DNA of 64,000 bases from Closterium sp. NIES-65 (Eukaryota; Streptophyta; Zygnematophyceae; Desmidiales; Closteriaceae): NCBI GenBank assembly GCA_948144175.1, contig CANXME010000095.1, positions 434,001-498,000 of the forward strand. The letters are read 5' to 3'. Under the pieces are notes generated by a model, which saw nothing but the letters and a program-made list of their open reading frames with translations, did not search any database and was not told the origin of the DNA. Of the stretch, positions 1 to 64,000 are shown one piece after another; within the stretch, counting starts at the first letter, position 1; the number at the start of each line of letters is the position of its first letter. The position numbers were made by a program, and so were the translations under genes.

Positions 1-2
1 TG

Positions 3-3000
3 ATCCATGCGGCTGCCCCCCACTTTTTGTGGCTGTTTGCGGTCCGATACGCTGCACATCAGCTCAACCTCTGGCCCCGTGTCTCCGTTCCGAAGACTTC
101 GCCGACACTGCGTTTGACGGGCAAGGTTGGCGATGCGTCACGTTTTCGGGTCTGGGGATATCGAGCCTTTGTTTGCGATACGTCCGCGGACAAGCTCTCC
201 TCCCGCGCTGTTCCTTGTGTCTTCCTTGGCTTTGTCCCGGACGCGTCTGGTTGGCAGTTTTACCACCCTACCTCGCGTCGTGTCTTGCCTTCTCAGGACG
301 TCACTTTCGACGAGTCCGTCCCCTACTACCGCCTCTTCCCCTACCGCACTACCCCGCTCCCCCCCCCGCCTCTCTTTCTCGCTCCAGGTGCTGCTGTGGT
401 AGACCCCCTCCCCCCTCAGGGTGCTGCTCCCTCAGGTGTTTCCCAGGTAGACCCGGTTGAGCCTGTCGAGGTAGCTGTCGACTCTTGTCCTGCTTGGGGT
501 ACGGAGCCTGGGGGTGAGGAGCCTGAGTGTGTGGAGCCTGGGGGTGCGGAGCCTGAGTGTGCGGAGCCTTGGGGTACAGAGTCTGGGGGTGCTGAGCTTG
601 GGGGTACTGGACCTGAGAGTGCTGCGACTGAGGGTACTGAGCCTGGGGGTGCTACACCTGAGCGTACGGCGCCTGGAGACCCTCCGTCTTCCCAGCAGCT
701 GCGTGAGTGGTACTCACGGTACTGCAGCCTTAGGAGAGGTGCTTCTGGGGCTAGAGGTGGTGCTGGAGCTAGTGCTTGTGGTTCCCCGCCTAGGCGGGAG
801 CTCCCCTCTCCTCAGCGGCTCCGAGAGTGGTACGCTCGGCGCTGCAGTCTCCGGAGTGGCGCTGGTGGTGCTTGGGACCCTGGAGTTGGAGCTACTGCTG
901 GTGCTGAGGACCCTGGAGTTGGAGCTGCTGCTGGTGTTGAGGACCCTGGACCTGGTACTGCTGCTGGTACTGCGGACCCAGGAGTTGGAGCTGCTGATGG
1001 TGCTGAGGACCCTGGAGTTGGAGCTAATGCTGGTGCTGAGGACCCTGGAGTTGGTGCTGCTGCTGGTGCTGCGGACCATGGAGTTGGAGTTGCTGCTGGT
1101 GCTGCGGACCCAGGCGTTGGAGCTGCTGCTGGTGCTAAGGACCCTCGAGTTGGAGCTGCTACTAGTGCTGAGGACACTGGAGCTGGTGCTGCTAGTGCTG
1201 CTGGTTCTGGAGGCGCTACACGGCCGCGGCCGTACTTCGTTCCGCTCCTTCAACAGGTTCTTGGTCAGCCGCCTCCTCCTTGTCCTGCTCCCTCTTTAGA
1301 GTGTCCTTAGTCTATCCAGTCGCGGTCCCAGTTACTACCTGCCTCGCCACTCCCTGGTCCTTCTCCTTACACTGGTCCTACTGGAGGTCTTACGGAGCGT
1401 CGTGAGCCTGCGTCTCGTCCTGTGTCGCCTGAGTCTCGTTCTGCGTCACCTGTTCGTGCTGCTCACACTGGTCGTTGTGTCCCGCGTCAGCGTCCTCCTG
1501 CTGTCCCAGGCACTCACCAGATGGCGCTTCGTCCTTCCACTGCTCCTCAGCATCTCCCCCTGCCATCTCCTCCTGCGTCCTCTCTTCCTGCTCTTTCTGA
1601 CCCGGAGTCTGACTCCCTTCGTACTGCCAGTCCTACTCTCACGCGTCTCCTCGCCACTGTTGTCACTGACCCTACCTTTGAGTCCTCCGCTGCGTCTACT
1701 CTAGTCGCTGAGCTAGTTGATTTTGCTGCCGCTTGTTGTCTAGACTACGCTGCTAGCCTTGTTGTTGAGTCTGAGTCTGTCTGTACTCCGTCCGTCGGGG
1801 GTGAGTGTGCTCTTGGCACGGACGTCCTTGAGGACAGGCACGAATGATGGAAAGCGTGCGAATCTGGAGAGCGTAACAAGAGATTAAGTCCGCCGACTTC
1901 GGCGAACCATTGAGTGCAGCTCACGTACCCTTAAACTATGAGCAGGTACGCGTTGGAAAGGTCTTAATCTCTAATTTCCAGAATGGTAAAGCACGCCTTA
2001 CACCAAGATCCAGGCCGATCGCTATCGCGATTTACGTGCGACGGGGTATCCTGGCGGAATTACTTGGCAGCCATGGATTAGAGCAAGAAGGTAGCTTTAG
2101 CAAGAGTTCAGATCTGAAAAGTGACGAATTGTTCAAACCCTACCAACCCAACCCTCGCCTTACAACAATCCCCAAAAACCCAAAGTGCTAAACTAGCAAC
2201 AACAAAGGTGTTGTAGTGAATAGCAAGGGTTTGTTGGTGCTTGTTGGGTGCGAGATCAATTCCAGCCCGCAACAAGTCTAACCACCACGTTTTGCCCAAA
2301 CCCTTAGCCCACAACCAGCTAGAGCAAGATACCACAACCACCAACACAATCAACAACAAGGACCTTGAGTGCTTTGCCGCTGCTTTGCCCCATCTCGTGT
2401 CCATGCTGATTGCCCCTGAGGGAGACCCGGATGCACTAGACATCCCGACTCCGCGCTCTTACGCGGAGGCGATAGAGGGTCCCTACTCTTCTCAGTGGCA
2501 GTCATCTATGGACGCAGAGATTGCTTCCTGGAAGTCCACAGGCACCTACGTCGACGAGGTTCCCCCGCCTGGGGTGAACATCGTTAGTGGCATGTGGATC
2601 TTCAGGGTGAAGCGGCCGCCGGGTTCTCCACCTGTCTTCAAGGCGCGTTACGTGGCTCGAGGCTTCAGTCAGCGAGAGGGAGTTGGCTTCTTCCAGACCT
2701 TCTCCCCGACCCCGAAGATGACCACTCTTCGGGTTCTGCTGCACATCTCCGCTCAACGTGACTACGAGCTTCACTCTCTCGACTTCAGCACTGCGTTCTT
2801 ACAGGGCAGCCTGCACGAGGAGATCTGGCTGCGCCGCCCACCTGGCTTCACTGGGTCGTACCCTCCTGGCACCCAGTGGAACCTCCAACGGCCAGTCTAC
2901 GGTCTCCGACAGGCACCACGTGAGTGGCACGACACACTGAGGACTACACTTGCTACTCTTGGGTTTGCTCCTTCTACTGCTGACCCGTCACTGTTTCTAC

Positions 3001-4022
3001 GCACCGACACCACTCTACCGCCGTTCTACGTTCTCGTCTACGTAGACGACTTGGTCTTTGCTACTGCTGACATTGCGGCACTCGACCACGTGAAGTCCGA
3101 GCTGCAGAAGAGACACACGTGCACAGACCTGGGTTAACTTACAAGCTATCTTGGCTTACGGACCACCCGGGATAGAGCACAGCACACCATCACCTTGACT
3201 CAGTCACACATGGTGCAGCAGGTCCATCAGCACTTCCGCTTCACGTTCTCCTCGCCTCAGGCCACTCCTCTGCGTACCGGTCACTCGCTCTCAGCTCTGC
3301 CTTCGGATGAGTCCGTAGAGCTGAGTGGCCCGTATCCAGAGCTTGTGGGCTGCCTCATGTACCTGATGACCTGCACACGACCTGACCTAGCATACCCTCT
3401 TAGCATCCTCGCACGCTATGTCGCTCCTGGCCGTCACCGGAAGGAGCACATGGATGCAGCTAAGAGGGTGTTGCGCTACTTGTGCAGTACGTCGGGCATG
3501 GGGCTAGTGCTTAGAGGACGGGCTCGAGTTGTCCTCACTGGGCACTCAGACGCTTCTTGGGCTGACGACCAGGCTACTCAGCGGTCGTCTCAGGGTTACA
3601 CCTTCAACCTTGGCTCTGGCTCAGTTTCTTGGCGTTCTACTTGCTCGTCTTCTGTTCTTAGCTCCAGTTGTGAGGCTGAGATTTACGCCACAGCCATGGC
3701 TGCACAGGAGTTACGCTGGCTCACCTACCTACTCACTGACCTAGGAGAGCGGCCTCGTTCTCCTCTAGTGCTGTACATTGACAACAAGGCCACTATTGCC
3801 TTGTGTTAGGAGCACAGACTGGAGCACAGAACGAAGCACATCACTCTGCGCTACTTCCTGGCTCGAGAGCTGCAGCAGCGCGGTCAGCTTCGTCTCGCTT
3901 ACGTGGCCACTCGGGCCAACACTGCTGATGTGTTCACCAAGGCACTCCAGCCTTGTGATCATCAGCCCTTCTGTACTGTACTAGGCCTGGTGCCTACTGG
4001 GCCTCACTTGCTTACTTATTGA
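3..4022 (+). pseudogene. Copia A pol: integrase C-terminus, RT (RVT_2), RNase H
   Basis: The frame starting at base 3 is open from the left edge (IHAAAPHFLW, the end of the integrase core). The RT motifs are MWIFRVKRPPGSPPVFKARY, LDFSTAFLQG and the catalytic YVDD in LVYVDDLVFA. RNase H motifs are DASWADD, SCEAEIY and YIDNKA. The natural stop is TGA at 4020-4022. In-frame stops lie at 1308-1310 (TAG where copia C has CAG), 3135-3137 (TAA where others have GAA) and 3807-3809 (TAG where copia D has CAG). A foreign 516-bp segment interrupts the frame at 1845. There are no frameshifts, so decay here is by point nonsense plus the insertion. The polyprotein would have made cDNA and integrated it from cytoplasmic particles. 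Confidence 0.92.
1845..2360. other. 516-bp unidentified insert inside copia A pol
   Basis: Before it the copia frame reads ...EDRHE and after it DLECFAAALPHL. Copia B and D run straight through this point (EDRQE followed by F/D-F-E). The insert is therefore exactly 516 bases (172 codons), with no copia sequence lost and no obvious target-site duplication. It is clearly lower in GC than the copia sequence. It holds a 93-codon frame (1910-2191, plus strand) that I do not recognise. It could be a host fragment or a small non-autonomous element. Confidence 0.7.
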
Positions 4023-4251
4023 CTCTGTTTGTACTATGATCTCTATATATATACCTGCATGCTTACACCTGCTAGGTTGTGATCACCCTACCTCTTGTTA
4101 TATTATCAACCTGCATGTGAACTGGTCTTGTGACCTCTTGCTTGTGCTCAGAATTTGTGTGGTTTCCTTGAGATCCACCCTGAGCTTGCTTTGCTTTGCT
4201 TTGACTGGTCTTGTGACCTTCTGGTTGTCTCCCACTTAGCCTATAGGGGTG

Positions 4252-4385
4252 TGTCAAACATTATATATTTTTATATTGTGTAGGCTTAGGGGTTTAGCCT
4301 TAGGGGGTACAACTTTGTTAGGGTTTCCTACTTGTATCCCCCTCATGCTTACTTCATCGTTCTCGTTCGTTCTAAGTTTCTAACA
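4252..4385 (+). repeat. Copia A 3' LTR (134 bp)
   Basis: It starts TGTCAAAC just after the polypurine-like TATAGGGGTG and ends TTTCTAACA. Internally it shares the GGGGGTACAAC...TTAGGGTTTCCTA block with the copia B and F LTRs. The partner 5' LTR is outside the window. Confidence 0.8.
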
Positions 4386-5540
4386 TCGTCGTGCTGCAGC
4401 TTGTACTCTGCGTGTTTCAGGTAGGCCCTCTGCTTGTAGTCCGCATGATCGCCTTCATGAAGTTAGCTGCCGAAAAAAAGTGGGGTTGGTGGACAAAAGT
4501 GGGGGTGGGGGGATTTTGTATGGAGATGAGATTTGCTGCGTTGATCGGAGCTTCACCAGCGTCGTCATCTGAGTCGGTGTCGTCGGCTGCGGCTTCGGGA
4601 ACGCTAGAAGCCCCCTCCTTATTGTGGCGGCGTGTTGATGCTCCATTTACTCCCTTCTCCTTTTTTTTTCTTCGGAATTTCGTTTTTAGCAGAAATCGAT
4701 GGCGCCGGTTGTGTAGTTTCGACTCCAATGACACTGGCGAGTCGCTGCTATAACAGGGACAGAAGCGCCTTGACTTGGTCCGGGGTCAACGCCTGGGTCA
4801 AGTCAGGGTCAACAGTTGCGTTAGATGAGGCGGCAGTTCGGCGCCTCTAGTGCTGACGCGGCTGCATGTGGGGCACATGTGCCTCAGGCGCGTGCTCCGC
4901 GTCCGTCGCCACGTTCGCCACTGGTGCCACAGGTGCCACTGGCGCAACAGGCGCCGAAGGATGCTGCTCGTGCCGCTCGGCGTTTTTGTTGACCTCGAGC
5001 CTGCCCAACAGCACGTCAATGGCGGGCATTTTGCCATCTGCCCGCCGCTTGTTGCGGCGCTTGCCCGACGTTCCCCGGGCATTGCGATCGGTGCCGGAAA
5101 TATTTGGGTCGTTGACGATGGTGTTGTTCACGCGGTTAAGTGTCGGCGTAGCAGCTATCGTCGTGCGGTTGTGGTTGAGAATGTCAGCTAATTTAGTTGA
5201 AGGTGAACGCCTCTTGGTAGAGAGCGAGTTCCAGCTAGCTTGAACGAAAAACTAGAAATGAGCTCGAGAAACTAAGAGTTGCATGAGCCGTTTGAAAACG
5301 AGAGACGTGGGTGGAGGGTAATGAGCTCCAACCCACGATTTGTAGTTGAAGGGCGTTTAGCGCACTTCGACGATGCCAAATCTGCGTTACAAGCAGCTGC
5401 GCTTTCAAAATACGTAATTTAAAAAATACTTCATGTGTTCAAAATCATTTAAAGTCAAATTGATTTTGTGGGTGTGGTTCCATCCGATTTCAGTTTACCC
5501 ACTGCCTCAAAGTTTGTAGTTTACGTATGCCTTTTCCCGC
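4386..5540 (-). other. Spacer with a possible gene fragment on the minus strand
   Basis: This is lower-GC sequence beyond the copia A LTR. On the minus strand a frame of about 134 codons is open from about 5251 to 4847. It is basic in the middle (GKRRNKRRADGK) and ends in a VAPVAPVAPVA repeat. A second minus-strand frame (4734-4417) is rich in acidic residues (DDTDSDDDAGEA). Neither matches a family I know. They could be exons of a degraded gene or chance openings. I see nothing clear from about 5250 to 5540. Confidence 0.25.
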
Positions 5541-5544
5541 AAAT

Positions 5545-5640
5545 TTTACGTCTAGCCTGCAGTGGGGTACTCAATAGTGAGTACAACCCTTTAGGGTTTG
5601 CTATTTGTACCAACCTGCTTGCTAGTCCAACCATCCTTTT
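5545..5640 (+). repeat. LTR remnant related to the copia E LTR
   Basis: The stretch TCTAGCCTGCAGTGGGGTAC...GAGTACAACCCTTTAGGGTTTGC...TATTTGTACC...CTTGCTAGT matches the copia E 5' LTR at 56293-56375 with scattered changes. Its termini and any internal sequence are not recognisable, so it is an old solo LTR or a fragment. The AT-rich run that follows (TATATATTTATATATATA, about 5755-5772) is unassigned. Confidence 0.6.
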
Positions 5641-6255
5641 CTCAATTCTTGTTTCTGTTCAACTCTCGCTCGTACTTGGCGCCTCCTTTGTAGTCCTACT
5701 GTGGCCTAGGCTACTAAGCCTAGGTCCTACTGCTAGTATATTTGACAGGGTAGTTATATATTTATATATATAAAAAACAACCCACTTGTAGCTGAAACCA
5801 GTTTGACACGCGAAAAAGGCGTGACTCATGAAATTTTGAAATTTCGTGTGTAGGACAATGATGCCACAGAAACCCCTCATTTAGTTTAAGCCAGGCACGT
5901 TTTCAGATTGGACGCCAAGAAAGTTCACAATGTTTCTTGCTGTCGTACATGTCAGCGTGATATGGCAATGTACCGACATACGCATCTGCAGCACGTTGAA
6001 CCAGAAGTGCAAATTGACTGCATGTTAAGTTTTGTTGTATTCAATCGTCACCTAGTGCCCCTGACAGACAGAGGTACGTTGACTGACGGAACGTCACGTA
6101 CACATCTCGGGCGTCAAATTCCAACACGCGGGATAAACGACTTGCACACGAATTTCCCAAATCCAGCCAATGACCAACACCTGAACAATCCAACCAGGCG
6201 CTCCGAAAACGATTGCAAAAAAATTGTACGCCGCCTTTTTAATACAAACACGGCT
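5641..6255. other. AT-rich spacer, no gene recognised
   Basis: No frame here resembles a known protein. A plus-strand frame at 5908-6288 has two closely spaced Cys-x2-Cys-like pairs, but I found no supporting domain. The segment lies downstream of the MULE C-terminus, so it may hold its decayed 3' end or flanking DNA. Confidence 0.4.
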
Positions 6256-9255
6256 TCAGGTTTTACATCCGCACATACTCGTGTTTAAACCATGAAATAT
6301 GTAGTTAAAGCTTCCATCAGAATGGTAAAAGGTACGTGTGTATACGCCAGCAGCCATGTCGAGGGCAACATTCTGACTTTGTTTTTTTTTCACCATGTTG
6401 TTGAGCAACTCCGAGGTGATGCTCGTGTAGATCCCAAATCTACGGGTCGACGCAAAAAGTCTGGACCAGTGCAATAATTGAACCCCCCCTATCCGGTACA
6501 TTGATCCATGTCTGTTGCGATGAAACCCTGTCGGCATAGGAATGCCCCCCTCCTCCTTGTTCTCGCCATCTCCCCCTCTTGTAGCCCTTGCAGTGGGAAC
6601 ATCATTGTCATCCTCGAAACCCAGCTCGTCCAAACCAACATGAATGGCATCACCGAGAGCAATAGTATCTAGCCATGGGAGAGCCAAATCTCCATGAGGC
6701 CAGCATGCTAGTGATAATCACCATCCAAAGCTGAATGGCGCCAACCTTGCTGCACCATGTTTAGCGGCTCAGCATTGACACTGGTATTGATAGTGTTAGC
6801 GCTATAACATTCACAGCTCTCCGGAAAATTGCCGGAAGGTCCACTCATTTATGTGGCACCTGGTGCGATGGGTGTGCGAACACCCGCGCCCACACCTCCA
6901 ATCGGTGATCCACCACCCCTAGGCATGCCAACACCCTCTCCGGGAAACCATATAGCAGGTCCCGTACCACTATCACCGGCACCTACTCCAACACCTCCAT
7001 CCACCGTGGTACCCACAGCCTCATCCTGGATTAGTGAGGTGCTTCCAAACCCCATGCACACGCTGCTGTACCAAAACCATTCCCTATGCCCGAACCACGT
7101 CCAAACCCCATGCCCACGCCTCCCATCCCTGCTCGAGTGCCCATTCCCAACCCACCGCCTCCCATTCCAGCTCTAGTGCACATTCCCATGCCCACGCTTC
7201 CAATTCCTGCTCCAGTGCCCATTCCCATGCCCACGCCTCCAAATACTGCTTCAGTGCCCATTCCCAAGCCCCCGCCTCTAATCCCAGCTCCAATGCCAAT
7301 ACCCAGGCCCACGCCTCCCAATCCTACTCTATTGTCCACCCCAAGCCTACGCCTCCATTTCTTGCTTCTGTGCCCATTCCCATGCCCACGCCTCCAAACC
7401 TTGTTGAAAATCCCACATTCCTGCTCACACCTAGAACCCAGCTCCACTCCCCATTCCGACTCTGATACCCGCCATCTCTTCTGCAGTACCCAACCCCATG
7501 CCCAACCCCCCCATTCCTGCTGCAGTCCCCACCCCCATGCCCACCCTTGCCTTCCTGCTCCTGTTCCCATGTCCCGGCCCACACCTCCCAACCCTGCTCC
7601 TGTCCCTAACCCCATGCCCACCTTTCCCAATCCTGTTCCAGATCCCATCCCCTGGCCCAACCCCCCCATTCCTGCTGCAATCCCCACCCCCATGCCCACC
7701 CATGCCTCTCCTGCTCCAGTTCCAATACCACGGGCCACACCTCCAAACCCTTCGATCCTTTCTCCAACCCCCCTGTCCGATGTTGGCCCCTCCAATTCCC
7801 ATTCCAAATCCAAGCCCTCCGATTCTAGCTACAGACCTCCACCCCATGCCACCGCCTCCTACTCTAGTTTCCATGCCAAACGCCCCAACACCGACTCCGG
7901 TTCCTATTCCATGCTGGACCCTCCTACTCCAACCATACTCTCCTGCGTTAGCCCAACTCTGCCAGTACCAAAACTGTTAATGCCGGTTCCTCTTAGGTAG
8001 TTTCCCCCATCCCGTTGTCCGCTCGAATGTGGCATCCGAACTCCAACCCCCAACACCGTCACCATGCGCGCTGCTACAACCACCGACACCCTGTCAACTC
8101 TCCATACCGAATTGTGTTCTCGTTGCAGCAGACCTAGAGGGCCCTAAACCCCGCCCATTGCCAAAGTCTTTGCTGCCACTTGGCCCATCCGTTCCGAACC
8201 CTGTCCCACTTCCGACACCTAAACCAGGCCCACCGAACTGGAAAGCGCCAGATACATGCATGTCGCGTGCACGTCCTCCACCACTGATACCACCGGGCGC
8301 ATCATCCCCCTACAAAACACTCTTCTGCCCCACTTGAACACCCATGCTGCCGACCCCTCCTCTAAATGTTCGGCCAAAGACGCCAGCGTTGGCAGCATTC
8401 ATGCCACCGCTCCCTGCCAGTCCACCACCACGCCGGTTGTACCGGGTTGTGTCGGCATCCGGGACGCCAATGCCACTTTGCGGCTGGTTGTCGCTACGGG
8501 TCCCACCAGTTGGAGGTCCTTGGCAGGCGTTTCTGGCCTCTCGTCGTCCTTCTACGCCAGCCTAAAAAATGTATGCTCGCGTGCCAGCATATGTTGAACA
8601 CACTCCAAGGGGGGGGGGGGTGAGCATCGGATGGTGGAGGGACGCTCTGTGCCGATAGTTGCTCTGGGCCAAAGAGGTATAGTATCAGTTCTGGGAAGTC
8701 CCGTCTGCATGCCCCTAAGGTGATCCGGTTTGTCTCGCTCCGACACTTTACCAACCTCCTTAAGAAAGCCGCCTTTTCTTTGAACCGCCGTAGATCCTGC
8801 TCGAGATGCCATGCGCAGAAGTAATGAGGGATGTGACTTGGCATCACCTCACGAGCTGCGGGAACCAAACGCTTGTCCCTGTCATTGATTATCGCAGCGT
8901 GCTCTGCTGGGTCCAAACCTATCGATGAAGTGCTTCAAAAACCATGATTAAGACTCTTTGTTCTCCGACTCCACCAACCCCCAAACCAGCAAGAGGACTT
9001 TCTGGTTCTCGTCGAGCGTAACCGCGACAAGCAGCACTGCCTTCTGCACGCTGATTAGGTGAGTCCCGTCAAATGTAATGATTGGATGGCAGAATCTGAG
9101 CTCATGGCGGGCAGCTGAAGCCCGGACAAAAATTTGGTGAAAGAGTCCACCAAGGGTATCGAGATGCAATTTAACCTTGGGGTCAATGACGTGGAAATTG
9201 TGAGGATCGAAGGAACTGGTTCAGAAAATATTGAATGATCACTTGTGTACAACAC
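6256..9255 (-). pseudogene. Decayed Mutator-like (MULE/FAR1-type) transposase
   Basis: Three minus-strand blocks lie in the order expected of a MULE transposase. Block 1 (9169-8948) reads CHPIITFDGTHL, then VLLVAVTLDEN and LVWGLVESENKES, which is the first catalytic Asp region. Block 2 (8916-8494) reads AAIINDRDKRLVPAAREVMP then YFCAWHLEQDLRRF, giving the second Asp and the C-x2-H motif. Block 3 (6687-6256) contains TRRFGIYTSITSELLNN, resembling the TSNISESLN stretch of the C-terminal domain. A TAA and a frameshift separate blocks 1 and 2. A Gly/Pro-coding minisatellite separates blocks 2 and 3. I saw no terminal inverted repeats. The protein would have cut and pasted DNA in the nucleus. The family call is firm for blocks 1-2 and moderate for block 3. 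Confidence 0.75.
7086..7900. repeat. 39-bp coding-like minisatellite (Pro-rich on +, Gly-rich on -)
   Basis: From about 7138 to 7332 there are five tandem 39-base units of the type GTGCCCATTCCCATGCCCAC plus GCCTCCAATTCCTGCTCCA. Degenerate copies continue to about 7900. As 39 is 13 codons, both strands stay open: plus gives VPIPxPTPPxPAP repeats (304 codons, 7086-8000), and minus gives GVGMGxGTGAGxG repeats (260 codons, 7813-7031). The minus strand is that of the flanking MULE blocks. The plus product would resemble Pro-rich wall proteins. I cannot decide whether either is translated. Confidence 0.7.
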
Positions 9256-9509
9256 GATGCTATATATAGGCTCGAAAAAAAGGTAGTAACGCGGGTCGCC
9301 TAGCGTCCCAAATGGGTCCTTCCCGAATTCGGTAGAAGGCTATCGATGGCAACCGAAAAGCAGAGAATTTGGTGCACGCTAAATATTTGGTGCCTAAAAA
9401 ATAAAAGCATGCAAAATAAAATAATGCTAAGCAAGATAATGCATGAGAAAGTAAAAAACGGTAAGGCTAGCCGTCGTACTCTGACAGAAACGGTCAACTA
9501 ACCATGATG
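9256..9509. other. AT-rich spacer, nothing recognised
   Basis: This short lower-GC stretch lies between the MULE relic and the truncated end of LINE L1. It has a TATATATA run near 9261 and A-rich patches, and no convincing frame. Confidence 0.5.
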
Positions 9510-9515
9510 GATTTT

Positions 9516-10437
9516 CTGAGGCGAAATGCCTGCCAGTAATAAAATTCGGGGTTTTGACATTTCAGCGAGTTGACCTGCCAGGAACTGAGCTGCGCCACTT
9601 TCCGGCCCCACAAAGCTACCTAGTAGCTTCACGCCGTCTTTAGAGAACGGCACTCCTGGCGGAAGGCAAGATGTGTCGATTGTGCTTGAGCTCCAGGCGC
9701 TACATTTCTGTGGGTTATGTACGAGGCCCAGGTGCACCAACTTTGCTGTGAAGAATGTGAATGCAGCTACAGTGCGGGTTGTGTCACCCAGGAAGGTGAC
9801 ATCGTCCGCATATGCCAAGCACAGCACGTCAGGGTGTGATTCGGCAGTTTCTCGAAGTGTGGCGTGTATCCCTGCTGCAAACAGCAACGGCCCAAGTGGG
9901 TCGCCTTGTCGCACACCGCGTTCACTTGCTAGTGGTACGCTTTTGAAGTTGCAGTCCAGTAGCAGCTGCGACGGGTTACCGTATGTCAGTTTCACGAGCG
10001 GCAGCAGCGGCGAGAGGGTGGGCTCGTGTAACGCATCGGCGATGGCGGTTCGCGAAATGCTGTTGAACGCATTTGAAATGTCGGCTTGCAGTACGAGGCT
10101 GTCCGGGCGGGCATCCGAAAAAGCCCTGGCTGCGTGGATTACTGCCTCTGCTCCACCTGGTACTGCCACCCCGTACTGTAGCGGTAGGAAAAATTCGCGG
10201 ACCGTTTCTCCCATGATTAACAGGGCAGCCTTGGCTGCCAGCCTCGTTAGGCACTCGCTGATGGCGATTGGCCTAGCCCCCCCCCCCCGACCCCATTCTC
10301 GCATCTCCCCAACATTTTAGCGAAGTCAGGGTGGGGGATTGACAGCTTTGAACCTTGTGTCTCAGGCCACGTCACTGCCTCGTCTCCAGCAGGTGGGTGC
10401 TTTTTGCGGAGCTCCTCCAATATTTCCGGATTGGTTG
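9516..10437 (-). pseudogene. L1 ORF2, reverse transcriptase part
   Basis: The minus-strand frame carries the non-LTR RT motifs RPIAISECLTRLAAKAAL, LQADISNAFNSISR, GVRQGDPLGPLLFAAGIH and the catalytic LAYADDVTFLG, followed by LVHNPQKCSAWS of the thumb. Upstream it continues, out of frame, as EILEELRKKHPPAGDE and FAKMLGRCENGVG until copia B begins at about 10438. Downstream it degenerates after GQLAEMSKP, so the zinc knuckle and endonuclease domain are missing. A poly-C run near 10280-10289 accompanies the frame change. Confidence 0.9.
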
Positions 10438-12767
10438 TGCAGGTGCTGCTGGAGGTGCTGCTGGAGCGGGTACTCCTGCTGGGGGATACTGGTACTGTCC
10501 CTGCTGTTTCTGGCGTCGCCACGCGGCCCCGACCGTACTTCGTTCCGCTCCTGCACCAGGTTCTTGGTCTTCCACCTTCTCCTGGTCCTCCTCCTCCTCC
10601 CTTAGAGGGTCCACAGCCTGTCCGGTCCCCTTTGCCTGCTCCTTCTCCCTACGCTGGTCCAACTGGAGGTCTTACTGAGCGTCGTGAGCCTGCGTCTCCT
10701 CCTGCGTCGCCTGTTCGTGCTGCGCGCACTAGTGGTCGCGGTTCGCGTCAGCGTCCTCCTCCTGTCCCTGGCACGCACCGGATGTCTCTGCGTCCGTCTT
10801 CTGCTCCTCTCCGTGCCCCTTTGCCTTCTCCTCCTGCTTCCTCTCTTCCTGCTCTTGCCGACCCGGAGTCGGACTCTCTTCGTGCTGCCAGTCCTACTGT
10901 CACGCGTCTCCTTGCTACTGCAGTCACTGACCCTTCTTTCGAGTCTTCTGCTGCGTCTGCCCTTGTTACTGAGCTCGTCGACTTTGCTGCGCGCTGTCGT
11001 CTAGACTACGCTACTAGTCTTGTCGCTGAGTCTGAGTCTGTCTGTCCTCCGTCCGTCGGGGGTGAGTGTGCCCTTGGCACAGACGTCCTTGAGGACAGGC
11101 AGGAGGAGTTCCAGTGTCTGGCCGCCGCTTCACCTCATCTCGCGTCTGTACTGCTCACCCCTGAGGGAGACCCGGATGCACTAGACATCCCGACTCCGCG
11201 CTCTTTCGCGGAGGCGATAGAGGGTCCCTACTCCTCTCAGTGGCAGGCAGCTATGGATGCAGAGATGGCTTCCTGGAAGTCCACAGGCACCTACGTTGAC
11301 GCTGTCCCCCCTCCTGGGGCGAACATCGTCAGTGGCATGTGGATTTTCAGGGTGAAGCGGCCGCCGGGTTCTCCGCCTGTCTTCAAGGCGCGTTACGTGG
11401 CTCGTGGCTTCAGTCAGCGGCAGGGAGTTGACGACTTTCAGACCTTCTCCCCCACCCCGAAGATGACCACTCTTCGGGTACTGCTGCACGTTGCTGCTCA
11501 CCGTGACTACGAGCTGCACTCTCTCGACTTCAGCACTGCTTTCTTGCATGGCAGCTTGCACGAGGAGATCTGGCTGCGTCGCCCACCTGGCTTCACTGGG
11601 TCTTTCCCTTCTGGTACCCAGTGGAGTCTCCGGCATCCAGTCTACGGTCTCCGCCAGGCGCCGCGTGAGTGGCACGACACACTGAGGACTACGCTGGCGG
11701 CACTTGGGTTTGCTCCTTCCACTGCAGACCCGTCGCTGTTTCTGCGCACCGACACCTCTTTGCCGCCGTTCTACATCCTCGTGTACGTCGACGACTTGGT
11801 CTTTGCCACAGCTGACACTGCTAGACTCGCCTACGTGAAGTCCGAGCTGCAGAAGAGACACACGTGCACTGACCTAGGTGAACTGCGCAGCTACCTTGGC
11901 TTGCAGATCACCCGGGACAGAGCACGCCGCACCATTACCCTGACTCAGTCACACATGGTGCAGCAGGTCCTTCAGCGCTTCGGCTTCACATACTCCTCGC
12001 CTCAGGTCACTCCTCTGCCTACTCGCGAATCGCTCTCAGCTCTGCCTTCGGATGAGTCCGTAGAGTCGAGTGGCCCGTATGCAGAGCTTGTTGGCTACCT
12101 CATGTACCTAATGACCTGCACACGACCTGACCTTGCATACCCTCTTAGCATTCTCGCACGCTATGTTGCTCCTGGGAGACACCGACCAGAGCACATGGCT
12201 GCAGCGAAGAGGGTGTTGCGCTACTTGTGCAGTACGTCGGGCATGGGGCTAGTGCTTGGAGGGCGACGTCGAGTGGTCCTCATAGGTCACGCGGACGCTT
12301 CTTGGGCTGACGACCAGGCTACGCAACGGTCGTCACAGGGTTACACCTTCAGCCTTGGTTCTGGTTGTGTTTCGTGGCGGTCTACCCGCTTGTCTTCTGT
12401 TCTCGGCTCCAGTTGTGAGGCTGAGATCTACGCCGGGGCTATGGCTGCCCAGGAGCTTCGCTGGCTCACCTACATGCTGACTGACCTTGGAGAGCCGCCT
12501 CGTTCTCCTCCAGTCCTGTACGTAGACAACAGGGCCATGCTGGCCTTGTGTCGAGAGCAGCGACTGGAGCACAGGACAAAGCACATTGCTCTCCGCTACT
12601 TTCTTGCTCGTGAGCTACAGCAGCGTGGACAGTTGCGACTTGCGTACGTGGCCTCTGAGGCCAACACTGCTGATGTCTTCACCAAGGCACTTGCGCCTTG
12701 TGATCATCAGCGCTGCTGCACGCAGCTGGGCCTTGTGCCTGTCTTGCCTCATTTGCTCACTTCTTGA
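10438..12767 (+). CDS. Copia B pol fragment: linker, RT, RNase H (open frame)
   Basis: This is a continuous frame with no stop or shift, ending in TGA at 12765-12767. It opens upstream in LINE-derived sequence (from 10404), so there is no native start and it is truncated. Visible motifs are TRPRPYFVPLLHQVLGLPP at the linker end, KSTGTYVDAVPPPGANIVSG, MWIFRVKRPPGSPPVFKARY, LDFSTAFLHG, the catalytic YVDD in LVYVDDLVFA, and RNase H DASWADD, SCEAEIYAGAM and YVDNRAMLALC. Of the four plus-strand copia copies here it has the best preserved RT/RNase H. Gag, protease and integrase are absent, so it cannot act alone. Confidence 0.9.
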
Positions 12768-12978
12768 CCTTGCTTGTACCTTCACCTATATATACTCTTG
12801 CTCTTGCTTGCTTGACTCTTGTATTCTCTATATGTGATCTTGCATGTGAACTGGCCTTCTGGCCTTTGAACTTGTGCTCGGAATGTGTGGTGACTTTGTG
12901 ATCCACCCTGAGCTTTGCTTCGCTTTGCTTGACTGGTCTTGTGACCCCTTGTTCTCCCCCACTTTGCCTATGGGGGTG

Positions 12979-13110
12979 TGTCAGAACATTATAGCTTACT
13001 TATTTGTGTAGGCTATAGTGGGGTATCCCATAGGGGGTACAACCCAATTAGGGTTTCCTATTTGTACTCACTTCGTTCGTAGTCATTTCATCCTCGTTCT
13101 ATTCTTCTCA
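12979..13110 (+). repeat. Copia B 3' LTR (132 bp)
   Basis: It starts TGTCAGAACATT after the polypurine-like TATGGGGGTG and ends ATTCTTCTCA. LINE L1 sequence resumes at 13111. It is a close relative of the copia F LTR (63371-63503). Confidence 0.85.
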
Positions 13111-13981
13111 GACGGGCGTTGACTCGAGGGCCAGCACGGCTCGGCGCAGACTGCCACGTTTCGCCAGGCTCTCTGCACGGCTGATGACACCTGTCGCATC
13201 TGGCTGATGTCTTAGCGGGGGCGGTGTGTTGACTGCGTTCAACGTGTCTTGGTACAGCTGATCCCATTCGCCACGCTGGAAAGCTCGGAGCCGGCTCTTG
13301 ACACTTGGCCAGTTCGGGCGTTGTGGTGAGGTCTGGCGAAGCGTCAGGCGCGGGAGAAACAGCAGCAGTCGCCATCCCATTTCCGAGTCAGGGTTTCGTG
13401 ATAGGTGGTGTAACGGTGTCAGTAGCGCGAGTTAAAAAAGCTGACACAGGTTTTGCGGTAAGCGCCGCGACAGTCGAGGCTGACGACTGTCGCAAAGTGC
13501 TGGAATGTCCCAGTTCGCGATGGCTTGCGAACAGGTCTGTCCGCTTCGCTAGCTCGTCTGGTGAAAAGTAGCGGGGAATTGATGCTGGTGGGCGCACCGC
13601 AGCACCAACATTGGCGATTCGATTTCTCCCAGCGCGGCTCGATCTTATTGGTGGGCCTGAGGTTGGATTTGCACCCGTTCGATTAGCATCGGATGGTGAC
13701 TGAGTCATCAGTGGTACTTGCAATCCTGCCTCCTGCACCACGTCTTCCCTTCTCCTTGGTCCTTCTCTCGCCATGCCTTCCTCTTCCGTCTCATCCTCCT
13801 CGCTCTTGGGAAGGGCTTTCTTCCCTATAAGATGGGTCGTGCTGCTCGTCTTCATCATTACTAATAGTTTCCTCCACATTGTTTAAAGCCATTCTCGCTG
13901 CCGCCTCATACCCATTCTCTGGCCCTCCGCCTGTTCCGCTTACGGTTTCCCTCCTCGCCACGCGGTTTCCTTGCTCTAGGG
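13111..13981 (-). pseudogene. L1 ORF2, N-terminal part (frameshifted)
   Basis: The minus-strand frames read RYFSPDELAKRTDLFA, then LLLFLPRLTLRQ, RLRAFQRGEWDQLY and LAKRGSLRRAVLALESTPV. These match the L6 ORF2 section upstream of its RT. Several frame changes separate the pieces. A conserved SGTGGGPENG block lies at about 13920-13950, next to the start of the opposite-strand ORF1. Confidence 0.85.
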
Positions 13982-15411
13982 ATGGTGACTGCCGGAGCAC
14001 TTGAGCCGACGCCAGAGCTCGTTGCCGTCTGGTCGGCTGCGGTCGGCAAGCCTCCGGCGGAGCTCAAAAGGGTGACCATGGCGACGAAGGCCCCTCTACC
14101 GCCGGCTCCGAAACCCGTGACAGCACTCTCTAAAAAGACTCCTCCCCACGCACCCGCGGATCCCCTTGCCGGGTCAGAGGCAGGCCCGTCCGCTCTTGCT
14201 GCTGCTCTGTCTGCTCCGCCTGCGGCACCTGGCCCCTCTGGCTCCCCTTGTCGAGCCGGCGGCGTCTGCCCTTGCATGGTGGTGTTGCTGAACTCCCTGT
14301 ACCTGTCCCTGGCGCCCCAGTTGCGCCGACCGCTTCTGTCCCCTGCCTGCCTGCGCAGGCCTCTGCTTCGTCACCAAAGGCGGCGTCCGCCACCACCTGC
14401 GGGCCGGCTCCGTCGGTTGCGCCTGCGGTGGCGGGCTAGTCCGCCCCTGCTATGACGGCGGTGGCTCCTACAGGCCAGCCGTCACGCCCTCCATCGCCTG
14501 ACCGTCGCTCGTCGCGCCCTCATTCCCCTGCTCCCCGTCAGGACCGCAAGTCCTCTCGTCGCCAGCGTGAGTCTCCACGGCGGTACCAGCAACAGTAGTA
14601 GTGGCCTGCTCACCCCGGGGGTCAGAGAGATTGGAGGGGTCCCCGTGCTCGTGGCGGGGGTGGGGGGTGTCGCCCGCCTGTGACGATGGCGGATCTTCAG
14701 CGGGAAGTATCGAGGGCGGTTCGGGAGGAGAGGGCGGCGCAGAGCCAGAGCAGTTCGCTGCGCGCCTTGCCAGCCCCCGAGTCTCCCCTTCTGGCTGCGC
14801 TCCCCCCGAACCCTCAGCATGTTGCTACGCCTTTCCCTCAGATCCAAGCGCCACCAGCTCCTTCTCCCGCTGTATCGGCACCTGCTCCCGGTTCTCGTCT
14901 CCATCTGCCGCCGGTTCCGCCCGTTGCGCGAGTGGAGTTTGTGGCCGCGGGTGGCGACTCATTGGCGGCTCCGTTTGCTCTCCCAGCTAATGTCGATGAG
15001 CCGCTCCAGTTCCTGGCAGAGGCACTCCAGCCTCCACAGACCCGTGTTCTCGAGGCAACTCTAGGACAGCTACACCGCCTCGCTAACAGTCTCCATGCTC
15101 TGTTGCTGATTCAGGTGCTAGCCCACTCATCTCTCCCTGTGATCCCTCCTGAGACCTTCCGTGGCCGCCAGCGTGACTCCTGCCTGGACGCGGTGGACCA
15201 GCTTGCGGTGCTGCTGGCGCCCGTGCTGGCTGCACCCGCGGAGGGTGGCGCTGCTGCTGCGGGACAGCTTGATGAAGCCGTCCGGGGCTTGATGCGGCAC
15301 TTGTGCGGAGGATCTGGAGCCGCGGCGATCGGCGCAAGCACGCTAGTGGTCCGGGAGCTGTGGCGCTCCCTGACGGGCATTCTTCACGCCCTTGGAGCTC
15401 ACCGCATGTAG
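13982..15411 (+). pseudogene. L1 ORF1 on the strand opposite ORF2 (broken)
   Basis: It starts MVTAGALEPTPELVAVWSAA, related to MVIAGAPKPSPE in L2 and MVIAGPTDY in L6. A Pro/Ala-rich stretch, an Arg/Gly-rich basic box (near 14560-14680), the block MTMADLQREVSRAVREERAA (from 14680) and a helical C-terminal domain of about 120 residues follow, ending ALGAHRM then TAG at 15409-15411. Two consecutive in-frame TAGs (14596-14601) and at least one frameshift break it. The layout is Gag/ORF1-like: basic box, coiled-coil-like segment, helical domain. The function is inferred only. Identity to L2 is strongest in the last 120 residues, with most differences at third codon positions. Confidence 0.75.
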
Positions 15412-15422
15412 ATGCGGGCTCC
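15394..15422. promoter_or_regulatory. Stem-loop spanning the L1 ORF1 stop codon
   Basis: GGAGC-tca-CCGCA pairs with TGCGG-GCTCC around the loop TGTAGA, which contains the TAG stop. The same structure recurs at 27235-27263 (L2) and 44543-44571 (L6, just after its own stop). Its role is unknown. Confidence 0.5.
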
Positions 15423-15528
15423 GACTGCCCCGTTGATGCCATGCTTACCTATAGTGATATAGCACTTGCCATTGCGTGTATTCCTTTTCTCGTATTTGTG
15501 GTGTCCGTTTCTCTTGCCGTCCCCTCAC

Positions 15529-15580
15529 GCGCGGCCGAAGGCCGCGCTGTCGAGCGTCGGCCGCCTTCGGCGGCCGACGC
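15529..15580. repeat. Two perfect GC-rich palindromes in the L1 5' region
   Basis: The first is 8-bp arms GCGCGGCC/GGCCGCGC around GAA (15529-15547). The second is 12-bp arms GCGTCGGCCGCC/GGCGGCCGACGC around TTC (15554-15580). They lie about 120 bases past the ORF1 stop and in the 5' leader of ORF2 on the other strand. Confidence 0.85.
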
Positions 15581-15644
15581 GAGCCGCTGGGTTGGAAGGA
15601 ATGAACCCGCAGCTGAATAATTAGGAACACACCAGGCCCAAAGG

Positions 15645-15656
15645 CCTTATATACTA
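15645..15656 (-). promoter_or_regulatory. TATA-like box near the L1 5' end
   Basis: On the LINE sense strand this reads TAGTATATAAGG. The counterpart TAGTATAAAG occurs at the same relative place in L2 (27472-27481), L4 (34350-34359), L6 (44790-44799) and the L6 duplicate (45002-45011). Confidence 0.45.
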
Positions 15657-15700
15657 GGCATGTGGGGGCCTGAGAGGCTGAGAGGCTTGGGGCTAAGGGA

Positions 15701-15864
<164 letters not shown>

Positions 15865-15949
15865 AATGGTCCGTATATTGATATGGCCGAAAGGTACACA
15901 CGTACAGATTCAGTAAGCATGCAAGTCCCAGCCTATCCCATCTACAGTT

Positions 15950-16430
15950 CCACAAGTGGCTCCAAAACAGCAAAGCAATCCCCTAGGTATAGTTCTTGGC
16001 TGATACCCCCGACCGGGGGGTTCTCAGCGGCTGCCGCCTCACCCAACTTCATGAGCAACCCCACTGACTGTGCTCTCTGAGCTGCCTGAACTGATGCAGA
16101 AACTTAGCGGCATAGTAGGAGTTAGAATCGGCGTTGAAGTGGCGCCGAGCCGCCGTTTCTGCCAGGAGTTTCAGGAAGACGGGGACCTCTGCACAAGGGC
16201 AGCCATAGGTCTCCACCGCCAACGGGAAGAAACCAACTGTCTCAGGTCTTCTTGCATAGTGCTGGATCTTTTTGTCTCCCTGCTCTCTGGCCGCCCATCC
16301 CCCTTCTTTCTGTGCCTCCAGGTCCCGCGTGCTAATAGGGTCAGTCATAGTCACATCACACACCCATACTGCCCCGCTGCTCCTGACAATCATGGTGAAG
16401 TCGGCCGTCTGCTCCTCGATGGGACAATGG
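15950..16430 (-). pseudogene. L2 ORF2 C-terminus: restriction-like endonuclease
   Basis: On the minus strand CPIEEQTADFTM, SSGAVWVCDVTMTDPISTRD, then HYARRPETVGFFPLAVETYG, FLKLLAETAARRHFNADSNS and AAKFLHQFRQL. The ADF...VCDVT spacing fits the PD-(D/E)xK-like restriction-like endonuclease at the C-terminus of R2-type LINEs, the nuclease that nicks the target. The frame is lost after FRQL. It joins the rest of ORF2 across the AATGG duplication that flanks copia C. Confidence 0.8.
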
Positions 16431-16559
16431 TGTCAGATATATATGACATAGCTGTTGTAGGCTATAGTGGGGTAGCACATATGGGGTACAGCTCTCTAGG
16501 GTTGCATTTGTACCCAACTTTCACTTAGTCATTCTCATTCCTGTTCTACAATTCTCACA
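16431..16559 (+). repeat. Copia C 5' LTR (129 bp)
   Basis: Starts TGTCAGATAT, ends ATTCTCACA, and is preceded by the target duplication AATGG. The following TGGTATAGAGCGG resembles a primer-binding site for a Met initiator-type tRNA, with one base missing from the usual plant TGGTATCAGAGC. Confidence 0.97.
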
Positions 16560-16674
16560 TGGTATAGAGCGGGTTCCCTGTGGGAACTTCGCCTAGGGCC
16601 CACCGAAGCGCGCCCCGAGGCGCGCTAACTTTTTTTTCCTCTCGCTCGAGCGACCCTCCGTGTCGCCCTTCCCT

Positions 16675-17660
16675 CGCGGCCCCGCCGCCATTTCAGACGC
16701 GGCCCCGCCGCCCATTTCGATCGCGGCCCCGCCGCCTGCTCAGACGCGGCCCCGCCACCTGCTCAGCCGCGGCCCCGCCGCCCACTACGACGCGGCCCCG
16801 CCGCCTGCTCAGACGCGGCCCCGCCGCCTGCTCAGACGCGGCCCCGCCGCCCGCTCAGACGCGGCCCCGCCGCCTGCTCAGACGCGGCCCCGCCGCCCGC
16901 TCAGACGCGGCCCCGCCGCCTGCTCAGCCGCGGCCCCGTCGCCCGCTACGACGCGGCCCCGCCGCCTGCTCAGCCGTGGCCCCGCCGCCCGCTCAGACGC
17001 GGCCCCGCCGCCTGCTCAGCCGCGGCCCCGCCGCCCGCTACGACGCGGCCCCGCTGCCTGCTCAGCCGCGGCCCCGCCGCCCGCTACGACGCGGCCCCGC
17101 CGCCTGCTCAGCCGCGGCCCCGCCGCCCGCTCAGACGCGGCCCAGCCGTCCCCTCTGCCGGCCCCGCCGCTGCACCTGACGGCCCCGCCGTCCCCTCTGA
17201 CGGCCCCGCCGCTGCACCTGACGGCCCCGCCGTCCCCTCTGACGGCCCCGCCGTCCCCTCTGCCGGCCCCGCCGCTGCACCTGACGGCCCCGCCGTCCCC
17301 TCTGCCGGCCCCGCCGCTGCACCTGACGGCCCCGCCGTCCCCTCTGACGGCCCCGCCGTCCCCTCTGCCGGCCCCGCCGCTGCACCTGACGGCCCCGCTG
17401 CTGCACCCGCCGTCCCTGCCGCTGCACCTGCCGGCCCTGCTTCTCGCGGCCCCGCCACCCCACCTGCAGCAGCCGAGCAGCAGTGCGGCCGAGCCGCCCC
17501 GCACCCGAGCCGCCCGGCACCCGAGCCGCCCTGCCGCCGAGCCGCCCGGGAGCCGAGCCGCCCTGCACCCGAGCCGCCCTGTCGCCGAGCCGCCCGGGAG
17601 CCGAGCCGCCCAGTAGCCGAGTCGCTGAGTCGCCGAGCCGCCCTTCTGCAGAGCTGCCCG
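16675..17660 (+). repeat. GC-extreme tandem-repeat leader of copia C
   Basis: About 16675-17150 is a tandem array of roughly 23-base units GCGGCCCCGCCGCCTGCTCA plus GAC or GCC. About 17155-17410 is an array of 21-base units alternating GGCCCCGCCGCTGCACCTGA plus C and GGCCCCGCCGTCCCCTCTGA plus C. It then grades into GAGCCGCC-rich sequence. All six frames stay largely open because the units lack stops, so the long frames here (for example 16660-17616) should not be read as genes. It lies between the primer site and gag. Confidence 0.9.
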
Positions 17661-17741
17661 ACCTGCCCTGCCCGGTGAGCACAGTACCGCTGTCACTGCG
17701 TGCTCTTCCCCTACTGCTTGCACTGCTTCGCTGTCGTCGTC

Positions 17742-19472
17742 ATGGCTACCCCTAGTGTCCTAGCTTTTGACGCTGAGGGTCGCGCCATTGACTTTGAGGT
17801 CTGGGTAGACGACCTGCAGTTGTTTTTACAGTGCGATAGGGCAGACGGCCTCTCTCTCTTTGACCTCACTTATGGCGCCTCTCCTGCCCCTGCTGCTGAT
17901 GCTGATCCCACTGTGCGCTCTCAGTGGGCCACCCGCGATGCTGCTGCACGTCTTGCTGTGCGTCGCCACCTCCCTACCTCTGAGCGCGCGCACTTTAGTC
18001 AGTACAAGAGTGCTCAGACCTTGTACGACGCTGTAGTTGCGCGCTACTCCTCCCCTGCCACTGCTGCACTGAGCCGTCTCATGCTTCCCTACCTCTTTCC
18101 TGACCTCTCTGCCTTTCCCACTGTCGCTGACCTCATTACGCACCTCCGCACTAGTGACACTCGCTACCGCGCCGCCCTTCCTGCTGAGTTCTGCGCTAAG
18201 AACCCCCCCCCCATGTACATCACTCTCTACTACGTAGTCGCGCGCCTCCCTGACTCCCTTCGAGTAGTCAGGGACCACTTTCTCGCAGTCTGTCCCACCA
18301 CCCTCACCGTCGACGTCCTCGAGAAGGCCCTCCTCGCGGCGGAGAAGAGCATCGTCGCTGTAGGAGCTTCTCGTGGTGACCCTCGCAGCCCCATCTTTGA
18401 GGGGTGCTCTCCTTCCCCCCTCCTGCCCTCTGTTGCCTCTGCTGCTGCTGCCGACCTGCTTGGTCTCGAGTCGGTTGGCGCGGCGTCTGCCCCTAGTGGG
18501 AGACGCCGCTCTGGCAAGAGCAAGGGGGGCAAGGGCGCTGGTGGAGCTGGAGGGAACGGTGGAGGTGGCGGTGGAGGCGTCGGAGGGAGTGGGGGTGGCG
18601 GCGGGAGTGGTGGCGGGGGTGGTGGTGGTAGTGGTGGCAGCGGCGGAGGAGGCGGCGGTGGTGGCGGCGGCGGTGGTGGTGGCGGCAGTGGTGGCGGTGA
18701 CGGTGGGGGAGGCGGCGGCGGAGGAGGCGGTGGTGGCGGAGGAGGTGGAGCTGGTCGAGGCGGTACCCAGCAGCGGAGCGGCGGTGGTGGTGGTCAGCGC
18801 TCGCAGCAGCAGCAGCAGCGTTCGCGTGACGTCCCTCCGCCCCAGCAGCTCCGTGAGTGGTACACTCGGCGTCAGAGGGGTGGGGGTACTGGTCCTTGTA
18901 CCTACGTCCTTCGCTCTGGCGACCGCGCGGGTGAGCACTGTGGGGGTGCCCACTCCACCCAGCGCTGCTTTGGCCGCCTGACGGACGCTTGGCGTCAGCA
19001 GTTCCCCGGGGCTAGTGAGATCCCTCGCTGGGATGAGCTTCTTAGGGCTGGTGTAGCGATCTTTGATCTTGATTTTGATGCTATCCTTGCTGCTATGTAT
19101 GCTGTGACTATTAGTGAGGAGGGTGACTGTTACCGGTGTTTCCCGCCCGACCCGGGCATTGGTACTGCTGCGCTAGGTGCTTGTGAGGCTGCTGCTCTAG
19201 GTGCCAGTGCATCTGCGCTCTCAGGTGCTGGTGAGACTGCGCTCTCAGGTACTGCGTCGCCTCCGTCCTCCCTCACTTTCACACTTGACTCCGGGGCTTC
19301 TCGCTCCTTCTTTCGAGACCGCACTACCCTCACGCCGCTTGGCCGGCCCGTTGCGGTCTCCCTGGCTGACCCCTCTAGGGGGTCCTGTCCTCTCTCACTT
19401 CTCCACTGTCCTCCCGTGTCCGACTGCCCCTTCGGGCACCCTGTCTGGTCTGTACCTCTACGAACTTGGTGA
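17742..19472 (+). pseudogene. Copia C gag and protease (frame lost after protease)
   Basis: The start is chosen at MATPSVLAFDAEGRAIDFEV, the conserved opening of copia-type Gag (UBN2-like); an upstream in-frame ATG at 17700 only adds low-complexity residues. Gag runs through WVDDLQLFLQCDRADGL, VVARLPDSLRVVRDHFLA and a Lys-rich GRRRSGKSKGGKG patch. A Gly linker of about 75 residues follows (18541-18780), then QQLREWYTRR and a Cys/His cluster CTYV...GEHCGGAHSTQRC that stands where a zinc knuckle is expected. The protease motif is FTLDSGASRSFF. A shift near 19375 moves the protein to another frame, so the frame ends spuriously at 19472. Gag would form the particle; the protease would process it. 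Confidence 0.85.
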
Positions 19473-20560
19473 GTGGTGCGGACCTGCAGGATGCGGGGGT
19501 TCACCAGTTCACTCCTGCGAGTCAGCGGGTGACCCACTGCACGGACGCACGCACAGGCCGACACCTGGCCACGTTCTCGCGTCGGCCGGGGTCGAGCCTC
19601 TACACCCTGACCACTACGTCTCCTCCTGTCCCTGCGTCTGGTCAGGTTGCTGCGTCAGGTCAGGTGTTTGCTGCTGCGTCCCGGTCTGGCCCTGAGTCTG
19701 CCCCCTGTTCGTGTCGCCTCCTTTCTCACGAGACTCTCCGGTGGCACCACCGACTTGGCCACCCCTCCCTGTCCCGTCTTCGGGGCATGGCTTCCCGTGT
19801 CCTTGTCTCAGGTCTTCCTCGGTCTCTCCCTCCCCTTCCTTCGGGACCGGGACCTTCCTGTGTCCCCTGTGTCGAGGGGCGCCTCCGGGCTGCTCCTCAC
19901 TCCTCCCAGTTCCCCCCGACATAGGCTCCTCTACAGATGCTTCACATGGACGTGTGGGGCCCAGCCCCCGTCCGTGGGCAGGGTCACGAGCGCTACTTTC
20001 TGTTGGTGGTTGACGACTACTCGCGTTACACCACAGTCCTCCCCTTGCGCAGCAAGGGTGCTGTCACTGAGGTGCTGATCGACTGGATCCGCGAGGCTCG
20101 TCTCCAGCTCAGGAAGAGCTTCGGCTTGGACTTTCCTGTTCTGCGTCTGCACTCGGACAGAGGCGGAGAGTTCTCCTCGCGCCTTCTGCGAGACTACTGT
20201 CGTGCACGGGGGATCCGCCAGACCTTCACGCTTCCGGACTCTCCACAGCAAAATGGGATTGCTGAGCGCCGCATTGGCATGGTCATGGATGTCGCTCGTA
20301 CGTCCATGATGCATGCGGCTGCCCCCCATTTTCTGTGGCCGTTTGCGGTGAGGTACGCGGCGCATCAGCTCAACCTTCACCCCCGGGTCTCTCGGCCCGC
20401 GATGTCCCCATTCTTGCTGTGGACGGGGAAGGTCTGGGGATCTCGGGCGTTTGTCCGCGACTTGTCTGCGGACAAGCTGTCCCCTCGTGCTGCTCCCTGT
20501 GTCTTCCTTGGCTTCCCCACAGACGCTCCCGCGTGGCAGTTTTACCACCCCTCCTCTTGC
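19466..20560 (+). pseudogene. Copia C integrase
   Basis: The pre-integrase zinc region WHHRLGHPSLSRLRGM ... CVPCVEGRLR is followed by the core. The core has the first Asp in LHMDVWGPA, then DDYSRYTTVLPLRSKG, the second Asp in LHSDRGGEFSS and the Glu in SPQQNGIAERR, so a complete DD(35)E set can be read. It then continues HAAAPHFLWPFAVRYAAHQL and KLSPRAAPCVFLGF. A TAG at 19922-19924 sits where copia D has Thr, and a frameshift near 20557 ends the frame. It would insert element cDNA, producing 5-bp duplications as seen here. Confidence 0.9.
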
Positions 20561-23500
20561 GTGTTCTGTCCTCCCAGGACGTCACGTTCGACGAGTCAGT
20601 CCCCTTCTACCGCCTCTTCCCCTACCGCACTCCTTCCCTCCCCCCTCCGCCGGACTTCCTTGTGCCGGTTCCCCCCCCGGTAGACCCCCTCCCCCCTCAG
20701 GTTCCTGCCCCCTCAGGTGTGTCCCAGGGAGACGCAGTTGACCCGGTCGAGGTTACTGGTGAATCTGGTGCTGCTGCGGGTGCTGAGCCTGGGGGTGCTG
20801 ACTCTAGGGGTGCTGTGCGCGGGGGTGCCGAGCCTGGAGGTGCTGCTACTGGGGGTGTTGAGCCTGGGGGTGCTGGGCCTGGGGGTGCTACTGCGGAGGG
20901 TGCTGAGCCTGGGGGTGCTGAGCCGGGGGGTGCTGTGCCTGGAGCTGCTGAGCTAGGGGGTGCTGGGTCTGGGGGTGCTGGGTCGGGAGCTGCTGAGCCT
21001 GGGGGTGCTGGGTCTGGAGCTGCTGAGCCTGGGGGTGCTGCGTCTGGAGCTACTGAGCATGGGGTTTCTCCTGCTGCTGCGTCTCGCCGAGAGCCCCTCT
21101 CTCCACAGGAGCTGCGCGAGTGGTTTGCTCGCCGCTGGAGGCGTGCTGCTGGAGCTGGAGCTTCTTCGACCGTCGAGGGTGCTGGTGCTGCCGGTCCCGG
21201 AGCTGCTGGGCCTTCGGGTCCTACTGGAGCTGGAGCTGCTGAGGGTGTTGGTGCTGAGACTACTGCTGTCTGTCCTGGCGGTGGTTCTGCCGCTGGTGCT
21301 GCTGGGGGTCCTGCCGCTGGAGGTGCTGGTGGCGCTGGTGCTGTCGCTGAGGGTGCTGGTGCTGTCCCTGCTGAGTCTGGAGTTGCCGCGCGGCCTCGGC
21401 CGTACTTCGTTCCGCTCCTGCAGCAGGTTCTTGGTCTTTCTCCTCCGGTAGAGTGTCCACAGCCTGTCGAGTCGCAGTCACTGTTGGAGCCTTCCTCTCC
21501 ACTGCCTGCTCCCTCTCCTTACTCTGGTCCTACTGGAGGCCTTGCTGAGCGTCGTGAGCCTGCGTCTCGTCCCGCGTCGCCTGTTCGTCCTGCTCGCGCT
21601 AGTGGTCGCGGTTCGCGTCAGCTTCCTCCTCCTGTCCCTGGCACGCACCGGATGTCTCTGCGTCCGTCCACTGCTCCTCTCCGTACCCCTTTGCCCTCTC
21701 CTCCTGAGTCCTCTCTTCCTACGCTTGCCGACCGTGAGTCGGACTCCCTTCGTGCTGCCAGTCCTACTGTCACGCGTCTGCTTGCTACTGTCGTCACTGA
21801 CCCCTCTTTTGAGTCCACTGCTGCGTCTGCTCTTGTCGCTGAGCTCGTCGACTTTGCTGCTCGATGTCGTCTAGACTACGCTGCTAGTCTTGTTGCTGAG
21901 TCTGCGTCTGTCTGTCCTCCGTCCGTCGGGGGTGAGTGTGCTCTTGGCACGGACCGTCCCAGAGGACAGGCAGGAGGAGTTACAGTGTCTGGCGACTGCT
22001 TCACCTCATCTCGCGTCTGTACTGCTTGCTCCTGAGGGAGACCCGGATGCACTTGACATCCCGACTCCGCGCTCTTACGCGGAGGCCGTAGAGGGTCCCT
22101 ACTCGTCTCAGTGGCAGGCAGCTATGGATGCAGAGATGGCTTCCTGGAAGTCCACAGGCACCTACGTTGACGCAGTTCCCCCTCCTGGGGCGAACATCGT
22201 CAGTGGCATGTGGATCTTCAGGGTGAAGCGGCCGCCGGGCTCTCCACCTGTCTTCAAGGCGCGGTACGTTGCTCGTGGCTTCAGTCAGCGGCAGGGAGTT
22301 GACTACTTTCAGACCTTCTCTCCCACCCCGAAGATGACCACTCTTCGGGTGCTGCTGCACATAGCCGCTCAGCGCGACTACGAGCTTCTCTCTCTCGACT
22401 TCAGCACTGCGTTCCTGCAGGGTAGCCTACACGAGGAGATCTGGCTGCGCCGTCCACCTGGCTTCACATGGGACTTTTCCTCCTGGCACCCAGTGGAGCC
22501 TCCGACGGCCAGTCTACAGTCTCCGCCAGGCACCGCGTGAGTGGCACGACACACTGAGGACTACGCTTGCGGCTTTTGGGTTTGCTCCTTCTACTGCTGA
22601 CCCGTCGCTGTTTCTGCGCACCGACACTTCACTGCCGCCGTTCTACATCCTCGAGTACGTCGACGACTTGGTCTTTGCCACAGCGGACACTGCTGGACTC
22701 GCCTACGTGAAGTCCGAGCTGCTGAAGAGACACACGTGCACAGACCTGGGTGAACTGCGCAGCTACCTTGGCTTGCAGATCACTCGGGACAGAGCACGCC
22801 GCACCATTACCTTGACTCAGTCACACATGGTGCAGCAGGTCCTTCAGCGCTTCGGCTTCACGTACTCCTCGCCTCAGGCCACTCTTCTGTCTACTCGTCA
22901 CTCGCTCTCAGCTCTGCCTTCGGATGAGTCCGTAGAGTCGAGTGGCCCGTACCCAGAGCTTGTTGGCTGCCTCATGTACCTGATGACCTGCACACGACCT
23001 GACCTTGCATACCCTCTGAGCATTCTTGCACGCTATGCTGCTCCTGGGAGACACCGACCAGAGCACATGGCTGCAGCGAAGAGGGTATTGCGCTACCTGT
23101 GCAGTACGTCGGGCATGGGGCTAGTGCTTGGAGGGCGGAGTCCAGTGGTCCTTACAGGCCACGCTGACGCTTCTTGGGCTGACGACCAGGCTACGCAGCG
23201 GTCGTCGCAGGGTTACACCTTCAGCCTTGGTTCCGGCTCTGTCTCGTGGCGGGCTACTCGTTCGTCTTCGGTTCTCAGCTCCAGTTGTGAGGCTGAGATC
23301 TAGGGCCATGGCTGCACAGGAGCTTCGCTGGCTCACCTACCTGCTGACTGACCTTGGAGAGCCGCCTCGTTCTCCTCCAGTGCTGTACATAGACAACAAG
23401 GCCATGCTGGCCTTGTGTCGAGAGCAGCGTCTGGAGCACAGAACAAAGCACATTGCTCTTCGCTACTTCCTTGCTCGTGAGCTACAGCAGCGTGGACAGT

Positions 23501-23634
23501 TGCGGCTTGCGTACGTGGCCTCTGAGGCCAACACTGCTGATGTGTTCACCAAGGCACTCGCGCCTTGTGACCATCAGCGCTTCTGCACCCAGCTGGGTCT
23601 TGTGCCTGTCTTGCCTCACTTGCTCTCCTCTTGA
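20561..23634 (+). pseudogene. Copia C linker, RT and RNase H (multiply frameshifted)
   Basis: One frame carries SSQDVTFDESVPFYRLFPYR and a long Gly/Ala/Glu linker to about 21950. A shift there leads to EDRQEELQCLATASPHL and the RT (MWIFRVKRPPGSPPVFKARY, LDFSTAFLQG). Another shift near 22467 leads to YVDD (in LEYVDDLVFA) and RNase H (DASWADD, SCEAEI). A small deletion at 23301 makes TAG, and a last frame carries AAQELRWLTYLLTDLG to the TGA at 23632-23634. At least three breaks make the protein non-functional as it stands. Confidence 0.92.
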
Positions 23635-23845
23635 CTTTACTTGTACTGTGACATATATATACCTGCTCTTGCTTGTCTTGTTTTATATATATATGTCTGT
23701 ACTCCTGCATGTGAACTGGCCTCTGGCCCTGCCCTTGTGCTCGGACTGTGTGGTGACTTTGTGATCCACCCTGAGCTTGCTTTGCTTTACTTTGCTTGAC
23801 TGGTCTTGTGACCCCTTGTTCTCCCCCACTTTGCCTATGGGGGTG

Positions 23846-23974
23846 TGTCAGATATATATGACATAGCTGTTGTAGGCTATAGTGGGGTAGCACATATGGG
23901 GTACAGCTCTCTAGGGTTGCATTTGTACCCAACTTTCACTTAGTCATTCTCATTCCTGTTCTACAATTCTCACA
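23846..23974 (+). repeat. Copia C 3' LTR (129 bp)
   Basis: Identical over 129 bases to the 5' LTR. Preceded by the polypurine-like TATGGGGGTG and followed by the target duplication AATGG (23975-23979). Confidence 0.97.
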
Positions 23975-25984
23975 AATGGGCTGCCGACTCACTGTGGACT
24001 ATGAATCCAGCATCCTGGGCCATGCTGATGCAAGCATCACGGACCTCGTTGTGAGTGTTGATGCGGTGCTTGCCGGTGCCGCAGTGTAGGAGGTGATTTG
24101 GGAGGCGGGGGTCGGTGATCGCTGTGTGGTCCGCGCAGTCACAGTTTTTGGGAGTGGAGAAGGGCAAGCCGAGCCGGAATCTGACGGCGTTGGCGAAGTG
24201 GACCAGTCCAATGCGCCTGTTCGGGACCATTGGTATCGCCGTCAACCAATCCCCGGTGCCGTATCCCGTCAAGGAAAACATCCGCTGCGTGTGGCCTGCA
24301 AGCGGATTCAGCGGCATCTTCCTCGTCTCCTGAACCTGCACCGCGTAACGACTGCCGTGGACTTGGAGGGCGAGGGCGTGCTGCAGCTTCACATCCGTCC
24401 GTTTCAGTCGCTCTCGTTCCAACAGTTCACGCGCGTCTGAAGGAAGGGTGGTCTCGCACTCAGTGAGCCAGGAGTGGAGTGGAGTGCTCTCGTCTCTCGG
24501 CAGGAGCATATGGCCGAATGCGTGCGACAGGGCAGAACCCGGAGTTAGAGTGAGCGTGGAGAAGAGCTGCGCCGCCTGCGTGAAACTTGCGACGAATCCG
24601 TATATGCCCTCGATGAGAGGGTCTGTAATCCCTACACCCCCAAGAGACGAAGGAAGGGTCGCCTGAGCCCACACGCGCGTCTGTTCTGCTCTACCCACTG
24701 GAGCTCGGATATTGGACGAGGTAAGCAATATCATCAAGAGATCGCGGCCCCACTGCGTCCAAGTGTCCCGGGAGACGAGATTGAGGGGGGTCGTCCGTGT
24801 GAGGTACGCCACGCGCCGGGAGATGCAGCGCGTGATCAGTAGCGAAGCGACCTGCGGATCTGCCCGCTCAATGAGTGGCAAGGGCTTGGCCATCTCCCCC
24901 AATTGCCCAGCCAGGAATGCAGATGCCCCGTCTGCTGCACCAATACAACTTCCCAACAGCCGAACGCCGTCCTTGCAGAAAGGGACTTCTGGCGGCAGCT
25001 CAGTTGAGTCGCACGTGCGTGCGCTCCATGCCGTGCACTTATGCGGGTTGTGCTTCAGGCCCAGGAATTCCAGCTTTGAGGTGAAGTGGGTGAAGGCAGC
25101 TACAGTTGCACGTTTTTCCCCCACGAAGATCACGTCGTCCGCATACGCCAAACAAAGCACATCAGGGTGCGCTGCTGCAGTGTCGGGAAGTGTGGGGTGA
25201 AGTCCCCGCCGCAAAAAGAAGAGGGCCCAGTGGATCGCCCTGGCGAACGCCTCGTTCACTTTGCAAGGGGTCGCTTGTAAAGTTTGCATCCAGATGCAGC
25301 TGCGACGGGTTACCGTAAGTCAGTTTGACCCATCGCAGCGTCAATTCTGACATCGCAGAGGGTGGAAATGTCCCAATTCGCGATGTCAGCAAATTTGTCC
25401 CCCATCTCCGCCAGCTCCACTGGCGAAAAATAGCGGGGGCGCTGCGGGGTCGATCCTGACACAGGGTGGAGGGATGCGGTCCGATGTCTGCGTGCACGAC
25501 TCGATGTCGTTGATTGCTGCCGAGTTGGATTCTCATCCGTTCGATCAGCATCCAATGGCCCTGCACGCCCCTCTGTTCCCACAGTGGGTAAATTGGCTGT
25601 CCCAGGTCTTCTCCTCTCCGTCCCTACCCTTGTTGCCTCTGCTCCATCCCCTTCATCTTCATTTTCACTCTCTAGCTCCACTTCCGCAATATAAGAGGGG
25701 TCATTTCTTTCCCCTTTTTCATTGGCAGCTACTAGAGCAATTAAAGCCCGACGTCCCGCAGCCTGAAACCCGTTCTCCGGCCCTCCGCCTGTTCCGCTAA
25801 CTGCCTGCCTCCTCTCTTCCCGTGCTTCCCGACCTCGCGATGGTGATTGCTGGAGCTCCCAAGCCATCGCCAGAGCGCATTGCCGCCTGGTCGGCAGTGG
25901 TCGCCAAGCCTCAGTATAAGCCCGGAAAGACGACCACGGCGTCGAAGCCCCCGGTGCCTCCGGCTCCGAAGCCCTCGACAACAT
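23975..25984 (-). pseudogene. L2 ORF2, N-terminal and RT parts
   Basis: Minus-strand frames from 25984: LSRASEPEAPG, QQSPSRGREAREE, SGTGGGPENGFQAAGRRA and RYFSPVELAEMGDKFA. After frameshifts and a deletion (about 25330-25500) the RT resumes: LTYGNPSQLHLDANF, GVRQGDPLGPLLFAAG, catalytic LAYADDVIFVG, LGLKHNPHKCTAWS, ITRCISRRVAYLTRTTPLNL. The zinc knuckle then reads CDCADHTAITDPRLPNHLLH plus C (C-x-C...H-x3-C). The frame ends at copia C and resumes at 16430. The early RT motifs are missing. Confidence 0.87.
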
Positions 25985-27252
25985 CCGCAGAAAAGCCTCC
26001 TCGCCCCGAACCCGCGGCTCCCCTTACCGCAGCTGCCGCTCAGTATGCGGCCCCTGCTGCTGCTGAGCGGTCCGCCTCGTCTGCGCCAACTGCTCCCCAA
26101 GCTCCACTTGAAGCCCCGACAAAGACTGACGCCGCACTCCCAGCTCCCGCTCCCGTTGGGCCACCTGCTGCCGGCCACGAGACGTAGACTGCTGCGCCTG
26201 CCTCGTCCCCGCAGGCGGCATCCGCCACCACTGGCGGCCCGGCACAGTTGATTGTGCCCCCTGCAGTGGACCCGGCTGCCCCTGTTGCGCCGCCCGTGGC
26301 CCAGCAGGCGCAGCCGGCGTCGCAGTCTTGTCCTCCCTCGCCGGACCGTCGCCTCTCTCGCCCCCATTCTCCAGCGCCCCAACAGGATCGGGCGTCCTCC
26401 CGGCGCCGGCGCAACTCTCTCCAGCGCAATCAACAGTCGGGTTAGTGGCAAGCGCATCGTGGCGGTCGCGGTGGCTGGCGGGGTCCTCGCGGTCGCAATG
26501 GCGGAGGATCGTATGATCCGCCCGTGAGGATGGCGGATCTGCAAAGGGCGGTAACGACCGCGATGCGTGAGGAGAGGGCTGCTCAGACCCAAGGCAGCTC
26601 GCACGTTGCCACCGCCTATCCAGCTCAGCATCAGGCGGCGCTTCCTGAGGTTCCGCTCTCTGCTGCACCAGTCCAATCTCGTGTTTTGGCCCCATCGCCT
26701 CCCGCTGTTGCTGCATCCGCTCCCGTTCCAGGGTCGCGGTTGCATCTGCCGCCCATCCCGCCTATGGCAGGAGTAGAATTTGTGGCTGTGGGAGGCGGAG
26801 CGGTGACGGCGGGTGGCCCGGCTCCTCTTGCCGTTGAGGAGCCATTCCAGTTCCTTGCTCAGGCGCTGCAACCCCCTCAGGCCCGTGTTCCGGAGGCGAC
26901 CCTCGGCCAGCTCTTCCGCCTCGCGGAGAGCTTTCACGCACTGCTACTGATACAGGTTCTTGCACATTCGTCTCTCCCTGCGGCCCCCCCTGAGTTGTTC
27001 CTGGATCGACATCGCGATTCTTGCCTGGACGCAGCCGATCAGCTTGCAGTGCTGCTGGCGCCCGTGCTGGCTGCGCCCGCCGAGGGAGGCGGTGCGGCGG
27101 CGGGGCCGCTTGATGAGGCTGTGCGCGGCTTGCGGCGCCATTTGCGTGCTGGTTTTGGAGCCGCCGTGATCGGCGCAAGCACGCTTGTGGTCCGGGAGCT
27201 GTGGCGCTCCCTGGCGGTCGTTCTTCACGCCCTCGGAGCTCACCGCATGTAG
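25840..27252 (+). pseudogene. L2 ORF1 on the strand opposite ORF2 (two in-frame TAGs)
   Basis: One frame without shifts runs from MVIAGAPKPSPERIAAWSAV to ALGAHRM and TAG at 27250-27252, about 470 codons. It is interrupted by TAG at 26185-26187 and 26443-26445. Parts in order: Pro/Ala-rich N-terminus, basic box SSRRRRNSLQR and GGRGGWRGPRGR, block RMADLQRAVTTAMREERAAQ (26530 on), Pro-rich spacer, then a helical domain (PEATLGQLFRLAE to the end). Against L1 the last 120 codons show about 40 silent and about 22 replacement differences by my reading, which points to past selection on this strand. The second TAG is at the same place as the double TAG in L1. Confidence 0.78.
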
Positions 27253-27368
27253 ACGCGGGCTCCGGCTCTGCCATTAGAGGTTTGCGCGGCTAGGCCGCGG
27301 TAGGACTTGCCATGTTTGTATTGCCGTTACGAGCAACTCTGTGTGTTGTGTGCTTGTCGTTCCCTCAC

Positions 27369-27387
27369 GCGCGGCCGAAGGCCGCGC
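27369..27387. repeat. GC-rich palindrome in the L2 5' region
   Basis: GCGCGGCC-GAA-GGCCGCGC, identical to the first palindrome of L1. The second palindrome is reduced to CGATCGTCGACGCG here. Confidence 0.8.
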
Positions 27388-27471
27388 TGTCGATCGTCGA
27401 CGCGAGCCGCTCGGTTAGGAGAAACAAATGAAGAGAGCCGAACAATGAGGAGAGCTAGCTGCAGAAGGGCA

Positions 27472-27481
27472 CTTTATACTA
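27472..27481 (-). promoter_or_regulatory. TATA-like box near the L2 5' end
   Basis: Reads TAGTATAAAG on the LINE sense strand, about 40 bases inside the 5' boundary with the short CT run (27523-27533). Confidence 0.45.
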
Positions 27482-27533
27482 GGCTGGAAAGTGTTGGAGA
27501 GGCTAAGGACTAGCTCCTAGGGCCTCTCTCTCT

Positions 27534-28976
27534 GCAGGGCCACCGACCAGCGTTGCCTGAACTGGTGCAGGAACTTTGCAGCATAGAACGATTTGGAGTC
27601 GGCCTTGAAGTGGCGCCGAGCTGCAGTGTCCGCCAAGAGCTTCAGGAAGACTGGCACCTCCGCGCAGGGGCAACCGTAGGTGTCCACCGCAAGTGGGAAG
27701 AACTTCACCGTCTCTGGCAGGGTGGCGTAGTGCTGGATCTTCTTGTCCGCTTGCTCCCGTGCCGCCCAGCCCCTGCCTTTCTCCGCCTTTGGATCCCTAG
27801 TGCTAATAGGGTCACTAATGCTGACGTCGCATACGTAGACTGCCCCACTGCTTCTGTCCGTCATCATAAAATCAGCCGTCTGTTCCTCAACGGGGCAGTG
27901 CGCCGATGACTCGCTGTGGACAATGAACCCCGCGTCTTGGGCCATGCTAATGCAGGCATCGCGCAGCTCGTTATGGGTGTTGATGCGATGCTTGCCCGTG
28001 CCGCAGCGGAGTAGGTGGTTAGGGAGGCGGGGGTCCGTGATGGCGATGTGTTCAGCGCAGTCACACTTCTTTGGTGTGGAGAAACGCACGGCATTAGAGA
28101 AGTGGGTGGGCCCTATCCTCCTGTTGGCCGCGATGGGGATAGCGGTCAGCCAATCCCCCATCCCGTAACCGGTCAGTGAGTACATCCGCTGCGTGTGTCC
28201 GTACAGGGGGTTCAGCGCCATCCGTCGTGTCTCCATGACCTGTGCGGCATATCTGCTCCCATGTACCCTCAGTGCCAATGCGTGTTGGAGCCTGATGTTT
28301 GATCGCTCCAGCCGCTCTTTCTCCAGGATCTCCCGTGCATCTTCCGGTAAAGCCGCTTCGCACTCCGATAGCCATGTGTGGAGAGGCGTGGTGACGTCTG
28401 CATGCAGCAGCATGTGGTCCCGAGCCTGCGTCAAGGCGCCATCAGGGGCGCCGTCTAGTGATGCCAGGAAAAGCGCGGCTTGTGTGAAGCTCGCTGCATA
28501 CCCGTATACTCCCTCGATTAGGGGTCGGTAATGCCTATCCCTCCCAAGAACGGCGGCAGTGAGGCCTGCGCCTAGACACGTGCTTGTTCGGTGCGGCAGG
28601 TGGGGACGCGGATGCCGCATGCTGTGAGTAGCGCTGCAAGCAGATTAGTGCCCCACTGACTCCAGGTGTCGTGAGGCAGGAGGTGAAGCGGTGTCGTTCT
28701 GGTGAGGTATGCCACCCACCTCGAGATACAGCGGGTGAGCAATAGCGATGCTACCTGGGGGTCGGCTTTCTCAAGGAGTGGCAAAGGATTTGCCATTTCC
28801 TGTAACTGACCCGACAAAAACTGTGACGCCCCGCTGTCAGGGCCCACGAAGCTTCCCAGCAAGTGCACGCCGTCCTAAGAAAATGGAACTCCCTGTGGCA
28901 GCTGATCCTTCACTGCTGCTTCCCTGCTCCAGGCTGCGCATTTATGCGCGTTGTGTCTTAGCCCCAGGTGCGCCAA
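27534..28976 (-). pseudogene. LINE unit L3 (family F1): ORF2 C-terminal fragment
   Basis: An internal LINE fragment with both ends missing. From the right, minus strand: LLGSFVGPDSGASQFLSGQL (RT thumb), LTRCISRWVAYLTRTTPLHL, and after a frame change the long frame 28620-27517. This carries CDCAEHIAITDPRLPNHLLR plus C (zinc knuckle), VHSESSAHCPVEEQTADFMM, AVYVCDVSISDPISTRD (endonuclease motif) and FLHQFRQRWSVALQ. It joins L2's 5' end at a short CT run and L4's 3' end at CTCTCTC (28977-28984). Confidence 0.88.
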
Positions 28977-29303
28977 CCTCTCTCAAGCAGTCCTTCATTG
29001 ATAGGTTCATAGGGGTACAGGCATGGCAAGAACAGGTGCAGAACATCCCTAGTACTGCGAGCAGCCGGTAATGCTTGGCAAGGCCGAGGTGGGCACCACG
29101 GGTGGCCAGGCTAGCAAATCCTTTGTGACAGAGGGTCAGGAACTTGGGGGCAAGTGAAGGGGTGCAAAACACACAGAACAGGCCCACAAAGCAAGGCCCA
29201 CCGGAGCCAGGCAAGCAAGGCAAGGCAAGGCAATCCACAGAGGCCTGAGCCAGAGGGGCATTTGGCTAACACTTAGCCAGACCCTATGCAGTATCTATCC
29301 CGC

Positions 29304-32300
29304 TCATTGACCCATCACCCCATCCATCTCATCCTCCAGGACTTGCCAGAGATCCCCTAGGCTAGGTTCCCAGGGGTCCCTGGCAACCTGTGAGAAGGCT
29401 GCCACGTCCCCTATGTTCGACTTGTTCAGAAATGACGAGGCCTGTGAGCGCTGGAGCATAACGCTGAAGCGCTGCCTGTAGTGAGCGGTGAGCCGAGCAG
29501 TGGTGGTGGTGAGCCTCCCCTGGCGGAACCTGGTTTTCGCCGTCGAGGTTGCTAGCAAGCGGATGAACTGTTGGGTATCCGTAGCCAGGGCAGCGTAGGT
29601 TTCCACTGCCAACCCGAAGAAACCCACGTAGTCAGGCCGCCCCTCATAGAGCCTGTGTTTCTTCTCTGAGGCTTCTCGTGCCGCCCATCCAGGCGGCTTC
29701 CGGGCGCGCTTGTCACGGCACTGCAGCACTGGGTCGGTCACTGTCACGTCTGTGACCCAAGTCTCATTTGACTCCTTGTCCCGAATAGCCAGTTCTCCTC
29801 TCTTCCTCAGCACCAGTGGGGAAAAGGCGGTGGTTTTGTGGAAAACCGTGAAGTCGGCCTCCTTTGCCATCCGGAGCAGAGTAAACACTAGAGCATCATG
29901 TGTGCGGACTACATCTCCTCCGTGCCCACACCGTAAGAGGTGGTTTGCCAAGCTCGTGTCCGTGATTGCAGTGTTGGCTCGCTTGCACGGGCAGGTGGTT
30001 GTGACTGGCAGAGCCATTCCGAGGCGGAAGCCAAGTGCCAACGAGAACTGACCAGGGGCGAAAGTAAGGTCAGATCTCGTTGGGACGGCATGGAGCCAAT
30101 CCCCCGCGCCTACCCCTTGCAGGCTGATGAGCCGCAATGCGTGCCCACGGTCCTTCCCTGGGCGGTCTTCTATTGTGTCGGCCAGCAGCTCCGCCGCTCT
30201 CGTCTCGTTGATGTGGCGGGACAGGGTCAGTTGAAGGTTCCCCTGTCCCGCCGGCTACTCCCTGTAAGTGTGCAGTGCCGCCCGTGCCGCTAGGGGTAGC
30301 CCGGCCTCTAGAGTTGTCAGGGGGTTGATGCTAGGCGGGGCTGGGGTCCAATCAGGGCAGAGCAGCTCGACCGCCTTGCTCAAGAGATAGGCCTCTGGCA
30401 AGTTCATCTGGCTCAGCAGCTGCTGCGCCGCTGTGACCGAGGCGATGTAGGCCGTAGGTGCCTCGGAGACTGGGTCAAGAATCCCCAGGCCTCCCAGCCT
30501 GATCGGCAGACTCCCCTGGCGCCATAACAAACTCCTCTCCAGCTCATCTGAGGGTACTCGGAGCTTCGCTGCTGCTAGAGCCGTTGCCATCAGGTTCTCA
30601 CTCCAGCTCCTCCACTCATCTCTCCCCAGGACTTCCGCCGGTGTCGTCCGCAGGAAGTAGGACATTCGGCGGGATATGCTCCTCGTGAGGATGAGCATTG
30701 CACTCTGCGGGTGGAGTTGCGCCACCAGGGGCAGCGGGGCCGACGCCTCAACAAGCCGTGTTTGTGCTTGGGTGGTGCAGAAGGTGGGCACGACTACTGG
30801 GCTACCTAGGACTCGGATCCCGTCGGTGGTCTGCTGCAGGCCGATGGGAGGTGGCGTGCTGCCGTCTTCCGCCAGTGACTGTCCCCAGGCCGACGATTTC
30901 GCGATGTTGCAGCGGAGGCCGAGTGTTGCCAGCTCCCTGGTAATGGCCCCAAAGGCCTCATAGCAGGCCTCCTTTGGCCCCACGATCGTTATGTCGTCGG
31001 CGTAGGCTACTATCGCGACTTCCGGTAGGAGGGTCGCCGTACTTAGCAGGCATGGTTGGATAGCTGCCGCGAAGAGTAGTGGACCGAGCGGGTCCCCTTG
31101 ACGCACTCCGCGTGACGAGAGGATTTGGTTCACTCCGAACCGCTCGTCAACCAAGAGTGGCGACGGTGCCTCATAGAGTGTTCGGGCCAGGGGCATTAGC
31201 TGCAGTAGACTGGACTGGGAGAGAGCGTTGAAGAAAGTCGCCCGTTCGACACTGTTGAAGGCGTTTTCTATGTCCAGCTGCAGTGCTACTCGTGTGTCAT
31301 CGTCTCTCAGTAGCGATCTGACGGAGTGGACGATACACTCCGCGCCACCCGGTATCGCTACCCCAAACTGGACTGGTAGGAAAAAGGCCTTAATGTTCTC
31401 GGTTAAACCACGCAGTGCCGCCTTAGCTACAACTCGAATGATGGCCTCCCCTATCGCAATAGGCCGGACTCCACCGCCTGGTTTTTCTAGAGCGATCAAC
31501 CGTGATGGCAGCAGCAGATCTCGGGTCGTTTGTGTTTGAAACGTGCTCAGCAGGTACGTCACCACCTTAACGAGTAGAATAAGCACCTCCCCGTTTGCCA
31601 GTGCCGGATCCTTGAGGTGTTCAAAACAGGTGCCAGATGGGCCGCCTCCAACCCCGTTCGGGCATTTCTTCAAGATTTCGTGAAGTTCGTCTGTTGATAC
31701 ACTGAGGGTCGAACGATTGAACCCGGTAACCGGTCCTGGTAGCGAAGTTTCGGCCGCGGGGTGTTTCGCTTGAAGTGCAGTCAATGTTTCTGCCGTCGCT
31801 TTCGCGAGCGGTGTAGTTCGTAACGCTGCTACCGCCTTGGAAATGTTTCCTTTTCGTATCAATCCTTCCGCCCTCGCGCATAAACCTGCGTCATCCGGCT
31901 GGTGTCGTGTCGGGTTTTCATTGTCGGGGATAACACATGCGTCGGTGTACAGAGCCTGCCAGCTGCCGAGTTGGAACTAGTGCAGGCGCAGCTCTATTTC
32001 TGTCCACCGGCTGCCTTCAACAGGTTCGGAGGCCGGGCGTAGCGTCAGCCTCGGCAGATACAGCAAGATCGCCCATGCACCTGGGCAGTCAGGATTCTTC
32101 GAGAGTCGAATGAGGGGCGCCAGGAGACAGAGCGAGTAACTTTCCAGGATCCTGGGCGGCATTCTGCGGACCAAGAAGGGTTGATCCCCTTTTTGGAGTG
32201 GGTATTTATCCCACGTGGCTGCCAGCTCCCAGATGGCAGAATCCTCTGCCAGGTCAGACGGTGATCTGACCCTAGAGTCGCTCTGTCCCTCGTTGGTTGC

Positions 32301-33629
32301 GTCCCCATTTTCTCCCACCAGACTTGGGTTCCCCCTGGCTCTTGGCGCTCCCTCGTTCCCAATTCCCGCACCCTGTGGGTTATCGCCCCGGGGGTTTACC
32401 CCATTGTTCTGGGTTCTCCTTCGCTCCCCAGTTGTTCTCGTCATGTGTGTTCCCTCCTCCTCCTCCAACGAGATTTCCTCCGATGGTTCCGCCGACTCAG
32501 CTACATAATCACCCCCCTCATCGGTGTTTTCATCAGCTTCGTCGTTTTGATTCGGTGTATGCTCCGCTTGCTCCGGTCGCTCGTGGCGTTCCCGCCACGT
32601 TCCTGTTCTTACGAGCGCGGCCCTTCCGCCGACAATTGGGCCTCTCCCGCTGAGTCCCCTTCTGGCCCCTCGCACTCCTCCCCTTGCTCTGCGGGCCAAT
32701 TCTCCCCCCCGAAGGCCGGTGTTCTGCTCGACTCGGCCCGCCCGTTGCGGTGCTCCCGCCGGGATCCACGGTGTCACCATCGGCGTTGCCTGGCCAGCCC
32801 TTGGCTGGCCCCAGGTGATGCATTGCGCCCTCGTGGCACTGCGGGTTTCGCGCCGAGGAGTCTGTTGAGCCGTGGCGGCAGCCGTGGTCGTTCCCTCCTC
32901 TCCGCCCGTCGAGTTCCGCAATCCTTGACGCGGGGGTTGTTGCATTGCAGGGTCCGCCCTCGTGTTCCCTGTCACTATGGTCGGTGTGGGTGTGGGCCTG
33001 ATCCCGTCGCTTGCTTTCCCTCTCCCGTCACTTGTTCCCGCAGATGGCAAATGACGCTCTTGCCCTTGTGGCAACTGCCCTTGCAGAAGCCAGCCCAGGA
33101 GGGGTCCCGGGGGACCAAGTCCCAGCCCTGCTCCGGGCCGCCTCGGTGCTGGCCGGGCTCGAGGCGCCATTTTTCCGCGGGCGGCGCCGGCAGTCCCGAC
33201 AGCTCCGCGGCCCTGTCTACCGCTCCCCCCCAGGTTGTGTCCCTGCGTGTTTGCGCCCTCGGCAGCTACAGAGGTTTCGGCGTCCGCACCGGCGACCGGC
33301 GCGTCCTCCTCGGTCCGGGCTCCGCCCTGTTCCCCTGTCGCCGCAGTCGCCACCGCAGCCGGTGCAGACGCCGTTACAGGCTCCGGTGACGCCGTCAGCT
33401 CCACCGCCACGGTCGGTTCCTGAGCCACTGGTGGTCCCGTCTCCCCCGGTTGCCAGTGCCTGGGGGATGGGAGAGGGTGAGGCTGAGCCGCCGCCAGAGG
33501 CAGCGTCAGACCCGCCAGGCTCAGCAGCAGCCGTCGTCTCAGTCGCCTCAGCAGCAACCCCCTCCAGCCCCGCAGCAGCTGCATCCTCAACCGTCGCGGC
33601 CACCTCTGTCTCAGACCCCATTGCGCCAC
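29304..33629 (-). pseudogene. L4 ORF2: RT and restriction-like endonuclease (two stops, no shifts)
   Basis: A single minus-strand frame over 4.3 kb is broken only by TAG at 31977-31979 (L5 has Gln there) and by a stop at 30255-30257 (L5 has Arg). The order is acidic/basic N-terminal region (TGTWRERHERPEQ), FLVRRMPPRILESYSLCLLA, NGVGGGPSGTCFEHLKDP, LIALEKPGGGVRPIAIGEAI, LQLDIENAFNSVERATFFNA, GVRQGDPLGPLLFAAAIQ and catalytic VAYADDITIVG. Next are the C-x-C...H-x3-C knuckle (CPCKRANTAI...NHLLRC), then KRGELAIRDKESNETWVTDV (endonuclease) and DYVGFFGLAVETYAALA, ending GVMGQ. It would nick the target and prime reverse transcription there. The part right of about 33040 lies antisense to ORF1 and may not be genuine protein. 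Confidence 0.9.
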
Positions 33630-34103
33630 TTCCCCCTGCCGCCTCGGCCGCAGCCGCCTCGCCCCCCGTCGTCTCCTGTTCCTCCGGCGCCTCCCGATGT
33701 GCAGTTATTCCCACACGTTCCACGGGATCCTCATTTTGCCGCGCATGGGGCAGCGACTCCTTTCCACGTCGAGCAGTGCGTGATGCACGTGGGGACGTGT
33801 TTGACGTTGCTGTCCTACGTGCTGGACCAACTCCATGTGTGTCTGGCGCGGCAGGGTGTGGAGGTTGGGGGGATGTTGCCGTCGGAGCAGTCAGCGGCGG
33901 TGTCCGCCGCAAGGGAGATGCTGCATTATCTCCCCCTGATCGGGCTTGTCCAGGGCGCCCCTGGTGCTGCGCTCGGGCCTGGCCCTGGGGCAATGTTGCG
34001 GCTTGCTGAGTCTGCGCAAGGGGCCCCTCTTGGTCTTGTATCAGCCGCCGCATCCGTCCTACGCTGGATGGACGGGAGGCTGTGCTGGATACTCTCCGAG
34101 TAG
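33044..34103 (+). pseudogene. L4 ORF1 on the strand opposite ORF2 (one frameshift)
   Basis: It starts MANDALALVATALAEASPGG, matching MADGALGLVASALADAIPGG of L5 with nearly all differences silent or conservative. An Arg-rich box follows (RGRRRQSRQL ... LRPRQLQRFRRPHRRPARPP). A frameshift between about 33330 and 33460 moves to a frame with Gln/Pro-rich sequence (QQPSSQSPQQQPPPAPQQ). The C-terminal domain is helical: VEQCVMHVGTCLTLLSYVLD, QLHVCLARQG, GPGPGAMLRLAESAQGAPLG, then VLRWMDGRLCWILSE and TAG at 34101-34103. No known family recognised. Confidence 0.72.
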
Positions 34104-34438
34104 CCGGCTTGTCCCCTCTGCTTTCCCCCTTCCCAGCGTGTTTAGCCTTGGGCTTCCCCATGGCGGTGTAGGCACGCCCGGGGGTGTTGCTTTTGCTGTA
34201 GGTCCCTACCACTGCATGTTGTATCGAATGCTATTATGAATCATGTCATTGGAATTTCCTTGTCGAAGGCGGCCGGCGCGAGCCGCCGGTTTTGGAGAGT
34301 GAACTAGACTCACCAGTGAAGAATGAGCTCACAGGGATAGGTTTAGGGGCTTTATACTAGGGGGAGTACTCTAAAAACGGCTAAGGACTAGATCCTAGGG
34401 GAGAAGGTCTAAAAACGGCTAAGGACTGAACTAGGCTA

Positions 34439-34439
<1 letters not shown>

Positions 34440-34526
<87 letters not shown>
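34440..34526. repeat. (CT)n microsatellite between L4 and L5
   Basis: About 86 bases of CT with one TTC interruption. L5's 3' end begins at AGCGGTCCTTCATTGATAAG. Confidence 0.95.
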
Positions 34527-34527
<1 letters not shown>

Positions 34528-34767
34528 GCGGTCCTTCATTGATAAGATCAGAAAGGTACAAGCATGGCATGAGTAGAGACTAGGCCATTGTCTACCCTAG
34601 TTATGCCTGCATTCATGGCCCTGCAAGATATAGGTGCATGTGAGTGCTTCCTGCAACAAACCAGGCCTGGTGCCCTCAAGTCGCTCCATCTCCTGTTCCC
34701 TGTTCACCTAGCAGCCTGAACCCTTGTCCTCCCTGTTCAGCTGCCCTCCTGACCAGCCCGTGCTGCC

Positions 34768-37700
34768 CTACTCCCCCAGTACCCCCTCCATCTCATCCTC
34801 TAGCACCTGCCAGAGGTCTCCCAAGCTGGGCTCCCATGGATCCGTGGGTCCCTGAGGGAAGGCCGCCTCAGCAGCTCGGTTTGACTTGGAAAGGAAGGAC
34901 ACCGCCTGGCTACGCTGGAGCATTATGGACCACCGCTGTCTGTAGTGAGCTGTGAGCCGCGCAGCTGTGGTAGTGAGTTTGCCTTGGCGATATTTCTTCT
35001 TTGCTGCCGAATTTGCTAGCAGCCGCAAAAACTGCACCGTATCTGCTGCCAGGGCCCCGTATGTCTCCACCGCCAACCCAAAAAACCCCACACAGTCTGG
35101 GAGACCCTCGTAGAGCCTATGCTTGCTCTCGGAGGCTTCCTTGGCCGCCCACCCTGGCGGCTTCCGTGCTCTGGTGTCGCGCCTCTGTAGGACTGGGTCC
35201 GGTCACGGTCACGTCCGTGACAAAGGTTTCACCCGATTCCTGGTCCTGGATTGCTAAATCCGCCCTCTTACGTAGCACGGGGGGGGAGAAGGTGGTGGTT
35301 TCGTGGAAGGTCGAGAAACCTGCCTCCCTCGCCATCCGGAGTGCTGCATACACCAGTGCATCATGTGTCCTAACCACGTCTCCTCCATCAGCACATCTAA
35401 GTAGGTGATTCGGGAGCGAGGTGTCGCTGATGTCCGAGTTTTTCCGCTTGCAAGGGCACTTTACTGTAACCGGCAGCTGCATGCCTAGACGGAAGCCCAA
35501 CGCCATCGAGAGCTGACCAGGGGATAATGTAAGGTCAGCCCTCGTTGGCACCGCGTGCAGCCAATCTCCTGCCCCTATTCCCTGCAGGCCGATGAGTCTC
35601 ACTGCGTGCCCGTTGTCTTTCCCCGGCCTATCCATCATTGTGTCTGCCACGAGCTCCCTTGCCTTAGTCTCCCAGATGTGCCTGGATAGGAGCAACTGCA
35701 GGTTGCCTGCACCTGGTGGGCGTTCTCTAAAGGCATGCAGGGCTGCTCGTGCACTTGCAGGGAGCTCCTCCTCCAGTGCCGTGAGCTGGTTGCTTTTGGG
35801 GGGCTCCGGGTTCCAAGTGTGAGAGAGCAGTGTTGTTGCCCGGCTGAGTAGGTGCTCTTTCTTAATGTTCATCTGCTGCAGCAGTTGTTGCGCCGCTGTA
35901 ATTGATGCAATGTGTGCTGCCGGTGCCTCCGAGGTTGGGTCCACAATGCCCAGCCCCCCGAGCCGTATTGGGAGTGTTGCCTGTCGCCAGAGCAAACTCT
36001 GTTCGAGCTCACACCTCGGCATCCGTAGTTTCGCCGAGGTGAGCGCCGCTTCCAGCAAGGTTTCGCTCCATCCCCTCCAGCTCTCTCTCGGCAGTGCTTG
36101 TGATGGTGTGGTGCGTAGCAGGTAGGACACCCTCCTGCTGATGCTTCGCGAGATGATGAGCAGGGCGTGTTGAGGGTGCATCTGGGCGACTAAGGGGAGT
36201 GGTGCGGAGGCATCAGTGAGCTTCGCGACAATCTGATTTGTGCAGAATTCCTCTGTGCCGATGGGGCTGCCCAGCACCAGGATGCCTTCTCTGCTCATCT
36301 CTAACCCCTCTGGAGGCGTTCCATCCTGGGCTTCTATCCCGTTGGGTGTCCATGCTGAGGATTTCCCAATGTTGCACTTCAGCCCGCATGATGCTAGACC
36401 GCGGGTGATGGAGTCGAACGCTAAAAACGCCGCCTCCTGTGGGCCTACGATCGTGATATCATCTGCGTAGGCCACAACCGCCACCTCTGGGAGGAGCGTG
36501 GCCGTCGTGAGTAGGGTAGGTTGGATGGCCGCGGCAAAGAGTATTGGGCCCAATGGGTCTCCTTGTCGCACCCCCCTGGTGCTCGCTATGTGATCTGTGT
36601 TGAAGCGTGTGTCGACGAGCAGGCGGGAGGGTCCGTCATAGAGCGTGCGGACGAGGGGTATGAGCGGCTGCAGGTTGGACCGGGAGAGCGCAGTGAAGAA
36701 GGCAGAACGTTCTACGCTATTGAAGGCATTCTCGATATCTAGCTGCAGCGCGATGCACTTGCTATCGTCCCGCATGAGCGATCTGACGGTGTGTATGACA
36801 CATTCGGCTCCGCCCGTGACTCCCACTCCGTATTGCACAGGTAGGAAAAACTCTCTTATGTTCGGTGCTAATTCGCGTAGTGCCGCTTTCGCCACTATTC
36901 TGAGTATGGTCTCGCCAATGGCTATAGGTCGTACCCCGCCCCCTGGCTTTTCTAGGGCGATGAGGCGTGAAGGGAGTAGCATGTCGCGGACCTCCTGGGT
37001 CTGGAGTGTTCCAAGCAGGTGGTTAACTAAGCGCGTAAGTAGTATGAGAGCCTCCTCGTTTGTGTGGGCAGGATCCTTCAGGTGTTCGAAGCAGGTGCCT
37101 GATGGGCCTGCTCCCACTCCATTCGGGCATTTCGCCAGCAGATCGCGGAGGTCGTCATGGCTGATGCTGAGTGAGGCAGTGGCATACCCTGTAACCAACG
37201 CAGGTGTTGGCGTTACTGCGGTTGGGTGTTTCGCTCGTAGCGCTGCGAGGGTCTCTGGCGATGTGTCCGCCAGTGGTGTTACGCGTAACGCTGCAACCGC
37301 TTTCGAAATGTTCCCTTTTTTGACGAGCCCTTCTGCTCTAGCACACAGGCCCACATCGTCAGGCTGGTGTCGTAACGGTTCTCCTGTGTAGGGGATGACA
37401 CAGGCCTCAGTGTAGAGCGCGTCCCACCTGCCGAGCCTGAATTGGTGTAGCCTGTGCTCGATTTCCGCCCACCGAGTCCCTTCCACTGGCTCCGGCAAAG
37501 GTCGCAGGGTTAGCCTCGGCAGGAACAGCAACAGTTTCCAACCTCCTGGACAGTCGGGATATTCCGTCGCTCTCAGGAGCGGGGTCAGTAGACATTGGGT
37601 GTAGCTCTCCAATAGCTTAGGTGGCAGCCGTCGGACAAAGAAGGGCTGATTGCTCTGCTGGAGCTTTGTCGTGTCCCATGATGCCACCTGTTGCCATAGT

Positions 37701-39442
37701 CCAGTGTCCCTCGCCAGGTCAGATGGTTGACGTATGCTTGGCTCTGGCTGTGGTGCTGGTCCCGCGCCATCTACCGGTTCCTCATTGTTGCCTCTCCCGC
37801 CATCTCCAAACCTTGCCCTACCCCGTGTGGCAATTCTTTCTTCACTCTCCCCCCCGGACTGTGAGAGTTCCTCCGAAACGTGCTCATTGTCAGGATTAAA
37901 TTCACTCCCACTGTCGTTGTCGTCAGTGCTTTCCTCCTCATTCGCCACCTCGTGCTCAATCTCCGGACGGTTGTGTCGCTCCCGCCACGTCCCGGATCTA
38001 ACCAGTGCTGGCTCTCCGCCCACGACTGGCCCTCTCCCCCCTCTTCCTCCTCGTCCCCCGCCTTGGTCTCCGCGTGCTCTTCCCCTGCCAGCGCCGTTGT
38101 TCCCTCCTTGCCCTCCGCGGGTTGCGCTCGCTCGTCCCGCCGGCATCCACGGCGCTTGCCTCACGGTCGATCGTCCGCCTTTCGGCGGTCCCCAGGCGAT
38201 TCTGCCTCCTCTCGCGCGGCTTCGAGTCGCCCTGCCTTCCGTTTCTGGCTGGGCGTCGTTCCCGGCTGCTGTTACTCCTACCTGTGGTTGTGGTCGAGTC
38301 GCTGTCCGTTCGGTTTGCGGTTCGCCTCCGCCTCCACCCCTTGCGGTCTCCCTGCTGCTCGTACCCCTCGATGGCTGACGGTGCCCTTGGACTTGTGGCG
38401 TCTGCTCTTGCAGATGCCATCCCCGGAGGGGCCCCGGGGGACCCGGTGCCAGGCCTGCTCCGAGCCTTCGCGGTGTTGGCTGGACGCGGATCCTCTTCCC
38501 AGTCGTCTCGCGGCCGGCGTGGCGGGCCTCCTCGGCATGGTCGCCGTGGTGGCTCGCACCAGCCGGTGTATCGCTCCCCTCCTGGGCGGACTCATGCGTT
38601 TCTGCGACCGCGTCAGCAGCAGTCCTTCCGTCGTACTCGCCGTCAGTCGGGCCTTCCTCCGCCTCTCCCGCGTTCTCCGCGATCGTTGGTGCCAGGGTCC
38701 TCTCCTCCGCCGTCCCATCTTCTTCCGCAGGCTCAGTCGCCGCCGTCGCAACCCTCGTCGTCGCCGCTCCCGCCACAGTCCCCATCTGTTCTGCAGGCAG
38801 CTCCTCCGCCTTCTTTGTCCCCGTTGCCGTCAGCTCCCTCTGCCTCTGCGGTTGTTCTGCCCGCTCCAACAGCACCGCCTGCACTCCCCCCGCGCGCGCT
38901 CCCACAGTTGTTTCTTGGGGGGTGTGAGATCCCAAGACCATGTGAGGTGTTGTCGACTCCCCAGCCGGCTGCCGCACCCGTAGCCTCTGCTGCCGCTCCC
39001 GATGAGCCCTGTAGTCGGTGGGAGGAGTGTCCGCCTGTAGAGCGGCTTCGTCGCGTCGAGCAGCGCATTGCGACCGTGGGGACTGTCCTGGAGCTGCTGG
39101 CGTTGGTGCTTGATCAGCTGCATTCAGGGCTGTTACGTGGGCGTGTTGTCTGCCCACCTTTGTCGAAGAGGCAGCGGGCCGTTGTGGTGACGGCGGCGCG
39201 GCGGATGATGGGGAGCCTCCCGCAGATGGGCCTCGAGACAGGCTCCCCGGGGCTGGGTTCTGGTCCCGGGCCTTCCGCTGTGAGGCGGTTGGCCTCTTCA
39301 GTCCGTCGTGCCCCCCTCGACCTTGTGCCAGCCGCCTCGGCGCTGTTGCGCTGGTTGGACGGGCGGCTGGCTTTGATCCTCGCCGATTAGGTTCTGCTTT
39401 CCACTTCTCGGCCTTGCTTGTCCTGGGCTTGGGCTTTCCCAT
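34768..39442 (-). pseudogene. L5 ORF2: RT plus restriction-like endonuclease (one frameshift)
   Basis: A minus-strand frame of 1441 codons runs from MGKPKPRTSKAEKWK (39442) to 35117. It then continues in another frame to LGE and TAG at 34768-34770, because of one extra base at about 35198-35202 (GGTCCGGTC where relatives have GGTCGGTC). Motifs: FFVRRLPPKLLESYTQCLLT, NGVGAGPSGTCFEHLKDP, LIALEKPGGGVRPIAIGETI, LQLDIENAFNSVERSAFFTA, GVRQGDPLGPILFAAAIQ, catalytic AYADDITIVG (about residue 990), the knuckle CPCKRKNSDI...NHLLRC (about 1330) and RADLAIQDQESGETFVTDVT (endonuclease, about 1390). The first roughly 360-475 residues lie antisense to ORF1, are low-complexity and poorly conserved with L4, although both copies start MGKPK. 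The true start is uncertain. Confidence 0.9.
38371..39390 (+). CDS. L5 ORF1, opposite strand to ORF2 (open)
   Basis: Start chosen at MADGALGLVASALADAIPGG because L4 begins MANDALALVATALAEASPGG at the same place; the frame is open further upstream to 38005. It gives 339 residues. Residues 30-95 are Arg/Gly-rich (RGRRGGPPRHGRRGG, FLRPRQQQSFRRTRRQ), suiting nucleic-acid binding. Residues 95-210 are Pro/Ser-rich. Residues 214-339 form a helical domain shared with L4: RVEQRIATVGTVLELLALVL, DQLHSGLLRG, GSGPGPSAVRRLASSVRRAP, LLRWLDGRLALILAD, TAG. The architecture resembles LINE ORF1/Gag, but the gene is head-to-head with ORF2 rather than upstream on the same strand. No known domain identified; function inferred. 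Confidence 0.7.
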   Translation: MADGALGLVASALADAIPGGAPGDPVPGLLRAFAVLAGRGSSSQSSRGRRGGPPRHGRRGGSHQPVYRSPPGRTHAFLRPRQQQSFRRTRRQSGLPPPLPRSPRSLVPGSSPPPSHLLPQAQSPPSQPSSSPLPPQSPSVLQAAPPPSLSPLPSAPSASAVVLPAPTAPPALPPRALPQLFLGGCEIPRPCEVLSTPQPAAAPVASAAAPDEPCSRWEECPPVERLRRVEQRIATVGTVLELLALVLDQLHSGLLRGRVVCPPLSKRQRAVVVTAARRMMGSLPQMGLETGSPGLGSGPGPSAVRRLASSVRRAPLDLVPAASALLRWLDGRLALILAD

Positions 39443-39519
39443 GTGTGTTGTGGTTACGCCAGGGGGTTTTGTGGTGGGTTCTTGTGCCGGTGTTGCATAT
39501 TAAGCGTTGTGAACCCTGT

Positions 39520-39521
<2 letters not shown>

Positions 39522-39600
<79 letters not shown>
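39522..39600. repeat. (CT)n microsatellite between L5 and L6
   Basis: 79 bases of uninterrupted CT. L6's 3' end begins immediately after, AATGGTCCGTATATTGATAA. Confidence 0.97.
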
Positions 39601-39601
<1 letters not shown>

Positions 39602-39703
39602 ATGGTCCGTATATTGATAAGCCAGAAGGGTACACACATGCAGTGAGAGACAGCCGGTACTAACACGCAAGGTAACCTAGACTATCCAACCCCACTAAGT
39701 CAC

Positions 39704-42700
39704 CTAGAGCTCAAGAAGAGGCTCAAGGACGGTAAAACAGTCCCCAAGGTACAATTCCTGCCCTATCCCTCCTACAGGCGGGTTCTCTGCAGCCGCCGCT
39801 TCTCCTAACTTGATCATGAGACCCACGGATTGAGCCCTCTGCAGTGCAACCGACCACCTCTGCCTGAACTGGTGCAGAAACTTCGCGGCATGATAGGATT
39901 TGGAGTCGGCGTTGAAGTATCGCCGAGCCGCCGTGTCCGCAAGGAGTTTCAGGAACACAGGGACCTCCGCACAAGGGCAGCCATAGGTCTCTACGGCGAG
40001 GGGGAAGAAGCCCACTGTCTCTGGCAGGTTTTCATAGTGCTTGATCTTTTTATCCGCCTGCTCCCTGGCCGCCCATCCCCTTCCTTTCCTAGCCTCCGGG
40101 TCCCTGGTACTAATAGGGTCCGTTACCATCACATCACACACCCAAACCGCCCCACTGCTCCTGTCCGTCATGGTAAAGTCCGCGGTCTGCTCCTCTATGG
40201 GGCAGTACACGTTTGTTTCTCTGTGTACGATGAACCCCGCGTCTTGTGCCATGCTGATGCAAGCGTCGCGGAGCTCATTATGAGTATTCGTACGGTGCTT
40301 CCCTGTGCCGCAGCGGAAGAGGTGGTTGGGGAGGCGCGGGTCTGTGATAGCGGTGTGGTCAGTACAGTCACAGTTCTTCGGAGTGGAGAAAGGGAGGCCC
40401 AGCCGGAAGCGCACGGCGTTGCTGAAGTGTACCGGCCCGATGCGCCGAGAAGAAGCTACTGGTACAGCCGTCAGCCAGTCTCCTGTGCCGTAGCCAGTCA
40501 GTGAGAACATTCTCTGCGTGTGCCCAGACAGAGGATTCAGTCTCATTCGCCTTGTCTCTTGGACCTGAACCGCGTACCGACTCCCCTGCACTTTGAGGGC
40601 CAGCGTGTGCTGAAGCTTGATGTCTGACCTAGAGAGCCGTTCCTGGTCAACGACGTCGCGTGCATCTGTGGGCAGGGCAGTCTCGCACTCTGTGAGCCAG
40701 GAATGGAGCGGTGTGGTGACGTCCAGGGGCAGAATCATGTGGCTGTGTGCTCGGGTCAGTGCTGTGTCTGGTGCTAGCGTCAGGGAGGAAAAGAAGAGCG
40801 CGGCTTGTGTGAAACTGGCTACGAAGCCGTAGACCCCTTCCACGAGCGGGTCCGTCAATCCTAAGCCACCCAGGGACGATGGGAGCGAAGCCTGCGCCCA
40901 CACTCTCGACTGCTCCGTGCTACACGTCGGGACTTTAATCCCGCAGGATGTCAGGAGCGCAGCTAGTAGGTCCCGCCCCCACTGCGCCCAGGTGTCTCGT
41001 GGCAGGAGGTTCAGTGGCGTGGTCCTAGTGAGGTATGCGACGCAGTCTAGAAATGCAGCGGGTCAGTAGCAGGGAGGCTACTTGGGGGTCGACGCGTTCT
41101 AACAGTGGCAGCGGCTTCGCCATTTCCTCCAGCTGCCCTGCCAGGAACTTGGCCGCACCCGCCGCTGGCCCCAGGAAGCTACCTAGAAGGCGTATCCCGT
41201 CCTAGGACAACGGGACTCCTGGCGGTAGCAGAATCTCCTCGTCGCCTCTCGTGCTCCATGCCGCACATTTCTGCGGATTGTGTGTAAGCCCCAGCTGCGC
41301 TAACTTGCTCGTGAAGAAATTGAATGCTGCTACAGTGTCTGCGTTGTCCCCCAAAAACGTCACGTCGTCTACATACGCCAAACAGAGAACGTGGGGGTGG
41401 GCATCTGCAGTTTCGCGAAGTGCTGGGTGGATCCCTGCTGCGAACAGTAGAGGACCGAGTGGGTCTCCTTGTCTCACCCCGCGTTCACTGTTCAGTGGGT
41501 GGCTGGCGAAATTCGAAACAAGGTACAGCTTCGACGGGTTATTGTACGTTAGCCGCACTAGAGGGAGCAGTGACGAAAGGTTGTTGTCGCAAATCCCGTT
41601 GATGATTGCTTGTCGCGAAATGCTGTTAAAAGCATTCGAAATGTCTGTCTGTAACACCACGCAGCGGTCCCTCGAGTCAACGAAGGCACGTGCAACGTGG
41701 ATGTTCGCTTCGGCCCCCCCAGGTACCGCCACCCCGTACTGTAGAGGCAGGAAATGGTCACGTGCAGCTTCCCCAATTGCGGTCAGAGCAGCCTTGCCTG
41801 CGAGGCGCGTCAGGCATTCGCCAATTGCAATTGGCCAAACCCCCCCGCCTGGCTTGGACAGCGCTATTAGGCGCGACGCCGTCAGCAGGTCTGCCACTGG
41901 CTCGGGTAATTTGCCTGCCAGGATGGTGTTTACTAGGGCATGTAAGTGGGTGCAGACCGATGCGTTGGTTGCCGATGCGTCGCGAAGGTGTTCGAAGGCG
42001 GTTCCGGACGGTCCGGTCCCCACACCATTTTCGCACCGACCCAGAAGCTTGGCGAAATCGGCTTGGCTGATTTGCAGGTTCGGGCCTGGTGTCGTTGGCC
42101 AGCTCAGCTGCTCGTCATCGGCTCGGGGGTGTTTCGCGCGGAGTTCTTCCAAAACTGCTGGGCCAGGTGGGCAGACTGGGGTTGACTCGTGGGCCAGCAC
42201 GGCTCGGCGGAGGCTTCCTCGCTTGGCCAGGCCTTCCGCCCTGCTGAGAACTCCCGCCTCGTCTGGCTGGTGACGTGGAGGCGGTGGGGTGTTGTTGGCT
42301 TCGATCGTGTCAGAGTACAGCTGCCCCCATTCGCCACGCTGGAAAGCTCTGAGACGGGCTTTGACTTCGGGCCACTTCGGTCTTCTTGGCGACGGTTGGC
42401 GAAGTGTGAGCCGAGGGAGAAACAGCAGCAGTCGCCAGCCTGCGACTGAGTCAGGGTTTCGCGCGAGGTGTAGGAGCGGGGTGAGTAACACCAGCGAAAA
42501 TAGCTGACACAAATTGGGCGGTAATCGGCGCGACAGGGATGGCTGACGACTGTCGCAAAGTGCCGCCAAGTCCCAGTCATCGATGGCTGCGAACAGGTCT
42601 GATCGTTTCGCCAATTCCCCTGGCGAGAAGTAGCGGGGGAAATGTGCTTGGTTTGTGGACGCGCTGCGAGAGCGCGCTGCCTGATGTCTCTGCTCGCGCC

Positions 42701-44147
42701 TTTGTGCGTCGCTCTGTCCAGGAGTTGGGATTGTGGCCGTCCGATTGATCTGTTGCCTGCCTCCTTCCTCGTCCGCCTCATGCTCACCAGCTCGCCTCCC
42801 AGTCCCTAGCCTCTCTCCTGCATCATCTGTTTCCTCCTCGTCGTCTTCACTTTGTGGGAGCGGCTCCTCCCTATAAGAAGGGTCCCGTCGTTCCTCCTCC
42901 TCATCAGTTCTCTCCAGAACTGTTAAAGCCTGTCTCCCTACCGCTTGGAAGCCATTCTCCGGTCCACCCCCTGCGCCGCTAGCCGTCACTCTCCCTCTGC
43001 CTCGCCCTCCTCGGCCTCGCGATGGTGATTGCTGGGCCGACCGATTATTCGCCAATGCACGTTGGCGCTGCGTCGGTTGCGTTCGGAAAGCCACCGCCTG
43101 CCTCCGGAACGGGGACCATGCCGACGGGCTCCCCAACGCTGCCTGTTCCGAGGCTCGTGACAGTAGACGCTGAAATCCTTCCTCGCCCCGCACCGTCGTT
43201 TCAAGAGGCCTTGGCGTCTCTTCCTGTCGAGCCGCCTGTTCCCCTCGCGGCGGCGTTTGATGTATCTGCTCCGTCAGTCGTTCCTCGAGCTGCCGACCCT
43301 GCTGTTCCGTCAGCGGCCGCCGCGCGGGCGGTTGTTGCTGGCGGCATGACTGACCAGCCGGAGGGGTCCGCCACCACTGACGTCCAGGGCCAGCCGGCGC
43401 TTCTCGCCTCTCCGGCTCCCCCGTCTGCGCCGCCTCCGGCGCAGGCGCCTCCTCTGCCTGTGCAGGCGGGATCTGCTCCTGCGCTGGCCGTGGCTGTTCC
43501 CTCTGCGCCTCCCGCGATTGCGCCCTCTGCACCGTCTGCGGGGGCTCCTCTCGTGCCACCTGCTGATGCTCCCGTTGCCCAGCCGGGTGTTGCTCCGCCT
43601 GCTCCGCCCGAGGCGGGTCCGTCTGCGCCGTCTGTGGCCGTTCCTGGTGCGCCACTGGTGGCGAATCCCTCTGCGCCGACCGCCCGGCGTCCGCAGTCTC
43701 CTGGCCGTCGTCAGCAGCGGCCGCAATCCCCAGCGCATCAGGACGTACGCGCGACGTCCCGGCGCCGCCACAATTCTCCGCGGCGCCGCGGTTCTCAGGC
43801 GAACTGGGCGGCGCAACGCGGCGGCCGAGGCGGCTGGTGGGGGCCGCGTCAGCGGGATGGTGGCTGGGGGTCTGATCAGCCGGTGACGATGGCTGATCTG
43901 CAGCGCGCGGTGTCTGCTGCTGTGCGCGAGGAGCGGAACGGGCAGGCGAGCCAGAGCAACTCCCCGCGTGTTGCTCAGTCCCCCGCGGCACCTCCTCCAG
44001 CAGCACCTCCTGCCCTGGCAGCCCCTCGTCCTCCTGCAAACGTTCCTCCTCCTCATGTCCCCGTGGCTGCGCATTATCCGTCTGTGCTGCCCGTTGATCC
44101 CGCTCCCCCATCCACAGGTGCGGCGTACTCGTTCTCAGCCCTACCAC
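39704..44147 (-). pseudogene. L6 ORF2: RT and restriction-like endonuclease (stop plus frameshift)
   Basis: A minus-strand frame of 981 codons (44147-41202) is Gln/Glu/Arg-rich at first, then FPRYFSPGELAKRSDLFAAI, NLCQLFSLVLLTPLLHLARN, NGVGTGPSGTAFEHLRDA, LIALSKPGGGVWPIAIGECL, LQTDISNAFNSISRQAI, GVRQGDPLGPLLFAAGIH and LAYVDDVTFLG (YVDD where other LINE copies have YADD). It ends at TAG in PLS-stop-DGI (41202-41204; relatives have Lys). A 1-base insertion near 41050 follows. The frame from 40903 carries CDCTDHTAITDPRLPNHLFR plus C, EEQTADFTMTDRSSGAVWVC (endonuclease) and the C-terminus CFTVLEPLLEL. The N-terminal part overlaps ORF1 head-to-head. In the same frame 44376-44150 is closed, so ORF2 does not run antisense through all of ORF1 in this family. 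Confidence 0.9.
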
Positions 44148-44527
44148 GGCCTCAGCGTCCGGTCGCGGTTCCGGAGGTGACCCTTGGTCAGATCTGGCGC
44201 CTCTCGGAGGCGCTGCGGGTCGTGCATCTGGTGCAGGTGTATGGTCATGCCGCCCTGTCCCAGGGCGACTCGCTAGTGGGCGGCCCTCGGGACGATTGTT
44301 TCGCGGCAGCTGATCACCTCGCCGAGCTGCTAGCGCCCGTGTTGGCTGCGCCCGCGCCGGGTGGGCTTGCGGGGGTCAGGCCCCTTGGTTCTGCTGTGCG
44401 TGGGCTGCGGCGGTTGTTGCATGTAGGGACTGGATCCGGGGCGATCGCCGCAGGCACGGTGTTGGTGCGTGAGTTGCATCGCACGCTGTCAGGGCTGCTT
44501 GCTGTGTTTGATGCGGATCAGGTCTAG
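43022..44527 (+). CDS. L6 ORF1, opposite strand to ORF2 (open, 501 aa)
   Basis: Start MVIAGPTDYSPMHVGAASVA, shared with L1 and L2. Residues 60-245 are Ala/Pro-rich. Residues 246-285 are a basic Arg/Gly box (SRRRHNSPRRRGSQANW, RGGRGGWWGPRQRDGGW). VTMADLQRAVSAAVREERNG (about 288-307) predicts an amphipathic helix. A Pro/Ala spacer follows. Residues 384-501 are the conserved helical domain: VPEVTLGQIWRLSEALRVVH, CFAAADHLAELLAPVLAAPA, AVRGLRRLLHVGTGSGAIAA, LVRELHRTLSGLLAVFDAD, ending TAG at 44525-44527. It has no stop or shift. It overlaps the ORF2 N-terminal frame by up to 1.1 kb, antisense. I do not recognise a named family; an ORF1/Gag-like RNA-binding role is inference. Confidence 0.72.
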   Translation: MVIAGPTDYSPMHVGAASVAFGKPPPASGTGTMPTGSPTLPVPRLVTVDAEILPRPAPSFQEALASLPVEPPVPLAAAFDVSAPSVVPRAADPAVPSAAAARAVVAGGMTDQPEGSATTDVQGQPALLASPAPPSAPPPAQAPPLPVQAGSAPALAVAVPSAPPAIAPSAPSAGAPLVPPADAPVAQPGVAPPAPPEAGPSAPSVAVPGAPLVANPSAPTARRPQSPGRRQQRPQSPAHQDVRATSRRRHNSPRRRGSQANWAAQRGGRGGWWGPRQRDGGWGSDQPVTMADLQRAVSAAVREERNGQASQSNSPRVAQSPAAPPPAAPPALAAPRPPANVPPPHVPVAAHYPSVLPVDPAPPSTGAAYSFSALPRPQRPVAVPEVTLGQIWRLSEALRVVHLVQVYGHAALSQGDSLVGGPRDDCFAAADHLAELLAPVLAAPAPGGLAGVRPLGSAVRGLRRLLHVGTGSGAIAAGTVLVRELHRTLSGLLAVFDADQV

Positions 44528-44542
44528 CGTCCGCGTGCCCCG

Positions 44543-44571
44543 GGAGCTCACCGCGTGTAGATGCGGGCTCC
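44543..44571. promoter_or_regulatory. Stem-loop just past the L6 ORF1 stop
   Basis: GGAGC-tca-CCGCG around TGTAGA pairs with TGCGG-GCTCC, with one G-T pair. It is the counterpart of 15394-15422 and 27235-27263. Confidence 0.5.
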
Positions 44572-44667
44572 TCTTGCTCCATGCTTCACCTAGGCTAGAG
44601 TGGTATGTGCCATGCGTGTATGTGTGCCTATAGTTGCTTGTTTTGTGTGTTTCTTGCCACCCCTCAC

Positions 44668-44719
44668 GCGCGGCCGAAGGCCGCGCTGTCGAGCGTCGGC
44701 CGCCGAAGGCGGCCGGCGC
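44668..44719. repeat. Two GC-rich palindromes in the L6 5' region
   Basis: GCGCGGCC-GAA-GGCCGCGC (44668-44686) and GCGTCGGCCGCC-GAA-GGCGGCCGGCGC (44693-44719, one G-T pair). Same position and order as in L1. Confidence 0.85.
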
Positions 44720-44789
44720 GAGCCGCTTGGTTAGGAGAGAAACCCAACCAAAAACTGAATAATGAAGAGGCAACAAGGCCTGCTGAGGC

Positions 44790-44799
44790 CTTTATACTA
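44790..44799 (-). promoter_or_regulatory. TATA-like box near the L6 5' end
   Basis: TAGTATAAAG on the LINE sense strand, about 50 bases inside the (CT)n boundary. It is repeated in the duplicate at 45002-45011. Confidence 0.45.
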
Positions 44800-44845
44800 G
44801 GACTAGGGAGGCTAGGGGAGGCTTGAGAGGCTAAGTTCCTAGGTG

Positions 44846-44929
<84 letters not shown>

Positions 44930-44935
44930 CTCTCC
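44846..44935. repeat. (CT)n microsatellite after the L6 5' end
   Basis: About 90 bases of CT with small interruptions at the right end. Confidence 0.95.
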
Positions 44936-45057
44936 CGCTCGGTTAGGAGAGAAACCCAACCAAAAACTGAATAATGAAGAGGCAACAAGGCCTGCTGAGG
45001 CCTTTATACTAGGACTAGGGAGGCTAGGGGAGGCTTGAGAGGCTAAGTCCCTAGGTG
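44936..45057 (-). repeat. Duplicate of the L6 5' end, between two (CT)n tracts
   Basis: This segment repeats 44725-44846 (from CGCTTGGTTAGGAGAGAAAC through the TATA-like box to CTAGGTGCCTCT), with changes only near its ends (CGCTCGG for CGCTTGG at the left, TCCCTAGG for TTCCTAGG at the right). It is a 5'-end-only copy bounded by (CT)n on both sides. Confidence 0.9.

Positions 45058-45143
<86 letters not shown>
45058..45143. repeat. (CT)n microsatellite before L7
   Basis: 86 bases of CT. L7's 3' end begins AAGCAGTCATGTATTGATAG. Confidence 0.95.
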
Positions 45144-45146
<3 letters not shown>

Positions 45147-45679
45147 CAGTCATGTATTGATAGTGGTCAACAGGTATTGGCAAGGCAGGGAGTGGTAGAG
45201 GCTAGTCTTGTCTAGGTATGTAGGCAACTAGGTGCTGGAAACTAGCAACTAGCAGACAAGCAAGCAAGCAAAACAAGGCCTGCAAGGTATGCCGTGTGTG
45301 TGTGCACTAGTTCCCAAAACGGCCAGCAGCAACAGCAGCAGCAACCCCCGTCCCTGGAGGTCTCCCGCGTCTCCTATCCTGTCCTGTAGCCCTCCCCTTG
45401 CCTTAGCCCCTGTCCTCTTCAACCTCCGCCCCGCAGCTTCCGCTCACCTTCCTTCCACTATCTTCCTTCCCCCCCCCCCCCCCCCCCCCCCGAGTCCGTC
45501 TAAGCCGCTCTGGCAGGAGCCTCTCGCTCCTCGTACTCGTCCTCTGTCATCTGCCATAGGCCTCCCAATCGTGGGGCCCACGGGTCCCCCGCCACCTGTG
45601 GGAATGCCGCTTTTGCTGCGCTGTTGGACTTGGACAGGAGGGAGATGGCCTGGCTCCGCTGCAGCATCACCGACCATCT

Positions 45680-46234
45680 CTAGCGGTAGTGTGCATTGAG
45701 CTGGGCAGCGGTTGTTGTAAGCCTCCCTTTCCTGAACTTAGTCTTCGCCGCGTGGGTGGCTAGCATGCGTAGGAATTGGACTATGTCAGCGGCCATAGTC
45801 CCATACGTCTCGACAGCAAGCCCAAAGAACTCCCCGTAGCTCGGTCGCCCCTCGTACAACCGATGCTTTTTCTGTGAAGCTTCCTCTGCAGCCCATCCTG
45901 GCAGCCTACGTGCTCGCACATCCCTGTTCTGCAGAACTGGATCTGTCACGGTGACGCCTGTCACCCAGGTCTCTCCCGACTCCTGGTCTCGTATCGCTAG
46001 GTCCGCTCTCTTCCTAAGGACTGGAGGCGAGAAGGCCGAGGTCTCGTGGAAAGTTTTGAAACCGGCCTCATTCGCCATGCGCAGCGCCGCGTAGACGAGA
46101 GCATTGTGTGTGCGGACAAGCATCCGCACCGTCTTGGCAGTGCAGGAGGTGGTTCGGCAGGCTCTTGTCCAGGATGTTCGAGCCCTGCCGTTTGCATGGG
46201 CAGACCTCAGCCACAGGTAATTCCATGCCTAGGC
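45680..46234 (-). pseudogene. L7 ORF2 C-terminus: knuckle and endonuclease
   Basis: Minus strand: LPVAEVCPCKRQGSNILDKS and LPNHLLHC (C-x-C...H-x3-C), then a frame change near 46125. The next frame has VRTHNALVYAALRMANEAGF, VLRKRADLAIRDQESGETWV (endonuclease), GRPSYGEFFGLAVETYG and TAAQLNAHYR-stop at 45680. Codons continue directly into 52279 once the gypsy element and one TAGGC are removed. Confidence 0.9.
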
Positions 46235-46636
46235 TGTGAGAGGACGTCCCCGTTATAATATTTTCTCACTATTATATTTTTCCGTTATCCTATTCTCCCT
46301 TTTCTCCTCTTTATTTTGGTCTTTATCTCATCTCAATCGGCCTACTATTCTATTTTCTAGAGCCTTCTATTTATTTCTCTTATTTCCTACTTTTCCCACC
46401 GACATACCTATTATACGGCACCGACAGCGCCGACAGTGGTGTATACGGTGTAATCTGGGCGTAATCCCAAGTGCCAATAGACTTGCGTGCTTATGCGCAC
46501 TTGTGATTGTAGTATCGGGAAGGGTGTGTTCCCGAAGGTTCGTTTTATCTCGTTTATCCTTGTACTTTCTGAGTATAAATAGGCCTTGTATTCAGTTTTA
46601 GTGACAAGTTTCGATTGAGAATTCGATCCTGTGACA
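46235..46636 (+). repeat. Gypsy 5' LTR (402 bp)
   Basis: Starts TGTGAGAGGACGTCCCCG and ends GATCCTGTGACA. It contains a TATA box (46574-46581). Confidence 0.97.
46574..46581 (+). promoter_or_regulatory. TATA box in the gypsy 5' LTR
   Basis: TATAAATA in the context GAGTATAAATAGGCC, about 60 bases before the LTR end. Transcription would start about 30 bases on, giving a short R/U5. The 3' LTR copy is at 52211-52218. Confidence 0.7.
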
Positions 46637-46638
46637 CT

Positions 46639-46653
46639 TGGTAATCAGAGCCG
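46639..46653 (+). promoter_or_regulatory. Gypsy primer-binding site
   Basis: TGGTAATCAGAGCCG starts two bases after the LTR. It resembles the plant Met-initiator tRNA site TGGTATCAGAGC with one extra A. Confidence 0.7.
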
Positions 46654-46858
46654 TTCTCACTCGACAACTCTCGGCTAAGCAGCGGTCGCGGAAAAAATCG
46701 CCTCGAAAAACCGCCGGGGGCGACCAATTCGACGCCGATTTCTGGTAAGTACCAGTTCCGCGCTTTTCGAATTAACCCCCTCGCGTGGTTTTTGAACAGG
46801 ATGGGTTCGCCGGCGACCAACGACGTTACGCAGGCAGCTCTTCGCGCAAATCGCCAAG

Positions 46859-47764
46859 ATGGAAGCGGAGATGCGAGCGACGACTGAACGGTCGCGATTG
46901 GAGAACGAGCAGATGCGAAACGAACTGCAGCGCGTTACGCGGCTCCTCTCGACCATGAACATTCCTGCTTCGACGACTTCGCAGCAGTCGCAGCGTCAGT
47001 TCGAGGTTCCGAAACTTCGCTCGCCGGAATCGTTCGACCCTAGCGATCGAAAATCCGACGTCAGGCGGTGGCTCGCGACGATGGAAATTTATTTCGCGGC
47101 GATCGGATGGACGACGACGGAGTACGACGGCGAGAAAATTCGTCTCGCGACAACGTTGATGCGCGGTCCAGCTCTCGAGTGGCTCGGAAGCAACAGTAGC
47201 ATTTTCCAGGGCGAAGCCACGTGGCAGCAGTTCCGGGCAGACCTTCTCAAACGTTTTGAGCCGATTAATTCCACTTATATTGCGCGCGAAAAATTACATC
47301 ACCATAGGCAATACGGGAGTGTCGCGCAATACACGCAGCAGATGGAGGAATTTTATAATCGCATTCCCGACATTACCGAGGGCGAAAAAATTCAGTCCTA
47401 CATCGCGGGGCTGAAAACCGACATTCGGCGCCAGGTTGCAGCAGCGAATTGCAGCAGCTACAGCGAAATCGTATCGGCCGCGGAGCGTTTTGACTGGGTC
47501 AACTCCGGGACACGACGACCCCACGTCGTCGGATCACGACAAGGGGATCGCTCGGCTTCAACCATGTTCGCCGACCCCATGGAAGTCGACAAATTCTACG
47601 CAAGTTCACGTCCTGCAAAAAACAAAACACTTTGCGAATTTTGCGGCGGAAACGGACATCGCATTGTCGACTGTTTTCACATGAAATCTGCACGTGCGGC
47701 ATTCCGAGCTCGTGGGAGTGGCGAAACTAAAGACAAAAAGTCAAAAAACGGATCTCGCCAGTGA
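46859..47764 (+). CDS. gag: Gypsy gag (301 aa)
   Basis: The frame begins with a predicted coiled coil ([20 protein letters not shown]). It then has the Retrotrans_gag-type domain ([70 protein letters not shown]-type helices replaced by [20 protein letters not shown]). A CCHC zinc knuckle [14 protein letters not shown] lies at residues 259-272. The start at 46859 is chosen because the earlier ATG at 46801 is in another frame and closes at 46887. Gag would package element RNA in cytoplasmic particles. The end carries a canonical -1 slippery heptamer 13 bases before the stop, linking it to pol. Confidence 0.92.
47743..47749 (+). promoter_or_regulatory. Candidate -1 ribosomal frameshift site (A-AAA-AAC)
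   Basis: In the gag frame the sequence reads tcA AAA AAC GGA, an exact X-XXY-YYZ heptamer in the correct phase. It lies inside the only 34-base window (47731-47764) where gag and pol frames are both open. Slipping back one base enters pol at CGG ATC TCG. I could not compute a downstream structure. Confidence 0.7.
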
Positions 47765-50700
47765 TTGCGGATCGTGCTGGCGAGAAAAAACAGATCCGAA
47801 AGCGTCAGCGCAATCTGGACCGAATCGAAATTGAAGGACAGCATTGGGCGCGAGATTTGGAGAATCAAGGGCGAAATCCCAAGCCCCTTGACCGAAATTT
47901 GTCAGAGGAATTCGCCGAGGAAAAGAAAACCTCCGCGAAAACAGACTCGACCAAGACGGGAACTCTCCAATTCGACCCCGGAAAAAAACAGAATTCGTTA
48001 AAGTTATCTTTCAAAGATGCTTTAATGAAGACTGGCGATTTTCGCGGGTCCGGAGCCATAAACAAATTCCGGGAAGAACTCCAGAGGAAGCAAACAATTA
48101 AAGAAGTGGTACCGGTGCCTACGGAGCTGGGGAAAAAATTAAGGAGTGTGGAAAGGAGTAGACCTTTTCACGGCGTCAACGTCCTCTCCCGAAACCAGCC
48201 CAAGACGACTCTCCACTCCCCAGGGAAGAAGTCTATGGAGCTGAAGCAGCTGAAGAGGCAGCTGGGAGTTCAAAAGAAGCTGCAGAAACTCCGAAAACCC
48301 CTCCAGGATGCATCCAGTGGATCGCAGGCGTCGACCGGATCCACCCCCTCAGGGTCAACTTGTACGGTTACTACCTCTACTCCTGGCGTTGGAGAAGAGC
48401 CTTTCTCCACGCAGCCCAGGCCAGCTAGTTGTCCAGAAGAAAGCAGTGGAACCACGGTGTGTACTGAATATTGGGATGTACCCTATGATCCTATTAATGA
48501 GACTATTTTTGGGTACTCCGAGCAACGCTCACCACTCCTGCTCGAGGTGATCTGCAACGGACAGCGCCTCCAAGCACTCGTGGACAGCGGGGCGTCGCAC
48601 AGCGTCTATGACAAAAAGGCAATCGATCGACTCGGAAGTGACATCAAGTCCTCAAGCTTCTCTGCAACGATGGTGGATGGCAGTAAGCTACCTATCTACG
48701 GGGAAACACGGTTGCTACTCCAGATTGGACCCCTTCGATGGAAGCCTGCTCTCCCCGTCACAAATATCAAAGGACTCGACGTAATCTTCGGGAGAGACTT
48801 TCTTAAAAAGTTCAACCCCGAGATCAACTGGGTTAACCAGACGGCCAACATCAACAACAACAGGAGGAAAATCAGCCTTCCCAAATGGGACGACACGGGA
48901 AATATTCCAGTCGAGACACTCGCACGCTTTGAAAAGGACGTCAAACGGACCACGGCGGGATTCATGGCGATAGTCAACGAGGCAGACAACGGAGAGAAGC
49001 AGACCCAGGAACTTCCTCCAGCAGTCAAGAAAATTCTTGAAGAGTTCCAGGACGTTCTCCCCGACGATTTACCTGATCAACTACCGCCATACCGGACACA
49101 TCAACACGAGATCGTAGAAGAGCCGGGGTCCAAGCCAACATTTCGAGCACCATACCGGCTGAGCCCGACAGAGCTTGCCGATATGAAAAAACAAATAGAG
49201 TATCTCCTGGAGAAAGGGCTGATTCGACCTTCGACTTCGCCGTACGGAGCTCCAGTTCTCTTCACTCCGAAGCCAGACGGAAGTCTGCGAATGTGCATCG
49301 ACTACCGAGCCTTGAACAAGCAGACTGTAAAAAATAAATACCCGATACCACGGATCGACGACTTACTCGACCAACTTCGCGGTGCTACGGTATTCTCCAA
49401 GCTCGACCTCAGATCGGGATACTGGCAAATTCGTATGGCGGACAACTCTATCCACAAAACCGCTTTTCGAACTCGGTACGGGTCATACGAGTATCTCGTG
49501 ATGCCATTCGGACTCACTAACGCACCAGCCACATTTCAGGCGGAAATGAACCACATCCTTTGGCCCCTTCTGGACGAGTGCGTGGTGGTATATTTGGACG
49601 ATATCCTGATCTACTCGAAAGATATGAAGCAGCACGTTGAGCATCTACGACGGGTGTTTGAAATTCTTCGACGAGAACGCTTCTACGTGAAACTATCCAA
49701 GAGCGAGTTTGCGTTGAAAAAAGTCCAGTTCCTTGGACATATGGTGAGCGCTCAAGGAGTTCACGTGGATCCTAAGAAGATCGAAGCAGTGCGAACGTGG
49801 AAGACCCCTGAGAACGTGAAGGAGTTACAACAGTTCCTTGGATTCGCCAACTACTACAACCGGTTCGTACCGAACTACGCCAAGATTGCCGCACCATTAA
49901 CGAACCTGTTGAAGAAGAATACACCATATCAATGGGAGGCGAAGCACCAGGAAGCAGTGGAACAACTTAAAACCGCACTCACGTCCGCACCTGTTCTTAT
50001 CCTGCCAGACACTTAACTTGACTATGTCATCGAGGCCGATGCTAGCGATCAAGCAGTGGGCGCAGTACTCATGCAGGATCAAGGGAAGGGACTACAACCC
50101 ATTGCATACCTCAGTAAAAAACTTCACGGGGCAGAACTCAATTACCCCATCCATGACAAAGAGGCCCTCGCCATCGTCAACGCATTTAAGGCATGGAGGT
50201 GTTATCTCGAAGGAAGAAAAACGACTGTCTACACCGACCACTGCAGCCTCAAGTACCTGAAGACCCAACCAACACTCTCCAGGCGGCAGGTCCGGTGGAT
50301 TGACTTTCTCGAAACCCACTTCCATTACGACATCGTGTATAAGCCGGGGCACAAGAACAAGGCAGACGCACTGAGTCGCCCTGCACACGTTGCCGCCTTA
50401 CAAATCGATGGCATGAACCCACTTTTGAAGGGACTCTTCACACATGGATACACCATCGACCCCGAAGTCTCTGTAGCAGAAAAGCGCCATCTTCTACATT
50501 GGGATCAAGACATCGCATACCGCAAGGGCTCCACAAAAATATGGGTACCTAATTACCCTCCCTTACGCCAGTTACTGCTCGAAGAATATCATGATGTTCT
50601 CTACGCGGGCCACTTCGGTAGTAACAAGACGCTTGCCGGTATTGCGAAGTATTATTATTGGCCCCACATGGCGGATGACGTACAAAAATTCGTCACCTCG

Positions 50701-51861
50701 TGCGACACATGCCAACGGATGAAGAGTAGCAAACAGAAGAAAGCAGGATTACTACAGCCTCTTCCAGTCCCTGAACAGCCTTGGCAAGTGGTTAGCCTCG
50801 ACTTCATCACCGGGTTACCACCTACCAAAGCTGGTTACGACGCCATTCTAGTCGTCATCGACAAATTCTCCAAAATGGGACACTTCATTCCGACACACAC
50901 AACGGCTCGTACCGAGGAGACAGCGCAATTATTCTTCCGCTACGTCATCTCGCAACATGGCATTCCAACCACGCTGATCTCCGACAGAGACCCGAAATTC
51001 ACGAGTAAATTCTGGAAGGAGCTCATGTCGCTCATGGGGACCAAACTCGCCATGTCATCAGCCTATCATCCCCAAACGGATGGTCAGACAGAGCGCCTCA
51101 ACCAGATTGTCGAACAGCTTCTGCGAGCAGCGTGTAAGGACGATATCTCTAAATGGGATGCACATCTGCCGGTTCTCGAGTTTGCGTATAACAACGCCAC
51201 GCACGCCGCAACAGGGCAAACTCCTTTTTTCCTCTGTTACGGTCGCAACCCACTCACGCCTCAGAAACCAACAGTACCCGCCACGGTGCAACCCGCACAT
51301 GACTTCATTTCCACTATGCACCAATTGTGGGAGCGCACGCATAAACGTCTTCTGACTATCCAGCAGCAACAAAAGAAGCTCGCTGATCGGAGTCGCAACG
51401 ACCATTCCATCCAGATTGGCGATCAGGTGCTTCTGGATACACGCAATCTCGACATTAGCCATCTTCCGTCTAAGCTCCGACCTCGCTTCTGCGGACCTTT
51501 TCTCGTCGAGGCGCAGGTCACTCCAGTAACCTTCCGCTTGCGTTTACCAGCTACCTGGAGGATTCACAATGCCTTCCATGTTCAACTTCTCAAGCCCTAT
51601 CGGGACCCAAACACGGTCTTCAAAGGTCGCCAGCCGCCGCCGCCACTGCCAGTGATCGTTAATGGGGAACCCGAGTACGAAGTCGAAGCCGTTCTGGCGC
51701 ACCGACGACGACGTAGCGGCACCTTGGAGTTCTTGATTCGTTGGAAAGGCTATGATCCTTCCGAGGATACCTGGGTACCTGAACACGACATGGATAACAC
51801 CCGCCGTCCTCTGCAGGACTACCTTGTCAAGCAGGGTGTTACTTCTACCACCCAGCTTTGA
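47761..51861 (+). pseudogene. pol: Gypsy pol: protease, RT, RNase H, integrase, chromodomain (one stop)
   Basis: Pol is in the -1 frame relative to gag, open from 47731, and has no ATG at its head, in line with frameshift expression. Protease: [16 protein letters not shown] (about residue 274). [71 protein letters not shown], catalytic YLDD (611-614). A TAA at 50014-50016 lies between RT and RNase H (LILPDT-stop-LDYVIEADASDQA); the same frame continues. RNase H: EADASDQAVGAVL, YTDHCSLKYL. Integrase: H-H-C-C finger (YHDVLYAGHF ... CDTCQRMK), DFITGLPP, ISDRDPKFTS, TDGQTERLNQ. A chromodomain (EYEVEAVLAHRRR, EFLIRWKGYDPSEDTWVPE) near the C-terminus identifies a chromovirus and would steer integration to heterochromatin. 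Stop TGA at 51859-51861. Confidence 0.95.
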
Positions 51862-51871
51862 GGGGGGGAAG
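51860..51871 (+). promoter_or_regulatory. Gypsy polypurine tract
   Basis: GAGGGGGGGAAG immediately before the 3' LTR, overlapping the pol stop codon. It would prime plus-strand DNA synthesis. Confidence 0.9.
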
Positions 51872-52273
51872 TGTGAGAGGACGTCCCCGTTATAATATTT
51901 TCTCACTATTATATTTTTCCGTTATCCTATTCTCCCTTTTCTCCTCTTTATTTTGGTCTTTATCTCATCTCAATCGGCCTACTATTCTATTTTCTAGAGC
52001 CTTCTATTTATTTCTCTTATTTCCTACTTTTCCCACCGACATACCTATTATACGGCACCGACAGCGCCGACAGTGGTGTATACGGTGTAATCTGGGCGTA
52101 ATCCCAAGTGCCAATAGACTTGCGTGCTTATGCGCACTTGTGATTGTAGTATCGGGAAGGGTGTGTTCCCGAAGGTTCGTTTTATCTCGTTTATCCTTGT
52201 ACTTTCTGAGTATAAATAGGCCTTGTATTCAGTTTTAATGACAAGTTTCGATTGAGAATTCGATCCTGTGACA
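51872..52273 (+). repeat. Gypsy 3' LTR (402 bp)
   Basis: One base differs from the 5' LTR (near 52240). Followed by the target duplication TAGGC (52274-52278). Confidence 0.97.
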
Positions 52274-52278
52274 TAGGC

Positions 52279-52566
52279 GGAGGCATAGGGCCAAGGAGAA
52301 CTGACCGGGGGAGATAGTAAGGTCAGCTCTCGTTGGCACTGCGTGAAGCCAGTCGCCTGCCCCCACCCCTTTCAAACTGATCAGCCTGATCCCGTGGCCC
52401 CTGTGTCTGCCAGGTCTGTCTACAACAGTGTCGCCGAGGAGGTCTGCCGCCCGCTGCAGGTTTATCTGCTTCGAGAGGCCCATCTGCAAATTGCCTGTGC
52501 CCGCGCTGTCCGCTGTGTACTGGCTAAGGACCGCCCGCGCTTGGGGCAGGAGGCCTTCCTCCAAGG
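52279..52566 (-). pseudogene. L7 ORF2, segment upstream of the gypsy insertion
   Basis: Minus strand: EEGLLPQARAVLSQYTADSA, MGLSKQINLQRAADLLGDTV, DRPGRHRGHGIRLISLKGVG, AGDWLHAVPTRADLTISPGQ, FSLALCLRL, then the gypsy LTR. It matches the post-RT region of L4 and L5. At its right end it runs into a CT run coding Arg/Glu and the L8 3' end, which marks the 5' truncation of L7. Confidence 0.9.
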
Positions 52567-52992
52567 CCTCTCTCTCTCTCTCAAGCAGTCTTGTATTGAT
52601 AATGGTCATAGGATACAAGCATGGCATGAGTAGTTTGGCATACATGCTGCCCTAGAAGCATAGGCAATCCTGGCATGCATTGCTTGTACTATTCCCACCT
52701 TCCTTGGTACATGGCTGCTTAGGCATGCAAGCACCTATCACTAGGCCCCCATGGTGGCTCACGCGGCCTTGGTCTTGCCCCGGCTCCTTCTCTCCAGCCT
52801 TCTAGACTCTCAGGTCCCACACTTCCTCCACCTCATCTTCCAAGACCTGCCATATGTCCCCCATGCCTGGCTCCCAAGGGTCAGCCCAGGCCTAGGGGTA
52901 TGCTGCTTCCGCCGCCCTGTTGGACTTTGCCAGCATGGCGTTGGCTTGGCAGCGCTGCAGCATTACCGACCACCGTTGTCGGTAGTGTGCAG

Positions 52993-55965
52993 TCAGCCTG
53001 GAGGCAGCCTCCCTTGGCGGTGCTTCTTCTTGGCCGCACTCGTGCCTAAAATGCGGAAGAATTTCTGTGTGTCTCTCGCTAGTCCCCCGTAGGTTTCCAC
53101 AGCCAGGCCCAGGACCCCTGCAAACTCGGGGCGCTCCTCATACAGCCCCCTTTTGGTCCTGGCAGCGTCCTCTGCTGCCCACCTTGGCGCCTTTCTCCCT
53201 TGGGTATCCCGCCTCTGCAGCACTGGGTTGGTCACCGTCACGTCTGTGAGGTAGATTTCACCCGACTCCATGTCACGGAAGACCAGGTCCGCCCGTTTAG
53301 GGTTGACTTGGGGCGAAAATCCTGTCGTCTCGTGCAAGGTAGTGAAATCTGCCTCACGTGCCATGCGTAGTGCCGCGTACACCAGCGCGTTGTGGGTGTT
53401 GGTGCGGTCCCCCCCATCCGCGCATCTCAGCAGGTGATTCGGCAGGCTGCTGTCTACTATCTTGGAGCGCCTGCCGCGGCAGGGGCAGTTTTCTGTGACT
53501 GGAAGGGAAAGGCCGAGCCTGAAGCCTAGGGCTATGGCGAATTGCCCGGGTGAGAAGGTGAGGTCCGCTCGCGAGGGTATGGCATGCAGCCAGTCTCCCA
53601 CCCCTAGCGCCTGCAAGGCTATGAGCCGCACCACGTGCCCGTTATCCTCGCCCGGCTTGTCTACCTGGGTGTCTCCTATCAGCTCCACTGCCCTGTCCAA
53701 GTTAACCTCGCGGGATAGCCCCAACTGCAGCCGCCCTTTCCCCCCCTTCTGACGGTGGTGCTCATGTAGGAGTTCTAGTGCCTTTTCTGGCAACTTGCTT
53801 TTAAGGTCCTGCAGGGTCCCCCCTCCCCGTGCCGACACATCGATGCGTTCTGTAGATACCAGGTCTGCAGCCCGCCGCAGGGGGTGGTCTGGGTGCTCAG
53901 GGAGGCCACTCAGTAGGGTGTGGGCCGCGCATACGGATGCCAGGTAGGCTGCGGGTGCTTCTGAGACCGGATCTATGAGGCCCAGCCCGCCGAGGCATAC
54001 TGGAAGGGTCGCCTGCCTCCACACCAGGCTCTGATCGATCTCCTTCCTCGGCACGTGCAGGTGTGCCGCTTTGAGCGCCATCCACACCACTCCTTCGCTC
54101 CACTCTCGCCATTCTTCTAGGGGCAGCATGTCTGCCGGTGTTGTCCAAAGCAGGTATGAGATGCGCCTGGATACGCAGCGTGATAGTAACAGTAGGGCGT
54201 GTTGCGGGTGGATGCTGCTGATAAGGTCTAGGGGGGCCGCCACCACGTCTAGGGAAGCTGTGATCATGCACCTCCCGTATTCCCTTGTTCCTATGGGGCT
54301 CCCCAGGACGCGTATGCCGTCTATTGCTGCTACCAGGCCGTCAGGAAGGTCGTCCGGTATGCCTGATGGGCTCCAGGCAGATGATTTTGCGAGGTTGCAT
54401 TTGAGGCCACGGCCGGCGAGCTGCCTGGTGATGATCCCCAAGGTGAGTGCCGCTTCCTGCGCCGTCCCCACGATTGTAATGTCATCCGCGTAGGCCATGA
54501 CCGTGACTGTCGGGAAAATGTCAGACGCCACCTGAAGCGCCGGTTGAATAGCTGTCGCGAAAAGCATGGGGCCTAGTGGATCTCCTTGACGGACCCCGCG
54601 CGCTCTTGATGTGTGGCTCCGCGGAGCCGTGATCCAGTAGTAGGCAGGAGGGTGTGCCGTACAGCATACGCACTAGTGGTATGACGCGGCTGAGTCCAGG
54701 GAAATGCAGTGATTCGAAAAAACCGGCGCGTTCAACCGAGTTAAAGGCGTTTTCGATATCTAACTGCAGCGCCACTCGCTTCGGATCCTAATCTAACAGC
54801 GTCCGCACCATGTGAATAATACATTCGACGCCTCCAGGTACTGCCACTCCGAATTGTACCGGGAGGAAGTATTCTCGGATGGGCGTGCTTAGTTCCCTAA
54901 GCGTTGCCTTAGCTGTGAGTCGTAGTATCGCTTCTCCTATCGCTATGGGTCTGACACCACCGCCCGGTTTCTCCAGGGCTACTAGTCTAGATGGTAGCAA
55001 GAGCTTCGTCAGTTCCGCTGGCAGGTGGGTGCTAAGGACGTGGTTGATGACGCCGTGCAGGTAAGAGCATACTTCATTGTTGGTGAGCACAGGGTCTCGG
55101 AGGTGCTCGAAGTAGGTGCCTGAGGGTCCCGCTCCAATTCCATTGGGGCATTTCGCCAGGGTGCTTCGCTTTTAATGCTTCCAGGGTCGCATTTGATGGT
55201 TCTGCGAGTGGCGAAGTTTGTAACGCAGCTGCTGCTTTTGCGAGATTCGCCTTGCGCACGAGCCCCTCCGCCCTCGCGCAGATGCCCTCTCGGTTCGGCT
55301 GGTGACGACTCGGTTGGGAGTTCTGGGGTATGGTGCAGGCCTGGAAAGTACAGTAAGTCCCACTTTTCCAACTTGAACTGGTCCAGCCTTGTCACCACCT
55401 CGCTCCACCTGTTTCCAAGTGCGTTCCCAATGTTAGCTCTCAGTGTAAGTCGGGGCAGGAATAGCAACATTCGCCAGGCTCCTTGGCAGGTCAGGTTCTT
55501 GGAAAGCCGCAGAAGGGGAATCGTGAGGCAGTAGCTGTAGATTCCGAGAATGTTGGGGGGAAGCTTCCGAGCTAGGAAGGGCTGGGCACTGTTGCGTAGA
55601 GGTGACAGGTCCCACTCATTCACCTTCTGCCACGTGGCCTCGTCATCCGCGATATCTGCTGCTGAGCGCTCTCTATTTGCTGCCCTCGCACTAGCCTGTA
55701 CACTTGATTCGGCCTCCTGGGCTGGTTGTGGGCCACGCGGCCTCCTCTGTCCCTGGTTTGCGCCTGTGTTTGGGATCCCCTCCTCTGCGTCGAGGGAGAT
55801 ATCTTCAGAATCCCTCTCCTCCGATTCGATATATTCCCCGTCACTTCCTTCATCCTCTCCCCTCATTGAGTTTGTGTTCTGTCTTGTGCCAGTCCGCTCC
55901 AGCCTTCCGTGTCTTTCCTGCCAGTCCCCCGATCTGGCCTTTTCCCTTGCTACCGCTCGTACCAA
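52993..55965 (-). pseudogene. L8 ORF2: RT and endonuclease (several frameshifts)
   Basis: The minus-strand start region reads ARSGDWQERHGRLERTGTRQ, then FLARKLPPNILGIYSYCLTI and MLLFLPRLTLRANIGNALGN. After shifts: RLVALEKPGGGVRPIAIGEA, FGVAVPGGVECIIHMVRTLL, LQLDIENAFNSVERAGFFES. After another shift the frame 54567-52993 carries VMAYADDITIVG (catalytic), CPCRGRRSKIV...NHLLRC (knuckle), NPKRADLVFRDMESGEIYLT (endonuclease) and FAGVLGLAVETYG. The final frame shift near 53000 removes the normal C-terminus. The NGVG...SGTCFEHL motif is partly deleted near 55150. Confidence 0.9.
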
Positions 55966-56278
55966 GTTTCCCAGGCCTCCTCCCCTGCCTCAGCCCCTCC
56001 CTTGCGCTCCTCGCGCTGCCGCCCCAGGCGTCACGGTTTCCGGCGGTCGACCTTCAGCTCTCCGGTTGGCCTGCTCCCGCAAGGCCTGCTGCCGGTTCGT
56101 TCCCCCTTGGTGGCGGCCGCGTCTCGCTGCGGCCCTCCTCTCCTCTGCATCTTCGGTGGCGCTCTCCCTCTCCTCTTGCGCCTCCGCCTCTTCTTTCGCG
56201 ATCTCCAGCGGTGATGACTGGTCGGCGCCGCCCTCCACCTCGGCGACTGCCTGTGGCGGATCTGCCTGATGCGTCCAA

Positions 56279-56455
56279 TGTCAGAATGTTATGCTCTAGC
56301 CTGTAGTGGGGTGCTCTATAGCGAGTACAACCCTTCTAGGGTTTCCTATTTGTATCCTCATTCTTGCTAGTGCAAACCCTCTTTTGCCTAAACTCTTTCG
56401 GGCCTAGCTAGGGCTTTCGTAGCTATGGCTCCTGATTCTATCTACTATCTTCACA
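56279..56455 (+). repeat. Copia E 5' LTR (177 bp)
   Basis: TG...CA termini. Its core TCTAGCCTGTAGTGGGGTGC ... GAGTACAACCC ... TAGGGTTTCCTATTTGTA is shared with the remnant at 5545-5640. Confidence 0.85.
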
Positions 56456-56970
56456 TGGTTTCAGAGCGGTTATGCTCTCTGCCTGTGGGTACTACTGCTT
56501 CCACTGCTACACGCTCTGTCGCACGCCGCGTGGCGTGCGACGCATCGCGGCGATTTGCACTTTGGCGCGCGCCTCGGGGCGCGCGGCCCCTTTCTTTTCT
56601 GGCGCGCCACCCGCTGCCCCGCCGCGCCGCCCAGGGGAGCCGCGCGCGGCCCCTGCCCGTCCGTTACGACGGTCTGAGGTGTCGCGCGCGGCCCCGTCGC
56701 CGCCCGCAGTGGCCCCTTTCTTTTCTGGCGCGCCGCCCGCTGCCCCGTCGCGCCGCCCAGGGGAGCCGCGCGCGGCCCCCGCCCGTCCGTTACGACGGTC
56801 TGGGGTGTCGCGCGCGGCCCCGTCGCCGCCCGCAGTGACCCCATCCCCACCCGCCGCGGCCCCGTCTCCGCGGGCAGCGGCCCCGTCGCCGCCCGCGCGG
56901 CCCCGTGGCCGCGCGCCGTTCTCCCCGTCGTCCCCCGCGCTCCCTCCCCGTCCCACCCGTTCTTGGGTTT
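56279..56970 (+). mobile_element. Copia E: 5' LTR and GC-rich leader only
   Basis: The LTR (56279-56455) starts TGTCAGAATG and ends TATCTTCACA; the five bases before it are TCCAA. A primer-binding-like TGGTTTCAGAGCGG follows at 56456. The leader (about 56470-56970) has two long direct repeats containing CTTTCTTTTCTGGCGCGCC and GAGCCGCGCGCGGCCCC (near 56590 and 56715), reminiscent of copia C's leader. No gag or pol follows; LINE-like sequence resumes by about 57350. The right end was not found, so the rest is deleted. Confidence 0.75.
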
Positions 56971-57350
56971 GGGGGTGAGGAGTGTGGGGGTGGTGGTTGT
57001 GGGGGTGTCCGCTGTGCGCGCCGTACCCCTCTTCTCCTCCTCCTTCGTCTCCCACTGCTGCAGCTGTCGCTGAGGGGGGTGGATGAGTGGGAGACTGGGG
57101 TTTAGGGTTTAAGGGGGGTGCGTGGGAGTGAATCTAGGGTTTGAGCAGTGGGCGTGTGTCGAGAAGTGTGGGGCAGTTGGGGAAGGTTGAGTGGAGGCAG
57201 CAGTCTTGTCGTCAGCAGCAGCAGCAGTCCGGAGGCTACAATCTCCGGTAGTCGCCAGTCGCGCGTGGGTCCGTTGCTCGTCTGCCGCTACTTTTAGCCG
57301 CGGGGCCAATTACTCTAGTAGTCCGGAGCATTGTTCCGGTAGCCACTGAG
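56971..57350. other. Unassigned GC-rich stretch between copia E and the L8 leader
   Basis: No convincing frame. It contains two TTTAGGG-like repeats (about 57098-57113) and CAG-rich sequence (57210-57230). It may be degraded L8 ORF1 or residual copia E leader. Confidence 0.3.
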
Positions 57351-57569
57351 TCAGCAGCTCCCAACCCGCTGGGTTGGGAGGAACCAAGCTCACCAGAGAA
57401 TATTGGCAGGAATGAGGCAGTAGGGGAGGCTTTATGTGCTCATGTACTCCTTATAGGCTTGCTGCAGGGAATACACTAGGGACAGGAGGCTAAGAAAGCC
57501 TTAAATCTATGCTATGCTAAGGCTAAGCTAAGCTAGAGAGCTTGGAGAGACTAAGGAAAGGGCCTAGTG

Positions 57570-57570
<1 letters not shown>

Positions 57571-57643
<73 letters not shown>

Positions 57644-57652
57644 TCTCTCTCT
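57571..57652. repeat. (CT)n microsatellite after L8
   Basis: About 82 bases of CT with one TAT interruption. Confidence 0.95.
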
Positions 57653-57681
57653 AATGGTCCATGTAAGGAAAATGCCTAGTG

Positions 57682-57682
<1 letters not shown>
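57653..57682 (-). repeat. 30-bp LINE end-to-end remnant between two (CT)n tracts
   Basis: AATGGTCCATGTA matches the LINE 3' terminus (AATGGTCCGTATA). The following AGGAAAATGCCTAGTGCC matches the L8 5' terminus (AGGAAAGGGCCTAGTGCC). It looks like a LINE reduced to its two ends. Confidence 0.75.

Positions 57683-57756
<74 letters not shown>
57683..57756. repeat. (CT)n microsatellite before copia D
   Basis: 74 bases of CT. Copia D sequence begins directly at 57757. Confidence 0.95.
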
Positions 57757-57758
<2 letters not shown>

Positions 57759-60700
57759 CTGCATTGGGAGTGGTGGCGGCAGCAGTGGTGGCGGCAGTGG
57801 GAGTGGTGGCGGCGGCAGTGGTGTCGGTCAGGGTGGAGCTGTTCAGAGGGGAGAATCTGGCGGTGGCCAGAGGCAGCAGCAGCAGCGTCCAAGCGATACC
57901 CCTACGCCCTAGCAACTTTGTGAGTGGTTTTCTTAACGTGGGGCGTCTGGGGGTAGTGTTCGCTGCCTGTATGTCATTCGCACAAGTGGTCGCGCTGGTC
58001 AGACATGCGGGAAGTTTCACACATAGGACCACTGCTTCTCCCGTCTTGACGACGCCTGGCGTGCAGTGTTTGGCGACGCGGCTGAGCTCCCCCGCTGGCT
58101 AGAGCTGCTTAGGCAGGATGTGGATATCTTTGCTCTTGACTATGATGCAATCCTTGCTACCATGTATGCTTTGACTGTTAGTGCTGAGGGTGACTGTTAC
58201 CTGTGTGTGCCGCCCGACCCAGGTATAGAGGCTGCTGCTCTAGCTGCTAGTGAGTCAACTCTCCCTGGTACTGCGCTTGCTGAGGCCTTACACACCTTCA
58301 CTCTTGACTCAGGTGCTTCCCGCTGTTTCTTTCGCGACAGTACCACAGTCACACCACTCCCTGCACCTATTGCAAGAAGACTGGCCGACCCCTCAGGGGG
58401 CCCAGTTCTTGCACGTTCCTCCATTGTTCTCCCGTGTCCGGCGGTTCCGTCTGGCTCACTCTCAGGTCTTCACCTCCCCTCGTTCTCCACAAACTTGGTG
58501 AGTACCACTGTCAGTATATCTGCACTGTGGATGCCCGATTGATCCTGGAGAGGGTTACAGGCACTTTCGCCTGGGGGGTTATGGGCGCACTGACCCGCTA
58601 CTGAAACAAGCCCTTCTATCCCAATGGTCTAGTGGTTGGGATTCTGACAACCACTACCCTCCAGGATGCGATGGTCACTACCACCACTCCTGGGGGTCAG
58701 CGTGTGTCGATCTGCACGTGCATACGGACGGGCCGTCACGTGGCCACGTTCACCCGTTCGCCTGGGTCGAGTCTGTACACACTAACTACTAAGCCTCCTC
58801 AGGTAGCTGCGTCTGCATCCGCGTCAAATCAGCTTGCAGCCCCCTGCTCGTGTCGCCTCTTGTCGCACCAGACTCTCCTTTGGCACCATTGTCTTGGTCA
58901 CCCCTCCCTACCACGCATCCGTGGCGTGCACTCCCGTCTCCTTGTCTCTGGTCTTCCCAGGTCTCTGCCTCCCCTCCCACCCTCGCCAGCCCCTCCCTGC
59001 CTTCCCTGTGTCGAGGGGCGGCAGCGCGCCGCTCCTCACTCCTCCTTGTTTCCCCCAACGACTGCTCCTCTGCAGACTCTCCACATGGACGTGTGGGACC
59101 CAGCCCACGTCCGTGGATAGGGCCGCGAGCGATGCTTTCTGCTGGTTGTTGACGACTACTCGCGTTACACCACGGTCTTCCCCTTGCGCAGCAAGGGGGA
59201 GGTCCCTGATGTATTGAACCCTTGGATCCGCGCTGTCCGTCTCCAGCTCCGCGAGCGGTTCCACACGGACCTTTCTGTCCTGCGTCTGCACTCTGACAAG
59301 GGTGGTGAGTTTGCCTCCGACCTCTTGCAGGACTTTTGTCGTGGGGAGGGCATTCGCCAGACGTTCACGCTTCCGGCCTCTCCGCTGCAGAATGGGGTTG
59401 CTGAGCGCCGCAATGGCTTAGTCATGGAGGTCGCTCGTACCTCCATGATCCATGCGGCTGCTCCCCATTTTCTGTGGCCGTTTGCGGTTCGGTACGTTGC
59501 GCATCAGCTCAACCTCTGGCCCCGTGTCTCCTTGATAAAGACCTCGCCTACACTGCATTGGACGGGGAAGGTTGGCGATGCATAGGTGTTCCAGGTCTGG
59601 GGCTCTTGTGCCTTTGTCCGCGATACTTCCGCGGACAAGCTCTCCTCCCGTGTCATTCCCTATGTCTTCCTTGGATTCCCCCCTGACGCGCCTCGCTGGC
59701 AGTTTTACCACCCCACCTCGTGTCGTGTCCTGCCCTCTGAGGACGTCACGTTTGACGTGTCGGTTCCCTTTTACCGTCTCTTCCCCTAGCGCACTGCCCC
59801 TCTCCCCTCCCCCCGCCGCTCTTCCTCGCACCAGGTCCACCTCCGGTAAACCCCCTCCCCCTCAGGGTCCTACTCCCTCAGGTGTATCTCAGGTAGACCT
59901 ACTCCCCTTGGCTGAGCCTTTCGAGGTAGCTATCGACTTTGGTGCTGCTGGGGGGGGTGCTGCTAGAGGTTCTGCGTCTAGGGATGCTGAGCTTGATCGT
60001 GCGGAGCCTGGGGGTGCTGAGCCTGGAGGTATTGTGTCTCCTGGAGGTCCTACAGCTGCCTTGTCACGGCAAGAGCCTCTCTCTCCACTGCAGCTGCACA
60101 AGTGGTTTGCTCGGCGTACCCGCCTTCCGAGTGGCGCTGGTGGAGCTGGGGGGCTTGCCGCTGGAGACACTACCGCTGGAGGCACTGGAGCTGGAGGCGC
60201 TGGAGCTGCTGGAGCAGGTGGTACTGCTGCTACTGGAGGTGCTGCTGGTCCCGGAGGTGCTCGTACTAGAGGTATTGGAGCTGCCTACGCTCGTGGTGCT
60301 GCTGCTGCTGGAGGTGCTGGAGGTGCTGGAGGTGTTGGAGCTGCTGGTCATGGAGGTGCTCGTGATGGAGGTACTGGAGCTGCCGGAGCTGGTGGTGCTG
60401 CTACTGCTGGAGGTGCTGGAGCTGCTGGAGCTGCTGGTCCCGGAGGTGCTCGTACTGGAGGTACTGGAGCTGCTGGAGCTGGTGGTGCTGCAGGTACTGG
60501 AGCTGGAGACCCCCGAGCAAGAGGTGCTGGCGCTAGGGGTGCTATAGTTGTCGGTACTGGTGCTGGAGTCACTGTGCGGCTGCGACCGTACTTCGTTCCA
60601 CTGCTTCGTCAGGCTCTTTGCCTCCCGTCTTCTACTGACCTTACTCCACCTCTACTGTATCTACAGCCAGCCTCCCCACTTCCTGATCCTTCTCCTTACA

Positions 60701-62814
60701 CTGAGGAGACAGACTCTCTTACAGAGCGTCGTCAGCCTGCGTCTCGCCCTGCCTCGCTTGTTCGCGCTGGTCGCACTGGTCGTCGTGTTCCGCGTCCGCG
60801 TCCTCCTCCTGTTCCTGGCACTCACGGTATGGTACTTCGTCCTTCCTCTGTTCCACTGCGAGTTCCCCTGCCATCTCCTCCGGCGTCCTCTCTTCCTGAC
60901 GTTCCGGACCCTGAGACTGACTTGGTTCGTGCTGCCAGCCCTACTGTTACACGTCTCCTAGCCACTGTTGTCACCGACCCTTCGTTTGAGTCCACTGCTG
61001 CGTCTGCCCTAGTTGCTGAGCTTGTTGACTTTGGTGCTACGTCTCGTCTCGACTTCGCCGCCACTCTGGTTGCTGAGTCTGAGACTGTCTGTCCTCCATC
61101 CGTCGGGGGTGAGTGTGCTCTTGCCACGGACGTCCTTGAGGACAGGCAAGAGGACTTTGAGTGTCTTGCAGCTGCTGTACCTCATCTCGTGGCCATGCTG
61201 CTTGCACCTGAGGGAGAACCGGATGCACTAGACATCCCGACCCCGCGCTCTTAGGCAGAGGCGATTACGGGTCCCTACTCCTCTCAACGGCAGACATTAA
61301 TGGACGCAGAGATGGCATCCTCGAAGTTGACAGGCACTTACATCAACGCATTTCCCCTTCCTGGGGCGAACATAGTCGATGGCATGTGGATTTTTAGGGT
61401 GAAGCAGCCGTCGGGTTCTCCGCCTATTTTCAAGGCTCATTACGTGGCATGAGGTTTTAGTCAGCGACAGGGAGTTGACTTCTTCCAGACCTTCTCCCCT
61501 ACCCCAAAGATGACCACTCTTTGGGTGCTGCTGCACGTTGCCGCTCAGCGTGACTACAAGCTTCATGCTCTTGACTTCAGCACAGCTTTCTTACAGGGCA
61601 CTCTGCATGAGGAGATCTGGCTGCGCCACCCACGTGGCTTCACTGGGTCGTTTCCTGCAGGTACCGAGTGGAGCCTCCGGCGGCCAGTCTACGGTCTCCG
61701 CCAGGCGCCTCGTCAGTGGCACGACACAATGAGGACGACACTTGCGGCACTTGGGGTTGCTCCTTCGACTGCTGACCCGTCGCTGTTTCTGCGCACCGAC
61801 ACTTCGTTGCCGCCATTCTACATCCTCGTATACGTCGACGACTTCGTTTTTGCCACTGCTGAAGAGGCACTGGCCCTTGTGAAGTCGGAGCTATAGAGGA
61901 GACACACGTGCATAGACCTGGGTGAGCTGCGCAGCTATCTTGGCTTGAAGAACACCGGGGACAGAGCACGGCGCACCATCACCCTGACTCAGTCACACAT
62001 GGTGCAGCAGGTCCTTGAGCGCTTCGGCTTCACTTGGTCCTCGCCACTGTCCACTCCTTTGCCTACCGCTCACTCGCTCTCAGCTCCACCTTCGGACGAG
62101 TCCATAGAGCCGAGTGGCCCGTATCGAGAACTTGTGGGCTGCCTCGTGTACATGATGACCTGCACTCGACCTGACCTTCCCTACCCACTTAGCATCCTTG
62201 CACGCTACGTTGCGCTCGGGAGACACCGACCTGAGTACTAGGGCTCGTGCTAAGAGGGTGCTGTGCTACTTGTGTAGTACGTCAGGCATGGGGCTCGTGC
62301 TTGGAGGACAGGGTTCAGTTGTCCTCACTGGACACGCAAACGCTTCTTGGGTTGACGACATGGCTACGCAGCGGTCGTCACAGGGTTACACTTTCGGCCT
62401 TGGCTACGGCTCTGTTTCTTGGCGGTCTACCCGCTTGTCTTTTGTTCTCAGTTCAAGTTGTGAGGTTGAGATCTACGCAGGGAGAGCATGGCTGCATAGG
62501 AGTTACGCTGGCTCACCTACCTGTTGACCGACCTGGGAGAGCGGCCTTGTTCTCCTCCATTTCTGTACGTAGACAACAAGGCCATGATTGCCTTGTGTCA
62601 GGAGCACAGAATGGAGCACAGGACGAAGCACATTGCTCTTCGTTACTTCCTTGCTCGAGAGCTGCAACAGCGTGGTCAGCTTCGTCATGCTTACGTGGCC
62701 ACTCGGGCCAACACTGCTGATATATTCACCAAGGCACTTCAGTCTGGTGATCATCGGCGTTTCTGTACTGCTTTAGGCCTTCTGCTTGCTTCGTCTCACT
62801 TGCTCACTACGTGA
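57757..62814 (+). pseudogene. Copia D gag-pol (many stops)
   Basis: Gag remnant: Gly-rich, then LYVIRTSGRAGQTCGKFHT with a stop. Protease FTLDSGASRCFFRDS. Integrase WHHCLGHPSLPRIRGVHS, LHMDVWDPAHVRG then TAG (59118-59120; copia C has CAG), LHSDKGGEFASD, SPLQNGVAERRNG. TAG at 59583 and 59787. After a shift, a long Gly/Ala linker to 61254 (TAG where others have Tyr). RT carries LDFSTAFLQG and YVDD (in LVYVDDFVFA), with a TGA near 61450 (others Arg) and TAG at 61894 (others CAG). A shift follows 62239, then RNase H SCEVEIYAG and YVDNKAMIALCQEHR. Natural stop TGA at 62812-62814. Confidence 0.92.
58509..58649 (+). repeat. 141-bp solo-LTR-like insert in copia D, TSD ACCAC
   Basis: It begins TGTCAGTATA and ends GGGATTCTGACA, so the terminal six bases are inverted repeats and are like copia LTR ends. 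ACCAC flanks it (58504-58508, 58650-58654). It lies between NLVS and LQDA of the integrase-proximal region, where copia C has no insert. The 3' part has TGGTCTAGTGGTTGGGATTC, resembling a tRNA A box. Confidence 0.75.
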
Positions 62815-63041
62815 CTTTGCTTGTACTGTTATCTACATATATATACCTGCATGCTTACACTTGCTAGGTTGTGATCACTGTACTGCTTGTTCTCATTTAT
62901 ATAACTCTGCATGTGAACTAGCCTTGTGGCCAATTGCTTGTGCTCAGAGTGTGTGGTGACTTGTGATCCACCCTGAACTTACTCTGCTTTTCTTGACTGG
63001 TCTTGTGACCTCTTGTTCTACCCACTTTGCCTATGGGGGTG

Positions 63042-63167
63042 TGTCATACTATTATGTTGTATTTGTTGTGTAGGCTCCATTGGGGTAGCCGATACAAGGG
63101 TACAACTCAATTAGGGTTAGTACCACATTTCTATTCAATGCATTCATTCTCGCTTAGTATTCTGACA
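63042..63167 (+). repeat. Copia D 3' LTR (126 bp)
   Basis: Starts TGTCATACTATT after TATGGGGGTG and ends TAGTATTCTGACA. The next five bases are CAGCT; the matching left flank is lost. Confidence 0.85.
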
Positions 63168-63370
63168 CAGCTCGAGCACTTTGCGAGGCGAAAAAAATCA
63201 AATTGGGGCCGAGTTGAACTCAATCGTTGGATATATCCTCAAGGCTGCCTAAGTGGCTGGGCCGACCATCCGAACCGAGATTTGAGGAAATGACTTATAT
63301 CTCGACTCTATTGATTCAATGTTTTTGTCATACGTTATGATCACCGCCTGATACAAAGCTCGCGTCCTAT
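63168..63370. other. Short spacer between copia D and copia F
   Basis: About 200 bases of moderate GC with no frame or repeat that I recognise. It is possibly flanking host DNA. Confidence 0.5.
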
Positions 63371-63503
63371 TGAGAAAATTGAAACGAGAATGAATGAACT
63401 ATGAATGAAGTGGGTACAAGTACTAACCCTAATTGGGTTGTACCCCCTATGGGATACCCCACTACAGCCTACACAAATGTATAAGCTATATAATGTTCTA
63501 ACA
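63371..63503 (-). repeat. Copia F 3' LTR (133 bp)
   Basis: On the minus strand it starts TGTTAGAACATTATATAGCT and ends CAATTTTCTCA. It is closest to the copia B LTR in the shared CCCATAGGGGGTACAACCCA block. Confidence 0.88.
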
Positions 63504-63716
63504 CACCCCCATAGGCAAAGTGGGGGAGAACAAGGGGTCACAAGACCAGTCAAGCAAAAACAAAGCAAAGCAAGCTCAAGGTGCAACTCAAAATCACCAA
63601 ACAGTCCGAGCACAAGGTCAAGGCCACAAGGCCAGTTCACATGCAAGAGTAGACATATATTTATAAGGCTAAACAAGCAAGAGCAGGTATATACATATGT
63701 GACAGTAGAAGCAAGG

Positions 63717-64000
63717 TCAAGCAGGCACAAGACCCAGCTGAGTGCAGAAGCGCTGATGATCACAAGGCGCAAGTGCCTTGGTGAAGACATCAGCAGTGTT
63801 GGCCTCAGAGGCCACGTACGCAAGCCGCGGCTGTCCACGCTGCTGTAGCTCACGAGCAAGGAAGTCGCGGAGAGCAATGTGCTTTGTTCTGTGCTCCTGT
63901 CTCTGCTCTCGACACAAGGCCAGCATGGCCTTGTTGTCTACGTACAGGACTGGAGGAGAACGAGGCGGCTCTCCAAGGTCGGTCAGCAGGTAGGTGAGCC
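63717..64000 (-). CDS. Copia F RNase H C-terminus (partial)
   Basis: Minus-strand frame: LTYLLTDLGEPPRSPPVLYV, DNKAMLALCREQRQEHRTKH, FLARELQQRGQPRLAYVASE and ANTADVFTKALAPCDHQRFC, ending GLVPA at TGA (63717-63719). That is about eight residues earlier than copia B (VPVLPHLLTS), so the tail may be slightly shortened. It is open across all 94 visible codons; the rest lies beyond the window. Confidence 0.9.
   Translation of the reverse strand, partial: LTYLLTDLGEPPRSPPVLYVDNKAMLALCREQRQEHRTKHIALRDFLARELQQRGQPRLAYVASEANTADVFTKALAPCDHQRFCTQLGLVPA

Follow-up and report, generated by a model that had tools for sequence, protein, structure and literature searches.

The window analysed here, a 64,000-nucleotide stretch of DNA from Closterium sp. 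NIES-65, contains seven delimited LINEs, recognised by self-comparison and junction reading, which are R2-like and all lie in one orientation. In five of the seven, a plus-strand open reading frame (ORF1) stands head-to-head with an ORF2 on the minus strand, and self-comparison also reveals LTR elements nested inside some of these related LINEs. The features are as follows:

ending on the right at 15704, with no left end identified, minus strand: L1, a family A LINE
13982..15411, plus strand: ORF1 of L1, decayed by a frameshift and stops
15862..27527, minus strand: L2, a family A LINE with a nested LTR element and a short (CT) run at its right end
about 16430-23974: LTR element nested in L2
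25840..27252, plus strand: ORF1 of L2, with two in-frame stops
27535-28977: L3, a fragment lacking either end and without ORF1
28988..34442, minus strand: L4, a family B LINE with a short (CT) run at its left end
33044..34103, plus strand: ORF1 of L4, frameshifted
34526..39522, minus strand: L5, a family B LINE
35117..39442, minus strand: ORF2 frame of L5, 1441 open codons, antisense across the entire ORF1
38371..39390, plus strand: ORF1 of L5, 339 aa, intact
39600..44847, minus strand: L6, a family A LINE flanked by (CT)n runs (ends read, ORF2 by tblastn)
39704..40903, minus strand: C-terminal part of L6 ORF2, with CCHC-like and endonuclease-like motifs (alignment A3; weak collinear R2 match)
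41202..43200, minus strand: N-terminal part of L6 ORF2 and reverse transcriptase (RVT_1, Pfam E 3.9e-17)
43022..44527, plus strand: ORF1 of L6, 501 aa, with ATG, R/G box, MADLQ block and C-terminal domain
43022..43199, minus strand: head-to-head overlap, with ORF2 constraint over the first ~60 ORF1 codons (dN/dS, pattern switch)
44789..44801, minus strand: TATA-like motif near the L6 5' end
45143-57571: L7, a LINE with a nested LTR element

The LTR element of L7 (46235-52273) has 402-bp ends that are 99.75% identical, and it is therefore probably a recent insertion. The 5' part of L7 (55950-57571) has tandem repeats and no recognised ORF1, and neither the ORF1 profiles nor the four ORF1 relatives tried matched this element convincingly; L7 is either another subfamily or rearranged. 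DNA relatives of the window were not found in viral contigs or genome contigs, a set from which the window's own genome records were perhaps excluded.

Long (CT)n runs adjoin most element ends, with short ones at the right of L2 and the left of L4, and (CT)n/(GA)n runs occupy the intervals between elements at 15704-15861, 34442-34526, 39522-39600, 44847-44934, 45059-45143 and 57571-57756. This placement, seen in one window, suggests a candidate microsatellite-targeting LINE whose tandem arrays would be built by insertion beside earlier copies. On the ORF2 strand, the 3' ends of L2, L4, L5, L6 and L7 share a common TATCAAT...GGAC/TGAC-type end followed by a GA run, while the 5' ends are more variable. 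Togen families specific for (TG)n and HERO families specific for microsatellites have been reported (PMC4640811).

At the 5' ends, a TATA-like motif is present in L1, L2, L4 and L6, and L5 is without it; five matches occur in the window (at 44789..44801 and at 15646, 27471, 34349 and 45001) versus 0.06 expected. This CCTAGTATAAAG-like motif lies on the minus strand, roughly 40-95 bp inside the element 5' end, so if it is a TATA box, the start that it sets would fall inside the element, which is unexplained. A 212-bp tandem duplication with 98% matches (44723-45143) at the L6 5' end spans a (CT)n run and the TATA-like motif. The family A leader on the ORF2 strand can also form GC-rich hairpins at 15515-15600, 27355-27425 and 44655-44735 (z -2.79, -1.05 and -2.14, respectively), for which no Rfam match was obtained; a search of the window for known RNA families at the 5' end yielded one sub-threshold match only, and none was accepted.

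In ORF2, Pfam identifies RVT_1 in both frames scanned, those of L5 and L6, and it was the sole match there at E up to 1, with no APE-type endonuclease. When the L5 ORF2 was used alone as a query, group II intron reverse transcriptases scored slightly above R2, and with a profile of six ORF2 pieces, R2 chains became the best matches (E 2.7e-9). The C-terminal region contains a second stretch collinear with the R2 structure 9nl2, scoring 5.8 bits and not significant alone, and CCHC-like and endonuclease-like motifs were read by eye in alignment A3. We therefore take ORF2 as R2-like, with a putative restriction-like endonuclease proposed from the 5.8-bit stretch and the eye-read motifs. No sense-strand ORF1 was recognised in these LINE copies.

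The first-pass annotation had described plus-strand frames in five copies of two families (L1, L2 and L6; L4 and L5) and had called their layout ORF1/Gag-like; all five frames are present, and the Gag-like identity is putative, no Pfam or PDB relative having been found. No RRM, CCHC or capsid-type domain was matched in Pfam, either in 69 family A members or in the scanned frames of L6, L5, L4, L2 and L1, and no PDB match fell below E 0.029. The candidates that did surface, namely MIC19_MIC25 (6/69 members, best E 0.0015), Teg14 (E 0.51) and mL77 (E 0.029), were taken as chance or low complexity and rejected. A role in RNA binding or assembly may be guessed from the composition of the R/G box and the C-terminal domain. 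The C-terminal domains of family B and of a further group, C, belong to one family (hhalign E 3.1e-36), and no significant relationship was detected between those of A and B/C (hhalign E 0.36-0.71).

Five usable DNA copies of ORF1 are available, all from one window and three of them decayed, and the length of a frame proves nothing here because antisense frames within ORF2 reach 355 open codons. Such meaningless frames speak for the reading that plus-frame conservation is a by-product of ORF2 constraint or of GC-rich composition, with ORF1 being no gene; the evidence that counts is the codon-position pattern. The first position of a plus codon lies opposite the first position of an ORF2 codon in both families, and the second lies opposite the third, which means that the two frames predict opposite patterns of difference. 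In 150-nt windows, differences on the ORF2 side tend towards plus position 2, and those within ORF1 tend towards plus position 3. A two-segment model places the switch between 43188 and 43291 for L6/L1, at about 43195 for L6/L2, at about 38346 for L5/L4 and at about 14259 for L1/L2, and permutations gave a switch as good as the observed one in 0, 5, 0 and 41 of 2000 cases, respectively. Two counts on which the first-pass annotation had based its proposal of selection on the plus frame were reproduced: the last 120 codons of L1 and L2 differ by 40 silent and 21 replacement codons (noted as about 40 and 22), with differences of 10/15/50 by plus position, and the first 34 codons of L4 and L5 show differences of 4/7/12 by plus position.

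Pairwise dN/dS (w) was calculated between window copies by the Nei-Gojobori method on both strands, and the values are rough, since in many segments dS approaches or exceeds 1 and identity is about 50-70% in parts of the alignments. Over the whole ORF1, plus w is 0.28 for L1/L2, 0.53 for L6/L1, 0.58 for L6/L2 and 0.47 for L5/L4, versus minus w of 1.25, 0.95, 1.06 and 1.29, respectively. The C-terminal domain gives plus and minus w of 0.14 and 1.98 for L1/L2 (15050-15408), 0.51 and 1.50 for L6/L2 (44161-44524), and 0.40 and 1.80 for L6/L1 (44161-44524); across ORF1 segments outside 43022-43199, plus w ranges from 0.14 to 0.56 and minus w from 0.85 to 1.98. The ORF2 side is the mirror image in L6/L1, L6/L2 and L5/L4 (plus w 1.29-1.82, minus w 0.24-0.33), and the L1/L2 pair lacks this mirror image, as w left of ORF1 is 0.71 in both frames. 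The low plus w and the third-position bias thus bear out the proposed selection on the plus frame.

The junction itself differs between the families. Within 43022-43199, family A shows minus w of 0.33 and 0.37 and plus w of 1.58 and 1.85; the first ~60 codons of its ORF1 carry the signal of ORF2, not that of ORF1, and here ORF2 constraint does explain plus-frame conservation. The ORF1 ATG, present in L1, L2 and L6, lies inside this stretch, so ORF2 could be what keeps it. In family B, the plus frame is under selection from the ATG onwards (38371-38620, with w of 0.33 for plus and 1.18 for minus). The layout described by the first-pass annotation as a divergent gene pair is upheld as head-to-head genes on opposite strands; it is not purely divergent, given that the two genes of family A share about 180 nt and that the ORF2 frame is mostly open across ORF1.

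Simulations addressed whether ORF2 constraint could account for the plus-frame conservation. The C-terminal segment of L1 has an observed plus pN/pS of 0.21, and none of 200 neutral simulations reached it (plus pN/pS at least 0.52), nor did any of 400 minus-constrained simulations at two strengths, 200 each (at least 0.83 and at least 1.16); plus-constrained simulations reached it in 0/200 and 121/200 runs at the two strengths. Beyond the first ~60 family A codons, the codon-position pattern and dN/dS run opposite to what a by-product predicts and the simulated values never come down to the observed one. ORF2 constraint or composition as the cause of the plus frame is rejected on the basis of dN/dS and the simulations, and that ORF1 is no gene at all is very improbable. 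For both families, the results support ORF1 as a protein-coding gene under purifying selection that faces ORF2 head-to-head from the opposite strand.

A separate question is raised by the ORF2 frame across ORF1, where eight stops occur. Permutation of synonymous codons predicts 28.6 (sd 4.1), with 0/1000 permutations as low, and 15 control ORFs together have 341 versus 338.2 expected. Taken singly, L6, L2, L5 and L4 are depleted (P 0.005-0.018) and L1 is not significant (P 0.089); among single controls, one is low (the L6 ORF2 core, 0.017) and two are high (0.990 and 0.999). This depletion would fit dual coding, in which ORF2 is translated from near the 5' end through the region antisense to ORF1 (the 1441 codons in L5) as an N-terminal extension in which nearly every residue is free to vary provided that no stop arises; ORF1 would still be a real gene. 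Agreeing with it, no common ORF2 ATG is seen at the junction, and L5 (39442) and L4 (34147, both minus strand) each have an MGKPK start in the ORF2 frame, just past the ORF1 stop. Against it, the non-stop junctions GT|A and AT|A are depleted as well (2 versus 9.0 expected; controls 82 versus 123.3), so that TpA avoidance may explain most of the stop depletion, and only TC|A is stop-specific (1 versus 5.1; controls 185 versus 149.4). The copies are related, which makes their stop counts non-independent, and the minus frame is without amino-acid constraint over ORF1. No such constraint is needed, because minus values similar to those observed already follow from plus-only constraint in simulations (60 per setting): one setting gives 0.68 for plus and 1.15 for minus, and L5/L4 shows 0.65 and 1.17. 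Dual coding is possible but doubtful. Its fullest form, in which the genomic RNA would yield an ORF2 of ~1400 residues whose N-terminal third is antisense to a selected, divergently transcribed and trans-acting ORF1, is unlikely; if it were true, ORF1 would act on transcripts that are the complement of its own mRNA.

The listed protein relatives of ORF1 all come from Closterium. With the best 8000 candidates scored in each case, the 120 listed of 190 matches to L6 ORF1 are Closterium proteins, as are 14/14 matches to L5 ORF1, and the 25 proteins listed for the end of P0135, itself among them, are from Closterium as well. The strains encountered were NIES-65, NIES-64, NIES-53, NIES-54, Naga37s-1 and Yama58-4. 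The L5 ORF1 is 100% identical within P0122 of strain NIES-65. The family A C-terminal domain is found in 120/120 listed relatives (96/122 domain matches full-length) by a profile trained on these same matches over three rounds. MADLQ occurs in 79/120 listed family A relatives, GG.GGW in 69/120 and MVI(A/E)G at the start of 37/120 gene models, with a related motif within 61.

The gene models also bear on whether ORF1 could be a separate mobile element or a captured host gene lying beside the LINEs by chance, as two ORF1 families with C-terminal domains lacking a detected relationship might indicate; repeated gain or replacement of ORF1 would then be conceivable. Among 158 gene models, 17 extend at E 1e-6 or better into a part antisense to ORF2 and none matches ORF2 in sense; these 17 (7 family A, 9 family B and 1 group C) come from strains Naga37s-1, NIES-53, NIES-64, NIES-65 and Yama58-4, and include P0122, possibly the L5 copy of this very window, as well as P0131, which is without the C-terminal domain, and P0022, a weak case with 31% identity. 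Such extensions in both families and in group C, together with the identical place and strand of ORF1 in five of seven elements, in two families and within the same units, argue against a separate origin, which we regard as very unlikely. According to the genome paper, the Closterium gene models drew on RNA-seq, transcript assemblies and Augustus (PMC10407611). The use of RNA-seq in gene prediction does not prove that the ORF1 loci are transcribed, and since models can be wrong, those extending antisense support the layout rather than prove it. The layout recurs in two families here and in gene models of other Closterium strains.

We consider it likely that these are ambisense LINEs, with a minus-strand ORF2 and a plus-strand ORF1 protein of ~340-500 residues encoded in the element's 5' third, start facing start. 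Target-primed reverse transcription would copy the ORF2-sense RNA, a second, divergent transcript would supply the ORF1 protein, and this protein may act in trans in RNA binding or assembly. Twin priming makes 5' inversions, and the head-to-head layout may have arisen from a fixed 5' inversion of an ordinary ORF1-ORF2 element. The general view is that a LINE with two ORFs translates both proteins from a single RNA, on which they act with cis preference. This link would be lost in a LINE whose selected, ORF1-sized gene sits on the opposite strand, since its genomic RNA could not serve as mRNA for ORF1. Such a layout raises questions of trans supply, of double-stranded RNA and silencing, and of how such an inversion became fixed.

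An opposite-strand ORF1 looks unusual for LINEs: among the matches listed in the open-access literature, none describes a LINE with this arrangement, and the ten papers listed out of 2,019 for one query do not mention Closterium. The excerpted text on Terminons contains nothing on opposite strands as a precedent (PMC6431247). TRE5-A of Dictyostelium is likewise a LINE with opposite-strand RNA, made from its own promoter (PMC4559204), but this promoter lies at the 3' end and the excerpt mentions no antisense protein. Retand LTR retrotransposons, as far as the excerpt describes them, have conserved antisense ORFs that encode TRP28 between pol and the 3' LTR (PMC11963269); they resemble the present case as a retrotransposon lineage with conserved antisense ORFs, and differ in being LTR elements and in that TRP28 is absent from the Pfam matches of the Closterium ORF1. 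Primate L1 ORF0, in the part of the source consulted, is a translated ORF of 71 aa with an antisense promoter in the LINE 5' UTR (PMC8554170). Both are antisense ORFs in the 5' region of a LINE, but the ORFs here have 339-501 aa and no sense ORF1 is recognised beside them. The R2/CRE/R4/NeSL/HERO elements resemble the present ones in that R2 chains top the ORF2 profile search, the C-terminal region has candidate CCHC-like and endonuclease-like motifs, and the units lie between repeats. R2-type elements usually have one ORF, and the Closterium elements differ from them by an additional gene of ORF1 size that is encoded on the other strand.
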